Source of the DNA: Reticulascus tulasneorum
Lineage: Eukaryota; Ascomycota; Sordariomycetes; Glomerellales; Reticulascaceae
Direction of reading: 5' to 3'
NCBI GenBank assembly: GCA_001557505.1
Contig: LSAX01000012.1
Coordinates: 310,001 to 374,000, forward strand
Length of the DNA: 64,000 nucleotides
Part shown: positions 1 through 64,000 of the stretch, piece after piece
How the letters are laid out: the number at the start of each line of letters is the position of its first letter
Position numbering within the stretch: the first letter of the stretch is position 1
The notes under the pieces: generated by a model
Databases searched by the model: none
What the model was told of the DNA's origin: nothing
Seen by the model: only the letters and a program-made list of their open reading frames with translations
Translations under genes and position numbers: made by a program

Positions 1-1208
1 CAGCCCGATCCGTTAGCTGGACACTCAGTACAATCGAGGACAGGCTGAAAGAATGGTCTGTACGAATGCGAGGATACGGCCCTGAATTACACCATGATCC
101 CACCTGGCCCCTCCTGGTTGTGCAATACGTGGGCGAAGCTACACGTATCGTCCGATGGACACGATTCAGCCGCCAAAGGAGTCCAAGTGTGGACCGAGCT
201 CGACGGTTAGAACCACCTTTAATTCCAATGTAGCGAGAAGAGTCTGAAATTGAAGTATGAGCATACTGTCTAAGAGCAGCTCCAACTAAACCTGCAGATA
301 AAGGTCGTCAGTTTCTGAGGCGCTGTGGGCTGAGCTGTAAAGGAAGCCATGGCTTTCTGCTTGGCAGTTTGGTATATCATAAGTTCTAGGTATTGTGATT
401 TCAGAGCTACTCGAACAGAGACCGATATCACACATGGTCTGTCCTTGAAACTCAGATGACTGCTATGTTGAGCCCTGGCCCACCTAGAGTGCAGTAGTCA
501 CTGCACCTGTGTTGACAGCGAGTGCCGCTAGTGAGCTTCGCTAATCGCATCCCAGGAAATCTTTCGTAAAACTCTGTCCTGTCTCCATCTTTCACTTCCA
601 GACCCAATACTGCACCACTGCGCGTTACCCACCTTTCTATCATACGCTTGTAGCCCCTCAGCGAGCCGTAAAAGTAGCTCTGGCTAGAAGCCATGAAAAG
701 TTCAGCACGTGATAGAGTATGGGTATTTTGGCTATGTAGCATAGTCTAGCATAAAACTTGGCACCTGGCAGGCGTGGTACCTCAAGAACTGTCTGCACAA
801 TTCTGCACGAATGTCAATCGGACGACTAAGCATGTAAGCATGTAAGCCTATAGGGTGGGACCAGCAGGTACGCTAGAGGCACCGCCCGATCCGCTTGGCT
901 TCTCAGACTGGGGCGCAGGCGAGTCGTTCATAAGGTTTAGCGCGATATTACATGCATTGGCTCAAGAATTCATCCTTGGCAAATGAGTTACCGCGCTTAC
1001 GGGTTCGACTTCGCAAAATTTGTTTTCTTGGAACTATTAGTACTATTTTCTTGACATCATCGAATCTCTAGAGCTCCGGAGACGACCTCACCTTTTCAAA
1101 TACGTGCGAAAATTTTCAGACACCTCCAAACACCGTTTGACACATTCAGACACATTCAGACACCCTCATACACCATCAGACACCGTTGGACAGCGTCCTG
1201 AGAGCAAT
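1..1208. other. Left flank, no supported gene
   Basis: I see no recognisable gene upstream of the NRPS. The longest frame is a 96-codon minus-strand frame at 452-742; its predicted protein has no domain I recognise and I do not call it a gene. The last 100 bases hold a degenerate tandem repeat, described separately. The NRPS core promoter should lie here, but no TATA box or known activator site is convincing. Confidence 0.6.
1116..1195. repeat. Degenerate short tandem repeat in the NRPS 5' leader
   Basis: Six to seven imperfect copies of a unit of about 10-13 bases with core CAGACAC (variants AAACACC, TTGACAC, ATACACC) run head to tail and stop about 14 bases before the NRPS ATG. Two central copies (TTCAGACACA) are identical. 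The array is in the leader and in frame with the NRPS only if a non-ATG start is assumed. It could be a transcription-factor array or just a microsatellite-like leader. Confidence 0.6.
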
Positions 1209-4200
1209 ATGACGTCGGTAAGAAACATGGCAGCAGCTCAAGAAGACTTAGCTAGTTCAATACCCTTGATGTCTGTCGACACTGACAAGCAGCGCGAAAT
1301 TAACAAGCATCGCAACACTCTTCACAAGCAAGTAACTCGACGTTTTGGCTTGGACCCAGGTAAGATTGAGAATATCCTGCCAAGTACGCCGTTCCAAAGC
1401 GACGTGATGGATTATGCTGCGGGCGATGACCGGTATGTTGCTGGCTATGTCGTCTACCAGCTCCCAAAAAACGTCGACGTCGAACGCCTGGCCAAAGCTT
1501 GGAAGGAGGTTGTTCGTTGTACTCCGGCCTTGCGAAGTCACACATTCACGTCGGAATCCGGTGATCATTTTCAAGTCGTACTGTCGGAGAGCTTCTCTTG
1601 GATGTACTTGAAAAGTCAGGACACATACCAGGCCGTTGTCGAAGAAGAGGTCGCAGCTGTTCTGACTGGGGGTCAGTGCAATCGATTTGCCGTTCTAAAG
1701 AACCCAAGCACAGAGCAAACATTACTCATCTGGATATTTAACCAAGCTCTGGTGGATAGCACGTTCCAGGAACTCATTCTTCAAAGGGTACTTACGGTCT
1801 ACGACGGCGGGGAAATTAAAAACTCATCCGGGACCGAAATGCTGGCGAAGCCTCTGGTTAAGGATCCAGAAAGTGCGGCAAAGTTTTGGCAGGAGCACTT
1901 TGACGGATTAGATGCCTCTGCATTTCCTACTCTGCCGTCCCAGTTGACCAAGCCGTATCCCGATGCGAAGGCAGAGCATCGCATATCGTATCCGGTTTCG
2001 TCCCAGCAGAAGTGGGATAATACAATTATTTGCCGTGCAGCGCTCGCGGTTCTCCTTGCTCGATATACGCACGCCTCGGAAGCGCTCTTTGGCGTCGTAG
2101 TGGAGCGACCTCCATTGCTTAAGGGGCATGAACAGCCAATAGATGGCCCAACCCGAGTTGTCGTGCCTACCCGCGTACTTTGCGCTCCTCAGCAATCCGT
2201 ATCAGATCTAATGCAAGCGATCACCGCCCACGACACTGCTATGCGCGAGTTCGAACAGACAGGCATTCACGGCATTCGTCGTACGGGGGAGTTTGGGTCT
2301 GCGGCTTGTGAATTTCAAACTGTGCTAGTAGTCACTACTAGTGAAGTTCCACAAGCACCGCGTTCTAGACTTCATCAAGCTGTTGCAGGATCAGATAGAT
2401 TCATCCCATATACCGATCGTGCCCTTTTGATTAACTGTCAAATGGTCGATAACTCGGCGTTGCTGCTTGCACGATATGACCCTGGTGTGGTTGACGCCCC
2501 TCAAGTGGACCGCTTCCTGAGACAGCTAGGACACTTGATCAAGCATTTCCAAAGTCATTCGGTGGATCTGCCAGTACAAGAACTGGACATAATAACGCAA
2601 GAGGACCGAGCAGAGATCGAGAACTGGAACTCGAAACGACTTCGCACGAGCAAGGTCTGCATTCACGATATCATTGCCAAGAGGGCTGCTGATACGCCAC
2701 ATAAAACTGCGGTTGCTGCTTGGGATGGGGAATGGACATACGCCGAGCTGGACAGTTTGTCCTCGCGCCTCGCAGAGCATATTCAGCGCCTTGATTTAGG
2801 CCGCGTGCAAGCGATACCACTATGCTTCGAGAAGTCTAAATGGACTATCGCTGGAATGCTCGCTGTTCTTAAAGCGGGTCGGGCGTTCACACTCATTGAC
2901 CCGGCTAACCCTCCGGCCAGGATTGCCCAGATCTGTCGGCAAACCTCCGCGACAGTTGCTCTTACTTCCAAGCTCCATTGCAATACAATTTCTGCTATTG
3001 TGTCTCACTGCATTGTGGTCGACGACGAACTTTTGCAGTCACTATCGGGTACCAAACTTCGATTCACGCCTATCCGGAAACCACAAGATTTGGCGTACAT
3101 TCTCTTCACCTCAGGCAGCACAGGTGAGCCGAAAGGAAGTATGATCGAGCATCACGGATTTGCGTCGTGTGCACTCCAGTTTGGTACTGCACTTGGAATA
3201 AACGAACATACGCGAGCTCTTCAGTTCGCCTCGTACGCATTTGGCGCATGCCTGCTAGAAATCGTAGTTACCCTAATGCATGGAGGCTGCGTTTGTATTC
3301 CTTCCGAGGACGATCGTTTGAACAATATTCCAGGTTTTATCAACAGTAGCGGAGCAAACTGGGCGCTACTCACACCTTCGTTTATCGGAAGTATTCAGCC
3401 AGAAAGTATCCCTGGGCTTAAAACACTGATATTGGCTGGAGAACCGATGTCGGCAGAAATGAGAGATAACTGGGCCACCCGAGTTCAACTTTTGAACGGT
3501 TACGGTCAGAGCGAGAGCTCGACTATCTGCAGCGTTACCAAAGTCAACCTATCTACTGCCGAACCGAACAGCATCGGCCGCGCTGTAGGCGCCCGCTTCT
3601 GGATCACGGACCCTAACGAGCCCGATAAACTGGCACCTATCGGTTGTATTGGCGAGCTGGTGATTGAGAGTCCGGGAATTGCACGTGGATATGTCGTTAC
3701 TCCGCCGCAGGACAAGTCGCCATTCCTTGAAACAACCCCGGCTTGGTATCATCCGAGAGAGCCACTTGATACCTTCAAATTCTACAGAACCGGAGATCTC
3801 GTCTGTTATAGATCTGATGGTACCGTTGTGTACCTTGGGCGCAAAGACTCGCAGGTCAAGATTCGAGGGCAACGTGTAGAGATTGGTGATGTAGAAACAC
3901 ATTTACGACAGCAGCTTCCAAGTCACACGATACCCGTGGTCGAGGCTGTGAAAAGGTCGGACATGTCCAAAAGCATGATCTTGATTGCCTTTCTGATAGG
4001 ACCATTCCAGGACGACGAGGTCACTTCCCTTACTACATCGGCGGAGGATGCCTTCATCTTATCCAGTAGTGCTGCAATGTATATAAACACTAAGCTGCAG
4101 CAGATCGTCCCCCAGCATTCCATTCCATCCTACTATATTCGCATGCAGCACCTTCCAAGCACTGCGACTGGGAAAACAGATCGAAGAACTCTCCGATCCA

Positions 4201-4470
4201 TTGGCACCAAGCTACTAGGTGAAAAGATTCAGAGCAAACCATCTCAGCCGTTCAAGGAGATCCGCCGATCGGCCAATCCCGCAGACACACTACGTCAGGT
4301 TTGGTTTCGAAGCTTGAATCTGGATCCCAACTCCAACGTCCATAATGCCAACTTCTTCGAGCTGGGAGGAGACTCTATTGCAGCGATCAAAATGGTGAAC
4401 ATGGCCAGGGCACATGGAATCGCGTTGAATGTTACCGACATTGTCCAGAACCCAACGCTTACTGGCCTTG
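1209..4470 (+). other. NRPS module 1 (degenerate C1, A1, T1), predicted D-2-hydroxyisovalerate loading
   Basis: The N-terminal C-like domain (about 1360-2600) has lost the catalytic motif: FNQALVDS stands near 1740 where HHxxxDG belongs. A1 (about 2640-4215) has FTSGSTGEPKG and a pocket read as G235 A236 L239 L278 I299 A301 G322 I330 C331. Gly replaces the Asp that binds the alpha-amino group, as in hydroxy-acid-activating A1 domains of enniatin/beauvericin synthetases. The carrier has GGDSI (Ser codon 4374-4376), not the GGHSL of every other module. The whole block resembles enniatin synthetase module 1 rather than SimA module 1, which as I recall has a full C domain and Asp235. Predicted substrate is D-Hiv. 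Anthranilate-type A domains can also carry Gly235, so the substrate is inferred. Confidence 0.8.
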
Positions 4471-7400
4471 CAGCTACTATCCAGCGAGGGTCGACACCAC
4501 ACATTCCAATATCCTCGACGGAGTATCGAGGACCTGTCGAGCAGTCATTTGCTCAGGGTCGCCTGTGGTTCCTGGATCAACTGAATCTCGGTGCGACGTG
4601 GTACCTGCTACCGCTTGCCATGCGCTTATACGGCCCGCTCCATATCGATGCGCTTACGGCCGCACTACTAGCACTCGAGCAGCGTCATGAGACTCTACGG
4701 ACGACGTTTGAGGAGCGGGACGGCGTAGGCGTGCAAATCGTTCAGCCCAGTCAAACTACAAAGCTTAGAGTTGTCGATGTATCACATGGCAAGAACATCA
4801 CCTATACCCAGGTGCTGCAGCATGAGCAAACAACTCCTTTCGATCTAGCTTCTGAGCCTGGGTGGAGGGTGTGCTTGCTAAGAGTTGGAGACGATGACCA
4901 CGTTCTATCGATCGTCATGCACCATATCATCTCCGACGGCTGGTCTATCGATATTTTACGCAAGGAACTAGCCCAATTTTACACCGCCGCGCTCCAGGGC
5001 CAGGATCCTCTGTCACAGACCAGCCCGTTACCCATCCAATATCGCGACTTTGCTGTGTGGCAGAAGCAGAAGGATCAAGTGGCCGAGCACCAGCACCAGC
5101 TTGAGTACTGGACCAAACAACTCGAGGACAGCTCTCCAGCTGAGCTCCTGACCGATCTCCCCCGGCCAGCCATATTGTCTGGAGATGCCGGCGTCGTTCC
5201 GATCACCATCGAGGGGGCGGCGTACGAGAACCTCCGAGTATTCTGTCGCGCGCGTCAAGTAACGGCATTTGCTGTATTGCTCGCAGCTTTCCGTGCAGCA
5301 CACTACCGGCTAACCGGGGTCGAAGACGCGACCGTCGGAACACCGGCCGCTAATCGAAATCGGCCGGAGCTGGAAAACATGATCGGATTCTTCGTCAATA
5401 CCCAGTGCATGCGGATTATCATTGAAAACGACGACACATTCGACAGACTAGTTCAGCAGGTCTGGTCAACAGCAACAGCCGCGTTGGAGAACCAAGACGT
5501 CCCCTTCGAGCGTGTGGTATCAGCCATCCTGCCCGGGTCGAATGACAAGTCTCGAAACCCGCTGGTGCAACTCATGTTCGCTCTGCATTCCCAACAGGAC
5601 CTCGGCAAAATACACTTGCAGGGTCTTAGAGGCGAGTCTGTTCCATCAGCTGTGGTCACTCGGTTCGACATAGAGTTCCATCTCTTCCAGGATGTCGATA
5701 AGCTAAGTGGCAACGTGCTGTTCTCGACAGACTTGTTCGAGCCCGAGACAATCCGCGGCATGGTCGCTGTCTTTCAAGAAGTCCTACGCCGAGGCCTTGA
5801 GCAGCCTCAGACGCCGATCGTCACGCTGCCGCTCACGGACGGGGTGGCGGATCTTCGAAAGCTGGGGTTGCTTGAAATAGACAGGACTGAGTATCCGCGA
5901 GAGTCGAGCGTAGTTGATGTCTTCCGCGAGCAGGTGGCCGCTTATCCGGACGCAATAGCTGTCCTAGACTCGGCCTCGCAACTGACGTACTCTCAGCTGG
6001 ACCGAAAGTCCGACAAGATTGCTGCCTGGCTACGACGGCGAGTATTTCCAGCTGAGTTGCTCATCGGGGTGCTTGCACCTCGATCATGTGAAACAATTGT
6101 CGCCTTCATTGGCATCCTCAAAGCGAACCTAGCATATCTACCGCTTGATATCAACGTCCCGGCTGCCCGCCTCGAAGCAATCCTGTCGAGTGTTGCAGGA
6201 CATAAGCTGATCCTACTCGGCCCTGATGTGGCTGCTCCAGAAATGCAGCTGGCAGAAGTAGAGCTGGTGCGAATTGGCGACACCTTGAGACCTCATAGCA
6301 TTGATGGTGTTACTAACAGCGCCGTGCAACCTTCGGCCACAAGTCTTGCCTATGTCATCTTCACATCCGGATCAACTGGTAGGCCCAAAGGCGTTATGGT
6401 CGAGCACCGTGGCATTTTAAGACTTGTGAAGGAGAGCAACATTGTGTCCAAGCTGCCCAAGGCAGTAAGGATGGCACACTTATCCAATATCGCGTTTGAC
6501 GCCTCGATGTGGGAGACGTATACAGCGCTCCTGAATGGCGGGACACTGGTCTGTATCGATTATTTTACCACCTTAGACAGCAAAGCTCTCGAGGCTGTCT
6601 TCGCGCGTGAACAAATCCACGCGGCCTTGCTTGCGCCAGCGTTGCTCAAGCAATGTCTAGCCAACATACCTGCTACCCTTAGCGCGCTAGAAGTGCTATA
6701 CATAGGAGGAGATCGCTTGGAAAGTCGCGATGCGATTGAGGCGCGAGATCTTGTCAAGACCGTCTACAACGCGTATGGGCCTACGGAGAATTCAGTCATC
6801 AGTACAATCTACAGCATTGCTGAGCACGAGAACTTTGTCCACGGCGTTCCTATCGGACAGGCTGTAAGCAATTCTGGAGCTTTTATTACGGACCCTAATC
6901 AGCAACTTGTCTCTGCAGGCGTCATGGGCGAGCTTGTCGTCACCGGAGATGGGCTTGCTCGGGGCTACACGGACTCGGCCCTAGATCTGGACCGCTTCGT
7001 CCAGATAGTCACTGACGGTCAACTCATGAGGGCCTACCGGACGGGCGACCGGGTGCGATACAGGCCAAAAGACAGCCAGATCGAGTTCTTTGGCCGCATG
7101 GACCAGCAGATCAAGATCCGAGGCCATCGCATCGAGCCGGCCGAGGTGGAGCATGCTATACTCAGCCACGAAGGCGTCCTGGATGCCGCCGTGGTTATTC
7201 GGACGCAAGAGGATCAAGAGCCTGAAATTGTTGCTTTTGCCACCGCTCGGACTGACATGGTCATCGAGCAGGACGAGGCTAGCGGTCAGGTTGAAGGTTG
7301 GGAGAACCACTTTGAGATAAGCGCGTATGCAGATCTTAAAGCCATCGACCGGTCTGCAATTGGCAGCGACTTTATGGGTTGGACATCAATGTATGATGGG

Positions 7401-10400
7401 AGCGAGATTGATAAGGCCGAGATGCAGGAGTGGCTTGACGACACCATGCACGCCCTTCTCGATGGCCAGGCCCCTGGCCACGTACTCGAGATAGGAACAG
7501 GCACTGGTATGGTGCTGTTTAATCTAGGTGACGGCTTGCAAAGCTACATAGGCCTCGAACCGTCGAGATCCGCGGCCACATTCGTAACCAACACGGTGAA
7601 TTCTATTCCGTCTCTGTCAGGTAGGGCCAAAGTTCATGTTGGTACAGCGACCGACATCGATCAGTTGGAAGGCCTCCGTCCGGAGATCGTTGTGATCAAC
7701 TCGGTCGTCCAGTACTTTCCCACGCCGGAGTACTTGGTAGAAGTTGTGGATGCCCTGACTCAGATACCGGGTGTCAAGCGCCTGTTCTTTGGCGATATAC
7801 GATCTTACGCCATTAACAGGCAATTTCTCGCAGCTCGGGCCCTCTATACACTTGGGGGAAAGGCAACAAAAGAGGCTGTACGGCGAAAGATAGCAGAACT
7901 AGAAGAGCGTGAAGAGGAACTGCTAGTCGATCCAGCCTTCTTCACAGGGCTTGCAGGACAGATGCCAAATCGGATCAAGCATGTCGAAATCTTGCCGAAG
8001 ATGATGAGGGCCACCAACGAGCTTAGCGCATATCGGTATGCGGCTGTTATTCACATCAGGGGTCCGGAAGACTTGGCTGAGAATGTGATTAACGCTGATG
8101 CGTGGATCGACTTTGCAGCGTCAAAAATGGACCGCCACTCTCTGCTCCACATCTTGCAAAGCTCACCGGACTCTAAAGCCGTCGCTATCAGCAACATCCC
8201 CCATAGCAAGACGATTTTGGAGCGACATGTGGTCCAGTCGCTTGATGAAGATTGCGATGACGAAAGCTCGCTGGACGGCGCAGATTGGGCTACAGCTATC
8301 AACTCCATCGCTGAACGCTGCGCGTCGTTGTCTACGACAGATCTGGTACAACTTGGCAAAGAGGCAGGCTTCCGTGTGGAGCTCAGCTGGGCGCGTCAAT
8401 GGTCCCAGAAAGGCGCACTTGATGCTGTCTTCCACCGCTATCCGCAGAACAAAGTAGGATCTCGTGTCATGATCCAATTTCCGATAGACAAACACGACCA
8501 ACGACTCGGCCGCCTCACGAATAGGCCGCTTCAGCGGCTACAGAACCGCCGCATTGAGACTCAGATCCGCGAGCAGCTGCAAACCTTGCTCCCACCTTAC
8601 ATGATCCCGACGCGGATTGTGGTACTCGACCAGATGCCTCTTAATGCTAACGGCAAGGTAGACCGGAAGGAGCTTACTCGACAGGCTCAGATCGTACCAA
8701 AGACCAAGGTGGTCGCTACCCGCGTCGCCCCACGCAACGAGATAGAAGCCGTGCTATGTGAAGAGTTTGCGGACGTGCTCGGCGTTGAAATTGGCATCAC
8801 TGACAACTTCTTCGATCTCGGTGGACACTCCCTCATGGCCACGAAGCTTGCGGCCCGGATCAGCCGACGGTTAGATGCCCGTGTATCAGTCAAAGATGTC
8901 TTCGACCATCCCGTGCTCGCCGACCTGGCAGCTACCGTCCGTCGAGGCTCGACCCCGCACAGTCCCATAATCCCAACGCCGTATCGGGGACCTGTCGAGC
9001 AGTCGTTTGGTCAGGGTCGTCTGTGGTTCCTAGATCAGATGAACCTCGGTGCGACGTGGTATCTCATGCCGCTCGCGGTGCGAATTCGCGGGCCAGTCCA
9101 GACCGACGCGCTCGCCACCGCACTCCTGGCTCTGGAGCAGCGCCACGAGACACTGCGGACGACGTTTGAGGAGCGGGACGGCGTAGGCGTGCAAGTCGTT
9201 CAACCCCGTCGCGCTACAAAGCTCAGAGTTATTGATGTATCGCGCCGGGGGGACGGCGACTACGCCCAAATGTTGCAGCACGAGCAGACAACTCCTTTCG
9301 ACCTAGCTTCTGAGCCTGGGTGGAGGGTGTGTTTGCTACAGCTAGGAGATGATGATCATATTCTCTCTATCGTCCTGCATCATATCATCTCCGATGGCTG
9401 GTCCGTTGGTGTTTTGCGCCAGGAACTTGCCCAAGTATATGCTGCTGTCATCCGGGGCCAGGATCCTCTGTCGCAGGTTAGCCCACTCCCAATCCAGTAT
9501 CGCGACTTTGCTTTGTGGCAGAAGCAGGAGGATCAGGTGGCCGAACACCAGCGCCAGCTTGAGTATTGGACCAAGCAGCTCGAGGATAGCTCTCCCGCCG
9601 AGCTCCTGACCGATCTCCCTCGACCAGCTATAGTGTCTGGTGAGGCTGGCGTTGTCCCAGTAACTATAGAGGGACCAGTATATGAAAACCTCCGAGCGTT
9701 CTGTCGCACTCATCAGGTCACGTTGTTCGTCGTGCTGCTTGCGGCATTCCGCGCAGCGCACTACCGCCTCACAGGGGCCGAAGATGCGACTATCGGCACC
9801 CCTATCGCGAACCGTAATCGGCCGGAGCTTGAGAATCTGATCGGATTCTTTGTTAATACTCAATGCATGCGAATTACCGTTGGAGATGATGACACGTTCG
9901 ACGGACTTGTTCAGCAAGTCCGGTCGACAGTAACGGCTGCATTCGTAAATCAAGACGTCCCTTTCGAACGCCTCGTATCGACCCTCCTACCTGGGTCGAG
10001 GGATACGTCCCGTAACCCGCTGGTTCAGCTTATGTTTGCACTTCATCCACATCAGAATCTTACCAACTTCCAATTAGAGGGCTTAAGTGGGGAGCTTATG
10101 CCTACCGCCGTATCTACTAGATTCGATCTAGAGTTCCACCTTTACGAGAATTTGGGCAGTTTGAGTGGCAGTGTATTCTTTGCTTCAGACTTGTTCGAGC
10201 CGGAGACCATTCGCGGCATGGTCGCGGTCTTCCAAGAGGTCCTACGCCGGGGGCTTGAGCAGCCTCAGGCGCCGATCGCAACCCTACCGCTCACCGATGG
10301 AATTATAGATCTCCGCAGCATGGGTCTGCTTGAAATCGAGAGGACAGAGTATCCACGCGAGTCGAGCGTGGTTGACGTCTTCCACGAGCAGGTCGCGGCC

Positions 10401-13400
10401 ACTCCAGACGCAGTCGCCGTAATTGATACATCCTCGCAGCTTACCTACTCTCAGCTAGATCGGCAATCCGACGAGCTCGCTACCTGGCTACGCCGGCGGC
10501 ATATCCCTGCCGAAACACTAATTGGAGTGCTGGCGCCACGGTCGTGCCAGACAATCGTCGCTTTCCTCGGCGTCCTCAAGGCTAACCTAGCGTATATGCC
10601 GCTTGATTTCAATGTGCCCATGGCACGGATTGAGGCTATCCTCTCCGCCGTACCCGGCCACAAGCTGATCTTACTCGGCTCTGATATCCCTACTCCTGAG
10701 ACTCAGCTGTCAGATGTTGAGCTGGTACGGATTGACGACACTCTGGGCCGCCACCTTGCGCATGATTGTAAAGATGCGGCTGCGCAACCTTCAGCCACGA
10801 GTCTTGCATATGTTATATTTACGTCTGGGTCGACAGGAAAGCCGAAAGGCGTCATGGTCGAGCACCGTGGCATCTTACGGCTTGCGAAGAATAGTAGTAT
10901 TATTTCCAAGCTACCAAAGTCAGTGCGGATGGCACACTTATCCAATATCGCGTTTGACGCCTCGGTATGGGAGACGTATACAACGCTCCTGAATGGCGGG
11001 ACACTGGTCTGTATCGATTATTTTACCACCTTAGACAGCAAGGCTCTCGAGGCTGTCTTCGTGCGTGAACAAATCCACGCGGCCTTGCTTGCGCCAGCGT
11101 TGCTCAAGCAATGTCTAGCCAACATACCTGCTACTCTTAGCGCGCTAGAAGTGCTATACGTAGGAGGAGATCGCTTGGAAAGTCGCGATGCGATTGAGGC
11201 GCGAGATCTTGTCAAGACCGTCTACAACGCGTATGGGCCTACGGAGAATTCAGTCATCAGTACAATCTACAGCATTGCTGAGCACGAGAACTTTGTCCAC
11301 GGTATTCCAATCGGCCGAGCTGCCAGCAACTCTGGGGCTTATATCATGGACTCACATCAGCAGCTCGTCCCTGCAGGTGTCATGGGAGAGCTTGTCGTCA
11401 CTGGCGATGGGCTCGCCCGCGGCTATACTAACCAGGCCTTAGATCTGGACCGCTTCATCCAGATCTCCATCGACGGTCAGCTCGTGCGAGCATACCGGAC
11501 TGGCGATCGGGCACGGTACCGGCCAAAAGACGGCCAAATTGAGTTCTTCGGGCGTATTGACCAGCAATTCAAGATCCGAGGCCACCGTATCGAGCCGGCC
11601 GAGGTAGAACATGCCATGCTCAGCCATGAAGCAGTCTTTGATGCCGCGGTAGTCATCCGCGCGCAAGAAGATCAAGAGCCGGAAATGGTTGGTTTCGTCG
11701 CGACCCGGACTGACAAGTCCGCCGGGCAGGACGATACCAGCGGTCAAGTCGAAGGATGGGACAACCTACAGAGCCGTCAGATTGAGACTCAGATCCGCGA
11801 GCAGCTACGAGCCCTACTCCCACCATACATGGTTCCGACGCAGCTTGTGGTACTAGACCAGATGCCGCTTAATGCCAACGGTAAGGTTGACCGGAAGGAG
11901 CTTACTCGACGAGCCCAGATCGTATCAAAGACTGAGATAGTCTCCGCTCGCGTGGCCCCGCGTAATGAGATAGAAGCCGTGCTATGTGAAGAGTTTGCAG
12001 ACGTCCTTGGCGTTGAAATCGGCGTCACTGATAGCTTCTTTAATCTCGGCGGACACTCTCTTATGGCCACGAAACTTGCGGCCCGTATCAGCCGGCGGCT
12101 AGATGCACGTATATCTGTCAAAGATGTCTTCGACCATCCCGTGCTCGCCGACCTTGCAGCTACCATCCGGCGAGGCTCGACCCCGCACAGTGCAATCACT
12201 CCGATGACATATTGCGGACCTGTCGAGCAGTCGTTTGCTCAGGGTCGCCTATGGTTCCTGGACCAGTTTAACCTCGGTGCACCGTGGTATCTTATGCCAC
12301 TTGCGGTGCGCATTCGTGGGCCCGTCCAGACCGACGCGCTCGCTACCGCACTCCTGGCTCTGGAGCAGCGCCACGAGACTCTGCGGACGACGTTTGAGGA
12401 ACGCGACGGCGTTGGCGTGCAAGTCGTTCAGCCCAGTCCCGGTTCAAAGCTCAGAGTTATCGATGTTTCGCGCGAGCAGGACGGCGACTATACACAGTTG
12501 CTTCGGCACGAGCAGACAACTCCTTTCGATTTAGCGAATGAACCTGGGTGGAGGGTGTCCGTGCTACGGTTAGGAGAAGAAGATCACATCCTGTCGATCG
12601 TTATGCACCATATTGTCTCCGACGGCTGGTCTGTCGATATCTTGCGCCAGGAGCTAGGTCAATTCTATGCCTCGGCGCTCCGCGGCCAGGACCCTCTGTC
12701 GCACATCAGCCCACTGCCCATCCAGTACCGCGACTTTTCAGCATGGCAGAAGGAGGCAGATCAAGTGGCCGAGCACCAGCGCCAGCTTGAGTACTGGACT
12801 AAGCAGCTTGAAGACAGTTCTCCGGCCGAACTCCTCACCGACCTTCCTCGGCCAGCCATACTCTCCGGTCAGGCCGGCATGGTGCAGCTAACGATCGATG
12901 GGCCAATATATGAAAGCCTTCGATCGTTCTGCCGCGCTCATCAAGTGACGTCATTTGCTGTACTACTTGCGGCGTTCCGTGCAACCCACTACCGTCTTAC
13001 AGGAGCCGAAGACGCGACGATTGGTACCCCCATCGCCAATCGCAATCGGCCGGAGCTGGAGAACTTGATTGGCTTCTTCGTCAATACCCAATGCATGCGA
13101 ATCACCGTTGGAGACGACGACACATTCGACGGGCTGGTACAGCAGGTCCGGTCGACAGTAACGGCTGCGTTTACGAACCAAGACGTCTCCTTTGAACGTA
13201 TTGTATCAGCCCTCCTACCTGGATCGAGAGATACATCTCGAAACCCGCTAGTGCAGCTCATGTTTGCCGTCCACTCTCAACAAGACCTCGGCAAAATTCA
13301 GTTAGAAGGTCTGGTAGGCGAGCCTGTACCAATAGCTATATCTACTCGACTCGATGTGGAGTTCCACCTGTTCCAAGAGGTGGGAAGGCTGAGCGGCAAT

Positions 13401-16400
13401 GTGCTCTTTGCTACAGACCTATTTGAGCCAGAAACCATCAACGGAATGGTTGCGGTATTCCAGGAGGTCCTACGCCGAGCCCTTGAGCAGCCTCAGACTC
13501 CGATTGCAACCTTGCCGCTTACAGATGGGATTACAGACCTCCGCATCAATGGCCTCCTTAAAATCGAGAGAACAGACTATCCGCGCGAATCGAGCGTTGT
13601 AGATGTTTTCCGTGAGCAGGTGGCTGCCTCTCCAGATGCGACAGCGGTCATAGATTCATCCTCGCAGCTGACGTTCTCTCAGCTGGATGAGCAGTCTGAC
13701 GAGCTGGCTGCCTGGCTGAAGATGCGGAATATTCATGCCGAAACACTAATCGGGGTGCTGGCGCCACGGTCGTGCCAGACTATCATCGCCTTCCTCGGCG
13801 TTCTCAAGGCAAATTTAGCATACCTACCGCTCGACGTCAACGTTCCCGCGGCTCGTATTGAAGCGATCTTATCTGCAGTTCCCGGCCACAAGCTGGTGTT
13901 GCTTGGTTCTGATGTAGCTGTTCCAAAATTTCAGTTACAAGGTGTGGAAATAGTGCGGATTGGCGACACTCTTGGTCACTGTGGTCCAGATAACCGTTTG
14001 AATATCTCTCTGCAGCCTTTGGCCACAAGCCTTGCATATGTCATCTTCACGTCTGGGTCCACGGGAAAGCCCAAGGGCGTCATGGTCGAGCACCGTGGGA
14101 TCCTTCGCCTTGTGAAGAAGAGCAACGCTGTGTCCAGGCTCCCACCATCAGCTGCCGTGGCTCATCTGTCTAATATTGCATTTGACGCGGCTACGTGGGA
14201 GATATATGCGCCGCTGCTAAATGGCGGCACGGTGGTCTGCATCGACTATTTCACCACCTTAGACAGTAAAGCACTCGAGGTTGTCTTTACGCGGGAACGA
14301 ATCCGCGCGACCATGCTCCCCCCGGCATTACTAAAGCAGTGTCTGGCTAACATGCCTGCTACGCTTAGTGGCCTCGACATTCTGTTCGTCGCTGGCGATC
14401 GGTTCGATAGTCGCGACGCGATCAGGGCGCAAGCACTTGTCCCAAATGGCGTCTATAATGCGTATGGCCCTACTGAAAATACAATTCTGAGTACTATTTA
14501 CAATGTTGGGGAGGATGAAGTATTTGCCAATGGTGTTCCCATCGGCCGGGCTGTTAGCAACTCTGGGGCCTATATTATGGATCCTCATCAGCAGCTTGTC
14601 CCTGCCGGCGTCATGGGCGAGCTTGTAGTCACCGGAGACGGACTGGCCCGTGGATATACCAATCCGACGTTAGACCGCGATCGCTTTATTCAGACCGCCA
14701 TCGATGGTCAGCTCGTGAGGGCATATCGGACTGGCGATCGAGTACGCTACCGACCGAAAGACGGCCAGATCGAGTTCTTTGGGCGAATGGACCAGCAGAT
14801 CAAGATCCGAGGCCACCGCATTGAACCGGCGGAGGTAGAGCATGCTATGCTCAGCCACGCCGTAGTGCGGGATGCCGCAGTTGTTATCCGAAAACAAGAG
14901 GATCAGGAACCAGTGATGGTTGGCTTCGTCGCGACCCGCGCTGACGGGTCTATTGGGCAGGACGAGGCTGACAACCAGGTCGAAGGGTGGGGCAACCACT
15001 TTGAGACAAGCACGTATGCGGATATTACGGCTATCGACCAGTCTGTAATTGGCAACGACTTTATGGGTTGGACATCGATGTATGACGGTAACGAGATCGA
15101 CAAGACAGAAATGCAGGAGTGGCTTGACGACACCATGCGCACCCTTCTCGATGGCCAAGCCCCTGGCCACGTGTTCGAAATAGGCACCGGAACCGGAATG
15201 GTCCTGTTCAATCTAGGTGAGGGCCTGCAAAGCTACGTAGGCCTCGATCCGTCGAGATCCGCCGCCGCCTTCGTTAACAGGATGGTCAAGTCCATCCCGG
15301 CCCTAGCTGGTAGGGCCAAAGTGCACGTCGGAACGGCGACAGATATAAATCTACTAGATGGACTTCGCCCTGATCTAGTAGTGATAAATTCTGTTGCCCA
15401 GTACTTCCCTACGCCAGAGTACTTGGTAGATGTCGTCAAGGCTCTCACTCGGATCCCTGGCGTGAAGCGCTTGTTCTTTGGCGATATGCGGTCTTACGCG
15501 ATTAACAGGGATTTCCTCGCCGCCAGGGCTTTACGCATATTAGGTGACAAGGCAAGTAGAGCTGAGATCCGACGAAAAATGGCAGAACTGGCAGAGCGTG
15601 AAGAGGAGCTATTGGTTGATCCAGCTTTCTTTACGAGCTTAACAAGGCAGTTGCCAGATCAAATTAAGCATGTTGAGATATTGCCAAAGAGAATGAGAGC
15701 CACCAACGAACTCAGTGCGTATAGATACGCAGCCGTCATACATATCCGCAGTCCAGACGAGCAGGAGCAGCCGGTATACGGGATTGAATCTGAGGCCTGG
15801 GTTGATTTTGGAGCGTCAAAGATGGATCGTCAGGCTCTTCTCCACCTCTTGCAACACTCGCCAGATGCCCCGACTACTGCTATCAGTAACATTCCTTATA
15901 GCAAGACTATATTAGAGCGACATCTTGTCGAGTCGCTAGATGTTGACGATGACACTCAGGATTTGCTAGACGGAGCGGCCTGGGTCTCAGCAGTCCGCCG
16001 CACCGCGGATCAGAGTAAGTCGCTATCAGCGAGCGACCTTATGCAACTGGGCAAGGAAACAGGCTTTCACGTGGAGATCAGCTGGGCACGACAATGGTCT
16101 CAGAATGGTGCACTGGATGCCGTCTTCCACCGTTATTCGCCCCCTAAAGAAGGGACCCGTGTTATGATCCGGTTCCCAACTGACCATGAAGGTCGACTGG
16201 AAGATAGACTCACGAACAGGCCGCTACAGCGGCTTCAGAGCCGCCGCATTGAGACGCAGATCCGCGAGCAGCTGCAAACCTTGCTTCCACCTTATATGAT
16301 CCCGACACGGATTGTGGTGCTCGACCAGATGCCTCTTAACACGAATGGTAAGGTCGATCGAAAAGAGCTAGTTCGACAGGCCCAGATCGTACCCAAGACC

Positions 16401-19400
16401 GAGGTGGTCGCCACCCGCGTGGCCCCACGCAACGAGATAGAAGCCGTGCTGTGTGAAGAGTTTGCGGATGTACTCGGCGTCGAAGTTGGCACTACTGACA
16501 ACTTCTTCGATCTCGGCGGGCATTCCTTGATGGCTACAAAGCTGGCGGCGCGAATCAGCCGGCGGCTGGATGCCCGTGTCTCAGTCAAAGACGTCTTCGA
16601 CCATCCCGTCCTCGCCGACCTTGCAGCTATCATCCGGAGAGGTTCAACCCCGCACAGTCCCATCCCCCCGACGCCATATCGGGGACCTATTGAGCAGTCA
16701 TTTGCCCAGGGCCGCCTATGGTTCCTGGACCAGCTGAATCTAGGTGCGACGTGGTATATCATGCCGCTCGCCGTACGCATGCGAGGGCCACTTCACATCG
16801 ATGCGCTCACTACTGTGATTTTAGCTCTGGAACAGCGCCACGAGACTCTGCGGACGACGTTTGAAGAGCGAGATGGCATGGGCGTACAAGTCATTCGGCC
16901 TACCAGCACTAAAGAGCTTAGAGTGATTGATATATCGGGAGGGCGGGACGGCAGCTATATCGAGCCACTTCACCAAGAGCAGACGAGCCCTTTTGATCTA
17001 ACGTCTGAGCCGGGGTGGAGGGTGTCGTTACTACGGCTAGGAGAAGAAGATCACATTCTATCTATCGTCATGCACCATATTATCTCTGATGGCTGGTCTG
17101 TCGATATCTTACGCCAAGAAATAGGTCAATTTTATGCGGCGGCGCTCCGCGGCCAGGACCCTCTGTCACACATTAGCCCACTCCCAATCCAGTATCGCGA
17201 CTTTGCTTTGTGGCAGAAACAGGAGGACCAGGTGGCGGAGCACCAGCGCCAGCTCGAGTATTGGACTGAACAACTCGAGGACAGCTCCCCGGCTGAGCTC
17301 CTGACCGATCTCCCTCGGCCAGCCATACTATCTGGAGAGGCTGGCATCATCCCGATCACCATCGATGGATCTGTGTATGAAAACCTCCGAGCGTTCTGTC
17401 GCACTCATCAAGTAACGTCTTTTTCCGTGCTACTGGCGGCATTCCGTGCAACCCACTATCGTCTCACTGGGGCTGAAGATGCGACGATCGGCACCCCCAT
17501 CGCTAACCGCAATCGGCCAGAGCTCGAGCACTTAATTGGCTTCTTCGTCAATACCCAATGCATGCGGATTGCTGTTGGCGGTGAAGACACATTTGAGGGT
17601 CTGGTTCAGCAGGTCCGGTCAACAGCGTCGGCCGCGTTTGCAAACCAGGATGTCCCTTTCGAACGTATTGTGTCAACCCTCCTACCTGGATTAAATGATA
17701 CGTCTCGGAACCCGCTAGTACAACTGATTTTTGCTGTCCACTCTCAACAGGATCTTGGCAAGATTGAGTTGGAAGGCCTAGTTGGCGAACCTGTTTCAAC
17801 AGCCGTAACAACTCGGTTTGATGTAGAGTTCCACCTATTCCAACAAGTAGGGAAGCTGAGTGGCAACGTACTATTCGCAAAAGATCTATTCGACCAAGAG
17901 ACTATCCGCAGCATGGTTGCTGTTTTCTACGAGATTCTTCGCCGAGGCCTTGAGCAGCCTCAGACCCCGATTGCAACTCTGCCGCTTACTGACGGACTAG
18001 CTCAGCTTCGCAGTACGAGTTTACTGAAGATTAAGAAGACTGACTATTCTCGCGATTGGAGTGTAGTCGACGCTTTCCGTGACCAGGTGGCCACTTGTCC
18101 CGAGGCGATCGCTGTGATTGACGCGTCTTTACAGCTGACATATGCTCAGCTGGACCGGCAATCCGACGAGCTTGCTGCCTGGTTGCGACGGCGGCACCTT
18201 CCCGCCGAGACCCTGATCGGAGTACTGGCGCCACGGTCATGCCAGACAATTGTCGCCTTCCTCGGCATCCTCAAGGCAAATCTAGCGTATCTACCACTCG
18301 ACGTCAACGTGCCCACGGCTCGCATCGAAGTAATCTTGTCGGCAGTGTCAGGACAGAAGCTGGTACTACTCGGTCATGACGTGCCTATTCCAGAGGCTCG
18401 CCTGCATGACACTGAGCTAGTGCGCATTGGCGACACTCTTGGCAATAACTATGGTCTAGGTGATCCTGCAGACATCTTAATAGAGCCTTCGGCCACAAGC
18501 CTTGCATATGTCATCTTCACTTCCGGTTCAACAGGCAGGCCAAAAGGTGTCATGATCGAGCATCGCAGTATTGTACGGCTTGTGAAGCCAAGCAATGTCG
18601 TATCTAAGTTGGTAAGGGGAGCGCGAATGGCACACTTGGCTAATATTGCCTTTGATGCCTCAATATGGGAGATCTCTACGGCGCTTCTAAACGGCGGAAC
18701 GCTCGTCTGTATTGACTACCATACTATCTTGGATAGTAAAGCTCTTGAGGCTGTATTCTCCCGGGAGCAGATCCGCGTTGCCACGCTTCTGCCAGCATTA
18801 CTCAAGCAGTGTTTGGTCAACATTCCTGATACGATTGGTGCTTTAGACGTCCTATACACAGGCGGAGATAGAGTGGACAGTTGGGTTGCGATCAAGGCGC
18901 GTGCCCTTGTCCAATCTGGCATGTATAGCGGGTACGGTCCCACGGAGAACACGGTTATCAGTACAATCCACAACATTGCTGAGAACGAGTCTTTTGTCAA
19001 CGGCGTGCCTATAGGCCAGGCTGTAAGCAATTCTGGAGCCTTCATCATGGATCCCAGTCAGCAGCTTGTTCCTATCGGCGTTATGGGCGAGCTTGTCGTC
19101 ACCGGAGACGGGCTCGCTCGAGGGTACACCGATCCAGCATTAGACCGCGATCGCTTTATCCAGGTTGCCATTGAGGGTCAACTCGTGCGGGCCTACCGGA
19201 CCGGCGACCGTGTACGCTACCGACCGAAAGACAGTCTGATCGAATTTTTCGGACGTATGGACCAGCAGATCAAAATCCGAAACCATCGCATCGAACCGGC
19301 CGAGGTAGAGCATGCTATGCTCAGTCATGATGCAGTTCTTGATGCCGCCGTCGTGATTTGGAAGGAAGACGACAAGGAGCCAGAAATGGTCGGTTTCGTT

Positions 19401-22400
19401 GCAGCGCACGCCGACAAGTCCACCGAGCAGGACGAGGCCAGTAACCAAGTCGAAGGGTGGGAGAACCACTTTGAGACGAGCGCGTATGCAGACATCCAGG
19501 CCATCGACCGGTCTGCTATCGGGAGTGACTTCATGGGCTGGACCTCAATGTACGATGGGAGCGAGATCGACAAGGCCGAGATGCAGGAGTGGCTTAAAGA
19601 TACAATGCACACGCTCCTAGATGGTCAGGCGCCAGGCCACGTACTGGAAATAGGCACCGGCACCGGCATGATCTTGTTCAATCTAGGCAAAAGCCCAGGG
19701 CTAAAAAGCTACGTCGGCATCGAACCGTCGAGGTCAGCGGCCAAATTCGTCACAGACGCGATCAAGTCCGTCCCGGCTCTAGCAGGTATGGCCAAAGTCC
19801 ACGTCGGTACGGCGACCGATATAGGCCGTTTAGACGGGCTGCGTCCGGATCTTGTCGTGATCAACTCTGTGGCTCAATATTTCCCGACGCAAGAATATAT
19901 AATTGAGGTTGTTGATACACTTACTCGAATCCCAGGCGTTAAGCGCTTGTTTTTCGGCGATATTCGGTCTTACGCCACAAACAGGCACTTTCTTGCCACT
20001 AGTATTCTACGTGTGCTTGGTAGAAAGGTGACTAAAGACCGAGTTCGGCAGAAGATGGCGGAAATGGAAGAACGTGAAGAGGAAATGCTTGTCGATCCAG
20101 CTTTCTTTACAGGCCTAACAAAAAGGTTGCCTGGGCAAGTCAAACACGTCGAGATTCTACCGAAGACAATGAGAGCAATCAATGAGCTTAGCGCGTACCG
20201 TTATGCGGCCGTTATACATGTCCGCAGTGCAGAGGACCCGGTACAGCAGGTACATACGATTGATGAGGATGCCTGGATCGACTTCGCATCGTCGAAGATG
20301 GACCGCCACACTCTCGTCCGCCTCCTACAGAGCTCTTCAGACTCTCAAAACGTCGCCATCAGCAACATTCCCTATGACAAGACTATTGTAGAGAGGTATA
20401 TGGTCGAGTCACTCGATAACGATACCGATGGCGGAGACGACGCAGAAAGTACGCTAGATGGTGCGGCCTGGGTGTCAGCTGTCCGTTCTAAGGCCGAAAA
20501 TTGCGCATCTTTGTCCGCAGTCGATCTCATGCAGCTTGGCGAACAGGCAGGCTTCCGTGTAGAGGTCAGCTGGGCACGACAATGGTCCCAAAAGGGCGGG
20601 CTCGATGCCGTATTTCACCATTATTCGCCTCCCAGAGAAGGGTCCCGTGTTATGATCCGATTCCCGACTGACGATGAGGGCCGACCAGTGAGCAGTCTCA
20701 CGAGCCGGCCGCTGCAGCGAGTACAAAGCCGTCGGATCGAGACGCAGATTCGCGAGCAGCTGCAAGCTTTACTCCCACCTTACATGGTCCCGGCGCGGAT
20801 TGTGGTGCTAGACCAGATGCCGCTTAACGCGAACGGCAAAGTTGACCGGAAGAAGCTGGCCCAAAAAGCGAAGACGGTGCCGAAAAGCAAGTCAGCTGCC
20901 GCACGAGTGGCACCACGTAACGAGATAGAAGCCGCGCTTTGTGAGGAGTTCGCGGATGTTCTCGGCGTCGAGGTTGGTATCACTGATAGCTTCTTCGATC
21001 TCGGCGGACATTCCCTCATGGCGACGAAGCTAGCGGCGCGCATCAGTCGGCGGCTGGATGCCCGCGTATCGATCAAAGACGTCTTCGACCAGCCGGTAAT
21101 CCTCGATCTCGCAGCAACAATCCAGCGAGGCTCGATTCCACATAATCCGATCCCCTCTACCGCATACAGCGGACCTGTCGAGCAGTCGTTTGCCCAAGGC
21201 CGTCTATGGTTCCTGGACCAGCTGAACCTCGGCGCGACTTGGTATCTCATGCCGCTCGCCGTGCACATTCGCGGGCCGCTCCTAGTCGATGCGCTCAATT
21301 CTGCGCTGCTGGCTCTGGAGCAGCGCCACGAGACTCTGCGGACAACATTTGAGGAGCGGGACGGTGTTGGCGTGCAAGTCATTGGGCCCTGCCGCTCAAA
21401 GGAGCTTAGAGTGATCGATGTATCAGACAAGCAGAATGAGAGCCTCCTACAGCCCTTACACCAAGAACAGACAACCCCATTCGATCTGGCTTTGGAGCCA
21501 GGATGGAGGGTATCGCTGCTACGGCTAGGAGATGATAATCACGTCCTCTCTATAGTCATGCATCATATCATCTATGACGGCTGGTCCATCGACGTCTTGC
21601 GTCAGGAGCTAGCCAAATTCTATGCTTCCGCCATGCGGGGCCAGGATCCTCTGTCGCAGGTTAGCCCACTCCCAATCCAGTATCGCGACTTTGCTTTGTG
21701 GCAGAAGCAGGAGGATCAAGTGGCCGAACACCAGCGCCAGCTTGAGTATTGGACCCAGCAGCTCGAGGACAGCTCTCCCGCTGAACTTCTGACTGATCTA
21801 CCTCGGCCAACCATTTTGTCTGGTGAGGCAGGTTTCGTCCCAGTCACCATCGATGGATCGCTGTATGAGAGCCTCCGAGTGTTCTGTCGCACTCATCAGG
21901 TCACCTCGTTTGCCGTGCTGCTCGCGGCATTCCGCGCAGCTCACTACCGTCTCACTGGAGCTGAAGATGCCACTGTCGGTACACCAATCGCCAACCGCAA
22001 TCGGCCGGAGCTCGAGAACTTGATCGGCTGCTTCGTTAATACCCAGTGTATTCGCATCAACATTGGAGCTGACGATACATTTGACGGACTGGTACGGCAG
22101 GTCCGGTCGACAACGACTGCCGCGTTTGCGAATCAAGACGTCCCATTCGAGCGTATTGTGTCAGCCCTGCTACCTGGGTCGAGAGACACGTCCCGGAACC
22201 CGCTAGTGCAACTCATGTTTGCCGTCCACTCTGAACAGGACCTCGGAAAGATCCAGTTGGAAGGCCTAGAAGGGGAGCTTTTACTGACATCTGCATCGAC
22301 GCGATTCGATGTAGAGATCCACTTAGTCCCAGAGGAGGGGAGGCTAAGCGGCAGTATGCTCTTTGCTACAGATCTATTCGAGCCTGAGACAATTAGCAGT

Positions 22401-25400
22401 GTGGTAGCCGTCTTCCTAGAGGTCTTACGCCGGGGTCTTGAGCAGCCTCAGACGCCGATTGCAATGCTGCCGCTCACCGATGGACTAGCAGATCTTCGCA
22501 GCATGGGCCTGCTGGAAATCGAGAGAACAGACTATCCACGCGAGTCGAGCGTGGTTGACGTCTTCCGCGAGCAGGTCGCGGCCACTCCGGATGTGACTGC
22601 TGTAATTGACACGTACTCGCGACTTACCTACTCTGAGCTGGATCAGCAATCGGACCAGCTTGCTACCTGGCTGCGACGACGTCATATCCCTGCCGAAACA
22701 CTGATCGGAGTGCTAGCACCGCGCTCGTGCCAGACAATCGTCGCCTTCCTCGGTATCCTGAAGGCGAACCTGGCGTATCTACCCCTCGATGTCAATGTGC
22801 CCACGGCCCGTATTGAGGCAATCCTATCTGCCGTACCTGGCCACAAGCTGGTCTTACTCGGTTCTGACGTCCCTGATCCGGAGGTTCAGCTGCCAGACGT
22901 TGAACTGCTACAGATCGATGACACTCTGGTGGGGCCTCATGGCAACGACGATGCTACTTATGGCAACATTCGACCTTCAGCGACAAGCCTTGCGTATGTC
23001 ATGTTTACATCTGGGTCAACCGGTAGGCCTAAGGGTGTCATGGTAGAGCATCGTGGCATCATGCGGCTCGTAAAGGACACAGATGTTATCTCGAGCACCC
23101 AAGCAGCAGTCCCAGTAGCCCACATAGCGAATCTTGCCTTCGACGCGGCGACGTGGGAGATATACACTGCACTTCTGAATGGCGGATCTTTAATATGCAT
23201 TGATCACACTTCGGTCCTGGATGTCTCTTCTCTCGGCCAGATATTTCAGCGAGAGATGATTCGGGCTGCCATGTTCACGCCGGCCTTCCTGAAGCAATGC
23301 ATCGCCGAGTCTCCTGAGATAATTAGTGGACTAGAGGCTCTCTACGCCTCGGGTGATCGTTTAGACGCCCATGACGCCATATCAGCGCTAAAGCTGACAA
23401 GGGGAGGAATTATCAATGCATGCGGTCATACGGAAAACAGCGTTTTCAGCACGCTTTACCGTATGCAAGAAGGGGAGCGCTGTATCAATGGGGTCCCCGT
23501 CGGCCACGCTATTAGCAACTCAGGAGCATATGTTATGGACACTCAGCAGCGCATAGTGCCACTCGGGGCAATGGGTGAGCTGGTCTTAACTGGAGACGGG
23601 GTGGCTCGAGGATACACCGACCCTGCACTGGACCGGGACCGTTTCATCCAGGTCACCATCGACGGTCAGCTTGTGAAGGCATACCGAACCGGGGATCGTG
23701 TGAGATACCGGCCGAAAGACGGCCAGATCGAGTTCTTTGGGCGCATGGACCAGCAAATCAAGATCCGAGGCAACCGCATCGAGCCAGCGGAGGTGGAGCA
23801 TGCCATGCTTAGTCACGATGCAGTCCGCGATGCCGCAGTCGTCATCCGGAAGCAAGAGGGCCAAGAACTAGAAATGGTTGGCTTTGTTGCGACCCATGTC
23901 GATAAATCCCTCAAGCAGAATGGGGCCGTTGCCAGCAATGCCAATCATCCAGAAAGTCAGGACGAGCAATACACAAGACAGACAGAGAAGGAGGTCCGAA
24001 AACGGCTACAGACCTTGCTCCCTCCTTACATGGTCCCGACACGTATCGTGGTGTTAGACCAGATGCCTGTCAATGCCAACGGCAAGGTTGACCGGAAGGA
24101 ACTCACCCGAATGGCCCAGACTGTATCAAAGACTGAGATACTCTCCGCCCGAGTGGCCCCGCGTAATGAGATAGAAGCCATATTATGTGAAGAGTTTGTA
24201 GACGTCCTTGGTGTTGAGGTCGGTATTACTGACAGCTTCTTCGACCTCGGCGGACATTCTCTCATGGCCACAAAGCTGGCGGCGCGTATCAGCCGGCGGC
24301 TGGATGCCCGCGTCTCTGTCAAAGAAGTCTTCGACCATCCCATCCTCGCGGACCTAGCCGCTATCATCCGACGAGGCTCGACCCCACACAGTCCAATCAC
24401 TCCGAAAACGTATCGCGGACCTGTCGAGCAGTCGTTTGCCCAAGGCCGTCTATGGTTCCTAGATCAGTTGAACCTTGGTGCGACGTGGTATCTTATGCCT
24501 CTCGCGGTGCGTATGCGCGGGTCCCTACAAATCGACGCGCTCGCTACCGCGCTCCTAGCTCTAGAGCAGCGCCACGAGACGCTGCGGACGACGTTTGAGG
24601 AACAGGATGGCATAGGGGTGCAAGTTGTTCAGCCATGCCGCACTACAGAGCTTAGAGTTATCGACTTATCAGCCGAAAAAGATTGTAATTACCTCCAACC
24701 GCTACAACAAGAGCAGGCAACTCCGTTCGACTTGGCGTCTGAGCCTGGGTGGAGAGTGTCGCTACTAAGACTTGGAGTAGATGATCACATCCTCTCCATA
24801 GTCATGCACCACATAATATCCGACGGCTGGTCTATTGGCGTGTTACACCAAGAGCTGGGCCAACTCTACGCTGCCGCAGTCCGGGGCCAAGACCCTCTGT
24901 CCCACGTTAGCCCACTCCCAATCCAGTATCGCGACTTTGCCGTGTGGCAGAAGGAGGCCGAGCAGGTTGCTGAACATCAGCGACAGCTCGAGTACTGGAC
25001 CAAACAACTCGAGGACAGCTCTCCAGCTGAACTCCTTACTGACCGACCACGGCCAGCTATACTGTCAGGCGAAGCCGGCGTCGTCCCGATCATCATCGAG
25101 GGACCTATATATGAGAGCCTTAGAGCGTTCTGTCGAACTCATCAGGTGACATCTTTTGCCGTGCTGCTTGCGGCATTCCGCGCAGCGCACTATCGTCTCA
25201 CTGGAGCTTCAGACGCGACGATCGGAACTCCCATTGCCAATCGTAATCGACCGGAGCTCGAGAACTTGATCGGATTCTTCGTTAATACGCAGTGCATGAG
25301 GATTACCGTTGGTCATGACGATACATTTGACAGCTTAGTGCAACAGGTCCGGTCGACGGTGACGGCCGCGTTTGCGAATCAAGACGTCCCCTTCGAACGT

Positions 25401-28400
25401 ATCGTTTCTGCCCTCCTGCCTGGTTCGAGAGACACATCGCGAAACCCGCTAGTACAGCTCATGTTCGCGCTACAATCCCAACAAGACCTCGGAAAGATCC
25501 AGCTGGAAGGGTTGGTAGGAGAGGGTATACCAACAACTGTATCAACTAGACTTGACGTAGAGGTCCACCTGTTCCAAGAAGTTGGTAGGCTAAGCGGCAG
25601 TATGCTCTTTGCCACAGATTTGTTCGAGCTCGAGACAATCAGGAGTGTGGTAGCCGTCTTCCTAGAGGTCTTACGCCGGGGTCTTGAGCAGCCTCAGACG
25701 CCGATTGCAATGCTGCCGCTCACCGATGGACTAGCAGATCTTCGCAGCATGGGCCTGCTGGAAATCGAGAGGACAGACTATCCACGCGAGTCGAGCGTGG
25801 TTGACGTCTTCCGCGAGCAGGTCGCGGCCACTCCAGATGTAGCCGCCGTCGTCGACAAGTCCTCACAGCTGACCTACTCTGAGCTAGACCAGCAATCTGA
25901 CCAGCTTGCTACATGGCTGCGCCGACGTCATATCCCTGCCGAAACACTGATCGGAGTACTGGCGCCGCGCTCGTGCCAGACAATTGTCGCCTTCCTCGGT
26001 ATCCTGAAGGCGAACCTAGCGTATCTACCCCTCGATGTCAATGTGCCCACGGCCCGTATTGAGGCAATCTTATCTGCCGTACCCGGCCACAAGCTGGTCT
26101 TACTCGGTTCTGACGTCCCTGATCCGGAGGTTCAGCTGCCAGACGTTGAGCTGGTACGGATTGAAAACACTCTGGGCCCTCATGACAACGACGATGGTAT
26201 TTATAGCGAAATTCGACCTTCAGCGACAAGCCTTGCATATGTCATGTTTACATCTGGGTCAACCGGTAGGCCTAAGGGCGTCATGATCGAGCACCGTAGC
26301 ATACTGCGGCTTGTAAAAGAGAGCAATGTTGTGTTCCAACTGCCACGAGCGCCTCGGATGGCACATTTGTCGAACCTTGCCTTTGATATTTCAGTGCAAG
26401 AGGTATACACAGCCCTCTTGAATGGCGGCACGCTAGTCTGCATCGACTATTTTACTACGTTGGACAGCCGAGCACTCGAAGCTGTTTTTACGCAAGAACA
26501 AGTCAATGTAGCCATGCTCACCCCTGCGCTACTAAAACAGTGTTTAGCCAATATACCAGCTACAATTGGCGCACTAGACGTCCTATTCAACGTAGGTGAT
26601 AGATTCGACAGTCGCGATGCAATCGAGGCAGATGCGCTTGTCCGGGTTGGAGTCTATAATGCTTATGGTCCAACCGAAAATGGCATCCAAAGCACCATGT
26701 TCAAGGTTGACCAGGACAAACACTTAGTAAATGGTGTTCCAATCGGACGAGCTATCAGCAACTCTGGGGCTTTCATTATGGATATACATCAGCAGCTCGT
26801 CCCTGCCGGTGTCATGGGAGAGCTGGTTGTCACTGGCGATGGGCTCGCCCGAGGATATACCGATCCGGCATTGGATCTTGACCGCTTTGTTCAGGTCTCT
26901 GTCGACGGCCAGCTTATACGAGCTTACCGGACGGGCGATAGGGCGAGGTACCGACCGAAAGACAGTCAAATCGAGTTCTTTGGCCGCATAGATCAGCAGA
27001 TCAAGATCCGCGGCCACCGTATCGAGCCCGCGGAGGTAGAACATGCCATGCTCAGCCATATTACAGTCCGCAACGCAGCTGTAGTGGTTCGGAAGCAAAA
27101 AGGGAAGGAGCCAGAAATGGTTGGCTTCGTCTCAGCCCAGGACGACAAGTCCATCGAACAGGTCGAGGCTGGCAGCCAGGTCGAAGGGTGGGGAAATCAT
27201 TTCGAAACAAGCAGGTATGCAGATATCAAAGCTATCGACCAGTCTGCCATTGGTAGCGACTTCATGGGCTGGACATCAATGTACGACGGGAGCGATATTG
27301 ACAAGGTCGAGATGCAGGAGTGGCTTGACGATACCATACAGACACTCCTGGATGGTCAAGCCCCTGGCAACATACTCGAGATAGGAACCGGTACTGGCAT
27401 GGTCCTGTTCAATTTAGGTGACGGCCTGGAAAGCTATGTGGGCCTTGATCCGTCGAAGTCCGCTGCTGCTTTCGTCAACAGCATAGTCAAGGCCACTCCG
27501 GCACTAGCTGATAGGGCCAAAGTGCACGTCGGCACGGCGACAGATTTTGGTCGACTAGGCGGGCTCCGCCCTGACCTGGTAGTGATTAACTCTGTAGCCC
27601 AGTATTTCCCTACGCCGGAGTACTTGGTAGAGGTCGTCAACGCTCTCGCTCAAATCCCAGGCGTGAAACGCCTGTTCTTTGGAGACATGCGGTCTTACGC
27701 TATTAACCGTGATTTTCTCGCCGCCAGGGCTTTACACGCACTAGGTGAGAAAGCGACTAGAGCTGAGATTCGAAGGAAGATGGCAGAATTAGAAGAGCGC
27801 GAGGAGGAACTGCTCGTCGATCCGGCCTTCTTTACGGGTCTTTTAAGCCAGCTACCTGGTCAAGTCGAACACGTCGAGATTTTGCCAAAGAGAATGAGAG
27901 CCACGAATGAGCTCAGCGCATATAGATATGCTGCTGTTATATACATACGTGATCCGAAAGAGAGCGCGCAGCCTGTCCACGTAATTGACACGGAATCCTG
28001 GGTCGACTTCGGAACATCGAACATGGATCGCCACGCTCTTCTCCGCCTCTTGCAGAACTCGCCAGACTCACAAACCATCGCCATCAGCAATATTCCTCAT
28101 AGTAAGTCTATTGTAGAGCGGTATGTGACCAAATCACTGGATGACGATACCGGCGGCGGAGACGATGCAGAAGGTTCTTTGGATGGCGAAGCTTGGGTCT
28201 CAGCTGTCCGCTTCAGCGCCAAAAACTGCGCATCAATGTCCGCGACCGACATTATACAGCTTGGTGAACAGGCAGGCTTTCGTGTTGAGCTCAGCTGGGC
28301 GCGGCAATCATCTCAAAACGGTGGGCTTGATGCTGTCTTCCACCATTTTAAGCCTCTTGGAGAACGGACTCGAGTTAAAATCCGGTTCCCTACTGATGAT

Positions 28401-31400
28401 GAGAGCCGACGGTCAAACCATCTCACGAATAGGCCGCTGCAGCGGCTTCAGAGCCGTCGGATCGAGACGCAGATCCGCGAGCAGCTGCAAACCTTGCTCC
28501 CACCATATATGATCCCGACGCGAATTGTGGTATTGGACCAGATGCCTCTCAATGCCAACGGTAAGGTTGACCGGAAAGAGCTTGCTCGGAGAGCTCAGGT
28601 CGTATCAAAGACTGAGATAGTCTCCGCCCGCGTCGCTCCACGCAACGAGGTAGAAGCTGTCTTATGCGAAGAGTTCGCAGACGTACTTGGCGTCGAAGTC
28701 GGTATTACTGATAACTTCTTCGATCTCGGCGGACATTCTCTCATGGCCACGAAGCTAGCGGCACGTACTAGCCGGCGGCTGGATGCCCGTGTGTCCGTCA
28801 AAGATGTCTTCGACCATCCCGTCCTCGCCGATCTTGCAGCTATCATCCGACGAGGCTCGACCCCACATAGTCCCATTCCTTCGACGCCATATAGCGGGCC
28901 TGTTGAGCAGTCATTTGCTCAGGGCCGTCTTTGGTTCCTCGATCAATTCAACCTCGGTGCGTCATGGTATCTCATGCCACTCGCCGTGCGTATGCGCGGC
29001 CCTCTTCAGATAAACGCACTTGCAGCCGCGCTGTCCGCCCTAGAAGAGCGTCACGAGACTTTGCGGACGACATTTGAGGAGCAGGATGGCGTAGGTGTTC
29101 AAGTCGTTCAGCCGAGCCGCACGAAGGAGCTCAGAGTTATCGACTTGTCGGCCGAGGAAGATAGTAGCTACCACCAACCGCTACGCCAAGAGCAGACAAC
29201 GCCGTTCAATCTGGCCTCTGACCCGGGGTGGAGAGTGTCACTATTACGGCTAGGAGAAGAGGATCATATTATTTCTATCGTCATGCACCATATAATCTCC
29301 GACGGCTGGTCCGTTGATATTATGGGCCGGGAACTGGCTCAATTTTATGCCGCCGCAGTCCGTGGGCAAGATCCTCTGTCGCACGTGAGCCCACTCCCAA
29401 TCCAGTATCGCGACTTTGCCGCGTGGCAGAAGGAAGCTGAGCAGGTGGCCGAGCATCAGCGCCAGCTCGAGTATTGGACAAAACAACTTGAGGATAGCTC
29501 TCCGGCTGAACTCCTTACTGACCGACCACGGCCACCCATAATGTCAGGCGAGGCTGGTGTCGTACCGATCATCATCGAGGGATCTATATATGAGAGCCTC
29601 CGAACGTTCTGTCGCATTCATCAGGTGACGTCTTTTGCCGTGCTACTTGCGGCATTCCGCGCAGCGCACTACCGTCTCACTGGGGCGGAGGACGCCACTG
29701 TTGGGACGCCAATAGCTAACCGCAATCGGCCGGAGCTCGAGAACTTGATCGGGTTCTTCGTCAATACCCAATGTATGCGTATCGCCATCAGAGAAGACGA
29801 TACATTCGATAAACTAGTGCAGCAAGTCCGGTCAACAGCGACGGCGGCGTTTGCGAACCAAGACGTTCCTTTCGAGCGCGTCGTGTCAGCCCTTTTGCCT
29901 GGGTCAAGTGACACGTCGCGGAACCCGTTAGTACAGCTTATGTTCGCCTTACACTCTCAACAAGACCTCGGAAAAATACAGTTAGAATACCTGGTAGGCG
30001 AGCGCGTACCAACGTCTGTAACAACAAGACTTGACGTAGAGTTCCACCTATTCCAAGAGGTTGGTAGGCTGAATGGCAGTGTGCTCTTTGCAACCGACCT
30101 GTTCGAGCCAGAGACCATTCGCGGCATGGTCGCGGTCTTCCAGGAGGTCCTACGACGGGGTCTTGAGCAGCCTCATACCCCGATTGCAATCCTGCCACTC
30201 ACCGACGGACTAGCAGATCTTCGCAGCATGGGCCTGCTTGAAATCGAGCGGACAAACTATCCACGCGAGTCAAGCGTGGTTGACGTCTTCCACGAGCAGG
30301 TTACAGCCACTCCAGACGCGATTGCCATCATCGACAAGTCCTCGCGACTTACCTATTCTGAGTTGAATCAACAATCTGACGAGCTTGCTACCTGGCTATG
30401 CCGGCGGCATATCCCTGCCGAAACACTGGTCGGAGTACTGGCGCCACGCTCATGCCAGACAATTGTCGCCTTCCTAGGCGTTCTCAAGGCGAACCTGGCA
30501 TATCTACCACTCGACGTTAATGTTCCTACTGTTCGTATCGAAGCGATCCTGTCAACAATCCCTGGCCATCGGCTGGTTCTGCTTGGTTCCGATGTACCGC
30601 CTCCGGAGGTCCAGTTGCCAGGGGTCGAGGTGGTAAAAATTGCTGACACTCTGGGTCCTCATGGCAACGAATATACCGCTGATACTGCAATACGGCCTTC
30701 GGCAACAAGCCTTGCGTATGTCATCTTTACATCTGGGTCAACAGGTAAGCCCAAAGGCGTTATGGTCGAGCACCGTGGCATCTTACGGCTCGTGAAGCAG
30801 AGCAACATTGTATCCAAGCTACCTAAGGCAGCACGGATGGCACACTTGTCTAATATAGCGTTCGATGCCTCGATGTGGGAGACCTATACGGCACTCCTAA
30901 ACGGTGGAACCCTGGTCTGTATCGAATATTTTACTATCTTGGATAGTAAATTACTCGAGGCCGTCTTCATACAAGAACAAGTCCGCGTGGCTCTACTTCC
31001 GCCAGCATTGCTTAAGCAGTGCTTGGCCAACATACCTGCCGCCGTTGGCGCATTAGAGGTGCTCTTTATAGGTGGAGATCGGCTGGAAAGTTGTGATGCA
31101 ATCGAGGCGCGAGGTCTTGCTCAAACCGTCTACAATGCGTATGGTCCCACGGAGAACGCAGTTATGAGTACGATCTATAGAATTGCCGAGCATCAGTCGT
31201 TTGTGAACGGCGTTCCTATCGGGCGAGCCGTCAGTAACTCCGGAGCCTATATTATGGATTCCCACCAGCAACTTGTCTCTGCCGGTGTTATGGGAGAGCT
31301 TGTCGTTACGGGAGACGGACTGGCCCGAGGGTATACCAACCCGGCGCTAGACCGCGATCGCTTCATCCAGGTCACTATCGACGATCAGCTCGTGCGGGTA

Positions 31401-34400
31401 TACCGAACAGGTGACCGCGTACGCTACCAACCTAAAAACGGCCAGATCGAGTTCTTCGGGCGTATTGACCAGCAGATCAAAATCCGAGGTCACCGTATTG
31501 AACCGGCCGAGGTGGAGCATGCAATGGTCAGCCAGGACGCAGTCCTTGATGCCGCTGTGGTCATCCAGAAGCAGGAGGATCAGGAGCCAGAAATGGTAGG
31601 CTTCGTCGTAGCCCGTGCTGATGAATTCATCGGGCAGGATGAGGCTAGCAGCCAGGTCGAAGGGTGGGAAAATCACTTTGAGACGAACGCATATGCCGAT
31701 ATCAAAGCCATCAACTCGTCTGCAATTGGAAGCGACTTTATAGGTTGGACGTCAATGTATGACGGTAGTGATATCGACAAGGTAGAGATGCAGGAGTGGC
31801 TTGATGACACCATACAAACACTCCTCGATGGCGAGACTCCTGGCCACGTACTCGAGATAGGAACAGGCACAGGCATGGTACTATTTAATTTAGGTGACGG
31901 CCTGCAGAGCTACGTGGGTCTCGAACCGTCGATGTCGGCTGCCGCATTTGTTAACAGTACTGTCAACTCCATCCCGACACTGGCTGGCAAGGCCACAGTA
32001 CATGTCGGCACGGCGACCGATATTGGTCGGCTAGACGGACTATGCCCTGATGTGGTCGTGATTAACTCTGTAGCTCAGTATTTTCCTACACCGGAGTATC
32101 TGGCAGAAGTCGTCAAAGCCCTCACTCAGATCCCGGGTGTCAAGCGTCTGTTTTTTGGCGACATGCGATCCTACGCTATCAACCGGCAATTTCTCGCAGC
32201 TCGGGCCCTCTATGCTCTCGGTGCGAAGGCGACAAGGAACAGTGTTCGAAGAAAGATAGGAGAAATGGAAGAGCGCGAAGAAGAACTGCTGGTAGATCCG
32301 GCTTTCTTTACAGGTCTGGTGAGGCAGCTACCTCATCAGGTTAAGCACGTTGAAATCCTGCCGAAGAGGATGAGAGCCACCAACGAGCTTAGCGCATATC
32401 GGTATGCAGCTGTCATACATATACGTGATTTGCACGAGTCGGCACAGCCTGTCTACGAGATTGATAACGAATCTTGGGTCGATTTCGGTCTGTCTAGCAT
32501 GGACCGCCACGCTCTGCTCCGCCTCCTCCAAAGCTCGCCAGACTCCCAAAGCGTCGCCATCAGTAATATTCCTAATAGCAAAACCATAATAGAGCGATAT
32601 GTTGTCGAGTCGCTTGATCAAGACTATGACGACGCTCAAGACTCACTGGACGGGCCGGCTTGGGTTTCAGCGGTCCGATCGAGTGCTGCAAACTCAGTTT
32701 CGCTATCTGCAACGGACCTCATACAGCTCGGAGAAGAAGCAGGTTTCCATGTGGAACTCAGTGTGGCGCGACAATGCTCCCAGAAAGGCGCATTCGATGC
32801 CATCTTCCACCGCTATCCCCAGGTCAAAGCAGGGGCCCGTGTCATGATCCGATTTCCGACTGAGAGCCAAGACCGCCAAGTGAGTGGTCTCACGAACAGA
32901 CCATTACAGAGGCTACACAGCCGTCGGATCGAGACGCAGATCCGTGAGCGGCTACAAACCCTACTACCATCTTACATGATTCCGACACGCATAGTGGTGT
33001 TAGACCAGATGCCCCTTAACGCCAACGCCAAGGTTGACCGGAAGGAGCTTACCCGACGAGCCCAAATTGTATCGAAGACCAAGATAATCTCCGCCCGTGT
33101 GGCCCCACGCAACGAGGTAGAAGCTATGCTATGCGAAGAGTTCGCAGACGTACTTGGCGTCGACGTCGGCATCACTGATAACTTCTTTAATCTTGGTGGA
33201 CATTCACTTATGGCCACGAAGCTCGCAGCGCGTATCAGCCGGCGACTGGATGCCCGTGTGTCCGTCAAAGATGTCTTCGACCATCCCGTCCTCGCCGATC
33301 TTGCAGCTATCATCCGACGAGGCTCGACCCCACATAGTGCCATTCCTTCGACGCCATATAGCGGGCCTGTTGAGCAGTCATTTGCTCAGGGCCGTCTTTG
33401 GTTCCTCGATCAATTCAACCTCGGTGCGTCATGGTATCTCATGCCACTCGCCGTGCGTATGCGCGGCCCTCTTCAGATAAACGCACTTGCAGCCGCACTG
33501 TCCGCCCTAGAAGAGCGCCACGAGACCTTGCGGACGACATTTGAGGAGCAGGATGGCGTAGGTGTTCAAGTCGTTCAGCCGAGCCGCACGAAGGAGCTCA
33601 AAATCATCGATTTAGTGGAAGAGCAAGACGGGGATTTCCTCCAGCTACTACAAAAAGAGCAGACAACCTCTTTTGATCTAGCCTCCGAGCCGGGGTGGAG
33701 GGTATCGCTGCTACGGCTAGGAGATGACGACCACGTCCTCTCTATAGTCATGCACCATATCATTTCCGACGGCTGGTCTATCGATGTCTTACGTCAAGAG
33801 CTAGCCCAATTATATGCTGCCGCAGTACGGGGCCAAGATCCTCTATCACAAGTAAGCCCACTACCTATCCAGTATCGCGACTTTGCCGTGTGGCAGAAGC
33901 AGGAAGGTCAGGTCGCCGAGCACCAGCGCCAGCTCGACTACTGGGCCAAGCAGCTCGAGGACAGCTCCCCAGCTGAGCTGCTAACCGATTTCGCTCGGCC
34001 GGCAATACTATCTGGCGAAGCCGGCTTCGTCCCAGTCACCATCGAGGGACCTATATATGAGAGTCTCCGAGCATTCTGTCGCACACATCAAGTAACGTCC
34101 TTTGCCGTACTGCTTACGGCATTCCGTATAGCCCACTACCGTCTCACTGGAGTAGAAGACGCGACGATCGGAACTCCTATTGCCAATCGTAACCGCCCGG
34201 AGCTTGAGAACCTGATCGGCTGCTTTGTCAACACCCAGTGTATTCGTATTACCGTCGGCACTGAAGATAAATTCCACGACTTGGTCCAGCAGGTGCGGTC
34301 AACAGCAACGGCCATGTTTGCGAACCAAGACGTCCCATTCGAGCGCGTTGTGTCAACCCTGCTACCTGGGTCGAGAGATACATCTCGAAACCCACTGGTA

Positions 34401-37400
34401 CAACTCATGTTTGCTGTCCACTCTCAACAAAACCTCGGAAAAATTCAGTTAGAGGGCGTAATTGGTGAACCTGTACTTACAGCTCCGTCGACTCGGTTCG
34501 ACATAGAGATGCACCTAGTTCCCGGAGATGGAATGCTCGGCGGCAGCGTCCTTTTTGCCAAAGACCTGTTCGAGCCTGAGACCATCCGCAGCATTGTAGC
34601 TGTCTTCCAGGAGGTCCTGCGCCGGGGTCTTGAGCAGCCTCAGACGCCTATAGCAACCCTACCGCTTACTGATAGATTAGCAGATCTTCGCAATATGGGC
34701 TTGTTAGAGTTTGAGAAGACAGACTACCCTCGTGATTCGAGCGTGGTTGATATCTTCCATGAACAGGTGGCCACCTGTCCGGATGCAATCGCCGTCATCG
34801 ACGCGTCCTCGCGGTTTACCTACGCTCAGCTAGATCGACAATCTGACAAACTTGCCACCTGGCTACGACGGAGACAAATTCCGGCTGAGTCGCTTATCGG
34901 AGTACTAGCGCCTCGGTCATGCCAAACGATTGTCGCCTTTTTGGGCATTCTGAAGGCGAACTTGGCATATCTGCCGCTGGATGTGAATGTGCCTGCGGCC
35001 CGAACCGAGGCGATTCTGGCGGCGGTGTCAGGACACACCCTGGTGCTGCTCGGTCCTGACATATCTGCTCCAGAGCTGCAGGGGTCTGACGCGGAGTTGG
35101 TGAGGATCGGCGACATTCTTGGCAATCATGATCTAGATGATCCTGCAGACTTCTCACAGCAGCCTCTGGCCACGAGCCTTGCGTACGTAATCTTCACCTC
35201 TGGGTCGACGGGAAAGCCCAAAGGCGTCATGATCGAGCACCGTAATATTCTACGACTTGTCAAGAAGAGCAACGCTATATCCAAGCTGCCAAGATCGGCT
35301 GCTGGGGCGCATCTGTCAAATGTTGCTTTTGATGCGGCTACATGGGAGATCTATACGCCGCTACTGAATGGCGGGACGGTGGTCTGTATCGACTATTTTA
35401 CTACCTTAGACAGCAAGGAGCTCGAGATCGTATTTACGCGGGAGAGAATAAGTTCGGCTCTGCTTCCGCCAGCGCTACTCAAGCAGTGTCTCGTCAATAT
35501 GCCTCATACGCTTAGCCGCCTCGACGTCCTCCTTGTTGGTGGCGATCGGTTTGATAGTCGCGATGCGATCAAGACGCGAGAGCTTGTCCCAGCAGCCGTC
35601 TATAACGCTTACGGTCCCACCGAAAACACAGTTCTGAGTACAATCTACAATGTCGAGGAGAATGAGAACTTTGCCAATGGCGTCCCTATTGGCCGTGCGG
35701 TCAGTAATTCTGGAGCCTACATCATGGATCCTTACCAGCAGCTCGTCCCTGCTGGCGTCATGGGAGAGCTGGTCGTCACTGGGGATGGACTCGCCCGAGG
35801 GTATACTGACCCGGCGCTGGACCACGACCGTTTTATCCAGGTCACTATCGACGGCCAGCTCGTGCGGGCGTACCGAACTGGCGACCGCGTACGCTACCGA
35901 CCAAAAGACGGCCAGATCGAGTTCTTCGGGCGTATTGACCAGCAGATCAAAATCCGAGGCCACCGTATTGAGCTGGCCGAGGTGGAGCATGCCATGCTTA
36001 GCCACAGCACAGTCCGCGATGCCGCAGTTGTCGTCCGGAAGCAAGAGGGTCAAGAACTAGAAATGGTTGGCTTCGTTGCGGCCCACGTCGACAAATCTCT
36101 CAAGCAGAACGGAGCTATTTCCGGCCATACCGATGGCCTGGAAAGTAGTGAAGAACATTTGGCATCGCAGACTGAGATGGAAATCCGCGAGCGGCTGCAG
36201 ACACTGCTGCCACCTTACATGATGCCTGTGCGAATCGTGGTACTGGACCAGATGCCTCTCAATGCTAACGGTAAGGTTGACCGAAAAGAACTCGCTCGGC
36301 AAGCCCAAACCGTATCGAAAACTGAGGTGATTGCCGCCCGCGTGGAACCACGGAACGAGATAGAGGCTGTATTATGCGAAGAGTTCGCGGACGTACTCGG
36401 TGTCGACGTCGGCATCATGGACAACTTCTTCAATCTTGGTGGACATTCACTTATGGCCACGAAGCTCGCGGCACGGATCAGCCGGCGGCTGGATGCCCGT
36501 GTGTCTATTAAAGACGTCTTCGACTATCCTGTCCTCGCTGACCTCGCAGCTATCGTCCGGCGGGGCTCGACACCTCACAGTCCTATCATTTCGACGGCGT
36601 ATAGCGGACCTGTCGAACAGTCGTTTGCGCAGGGCCGTCTATGGTTCCTCGATCAGTTGAATCTCGGCGCGACGTGGTATCTCATGCCGCTGGCCGTACG
36701 TATGCGTGGCCCGCTTCATAAAGACGCACTTGCTGCCGCGCTGTTCGCCCTGGAGGATCGCCATGAACCTCTGCGGACGACATTTGAGGAGCAGGATGGC
36801 GTTGGCGTGCAAGTCGTTCAGCCAAGTCATGCTAAGGAGCTTAGAGTTATTGATTTGTCAGCTGAAAAAGAGGATGGCTACCTGCAAACGCTACAAAAGG
36901 AACAGGCAACTCCATTCGACTTGGCATCCGAGCCAGGGTGGAGGGTAGTACTACTACGGCTAGGAGAAGACGATCACATCCTGTCTATTGTCATGCATCA
37001 CATTATCTCCGATGGCTGGTCTGTCGATATTATGCGGCAAGAGCTAGCCCGATCATACACTGCAGCAGTCCAGGGTCAAGACCCTCTGTCACAATTTAGC
37101 CCACTACCCATCCAGTATCGCGACTTTGCTATGTGGCAGAAGGAGGCCGAGCAGGTGGCCGAGCACCAGCGCCAGCTCGACTACTGGACCAAACAGCTCG
37201 AGGACAGCTCCCCGGCTGAGCTTCTGACCGACCTCCCTCGACCAGCTATACTTTCTGGGGCAGCCGGCTTTGTCCCAGTCACAATCGATGGGTCGTTATA
37301 CAAGAGCCTTCGAGCATTTTGTCGCACTCACCAAGTCACTTCTTTCGCCGTACTGCTTGCAGCATTCCGCATAGCCCACTACCGTCTTACTGGGGCCGAA

Positions 37401-40400
37401 GACGCGACAATTGGTACTCCTATCACCAACCGTAATCGGCCGGAGCTTGAGAACCTGATCGGCTTCTTCGTCAACACCCAGTGTATGCGGATTACTATTG
37501 ACGAAGACGATACATTTGAAAAGTTGGTGCGGAATGTCCGATCAACCGCGACAGCAGCGTTCGCAAACCAAGACGTCCCGTTCGAACGTATCGTGTCGGC
37601 CCTCCTACCAGGGTCGAGAGATACGTCTCGGAACCCGCTAGTGCAGCTTATGTTTGCCGTCCACTCTCAACAAGACCTCGGAAAAATTCAGTTAGATGGC
37701 CTAATGGGTGAGCCTGTACCAACGGCTATATCAACTAGGCTCGATGCAGAGTTCCACCTATTTCAAGAGGTGGGAAAGCTGAGTGGCAGTGTGCTCTTTG
37801 CCACTGACTTATTCGAACCCGAAACAATACGCGGCATGGTCGCCGTCTTCCAGGAGGTCCTGCGCCGAGGTCTTGATCAACCTCAGACACCAATTGCCAC
37901 CCTTCCGCTTACTGACGGATTGTCGGATCTTCGCGATATGGGCCTTTTGGAAATCGAGAAGACGGGCTATCCCCGCGAGTCAAGCGTGATCGATGTCTTC
38001 CGCAAGCAGGCTGCGGCCTCTCCAGACACGACTGCCATCATCGATGCGTCATCGCAAATGACGTACTCTCGGCTGGACCAAGAATCTGACAAAATTGCCG
38101 CCTGGCTACGACGGCGACAAATTCCGGCGGAGTCAATTATCGGAGTGCTCGCACCTCGATCATGCCAGACAGTCGCTGCCTTCCTCGGTATCCTGAAGGC
38201 GAACCTAGCGTATCTACCACTTGATGTCAAGGTTCCGTCTGCCCGTCTCGAAGCAATTCTGTCTGCCGTTGCAGGACACAAGCTCGTCCTACTCGGTTCT
38301 GATGTCCCTATTCCGGAGATTCAACTGCCAGACGTTGAGCTGGTACGGATCGATGATACTCTAGTCCCTCATCTTATTATCGAATCTACTGATGGCGACA
38401 AGCGACCTTCGGCAACAAGTCTTGCATATGTCATTTTTACATCCGGGTCCACGGGCAGACCTAAAGGCGTTATGGTTGAGCACCGTGGCATACTACGGCT
38501 TGTGAAGAAGAGTAATGTTGTTTCCAAGCTCCCCCTAGCGCCTCGCATGGCGCATCTCTCAAATCTTGCCTTTGATGCCTCAATGTGGGAGATCTATACA
38601 GCACTCCTAAACGGTGGAACCCTGGTCTGCATTGACTACTTCACCACCTTGGACAGTAGATTACTCGAGGCTGTCTTCATTCGGGAACAAATCCGCACGG
38701 CCCTGCTTCCGCCAGCTTTGCTCAAGCAGTGTCTGGCCAATATGCCTGCCGCACTGAGGGCTTTAGAAGTTCTGTACATTGGTGGAGACCGACTGGAAGG
38801 CTGCGATGCCATCGAGGCGCGAGATCTTGTCCAGACCGGCGTCTATAACGCGTATGGCCCTACAGAAAACGCGGTCATCAGTACGATCTATAAAGTTGCT
38901 GAAAGCGCGCCATTTGTCCACGGTGTTCCAATCGGACGAGCTGTCAGCAACTCTGGAGCCTATATCATGGACTCTTACCAGCAGCTCGTCCCTGCTGGCG
39001 TCATGGGAGAGCTTGTCGTCACTGGGGATGGACTCGCCCGAGGATACACCGATCCGGCGCTAGATCACGACCGTTTCATCCAGGTCACAATCGACGGCCA
39101 GCTCGTGCGGGCATACCGAACTGGTGACCGTGTACGCTACCGACCAAAAGACGGCCAGATTGAGTTCTTCGGTCGCATAGACCAGCAGATCAAAATCCGA
39201 GGCCACCGAATTGAACCGGCTGAGGTAGAGCATGCCATGCTCAGCCACAACGTAGTAAGCGATGTCGCCGTCGTTATCCGGAAGCAAGAGGACCAGGAGC
39301 CAGAAATTGTTGCCTTTGTTGCGACTCGTCGTGAAGAGTCGACCATCGGGCAAGACGAGGCTAACATTCAAGTCGAAGGGTGGGAAACTCACTTTGAGAC
39401 GAACGCATATGCAGACATCACGGCTATCGACCATTCTGCAATTGGCAGCGACTTTATGGGTTGGACATCGATGTATGATGGTAGCGAGATCGACAAGACA
39501 GAGATGCAGGAGTGGCTTGACGACACCATGCGAACCATCCACGATGGCCAAGCCCCTGACCATGTGCTCGAAATAGGCACCGGAACCGGCATGGTTCTGT
39601 TCAATCTAGGTGACGGCCTGCAAAGCTACGTGGGCCTTGAACCGTCGAGGTCTGCGGCCACATTCGTGACTGACATAGTGAAGTCCATTCCGTCTCTGGC
39701 AGGTAGGGCCAAAGTTCATGTTGGTACAGCGACCGATATAGATCGGTTGGAAGGGCTCCAGCCTGACATTGTTGTGATCAACTCGGTTGCCCAGTACTTC
39801 CCCACGCCAGAGTATCTGACAGAGGTCATCAATGCCCTCACTCGAATCCCAGGTGTCAAACGCCTATTCTTTGGCGACATGCGATCTTATGCTATAAACA
39901 GGGATTTTCTTGCTGCCAGGGCCCTGCATGTGCTTGGCGGAAAGGTGACGAAAGACGGCGTTCGGCGGAAGATGGCAGAAATGGAAGAACGTGAAGAGGA
40001 ACTGCTCGTTGATCCAGCATTCTTCACAGGGCTAACGAGCCGGCTGTCTCATCAGGTTGAGCACGTTGAGATTCTGCCGAAGAGGATGACAGCCACCAAC
40101 GAGCTCAGCGCGTATCGTTATGCGGCGGTCATACATGTTCGAAATCCGGATACACCTGAACAAATTGTGCACAGTATCAACGCGGACTCGTGGGTTGATT
40201 TCAGAGCATCTAAGATGGATCGTCACGCTCTTCTCCGCCTCCTGAAAAGGGCCTCAGACTCTCAAACTGTCGCCATTAGTAATATTCCCCATAGCAAGAC
40301 TATTGTGGAGCGACATATCATCACGGCACTTGATGACGCCGAGAACGACGGCGGAGACAACGCACGTAACTCTCTAGATGGGCGGGCCTGGATCTCAGCC

Positions 40401-43400
40401 ATCCGCTCCAGCGCCGAACGCTGCGCTTCACTGTCTGTTACCGAGCTTATAGAGCTTGGTGAAGAGGCAGGCTTCCGTGTGGAGGTCAGCTGGGCACGCC
40501 AATGGTCCCAGCACGGGGGGCTTGACGCAGTATTTCACCACTATCCGCCTGCCAAAGAAGGATCCCGCGTCATGGTCCGGTTCCCTACCGACGATGAGGG
40601 CCGCCTGGTGGGCCGCCTCACAAACAGGCCGCTGCAGCGGCTACAGAGTCGTCGAATCGAGACGCAGATCCGCGAGCGTTTACAGACCTTGCTCCCGCCC
40701 TACATGATTCCAGTGCGAATCGTGGTGTTAGATCAGATGCCTCTCAATCCCAACGGCAAGGTTGACCGAAAAGAGCTTACTCGTCGGGCCCATACCGTTT
40801 CAAAAATTGAGATGACTACTGTCCGCGTGGCCCCACGTAACGAGATAGAAGCTGTGATGTGCGAAGAGTTTGGGGATGTTCTCGGTGTCGATGTCGGCAT
40901 TACTGACAACTTCTTCGATCTGGGTGGACATTCACTCATGGCTACGAGGCTAGCGGCGCGTATCAGCCGTCGTCTGGATACTCGCATGTCCGTCAAGGAT
41001 ATATTCGACCATCCCGTCCTCGGCGATCTGGCCGCCACTATCCGACAAGGCTCAACCCCGCACAGTCCAATCGCTTCGACGGCTTATAGCGGACCTGTAG
41101 AGCAGTCGTTTGCTCAGGGCCGTCTATGGTTTCTTGATCAATTCAATCTCGGGGCGTCATGGTATATTATGCCGCTCGCCGTGCGCATGCGTGGGCCGCT
41201 CCGGATCGACGCACTCGCTACTGCGCTGAATTCGATGGAGCAACGCCACGAAACCCTGCGAACGATATTCCAGGAGCAGGACGGTGTAGGCGTTCAAATT
41301 GTTCTACCGAGCCGCACGAAGGAACTCAGAGTTATCGATGTAGTTGGCGGCCAAGACGGAAACTACCTCCAACTCCTTCAAAAGGAGCAATCAACCTTAT
41401 TTGATCTAGCCTCTGAGCCGGGGTGGAGGGTATCACTACTGCGGATAGAAGAAAACGACTACATTCTCTCTATAGTCATGCACCATATAATCTCCGACGG
41501 ATGGTCTATCGATATCTTACGCCAAGAGCTAGGACAATTCTATGCTGCTGCACTCCAAGGCCAGGACCCTCTAGCGCAGGCGAGCCCGCTCCCAGTTCAG
41601 TACCGCGACTTTGCCGTGTGGCAGAAGCAGGAAAACCAAGTTGCCGAGCACCAACGTCAGCTCGAGTATTGGTCCAAGCAGCTTGACGATAGCTCTCCAG
41701 CTGAACTCTTGACTGACCTCCCTCGGCCAGCGATACTATCTGGCGAGGCCGGTTTCGTCCCGATCGTCATCGAGGGATCTATACACGAAAGCCTCCGAGC
41801 CTTCTGTCGCACTCATCAAGTAACTTCCTTTGCCGTACTGCTTACGGCGTTCCGCATAGCCCATTACCATCTCACTGGAGTCGAAGACGCGACAATCGCC
41901 ACTCCTATTGCCAACCGTAATCGACCAGAGCTCGAGAACTTAATTGGCTGCTTTGTCAACACCCAGTGTATGCGTATTGCTGTTGGAGGTGACGACACAT
42001 TCGAAGGACTGGTACGACATGTCCGCTCGACAGTGACAGTCGCGTTCGAAAACCAAGACGTCCCATTCGAACGTATCGTGTCGACCCTGTTACCTGGGTC
42101 GAGGGACGCGTCTCGGAACCCGCTGGTGCAACTCATGTTTGCCGTCCACTCTCAACAAGATCTCGGGAAAATCCAATTAGAGGGCCTGGTAGGCGAGCCT
42201 ATAACAACAGACCCATCTACTAGGTTCGATGTGGAGTTCCACATGTTCGAGGAGGTGGGAGGTCTGGGTGGCAGTGTGCTCTTTGCTACCGACCTGTTCA
42301 AACCCGAGACTATCGACAGTATAGTCGCTATCTTCCAAGAGGTTCTACGCCGAGGCCTTGATCAGCCTCACACATCAATCGCAGCCCTGCCGCTCACTGA
42401 CAGGCTAGCAGATCTTCGCAATTTGAGCCTGCTGGAGATAGAGAGGACGGACTATCCCCGTGGGTTGAGTGTGGTCGACATCTTCGGCGAGCAGGTCGCC
42501 GCATCTCCAGATGCGACCGCCGTCATCGACACGTCCTCGAGGCTTACCTACGGTCAGTTGGACCAGAAATCCGATGAGGTGGCAGCATGGCTACGCCGAC
42601 GTCATATCGCAGCCGAGACGCTAGTCGGAGTGCTAGCGCCACGGTCATGCCAGACAATTGTTGCCTTTTTAGGCATTCTCAAGGCAAACCTAGCATATCT
42701 ACCACTCGATGTCAATGTGCCTGCAGCCCGTATCGAAGCGATATTGTCGGCCGTGCCAGGACAAAAGCTGGTCCTGCTCGGGTCAAATGTACCTGCTCCA
42801 GATCTTCAGCTAACAGATGTGGAGCTGGTACGGATCGATGACACTCTAGGCCCTCATAGCAATGACGACAATGCCCATTCCGCAGTACGGCCTACGGCGA
42901 CAAGCCTTGCATATGTCATCTTTACATCTGGTTCGACGGGCAGGCCCAAAGGCGTCATGGTCGAGCACCATAGCATATTACGACTCGTGAAGCAAAGCAA
43001 TATTGCGTCCAAGCTGCCACGAGCAGCTCGAGTGGCGCACCTGACAAACATTGCGTTTGATGTCTCATTATGGGAAATGTGTGCAGCACTTCTGAATGGC
43101 GGAACCTTGGTCTGTATCGACTATCTTACCATCTTAGACGGCAAGGCGCTTGAGACCGTATTTGCGCGAGAGAGAATAAGTGCGGCTATGCTCCCGCCGG
43201 CGTTACTCAAGCAGTGCCTCGTCAACATGCCTCATGCGCTTAGCCGCCTCGATGTCCTCTTTGTCGCTGGCGATCGATTTGATGGCCGTGATGCGATCAT
43301 GGCTCGAGAACTTGTCCCATCCGGGGTCTACAACGCCTATGGTCCTACAGAGAACGGAATTTTGAGTACGATCTACAACATCGAGAAGGAAGAGAATTTC

Positions 43401-45749: not shown

Positions 45750-46989
45750 ATAAGGTACCTAATCTAACAGGTACTTTAGTGATTGAAAGGTGTGGGCTAG
45801 AAGGCAAGCCACGGACAAGTCATAGCTCAAAGCCACAGCAGCGGTTTGAATACGGGAGTATGGAAAACAGACTCTATGCAGTCCTCACATAGTCATAGGC
45901 TGCTACTGCAGCAATTTTCATTTGTAGAAATAGCAAGTTTTGTGATTAAATTCCACTCACTGCATATTGCCTCGTTGACTTGAAGTACCTATCAAGCGAT
46001 AGCGGGTGGAGAGGCCATCCAGTCCATTGAAGAGTACTCGAGCTGTGTCGTTGGTTGTTTCAATCGGCTGAGCACCTGTTCGCCTCGCCGGACGGAAGTT
46101 GGTACTCGCGTTGGTCAGGTCAAAGGCGCTCAACGACACAGGTAGCCCAGCACGGACCATCACTCCTCGGTCGATGGTCCAAGCTTTGTCAGGCGTTGCT
46201 TGGCAGGGATCAATTCTTGATGGCAATGGTCCGTATCTGTACACAACTAACATACTGATTCTGGTACAAAGTCTCACACTAACTGGTCTGTGGCGGATAC
46301 ACCCTACTGCCCAAGGATTTTGTCTCGAGTTGGTGTCTGCCCCTCTCCTCTCCTGTATTATCTTCCTTGAGCATAGAGCCGAAAGCCGGCCGCTTAGCTC
46401 CACAAGTTCTAGAAACCGTCCAATGAGATTGCCGAACATTCCCAAGTGATGCGCTCCATCTCACGGTCGGTATCGCTATGCAATGGCATGATACTTCCAC
46501 ACCATCCGTGCTGCACTTCAGGTGTTCCATGCAATGCAACTTTGCAACTTTGATTATTATTGGGCATCTTCCACAGGGCACAGTCGCCTTTCCAATGCAA
46601 AGGACAAGCGATCTCACTCAACCTGACAAGTATCTAGGTAGTATAGCCATTCAGAACTAGATTACGTCATCTTGACTACCCGTAAATAAACGCGCTTCTT
46701 ACGGATAGAAAACTATTAGAAGAGAGGAACATTCTGTCAAATATTTCATAATATAGTACCTTTGAAACGCGTGGCTACTTCGTAGTTGTCACTAGGTAAC
46801 TTTGCCTTTCTGCCCTAGCCTTGGAGCCCCGAATAACACTGAATCAGCATCTCTACTCACCCTCATCTCACGCCATACAAGGGATCACTATTGTTTTGCG
46901 GTGGCTAAAGCAGATCGCATTGCCTAAAGATCTCAAAGGTCTCTACTTGCTCTACAGCCTCCTACTCTATTTCTCTGGCGAATGCGGAG
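45750..46989. other. Intergenic region, NRPS 3' end to PKS promoter
   Basis: No gene is supported in this 1.24-kb gap. It should hold the NRPS terminator and the PKS promoter. The last 150 bases before the PKS ATG are pyrimidine-rich on the plus strand, as is common at fungal transcription starts. A degenerate dispersed repeat lies at about 46105-46245, with its best-conserved part at 46150-46187. Confidence 0.6.
46150..46187 (+). repeat. Dispersed intergenic repeat, copy 1
   Basis: These 38 bases match the reverse complement of 59082-59119 at 35 of 38 positions (core CACGGACCATCACTCC and GATGGTCCAAGCTTT). Weaker similarity extends on both sides, for example GGTCCGTATCTGTA near 46228 against GGACCGCGTCTGTA in the other copy. 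It looks like a decayed non-autonomous transposable element. Confidence 0.65.
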
Positions 46990-49900
46990 ATGGCGCCTCA
47001 TGAAATACTACTTCCTCCGGGCGTGCAATCCGTCGAGTCAACTTCCATTAGCAGTTATGACACTGTACCATCTGAAGTAGAATCGCCATGGAGCGACCAT
47101 CCTGAGGAACCTGCCCTGTCGGAGTCCATCGCTATTGTTGGCATGGCAATGAGACTTCCAGGACGCGTGCATAGCAGCGAGGACCTCTGGGAATTTCTTT
47201 CGAACAAGAGAAGTGGGCTTTGCGACATACCGGAGGATCGTTTTAACATCAATGGATTTTACGACCCATCTGGAAGCCCTGGGACGATCCCTGTGAATAA
47301 GGGATTTTTCCTCCAAGATGTCGAGCTCCAGCAGTTCGATACCACCGTCTTCCCCATGCCCAAGACAGAGCTAGAACGTCTCGACCCGGGACAGCGTCAG
47401 TTGCTACAGGTAGCTTTCGAATGTTTAGAGAATGCCGGCGCAACCTCTTGGCGTGGCAGCAATATGGGCTGCTATGTTGGCGAGTTCGGTGAAGACTGGG
47501 CCGATATATCTGCTGCTCGGGAAACGCAGCAGAAGAGCAGTTATCGCTGCACTGGTTTCTCGGATTTCGCGCTCGCTAACAGACTCTCATACGAGCTTGA
47601 TCTGCACGGTCCAAGGTAAGATAATCGTCATGGCCCACACTACAAGTTTGAGTTTCTAAGCCGGAACTTAGTATGGCCGTCAAAACCGCTTGTTCTTCGT
47701 CACTTGTGTGTCTAGATCTGGCCTGCAGGGCCATTCGAAGCGGTGAGTGTGACAGTGCCTTAGTGGGCGGTGTCAGTCTGATCTTCTCGCCCGCCGCATA
47801 CATAAGTGTCAATGACCTGGGCGTCATCTCACCAAATGGCCAATGTCGAAGTTTTGATGCTGGAGCAGACGGCTATGCACGTGGAGAAGCTGTAAACATG
47901 ATCCTGGTAAAGAGACTGGACCACGCTTTGCGAGACAATGACCCCATTCGTGCTATCATTCGCGGAACCGCGGTCAATACCGACGGCAAGACCAACGGAA
48001 TGCTGACCCCGAGTCCCGCTGCCCATGAGGCCCTGATACGCCATACATACAAGGCTGCTGGTATAAAGGATTTGTCACAAACGGCGATTGTCGAGTGCCA
48101 CGGTACCGGAACTCCCGTTGGTGACCCTATCGAGACGCAGGCCATCGGAAAATGCTTTGGCGAGAATGGAGTCATCATCACATCAGTAAGGCATCGCCTT
48201 TTATTCTCTTCGCGCATAACAAGAATTGACACGTACTATCATTAGATTAAACCAAACATGGGGCATTCTGAGGCCGCCGCTGGCTTGACGAGTCTTATCA
48301 AGTCTGTTTTAGCCTTGGAACACCAAAAGGTCTTGCCCAACATCAATTTTGAAAAGCCAAACCCAAACAGTGAGTCAACAGTTTTATAGTTCTATCCTAA
48401 TTCGTCACTGATCCTCTGCCAGTTCCATTTGAAAAGTTCAAACTCCACGTACCAACCGAAGTTGAGCCCTGGCCAAAAGGGCGTGCAGAAAGAGTGAGTA
48501 TGAATGCATTCGGTATCGGGGGCGTAAACGCTCATGTAAGTTTAAAGACCTATGGCATCAATGGCCGCAGGGACTTTGCAACTGCTGATCGAAGCCCAGG
48601 TTATACTCGATTCCGTTCGGCAATTTGGCCTAGATCAGACCGTTAAACTCAACAAAGCACTTGCCAACGACACGCCACATGACGGTGAATTCACTCCTGG
48701 CACCGAAACAAGTGAAACCTACACAGAGGTCACTCGTGTAAATGGATTTGGCAAACTGTCACAGCCGAGTGTTCTCCTGTTCTCAGCTTACAGCGCTGAT
48801 TCGCTCACTTCGCAAATCAACGCTTACCGCGAGTACACGACAAGCCATAGCCCCGAGCTTCGTGACTTGGCCTATACTCTAGCGAACAGGAGAAATCACA
48901 AGCCATATCGTACGTATGCAGTGACGGAAGACGTGTCTACGGTTGAAGATGATTCTGGCACACAACTCAGCGAGGAAGCACCTCTTCGTATTGCTTGGGT
49001 CTTCTCGGGCCAGGGAACCCAATGGCCTGAGATGGGGGCAGATTTAATTGACAACAATGTGACGTTCCGGACAACAATCCGGAATCTTGATAAGTATATA
49101 CAGACACTTCGACTACCATTGCCACTGAGTATTGAGGGTAAGCGAGCATCTTCTTTCTTACAGGACATGAACTTATGCCACCTGTAGATGAGCTACGGAA
49201 GGGCAAGGATACTAGTCGTGTTCACCGCGCCGAGATGGGTCATCCACTGTGCGTCGCCGTGCAGATCGCTTTGGTCGACGTCCTTAGATCTTGGGGCATC
49301 GTCCCAGATATCACATTGGGCCACTCCTCCGGCGAGACAGCTGCTGCATACGCTTGCGGGGCCCTGACAGCCGAAGATGCGATATTCACTGCGACACGCC
49401 GCGGCATCAGCAATGTGTCTTCTGAACGTAAGGGATGCATGGCTGCTATCGGGCTTGGTAGGGATGAAATAGAGCCGTACTTAGTCCCTGGAGTGGATAT
49501 TGCCTGCGAAAATAGCCAGAGCAATGTTACCTTGTCCGGAGACATTGATGGAGTCGAGAAGATTATCCAGAAGCTGAAGGCTGATAAACCTGGGGTGTTT
49601 GCGCGTCTGCTCCGAGTTGAGAAAGCTTTCCACTCTCGTAAGTCGTTATGGCCCCTTATAAAGTAGCTCTGTCCTATGACAGACTGCTAACCATGATCGT
49701 GCGTTTAGATCATATGCGTGAATACGGACCTTCATATGAAGAGCAGCTCAAGCCTGTTGTTCGAAGTGTTGATCCCAAGATTGCGTTCTATTCCTCTGTT
49801 ACGGGTGAGCGTTTGACAGGTCATGGAAAACTTGAAGCATCATATTGGCGTGCAAACATGGAACAGCCTGTTCTATTCAACTCAGCCCTTCGCTCAGCAT

Positions 49901-52900
49901 TACGTGAGGAAGCCGGCAAGGTAGTCTTAATTGAGATTGGGCCACATCCCGCGCTGGCTGGGCCGATCGGACAAATCCTCCGAGATATCGGCCGTTCCGA
50001 TATTCATGTCGGTACACTTGTCCGAGGCAAAAGCGGCCAGCACAGCCTTCTCCATACCGCTGGAAAGCTCTATCAGCATTCGGTAACGATGGATCTCTCC
50101 GTGATTTGCCCAGCAGGCAATGTCGTAAGGGATCTTCCGCGCTACTCCTGGAAGCAGGACACGAGCCACTGGGCAGAGTCCCGAATTACACGTGGCTGGA
50201 GGTTTCGCGAGAATCCACCTCACGAACTCCTGGGTGACAGAGTATTGGAGACGGAAAGCGAACCTTGCTGGAGAAAGATTCTTTCACTTGAAGACGCGTT
50301 TTGGTTAAATGGCCACGAGGTGAACGGCGAAGTTGTATTCCCTGCTGCTGGATACATTGCCATGGTTGGTGAAGCACTCCGACAATTGTCTGGCGAGACG
50401 ACATACAGCCTTCGGAACGTTCGTATTGCCTCGGCACTGGTGCTCGAGATGGACAAAGTGACCGAGCTTGTGACTAGTTTAAAACCCGTCTCAGCGGACA
50501 CATCGGACAGCTCACCCTGGTATGAATTCTCTATTACCTCATTTAACGGAACAGGGTGGACCAGGAACTGTTACGGTGAGGCCATGGCATCAACGGAAAA
50601 ATCTTTCTATATCGACACAGATATTCCACGTGCTGCTTCCTTCCCACGAAAGGTGGAAAAGAAGGATTCGTACGACATTCTCAAACGAGTTGGCTTCAAC
50701 TATACTGGATTATTTGAAGGAATGACATCCGTCTCGGTTTCTACAACGTCGTATGAAGCCGCGGCCAGCGTGTCGGCGCGAGTTCAAGGGGCGGCTGCTG
50801 ACGGGGCGAGATGCTCAACGTATTCGTTGCATCCTGTAGTCATCGATCAGTGCTTCCAGCTTTTCACTGTCGCCGTGTGTCGTGGACTCCGGCGTAACAC
50901 TGGCCAACTGGCTGTGCCAACATTTATCGAAGAGATGGTCATCTCACCTAGCGTACTGGATTTGGATATTATGGCTAGGATCAATAGTCTGGATGAAGTA
51001 GGGTCCTGGACGGGAGATCTTGTGGCCCGTGGTGCAGACATCCCTGTCTTCAGCCTAAAAGGAATGAAGTCCACTGTCCTCACGAGGGGTTCGACAGAAG
51101 ACGTGCCTCTGGTTACGCAGCTCGAGTGGAAACCACATAGCGATTTCGTCGGCCTGGAAACCGGCTTGCATCCGCGCGCACCTCGCAAGACAGAGTGGCC
51201 TCTGCTAGAAGAACTCATCACACTGTGCAGTATTGACCATTTAAAGAGGATTAAAACAAACGACGACACTCCGGAGCATCTTCTCAAGTTCTTGAAATGG
51301 GCACAGCTTCACAAGGAGCAATATCAGGCCGGGGAGAACAGTTGGATCTCGACAGAGCTTCGTCTGCAGGATCTGAAACATGAACAAAGACTTGCCAGAA
51401 TTGAAGCAATAGTGGCCGAACTTTCGGACTCGGTAGACACTGTTTTCGCTACGGCGATCCATCGTCTGTTCATTGAAGCGCCGAGAATATTTTCTGGGGA
51501 AGCACATCCTTTGCACATCCTTTTGCCAGACAACGTCCTTAGCAACTTCTACGATGCTACATCGTTCAAATGGGCCGATGCAATCCAGCTCGTGGGCAAC
51601 ACGAACCCTCATCTGCGAGTTCTGGAGATCGGCGCGGGTACTGGTGGCACGACCGCCAGAGTGCTTCGCGCATTGGAATCGTCTTACGGAGAGCGTCTCT
51701 ACAGCAATTATTCGTTTACAGACGTCTCGGCGGGTTTCATGGCGGGAGCGAAGGAGAGATTCGCCGGCATCGAAAACATAGAATATGGCGTCTTGGACAT
51801 TTCCAAAGATCCTGCCGCGCAAGGGTTTCAGCTCGGTAGCTTCGACATGATCATTGCGTCCAATGTAGGATTTCCTTTACAATACAAGCCCCGTGTTCCT
51901 GCTGTGGTTGTGCTACCCGGCTAACAAAGACCTTTTAGGTTCTCCACGCCACCCCTTGCTTGAAAACAACCCTTCAAAATGTTCACAGTCTGCTTAGGCC
52001 CAGTGGGCGTTTGTTTTTAGAAGAGTTATGTCCCGGTAGGTGGATGCCCCAACACAGCTGTATCCTCGCTCTTTGCTGATTGAGATTCAGATTCTATGTT
52101 CATTAACTACGTCATGGTAAGTTCATTCTTCCATTTATTTTTCGTTCCGAGTGTAATCAAGCAACGCCATGCAACAACGGCTATACGCAGAACAAAGCGA
52201 CATCTCACACTTTGCCTGTTGCTGCAAACGTGAGACAAGTAGCATGCAACGATGATGTCCTGCAACTATTGTCATGGTTTGCTACTACTCAACCAGTCAT
52301 GTTATCGTCGTTCTTGGGTTGCTTCAACAAATTGATCGGGATATTCTGCTGACTGTAATAATTTCAAAGGGGTTCTTCGCAGGTTGGTGGCTTGGCGCAG
52401 ACGATAATCGCATAGAACAGCCATGGATCTCGCCAGCGCGCTGGGCAGAAGAATTAGTCGCTGCGGGATTCCAAGAGCCTGATGCTACGATTCTCGATTC
52501 TGCTGCACCATATCACCTCAGTGCCGGAATCATAGTCTCGTCTGGGACCCGAAGGACCAGCCCATCAAGAGTGACGGTATTGTGTCATGTTCCTAACGGC
52601 CCTTACGTTAGCGAGATGCGCCGCTGTCTGGAAGCTTTGGGCGTAGCTGTTGATATCTGTGTCTTCGGCCAGACTCTTCCTGCTTGCGACACAATTGCTG
52701 TGCTCGACATGCAGGAACCCACTCTCCACGACATGTCTGAAGAGCGCTTTAATACCATGGTTACGTACTTGCAATCGCACAAGGAAAAGCTGCTTTGGGT
52801 GACCCAGGCCTCCCAGATCGGCTGTGAGGATCCCAGAGCGGCAATGATGCTTGGACTCGCTAGAACAGCTCGCAACGAGTACTCTAGCGAAATTTTCACT

Positions 52901-55515
52901 ATCGAAGTCGATCGCACTACGACACCGGAAAGCGCCACAACAGCTATTTCCGAGATCCTTTGCAGAGCCAACACTCCCCAGATGAATCCCGAATCTTTGA
53001 ATCCTGACTATGAATACGCCATAGTTGATGGAGACATTCTCGTCCCACGATTTCACTGGCAGACAGTGCCTAGTGCGTTCGCGGGGTTCAATGACAAAGA
53101 CGCCCAGGATAGCGCCATGAAGTATCTTACTATGACGACTCCGGGATTGCTGCACACGATGAAATGGGGCAACGGGACAATAAAACCTCCTCTGAAGGGC
53201 GAGATCCTTGTCGAGACCAAGGCAGTTGGCCTCAACTTTCGAGTTCGTAATCACCCAGGCCGTGTTTAAAAGACACGTACGTATATACATACTAATTGAT
53301 GACAGGATGTGGTTCTCGCCCTTGGTATCGTCGAAGGATCTCCTAGCGGAATGGGCCATGAGGGTAGTGGCATCGTTCGCGCAGTAGGGCCTGGAGTCCA
53401 AAACTTCTCAATTGGTGATAGGATTATGTATTTGAGTGACGGATGCTTTACGACGCACCTTACGCTCCGAGAGGATTTATGTGTGAAGATGGACAGCTCG
53501 ATGAGCTTTATCGAAGGAGCTTCGTTACCAGCCGTTTACGCAACTGCTCTTATGGCGCTTGTAGATGCATCGAAACTGCAAAAGGGACAGGTGAGTATTC
53601 GAATAATGAACTAGTGGAGCCTACGTCAGACGCAATTTACTGACGCCATTCTTGGCAAACAGTCTGTTCTCATTCACGCCGCCTGCGGTGGTGTCGGCTT
53701 GGCAGCAATCCAAATCGCGCAGATGATCGGCGCAGAGGTAAGTGCTGTATGGCCTACTTCTCTTCACCAATAAGTTTGCTTACATACCATGAACAGATAT
53801 ACTGCACGGTAGGGAGCGAGACCAAACGAAAGTATATCATGGACAACTATGGCATCCAGTCGAGCCATATTTTTAACTCCCGTGATTCGACCTTCCTTCC
53901 GGAAGTGATGCGCGCAACGAATAAACGCGGTGTCGACGTGATGCTCAACTCACTTTCGGGCGACCTCCTGCACGCCTCGTGGAAGTGCGTAGCAGAGTTT
54001 GGTATCATGATCGAGATCGGAAAGCGAGACTTCCAGCGACGGGCAAAGTTAGCTATGGAATCATTTGAAGCGAACCGCACTTTCGTCGGCCTCGACCTTC
54101 GCGGATTGTCCATATCCCGCCCAGAAAAGGCTGCTGATTTGATGAATCGCTGTGTCAAGTTGATTCGCTCAGGCGCCATCAGGGGCCCAACTGTCTCTAC
54201 GGCCTTTCCAGCTGTCGAAATCCAGGACGCCTACAGGACTATGCAGACAGCGAAGCACATTGGCAAGATAGTCATCGAAATGCCCGATGACATGCTAGAC
54301 CTGGACACACAGCAAGGGGACAAGTCAGTTTCTGACTTAGTTACGTCCAAACTAACGCCAGTCTTCCGCTCAGACCGCAGCTATCTCCTCGTGGGCGGCT
54401 TAGGCGGCTTAGGGCGATCACTTGCCACATGGATGGTAGAACATGGTGCTAAAAATCTGGTCTTTCTCTCAAGATCCGCCCAAGAGAGCACTGAGATCGG
54501 AGGATTCTTAGAGGACCTACGCTCCCAAGACTGCCAGGTTTTGTTAGTGGCCGGCAGTGTCAGCAAGATGCAAGATGTACAGAGAGCGGTAGACACTGCT
54601 ACCGCCGTCCAGCCGATTGCAGGTATTATCAACATGTCCATGGTGTTGAAAGATGTCATGCTTTCCGAGATGCCATTCTCAGACTGGAACGCAGCCGTGG
54701 AACCAAAGGTTAAAGGAACGTGGAACCTGCACCACGCGACGATCACGTCTCCCCTGGAGTTCTTTATCTTATTTTCGTCGCAGAATAGCCAGATCGGCCA
54801 ATGGGGCCAGGCCAACTATGCAGCAGCCAACACTTTCCTCGATGCTTTCGTACAATACCGACATCATAACAACCTTGTGGCTTCAGTCATCGATGTCGGT
54901 CTCATGGGGGATGTAGGCTTTGCCGCAGAAAACAGTACCATACTAAAGAGCCTGGGTAGAACCGGCATGTATATCCTGCAAGAGCAGGATCTACTCAACT
55001 CCGTCACTTTGGCCATCAAGAAGTCTGGGCCTTCACCACCATCTAGTGATAAGAGGATTTATCACCCAGTTAGTCAAGTGGGTCTTGGTCTCAATACTAC
55101 CACCCCGATATCAGCTTCCTCGACCCGAGTTCCTTGGAAGCGTGACGCACGTATGAGCATCTATCACAATCTAGAAAAGTCGGCTGGGCCATCCAACAGC
55201 GGCAATTCTTCTCGAGGCAGTTCGCTAAAGAGCCTCCTCGCGGCCGAGCAGTCCGAAGAGAAAAAGACAGAGCTCATTGCCAAGGCCCTTGCTGGGACGC
55301 TCGCCAACTTTTTAATCAGAGATGAGGGTAGTTTCGCCTTTGATCGACCCCTCAAAACTCTTGGCATGGACTCCTTGATTGCAATGGAAGTACGGAACTG
55401 GATCCGGCAGCATACCGGTGTCGAGATCAGCACATTTGTTATTCTCCAGAGCCCTTCGTTGATGCATCTGGGAGATCATGTCAGAGAGGCAATAGCTGGA
55501 AAAAATGAAGCATGA
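46990..55515 (+). CDS. simG: Highly reducing polyketide synthase for the Bmt C8 chain (SimG type)
   Basis: Predicted 2,531 aa from 13 exons; introns are 47616-47671, 48186-48245, 48370-48422, 48536-48599, 49138-49187, 49638-49708, 51865-51938, 52036-52090, 52117-52369, 53243-53305, 53591-53662 and 53738-53796. All are GT-AG and phases agree throughout. Domains: KS (TACSSSL, Cys codon 47691; [21 protein letters not shown]), AT (GHSSGE near 49321), DH ([16 protein letters not shown] near 50310), C-methyltransferase (LEIGAGTGG near 51625), ER ([18 protein letters not shown]), KR (LVGGLGGLG near 54390) and ACP (LGMDSL, Ser codon 55372). There is no release domain. The expected product is the tetraketide 3-hydroxy-4-methyl-6-octenoyl chain: one C-methylation, a kept double bond, one full reduction and one ketoreduction. 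It lies downstream of the NRPS on the same strand with its own 1.2-kb promoter region. Confidence 0.9.
52117..52369 (+). other. Long intron inside the PKS
   Basis: At 253 bases this intron is much longer than the other eleven (50-74 bases). It separates a 26-base exon (52091-52116, reading SMFINYVM) from the exon starting GFFAGWWLG, within the C-methyltransferase C-terminal part. Both flanks are conserved PKS sequence, so the splice sites are secure, but a cDNA should settle whether an alternative exon hides here. Confidence 0.7.
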
Positions 55516-56769
55516 AATCGACAAATCTGTTGTGTCGCGTTTGATCAACTATTCGCCCCCTAGTAAATCTACTCGCACCACATTTATTCAAATCTAGGTA
55601 GTTTATGTTGTCAATCCCTGATCTAGTTCACTTATCTCCATAGAAATTAATGCGTTTCTTGTCCGTTGTGAAAGCCATGACGTGTCTCTATAGGTCATGA
55701 AATGACAAGATAATGTGCTCAGAGAGCAGCCCCTGTAGATAGCATCTAAAATTATACCGTTCATGCTCTGACCATTTCCATTCACAGAGGTAGGTACAAT
55801 ATCGAACGTTGCTGATAACTCTAACTTGCGCTCCGCAGCCATCGCTGCCATCATTGCCAACAGAGCACACACCACTAAGCCTCATACTTCAGTGCGTGTT
55901 AAGAAGCCAAGTAAGTATTCTTAAGATTGTCGTCACGAAGGCGTCCACGAGTATGCAGAGAAGAATATGGCAAGGATCAAGAGCAGTAGGTCAATGGAAT
56001 TGATTGAACATCCAGTCTTAATCGTAGTCATACATTCGTCGTAACATAATTGACGTTCGCGAAGATCCGAAGAGCAATGGCGTGGTGGGCTGACACCACT
56101 GTTACCCGTCGTTTTACATCTATCGCAGCGGCCCGACGCAACCCGATTTAGATTGTCCATAGATCCTGGTGTTAGTCAGCTTTAGTCAAGGACAAACAAC
56201 GCAAGGGCGTGTATCCAACGAGTGCATAACTTGATTTGCTGTTGGGGGTAAGATTGGGAAACATCTGGCTGCTCTAGGACCCTCTCCATCCATTCATATA
56301 CACACGTTAGAGAAAGCGAAAGCTAGGAGCAGAGTAAGTTTAGCCTCATACAGTTTTAGCCACATGTATGATAGAGAACTTAAGAACGCCGAGGCCTAGA
56401 TATGCCAACAAGAACGGTACGCATCGCGTAGTCCTGCGATTTTTGATCAAGGCGCATTGCGGGCCAGACCTAGCTCGAGCAATTTCGGGAAAGGTGTCAG
56501 AAGCTGGAGCTGAACCAGACATAGTTGGTTCTTCAAGGCCAGCGGTTACTATCACTATCATAACTATATACTTGAAATCCACGAGATTTGACTGCAAGAT
56601 ACGGGTGGCGTCGTGCGTCACAGACCCTCATCGTATGATGAATTCTATTCCGTGAAGTAGCAAACGCTTCAATGCAGCGGCGAGCTTAGATTAGTATTTT
56701 GACCATGTGTTTTGAAAGCAGTATTTCCTGTGCCGAGCCCGGCCTTGTGATGTTTTGGTGAAAATGATA
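55516..56769. other. Convergent intergenic region between PKS and P450
   Basis: The 1.25 kb lies between two converging 3' ends. Only short frames without recognisable domains occur and I see no repeat or RNA gene. It should contain both terminators. Confidence 0.6.
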
Positions 56770-58644
56770 TCAGAATCGAGGACGAAAGCTTAGAACCGGC
56801 CCCTGTTTCTGCCCTGTGACGTGATCTATGAGCGCGTATTGTGTTGTATGTGTGCTACTCGCTTCGCTGGGCATACCACTACTGTCTGCATTCCGGAAGT
56901 CGAACTCCCAGAGCAGACGCGCAAAAGTCAGCATGATCTGCGCGACAGCGAGCGGCTTCCCAACACAGTTCCTGGGACCAATGCTGAATGGAAAGTACGG
57001 CCGTCGTCCGTCCGTTTTCTCAAGCAACCGCTCTGGCGTGTAACTGGCCGCGTCGTCCCAGTTCTCCAAACTGTGATGCATCGCGTAGATGCCCGCACCC
57101 ACTTCACACCCGGCGGGGATGAAATCGCCATCAATCACGGCGCCGTCCGCCTCAACCACGCGCCAGAGCGGACCACCCCCTGGAGGTGACAGACGCAGTG
57201 CCTCATCCATACAAGCACGCAAGAACACGCACGAGTTGAGCTTGGGCCCCAGTCGAATCTCGTCCACGGATGCGAAAGTCGTGCGTATTTCCTCTGCTAC
57301 TCTACGATAGCACCTAGGTGAACCTACGAGGTAATGGGCCAACGAAGCCAAGGTCGTCGACGATGTGTCAGTACCTGAAAACCCCGATTATTGTCAGTGC
57401 TTGGGAGCGGCCCTTGACTTTGATGGGATATTACCAGCCACGACGAGAGTCGCAGTCTCTGTGCTCAGCTCCTTGAGGCTTAAACCTTTGCCTGTGTCAG
57501 GATCTTGACACTTCTGTAAGAAAGAAAAGATGTCCTTGTTGCCCGTCTTATCCTGCTTCAGTCGGTTCTTCAATAACGATCGAAGGAATTCCACGAACGT
57601 CCTAGCCGCTCTAACCGACCTTGGCAGTAACTTGCGATCTAAATGACCAAAAGTCAATTCAGGCATCTGCCATAGCACGCTCAACCGAATGTTCGATTCT
57701 TCAATTGCGGGAACCACGTAACGGAACTGCGGTTCCTCCATAGTATGATAATCCACATCAAATGCTATGGTTGTCATTGTGTCAAATGTCAAGTGAGTGA
57801 CTGCACTGTGTCAGTGCCGCTGAGAATCAATGCTACAGGTCCCGCTCTACTTGCATCGATGTGCCATGTCGTGGGGCTCGGTCCAGTTTCCTTGAGAAGA
57901 AGCAGGACCGCGTATGATATGGCAAAATCTGTCAATCTTGGATATCATCGTCGGTTCAAACAGTCGCAGGCCGCTCTCGGAGAAGGCCTGGCTGATAACT
58001 CGTCTCCGGCGAGCGTGTTGAGCCTTGTCTGACATGGTCAAAGTGTTTAAAGCCTGGGATGACAGCGCTTTGTAGCCATCAAATTTTCTCACGTGTGCTC
58101 CAGGGCCATAAACGTCTATCAAAAAGAGGTATGCTCGTTATCGGCCGTGTCATATCTCAAACAAGCATGGCAATGCATGCCAAGGGACATCTTACCTTGC
58201 AGAGCGCCTGCAGTATTAATCAATACACGATTAGGAGCATAGCGCACACGTTCGCCTACCATCCCGAGACTTTAGTCACCAGTAGTATAACTGTGTATTC
58301 GCAATGCCAGAGACAAATTACGAACCGTATATCTGATGACAGCGAAGTATATCCAAGTGCATGTCACCTTTCCATGCATGATAGGCGCTATATGAGTTGG
58401 TGAATTTGCTCAAGAAAGGTCCTGGATACTTTGCCAAAGGGTGGAAGAAGGCCCGGTATACGATTGCGTAAAGAAACTAGAATCAATGGAGCATCAGTAA
58501 TGGTCAGAAAATCATGTGCAGAAAAGAAAAGGAATGGATCCGCACGAGAAGAATGCTCCCGACAAACAAAGTGAGAACGGCAGATTTAGCCGAGCTTACG
58601 AAAGCAGATAAGTGCGTTGCGTAGGCAGGCAAGTGTTGTAGCAT
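56770..58644 (-). CDS. simI: Cytochrome P450 monooxygenase, Bmt alpha-oxidation (SimI type)
   Basis: Predicted 516 aa from six exons on the minus strand: 58644-58546, 58476-58326, 58255-58196, 58115-57851, 57805-57435 and 57374-56770. All introns are GT-AG, 45-80 bases, and the length is a multiple of three. The N-terminus carries one membrane anchor (about residues 20-40, [12 protein letters not shown]) followed by the proline-rich hinge [10 protein letters not shown], so it should sit in the ER membrane. The I-helix AGTDTSS motif spans intron 5; the ExxR helix reads EALRLSP; the haem loop is [12 protein letters not shown] with Cys at 56965-56967. In the cyclosporin pathway a P450 is thought to oxidise C2 of the polyketide to give the 2-oxo acid for transamination; the exact reaction is inferred. 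It shares a divergent promoter with the aminotransferase. Confidence 0.88.
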
Positions 58645-59081
58645 GATGAAGAATAGGCAATCTGTCCTTTGGTACGTGAGATGGAAGTTGACGATGCTTC
58701 ATACGGGACCAGATCAGCACTTGGTCGTTACTAGGCGGAAAATGCCTTGACGACAAAAACCTGCCCTGCGAGATCAGCGACGCCGCGGGAGATTTTCTAC
58801 GAAGATCAACCAGCTAATCTGGCAAAACTCGCCGCTGCTTGATCCGTTAAATCCCTAATATGCTGGTTTGGTCGCATAGAGCACGATACTCCGAAGTGGA
58901 CGACCGAAAACAAGCAGCTCACGGAGAGGGCCAACTTTGAAGGCTTTGTTTCGGCGTGGAGATGACTAGAACTGCAATTCATCCTAGTGAGGACAAAAAA
59001 GAACCGTCAAATCTTCACTACAGACGCGGTCCCATCCTATTTGTACCTCCAGATAGATGTACCTCCAGATAGATGCAGAAG

Positions 59082-59119
59082 AAAGCTTGGACCATCGGCC
59101 ATGGAGTGATGGTCCGTGC
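59082..59119 (-). repeat. Dispersed intergenic repeat, copy 2
   Basis: Reverse-complement partner of 46150-46187 (35 of 38 identical). On its minus-strand 5' side it abuts the 30-bp palindrome; the plus-strand copy at 46150 has no palindrome there. The adjacent tandem 16-mer may be a footprint of the same element. Confidence 0.65.
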
Positions 59120-59146
59120 CGGAGTAATCTGCAGATTACTCCGGCA
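59117..59146. promoter_or_regulatory. 30-bp perfect palindrome with CCGGAG arms
   Basis: The half-site TGCCGGAGTAATCTG is followed directly by its exact reverse complement. The arms contain CGG and CCG triplets of the kind bound by Zn2Cys6 activators, and the position between two divergent pathway genes suits a shared regulator. It could instead be a hairpin end of the neighbouring repeat element. Confidence 0.5.
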
Positions 59147-59797
59147 AGTTGATTTGGAACATGCTAACGCGGTAGCACATTGTGCATTATTATTGTAATA
59201 CGTGGGGTCAAAGTCAACTCGCCTCATTACTAAGGTAGCAACGCATTCAAAGCGAAGAAAGGCTGGGCGTTCGAGAAAGCAGGCCCCTTAGGTAATGCGT
59301 CTATCTCCAAAGTGGAGGGGTAAGAGAGGCCCGGATAGTAAAACCCGACCAGTGCGCGATCGACGGGGGAGCATAAGCGACAGATATATCTGTGAGTGAT
59401 CCGATTTTATTGGGCGACCGCCCCCAAGTAACCCTCTTTGCACAGCTCATCCCCACCATAGTAATACATTGCCGATCCAGAGCAGGGCAGGATTGGGATT
59501 TGGGTCATTCAATTTGGAGGTGTCATGTGGTAGGCCGGCGCTTGCATTTCCTGGGTTCCAGCTGGATACTAGCTTATGCTGATATATAATTAATGTAACA
59601 AGATCCTACGAGCCATCTTTTGAAAAATGGGACCAATGCCTGAGATCCCTTTTATTGTTATTTTATTTTTAGGCGTCTAGAGAAGATATACTCTGAATCG
59701 TCAAACTCTTGCTCTCTCACTCCAGACTCTGCTCAACAATAGCGTCTTCCAGCGCTCGTGATTTCACCCGCAACTCTCCCCAGGCCCTACGAGCACC

Positions 59798-61072
59798 ATG
59801 TTTCCACCTCCACCAGCTTCGAAAATTGGTAAGAGCTTCATGCGTTGCTCCGTCGGTTTGATGTAAACTGGCTTCGCCGCTTGGCCTCTAATCAATTCTC
59901 TTTAGATTGGGCAAGTCTTGACCTTTCCATGAAGGTCCCGATGCACGGACATATTGAAGCCCGCCACTATGCTTCGGTCGGCAAGTGGACAACACCAGTC
60001 TTCGAGTCCAGCCCGAACATCTCAGTTAGCGGTATATGCCCTGGTTTAAATTATGGGCAGCAGTGTTTTGAGGGTATGAAGGCGTTCCGCCAGGCCTCGG
60101 GCAAGATTGTTGTGTTTCGGCCGGAGCTCCACGCAAGGCGTATGGCCAAGTCTGCGGGGGCTGTATGCCTGCCCGAACCGCCCCAAGCTGTGTTTCTAGA
60201 ATGCATTCGGGCAGCTGTAGCCGCAAATGCCGAGTTTGTACCGCCTTCATCCACTGACGGTTTCTTGTTCATTCGTCCTGTATTGTTCGGGGCTTCGGCA
60301 CAGCTGGCACTGACGCCACCAGAGGAGACCATCCTGGCGGTCTACGTCTATCCCATACGGCCATACCACGGTTCGGAAGCACTTGACGCGCTAGTACTTG
60401 AAGATTTTGACCGTACGGCGCCATTCGGAACAGGGCCATTCAAAGTCGGCGGTAATTACTCGCCGGTCTGGAAGCACACCGCACAGGCGAAGAAAATGGG
60501 CTACGGCATAACATTGCATCTGGACAGTGCGACGCGAACAAACATCGACGAGTTTTCCACCAGCGGCTTCCTGGGCATGAGACAAGACGGAGAAAGCAGA
60601 GCTCTTCTTGTCCCGCGATCCAAGAACGCCGTTCAGAGTGTTACAAGCAATTCCATTGTTAGAGTTGCAGAACTGGAAGGCTGGGCAATAGAACGTATCG
60701 AGGTGAGCAGATCGGCTATGTATATCAGCCGTTGCAGTGAATTCTTGGCCCTTTTTCTTAGATTTTGTTCTTTTTGAACTAACCTCGATTTTGATGAAGG
60801 TTCCCTTTCATACTCTGCGTTCTCTCAACGAAGTGGTAGCGGTTGGTACAGCAGCCGCTGCTGTTCCCATTCGAAGCATCTCCCGATTATCTACAAGGGA
60901 CAAGTTCACATTTCCCGGGACTTCCGGTTCAGAGGGGGAGCAAAGTCATCTACTGCATTTGTCACGTATTATGTTAGATATAGCACGAGGCAATCGCGAG
61001 GATACCGAAGGTTGGTGCTGGGAGATCACAGAGGACGGTGATACTAACCACAATACCAAAAACAAACTATAA
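59798..61072 (+). CDS. simJ: Branched-chain-type aminotransferase, Bmt amination (SimJ type)
   Basis: Predicted 366 aa from three exons (59798-59828, 59906-60702, 60800-61072) with GT-AG introns and consistent phase; the short first exon MFPPPPASKI plus a split Asp codon leads into the conserved DWASLDLSMKVPMHGHIEARH. This is a PLP fold-type IV enzyme of the BCAT family: FKVGGNYSPVWKH contains the expected catalytic Lys, and NIDEFSTSGFLG matches the fungal form of the substrate/PLP loop. No targeting peptide is evident, so a cytosolic location is likely. In the cyclosporin pathway it would aminate the 2-oxo polyketide acid to Bmt. A housekeeping Leu/Val transaminase role cannot be excluded from sequence alone, but the shared promoter with the P450 argues for the pathway. 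Confidence 0.87.
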
Positions 61073-61108
61073 AATCTTGTATCTCTATTTCAACTGCCGC
61101 AGGTAAAT

Positions 61109-61114
61109 AATAAA
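61109..61114 (+). terminator. Candidate polyadenylation signal of the aminotransferase
   Basis: AATAAA lies 37 bases after the aminotransferase stop codon, in the 287-base convergent gap before the thioesterase stop. Fungal signals are loose, so this is only a candidate. Confidence 0.4.
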
Positions 61115-61359
61115 CACAATACATACCAGAATTTGAGTCACATATAGCCCGTAAGTCGTACCAATGTCTCATACACCCCTAGATTGTATCGAGCAAACAT
61201 GCAGCCGTTGGGCATCTATCGTACCGCTGACGCGCATATCGGCGAAAGTGGCAAGCTCTATGACCGCTATCGCGAACTGTGGGATCTGAACAGTGAATAT
61301 AATAGCACCCGGATTAGTACGAGTGAAGCTGCCGAATGCATCATCGTTGAGATTCGTAA

Positions 61360-62316
61360 TCAAACGGAGTGATCGCGTTTCCACCAACCGCCATGGCCAT
61401 GCTCGTTGGCGATCCCTGCACCATACTTGTCCCGATTGCCGCCGGCTCTTTCTATCTCGAAGCACGCATTTCTCAACTCCTCCGTGATTACATCCAGGTG
61501 CGGAGATGCGAAGATGTTAAAATGATGTCCAGGTATATCCCGAATGCGAACTATCAAGTCTTTTCCACACTTTCCCCAGCCCAGCAGCCTGTCCTGTCGG
61601 AAGAGATCGACTCTGCTGATCCTATTCACCGGCACCGGCACAGGATCCCCGGCCCGCAAGAGTACCACCGGCGGTGGCCTGTGTGCCACCGTCGTTGGCG
61701 TGTTGCGGCCCTGGTCCCTCTCGCATTCCATCGTTGCCTCCTCATCTTCGCCCCATTGTGGCGGGCCCCAGGTCTTGATCATGCGAAAGGCGTCAGCGAA
61801 GCAGCGGGTCACCGCTATGCGTGTCTCGAGATCTGGGGTTTTGATCCACTGAGAGACGTTCTGCACGACGATTGGCCCGCCCGGCGGTTGATGGGCGATG
61901 GGGTAAACAGTATCGATCAATATGATGCCGAGCACGTGCAGGTCACTGCCAGGTACCAGCGGCGTGGTATCGCCATCGACCGCGCCTCCGCGACGCGCCA
62001 GCAGTGCTGCCACCTCCAGAGAGAGCAGCCCTCCCAAAGACCAGCCTCCCAGAATGACAGGCCCTCCCCGTGGCACTGCGGAGCGTACGAAGTCTGCATA
62101 GTGCCGTGCCATCTCCGACAGGCCGCCGCGCCAGCTCGCGCCGCTAAGGAAGTTTGGATTCGCGATGCCGAAGACGGGCCGCGAGAGAGAGCCGAGCATG
62201 AGATAGTTGAAGATGGTGCCGCCCCCGTCGTGGATAAGGACTAATGGAATCGGCGAGGATGTGGTCGGCGTCGTAACCCGCGGCAATTGAATCGTGTTGG
62301 GATTTGTGTCGAACAT
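61360..62316 (-). CDS. Stand-alone alpha/beta-hydrolase thioesterase
   Basis: Single-exon 318-aa frame. The nucleophile elbow GGWSLGG (about residues 90-96) and the late His pair in IPGHHFNIF match type II thioesterases and the thioesterase domains of synthetases; LVLIHDGGG forms the oxyanion-hole region near residue 26. There is no carrier or membrane segment, so it should act as a free cytosolic enzyme. The PKS has no release domain and the NRPS cyclises with a CT domain, so the likely job is to free the polyketide from the PKS acyl carrier; proofreading of misloaded carriers is the alternative. A thioesterase also occurs in the Tolypocladium cyclosporin cluster. It converges with the aminotransferase. 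Confidence 0.82.
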   Translation of the reverse strand: MFDTNPNTIQLPRVTTPTTSSPIPLVLIHDGGGTIFNYLMLGSLSRPVFGIANPNFLSGASWRGGLSEMARHYADFVRSAVPRGGPVILGGWSLGGLLSLEVAALLARRGGAVDGDTTPLVPGSDLHVLGIILIDTVYPIAHQPPGGPIVVQNVSQWIKTPDLETRIAVTRCFADAFRMIKTWGPPQWGEDEEATMECERDQGRNTPTTVAHRPPPVVLLRAGDPVPVPVNRISRVDLFRQDRLLGWGKCGKDLIVRIRDIPGHHFNIFASPHLDVITEELRNACFEIERAGGNRDKYGAGIANEHGHGGWWKRDHSV

Positions 62317-63195
62317 GATCGCTGATGCGAGCGAAAGGGAATATTGTTATCGTGCTCGGTGAAGATCACCGCCCTCGTCTGATGCCGGCCTTCTCGCGTG
62401 TCGTGTCGATGTGTGTGCACGCGTTTGTCGATCACCAAGTTGGTCCCATGTCGATGTCGGACCACGTAATTATAGCCGAAGGAGTGGGCCAGGCGTGAAT
62501 TGTATTCTACGTGCTTCACAGGGAACTTGGAGTGTTTCGGTCCTCAATGCGTTGGCCGTGGTGGCTCTCTGTCGACTCGCAACGATAAGAGGAAACAAAG
62601 GTGCGAGCTTGCGCAGAGGCCTCTTGCAGTGGCTGCAAAGGTGAACAGCCCAGGTTGATGAGATATTACTGTAGGGTGAGTGGAAGAATAAGATGGCCTG
62701 AAGCCCTGTTCTAAATCTGCGGGGTGAGGTACGTAAGCCACACATCCTTGGTACCTAAGGCATAAGTTTCAACCGGCCACTTCCCCCCTCCACACCACAC
62801 ACAGACCCCGACACCCCGATCTCGGACTTCGATAGGGGCCTCAAATACGTCCGTACAATGGCGTATGACCCACAGATTTCGCCATTGGCTTGGATCATTC
62901 TAGCAAGCCATTGGATATTGCAACAGGGGCCCCATCATTTGGACATGGTAGCTTTTTCAACCCATCATCCCGACTGCAATTGTTAACCAGTCACTACTCA
63001 CCAGGGATGACAAAAATGGCTGCCTGTTACTCGGCAGTGTCAATCTCCTGAGTCGTGAATTTGACATTCCTGTTAGGCATGAAAGACAGCGGTATTATTT
63101 CTATAGGGTTATATGCCTTTGAGGGTGGGTTCATTTGCTTTCGCGGATAGAGATACTGGGTTGTACTAGCTATGACCCATCTCACGGAGAGGTAA
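62317..63195. other. Intergenic region upstream of the thioesterase
   Basis: No gene is supported; short frames on both strands have no recognisable domains. The part next to 62316 should hold the thioesterase promoter. A pyrimidine-rich stretch on the plus strand occurs at about 62780-62820. Confidence 0.55.
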
Positions 63196-63930
63196 TGAAT
63201 TTCGGGCGAGACACTCGCGCCCTGCACTTCGCGTCACTAGGCTCTAATGCCAGTATAGCAGAGATATTGACCACGCTGACACACGGCGGCTGCGTCTGTA
63301 TTCCCGACGAGGAACAGCGATTGAGTCATATCGCGGAGGCTCTAGATCAATTCAGAGTAAACTGGGCACTCTTCACCCGTCGGCCATCAGTCTTCTTGAT
63401 CGAGGCCAAGTCCCTCATCTCAAGACGTCAGTCCTCGGGGGGTGAAGGAGTCAAGAAAGACAACATTGAGGCATGAGCGGACCGGTTCAAACTGATCAAC
63501 GGCTACGGGCTAACGGAAGCCTGCGTATGTTGCGTATCGACAGTACTAAGACAAACACAGTCACGGTCGCAGGCAATTGGAAAGGCCATAGGTTTGATTG
63601 CATGGGTAGTGAGCCTGAGCAATGATGCGCAGCTGGCAGCAGTATGTTCGATCGGTGAACTATGGAGTGAGGGCCCACACCGGCTTGCGGCTACCTAGGT
63701 TGGTAACGATGACATTACCGCTACCGCATTTATTTGATATCCGCCGTTCTTGGAGGGGGTTCCTCGGAGCCAAACCGCGGCGGCAATACCGCCGGGATTT
63801 GGTTCGGTACGGCGAAGACGGGTCGCTTGTCTACGTTGGACGCAAGACACACAGGTCAAGGTGCGGGGACAGCGCGTGGAGCTGAGCGAGATTGAGCATC
63901 AGCTACCCACCGCCGGGGCAGTCACAGTGC
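63196..63930 (+). pseudogene. Decayed NRPS adenylation-domain fragment
   Basis: Translation in shifting frames recovers an A domain from after the A3 motif onward: ALHFASLGSNASIAEILTT and HGGCVCIPDEE (63225-63315), INGYGLTEACV (63497 on), QAIGKAIG, SIGELW, DDITATAF and finally TQVKVRGQRVELSEIEHQL (to about 63910). A TGA interrupts at 63474-63476 where a Trp is expected, and at least two further frame changes or stops follow. The TSGSTG motif, carrier and C domains are missing. The relic is of a different NRPS type from modules 2-11, closer in style to stand-alone fungal A domains. It may continue past the window edge. Confidence 0.8.
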
Positions 63931-64000
63931 TGTTCCCGAAGATTGGGCCATTCAAAGCCAGGGTGACGTCGGTAGTCTCACTTGCTCGGCAACGTAGTCA

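What the first reader, a model, noticed from the sequence alone, without database searches (positions are those of the whole stretch)
1209..4480. Chimeric synthetase: depsipeptide-synthetase module 1 fused to a cyclosporin-synthetase body
Seen: module 1 differs from modules 2-11 in every respect (inactive C1 with FNQALVDS, Gly235 pocket, GGDSI carrier, different A-domain style with ASYAFGACLLE and CVCIPSEDD). The block reads like the N-terminus of enniatin/beauvericin synthetases as I recall them (for example WTYAELD, IDPANPPAR, GYGQSESS). Right after the carrier motif, around QNPTLTGL at nt 4448-4470, the text switches to AATIQRGSTPH, the inter-module linker of the cyclosporin body. SimA, by contrast, starts with a canonical C domain and an Asp235 A domain for D-Ala. 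This is a natural first-module swap with a visible crossover inside T1.
Basis: partly seen in the sequence, partly recalled or inferred. Interest (0 to 1): 0.95.

Follow-up and report, generated by a model that had tools for sequence, protein, structure and literature searches.

The report
Cyclosporin-type synthetase with hydroxy-acid starter
A giant fungal enzyme built like the one that makes the drug cyclosporin, but starting with the hydroxy-acid module of bassianolide-type enzymes, probably makes an ester-containing cyclosporin relative (a peptolide), and the same kind of starting module heads several other giant enzymes on the same chromosome piece.

Summary
Module 1 of this 14,846-aa, 11-module synthetase is of the enniatin/bassianolide first-module type (67-68% identical to two Xylariales synthetases; A1 pocket GALLIAGTI), and the match pattern switches at aa ~1084 (nt ~4458). 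The 'first-module swap' reading is only partly supported: the switch lies at the same place in 9 of 9 other starter-headed synthetases measured, six other large frames on this contig carry the same starter, and Xylariales bassianolide-type enzymes are the nearest relatives on both sides of the junction. The fusion looks old and shared. The body agrees with published SimA traits: A2/A3/A8/A10 and A4/A9 group together, methyltransferases sit in modules 2,4,5,7,8,10, and a Bmt-type PKS, P450 and aminotransferase follow. Module 3 has an in-frame scar where its methyltransferase was lost. A ketoisovalerate-reductase-like gene lies 2 kb upstream; no SimB-type racemase hit lies on the contig. Best explanation: a D-hydroxyisovalerate-primed cyclosporin-type peptolide synthetase, matching the structure I recall for SDZ 214-103, whose enzyme was purified in 1993 and whose gene I did not find in print. 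No product data.

The parts
1209..45749 (+). 11-module synthetase (SYN), 14,846 aa, one open frame
1314..2618 (+). C1, starter condensation-like domain, catalytic motif FNQALVDS lacks both His (likely no condensation activity)
   Evidence: BEAS/BSLS C1 shown inactive in PMC5457498 section 7
2721..3923 (+). A1 core, pocket GALLIAGTI (Gly235), predicted D-2-hydroxyisovalerate
4251..4463 (+). T1, carrier with GGDSI
4461..4529 (+). T1-C2 linker, where matching changes from starter-like to internal-junction-like
4530..5843 (+). C2, first elongation condensation domain
7287..8540 (+). N-methyltransferase stretch of module 2
11745..11792 (+). module 3 scar: left and right edges of an N-methyltransferase joined in frame (QVEGWDN/LQSRQIETQ)
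   Evidence: present in 1 of 22 non-methylating elongation modules examined
14976..16235 (+). N-methyltransferase stretch of module 4
19446..20723 (+). N-methyltransferase stretch of module 5 (predicted Bmt module)
27177..28448 (+). N-methyltransferase stretch of module 7 (predicted Gly to Sar)
31653..32915 (+). N-methyltransferase stretch of module 8
39369..40643 (+). N-methyltransferase stretch of module 10
44424..45359 (+). terminal condensation-like domain (CT), predicted to close the ring as an ester
46909..55515 (+). highly reducing polyketide synthase in several frames, KS-AT-DH-MT-(ER)-KR-ACP, SimG-like domain order (Bmt)
   Evidence: SimG order in PMC6168864 section 10
56770..58137 (-). 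cytochrome P450 (SimI-like role); only the frame 56770-57387 was scanned against Pfam
59833..60777 (+). class IV (branched-chain type) aminotransferase (SimJ-like role)
61360..62346 (-). thioesterase / alpha-beta hydrolase

Best explanation
This is a cyclosporin-type synthetase that starts with a hydroxy acid instead of D-alanine, that is, a cyclosporin-like peptolide synthetase. SHOWN by sequence: starter C1-A1-T1 of the bassianolide type, ten elongation modules, methyltransferases in modules 2,4,5,7,8,10, a methyltransferase loss scar in module 3, a CT-like end, a PKS/P450/aminotransferase set behind it and a ketoisovalerate-reductase-like gene in front of it. INFERRED: the reductase makes D-2-hydroxyisovalerate (D-Hiv); A1 loads it on T1; C1 does not condense; C2 makes the first amide; modules 2-11 add MeLeu, Leu, MeVal, MeBmt, Thr (or Abu), Sar, MeLeu, Leu (or Val), MeLeu, Ala; CT closes the ring by an ester between Ala and the D-Hiv hydroxyl. 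That order equals the structure I recall for peptolide SDZ 214-103, [Thr2, Leu5, D-Hiv8, Leu10]-cyclosporin. The starter-body fusion is old and shared with bassianolide-type synthetases; relative to SimA, it is more likely SimA's D-Ala start that is derived (inference, SimA sequence not seen).
For: Module 1: 67-68% identity to Xylariales synthetases named bassianolide synthetase or alike; A1 clade with P0200/P0220 and the 24,626-aa paralog 95/98; all four have a GALL pocket. Reductase: the one PF08546 hit on C4 is C4:308656-309048, of 5 genome-wide; its two coding blocks (C4:307962-309093, 2.1 kb before the synthetase start) are 66% and 69% identical to the reductase domain fused to P0220. PF01212 (SimB/threonine-aldolase family, family name recalled): 4 matches, none on C4. 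Body: A2/A3/A8/A10 one group (95/91) and A4/A9 sisters (81/69), the same groups that Bushley et al. report for SimA Leu and Val modules. Methyltransferase pattern differs from SimA's by module 3 only; 11 of 1024 patterns lie that close, and module 3 keeps both methyltransferase edges with 7 aa between the marker motifs instead of 417-425. Length: about 45.8 kb for simA against 44.5 kb here, a gap of about one methyltransferase. A9 groups with Val-type A4 but has the Leu-type residues G301 and V330. PKS domain order as SimG, plus P450 and aminotransferase. Controls: the three paralogs read in full have 14, 10 and 10 A domains and other methyltransferase patterns.
Against: No SimA, FR901459-synthetase or ESYN1/BEAS sequence was available to the tools (no listed hit exceeds 8,000 aa), so orthology of modules 2-11 to SimA rests on published groupings. 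A4/A9 support is weak, and holding A9 with the Leu group is not rejected (p-AU 0.074), so residue 5 may be Val or Leu. Raw identity of C2 is highest to the 13,015- and 13,783-aa paralogs (79%, 78%), not to P0200 (75%), and SYN C2-C11 alone as a clade is not rejected (p-AU 0.145). The C1 tree does not resolve. The reductase reads in two blocks with a break of about 60 bases; intron or frameshift was not settled. SDZ 214-103's structure is recalled; I found only a reference title in a held paper. A passage of PMC6168864 assigns N-methylation domains to modules 1, 6 and 9 of SimA, which conflicts with its own next sentence and with PMC3688495; I used the latter. No expression or product data.
Confidence: 0.8

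Rival explanations
1. Recent first-module swap: a cyclosporin synthetase received module 1 from a bassianolide-type gene by recombination at the T1 edge in this lineage.
For: Sharp change of match at aa ~1084; different starter from SimA by the literature; the linker right after T1 is nearer to SYN's own internal linkers than to most other starters' linkers.
Against: Same change at the same place in 9 of 9 other starter-headed synthetases measured; nearest relatives agree on both sides; same starter in six other frames of the contig; GC3 pattern shared with paralogs.
Confidence: 0.2
2. Growth from a bassianolide-like two-module enzyme: a starter plus one methylating module multiplied its second module to ten inside this lineage, and resemblance to SimA is partly convergent.
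For: P0200/P0220 C2 falls within the SYN C2-C11 group in both trees; C domains of each synthetase cluster by enzyme; aureobasidin synthetase is published as such an expansion.
Against: Module-wise A groups and the methyltransferase pattern coincide with SimA's, and the Bmt gene set is beside it; repeat homogenisation would also make C domains cluster by enzyme.
Confidence: 0.2
3. The starter loads another D-hydroxy acid (for example lactate or 2-hydroxy-3-methylvalerate), giving a peptolide other than SDZ 214-103.
For: Hydroxy-acid starters vary among the paralogs (GAVF..., AAVF... pockets); KK-1's first module is assigned to D-lactate.
Against: GALL pocket shared with P0200/P0220 and a reductase like the one fused to P0220 next door.
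Confidence: 0.2
4. The locus is silent or no longer functional.
For: A broken starter-type A remnant lies at its right side and more remnants on the contig; reductase in two blocks.
Against: 44.5 kb open frame without a stop, intact motifs in all 11 modules.
Confidence: 0.1

Closest known systems
Bassianolide-type synthetases of Xylariales (P0220, Xylaria sp. BCC 1067; P0200, Monosporascus sp. MG133)
   Same: Starter C1-A1-T1 (67-68%), GALL pocket, C2/A2/MT2 70-75% identical, CT 59-66%, a ketoisovalerate-reductase-like domain
   Different: Two modules with two tandem terminal T domains and a fused reductase, against 11 modules, one T at the end and a separate upstream reductase gene
Cyclosporin synthetase SimA, Tolypocladium inflatum
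   Same: 11 modules, A-domain groups A2/A3/A8/A10 and A4/A9, methylation pattern except module 3, CT end, PKS/P450/aminotransferase set
   Different: Hydroxy-acid starter, reductase instead of alanine racemase, module 3 methyltransferase lost; sequence of SimA itself not compared
Peptolide SDZ 214-103 synthetase (Lawen and Traber 1993; seen only as a reference title)
   Same: As recalled: cyclosporin-like peptolide with D-Hiv at 8, Leu (not MeLeu) at 10, Thr at 2, Leu at 5; fits starter, module 3 scar, A6 and A9
   Different: No gene or protein sequence found in the held papers; producer of this genome unknown
KK-1 synthetase Kk1B, Curvularia clavata (PMC10512319, passages)
   Same: Long non-iterative synthetase (10 modules, 13,041 aa) with a hydroxy-acid first module and interspersed N-methylation
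   Different: D-lactate start with D-lactate dehydrogenase, 10 residues, other composition
FR901459 (Stachybotrys chartarum cyclosporin; PMC9144806, passages)
   Same: Leu instead of Val at position 5, as the A9 pocket suggests
   Different: Described as a cyclosporin; its synthetase was not examined here

Membership tests
Enniatin/beauvericin/bassianolide-type starter module | C1-A1-T1 in the starter clade apart from elongation domains | tested here: met
   A trees, starters one clade, FastTree 1.0; 67-68% identity
Enniatin/beauvericin/bassianolide-type starter module | Asp235 replaced in A1 | tested here: met
   Gly235, GALLIAGTI
Enniatin/beauvericin/bassianolide-type starter module | ketoisovalerate reductase supplied with the cluster | tested here: met
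   C4:307962-309093, 66-69% to the P0220 domain; activity not tested
Iterative cyclooligomer synthetase (BEAS/BSLS architecture) | C1-A1-T1-C2-A2-MT-T2a-T2b-C3, two modules used repeatedly | tested here: not met
   11 modules, single terminal T
Cyclosporin synthetase (SimA type) | 11 modules with terminal CT domain | tested here: met
Cyclosporin synthetase (SimA type) | Leu modules 2,3,8,10 and Val modules 4,9 grouping in the A tree | tested here: met
   95/91 for the first group, 81/69 (weak) for the second; published pattern
Cyclosporin synthetase (SimA type) | N-methylation in modules 2,3,4,5,7,8,10 | tested here: not met
   module 3 lacks it, with a loss scar; other six met
Cyclosporin synthetase (SimA type) | D-Ala first module with alanine racemase in the cluster | tested here: not met
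   hydroxy-acid type A1; no PF01212 match on C4
Cyclosporin synthetase (SimA type) | Bmt genes: PKS, P450, aminotransferase | tested here: met
   Pfam and domain order; pathway from PMC6168864
Cyclosporin synthetase (SimA type) | module-by-module sequence orthology to SimA | not testable with these tools
   SimA not among the listed hits; no listed hit above 8,000 aa
SDZ 214-103 peptolide synthetase | hydroxy-acid start and no N-methylation at module 3 | tested here: met
   target structure recalled
SDZ 214-103 peptolide synthetase | Thr at module 6 and Leu at module 9 | tested here: inconclusive
   A6 DAWFYSAVF; A9 DAWLLGAVL, Leu-like pocket on a Val-type branch
SDZ 214-103 peptolide synthetase | product made | not testable with these tools
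   needs culture and mass spectrometry

The most novel reading that the evidence does not exclude
This is the gene of an SDZ 214-103-type peptolide synthetase, and the hydroxy-acid start is the older state: cyclosporin's D-Ala module and racemase were the later replacement. The enzyme belongs to a family of at least seven starter-headed giant frames near one telomere that diversify by module number, by starter pocket and by clean in-frame excision of methyltransferase domains, so nature has marked where such modules and domains can be exchanged or removed.
Probability: 0.35. Interest if true: 0.85.

Novelty: new variant of a known kind. Interest (0 to 1): 0.7.

Why it matters
If right, it gives the gene and cluster of a cyclosporin-like peptolide whose enzyme was purified in 1993 but for which I found no sequence in the held papers. 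It makes the starter change between cyclosporin and peptolide testable by sequence, shows a naturally tolerated, precise methyltransferase excision (useful to synthetase engineers), and shows seven related starter-headed giant frames on one subtelomeric contig as a natural experiment in assembly-line growth.

Tried and rejected
Tried and led nowhere: protein searches for SimA (none of the 120 listed hits of either call exceeds 8,000 aa, so SimA at about 15,300 aa could not appear); sequence search of solved structures (mostly bacterial NRPS entries, no cyclosporin or enniatin synthetase among the listed chains); look-up of the Amphichorda cyclosporin C paper (not held); a structure source for SDZ 214-103 (none found). 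Considered and rejected: module 1 as foreign DNA by composition (its lower GC3 is shared by the three paralogs read in full); the T1 edge as a crossover special to this gene; C1 tree as evidence either way (unresolved, p-AU 0.31 and 0.10). My identification of residues 235-331 is by alignment to motif positions recalled for PheA, not by a structure alignment. Rows dropped: the 22,758-aa starter (piece too short) and internal junctions without the QSF/QSY motif; the elongation C domains of the other synthetases were sampled (30 rows used; the fuller set is); P0245 was left out; the C1 motif of three rows (17,604, 22,758, P0249) was not read because the pattern missed it.
Full report
What was checked. 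The window is G000:C4:310001-374000 of a 42.8-Mb genome in 35 contigs. The synthetase is one open frame, window 1209-45749, 14,846 aa. Domain calls by phmmer with seeds from the protein itself give C1-A1-T1, ten elongation modules, and a terminal condensation-like domain.

Module 1. Residues 1-1075 are 68% identical over 99% to P0200 (Monosporascus sp. MG133) and 67% over 97% to P0220 (named bassianolide synthetase, Xylaria sp. BCC 1067). The A1 pocket is GALLIAGTI; P0200 and the 24,626-aa paralog read GALLVAGSI, P0220 GALLVVGTI; the other starters read on this contig have GAVF or AAVF types. All starter A domains form one clade (FastTree 1.0), and SYN, the 24,626-aa paralog, P0200 and P0220 form one clade within it (95/98). 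The C1 motif is NQALVDS in SYN; six of the eight other starters whose motif was read keep SHALVD, one has SYALVD and one SNALMD. In beauvericin and bassianolide synthetases C1 was shown to have no condensation activity yet to be needed for expression (PMC5457498, section 7 read; further passages).

The junction. In 12-residue windows SYN module 1 is starter-like up to aa ~1084 and then equally close to starters and internal junctions. The same switch, between aa 1071 and 1087 in SYN numbering, is found in 9 of 9 other starter-headed synthetases measured: four paralogs on C4, P0200, P0220, P0242 (Clonostachys solani), P0243 and P0249 (Myriangium duriaei). Directly behind T1, SYN's linker is closer to its own internal linkers (mean 0.63) than to starters' linkers (0.48) in one window, so some local exchange with internal modules is possible.

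Head and body point to the same relatives. In a tree of 30 sampled elongation C domains SYN C2-C11 and the C2 of P0200/P0220 form one group (SH-aLRT 98) without the other paralogs' bodies; the fuller FastTree agrees in outline. Against this, SYN C2 alone is most identical to the 13,015- and 13,783-aa paralogs (79%, 78%; P0200 75%), and SYN C2-C11 as a clade of its own is not rejected (p-AU 0.145). The 24,626-aa paralog shares SYN's A1 type but its C2-C4 group with other paralogs, so heads and bodies have mixed among paralogs or the D-Hiv-type pocket is the older one. C1 trees do not resolve.

The paralogs. C1 finds six other large frames on C4 at 63-65% identity over nearly the whole domain, and broken remnants; the next matches elsewhere are at 23-30% identity (one remnant each at 52%, 67% and 71% are on C4). 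Three of them were read in full: 14, 10 and 10 A domains. The contig starts with telomere repeats (12 CCCTAA units).

The body. Methyltransferase motifs lie in modules 2,4,5,7,8,10. Bushley et al. report for SimA A2/A3/A8/A10 (Leu) and A4/A9 (Val) as groups (section read); SYN shows A2/A3/A8/A10 (95/91) and A4/A9 (81/69). Pockets: A2, A3, A10 identical (DAWLYGAVI), A8 DAWLFGAVM, A4 DAWLFAAIL, A9 DAWLLGAVL, A5 DAWLYGGVI, A6 DAWFYSAVF, A7 DIQLFVAIQ, A11 DVWLFAAIL. Module 3 has QVEGWDN directly followed by LQSRQIETQ: the left and right edges of a methyltransferase 7 residues apart, where the six methylating modules have 417-425. Of 22 non-methylating elongation modules examined (4 in SYN, 8, 5, 3 and 2 in four paralogs) it is the only one with this scar. 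So module 3 was a methylating module, as in SimA, and lost the domain in frame by about 410 codons.

The surroundings. Behind the synthetase lie a highly reducing PKS with KS, AT, DH, methyltransferase, Zn-dehydrogenase, KR and ACP matches, a P450, a class IV aminotransferase and a thioesterase; SimG, SimI and SimJ make Bmt in T. inflatum (PMC6168864, passages and section 10). In front, at C4:307962-309093, are two blocks 69% and 66% identical to the reductase domain fused to P0220; it is the only PF08546 match on C4, of five in the genome. B. bassiana has kivr beside bbBeas (PMC10512319, passages). PF01212 gives four matches, none on C4. P0200 and P0242 gene models end at the same point where the reductase here breaks, which suggests an intron missed by annotation, not proven.

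Reading. A D-Hiv-primed, cyclosporin-type peptolide synthetase explains starter, reductase, missing racemase, module number, methylation pattern with its scar, A-domain groups and the Bmt genes together. The order fits the structure that I recall for SDZ 214-103. The enzyme's purification is known to me from a reference title (Lawen and Traber 1993); six paper searches found no gene for it, which covers open-licence papers only.

Polarity. Because the starter-body fusion is shared by enzymes of at least three fungal groups and described for enniatin, beauvericin and bassianolide synthetases, I infer that the hydroxy-acid start is older than SimA's D-Ala start. This needs SimA's sequence, which the tools did not offer.

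Noticed in passing
G000:C4:17809-563700 (outside and around the window): Eight giant open frames with condensation domains (17604, 13015, 13783, 7600, 3565, 14902, 22758, 24626 aa), seven of them starter-headed; the 24,626-aa frame shows at least 16 elongation C domains in the capped list. I recall fungal NRPSs of about 21,000 aa as the largest; not checked.
   Followed up: partly
G000:C4:639125-667189 and 693553-724932: Two further giant NRPS frames of another type (10,248 and 11,406 aa) on the same contig.
   Followed up: no
window 63141-63911: Degenerate remnant of a starter-type A domain, 32% identical to SYN A1 residues 644-905; more starter remnants at C4:6516-7720, 12532-12804, 775944-776321, 812934-813143.
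   Followed up: partly
G000:C4:222440-255562: The 3,565-aa and 7,600-aa frames are neighbours on one strand and only the first has a starter; possibly one gene in two frames. Described only.
   Followed up: no
P0200, P0220, P0242, P0243 C-terminal ends: A ketoisovalerate/ketopantoate-reductase-like domain is fused to the end of these synthetases (Pfam PF02558 listed for all four), while here it is a separate gene upstream.
   Followed up: partly
G000:C4:1-80: Telomere-type CCCTAA repeats at the contig start, so the NRPS island is subtelomeric.
   Followed up: no
window 19400-27200 (module 6) and the 17,604-aa paralog: SYN A6 groups with A8 of the 17,604-aa paralog (100/100), apart from the other SYN A domains, so module 6 may have got its A domain from a paralog.
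   Followed up: no
L036 5725-7998 (C4:379725-381998): Right of the cluster a frame with many tandem TPR-like repeats.
   Followed up: no
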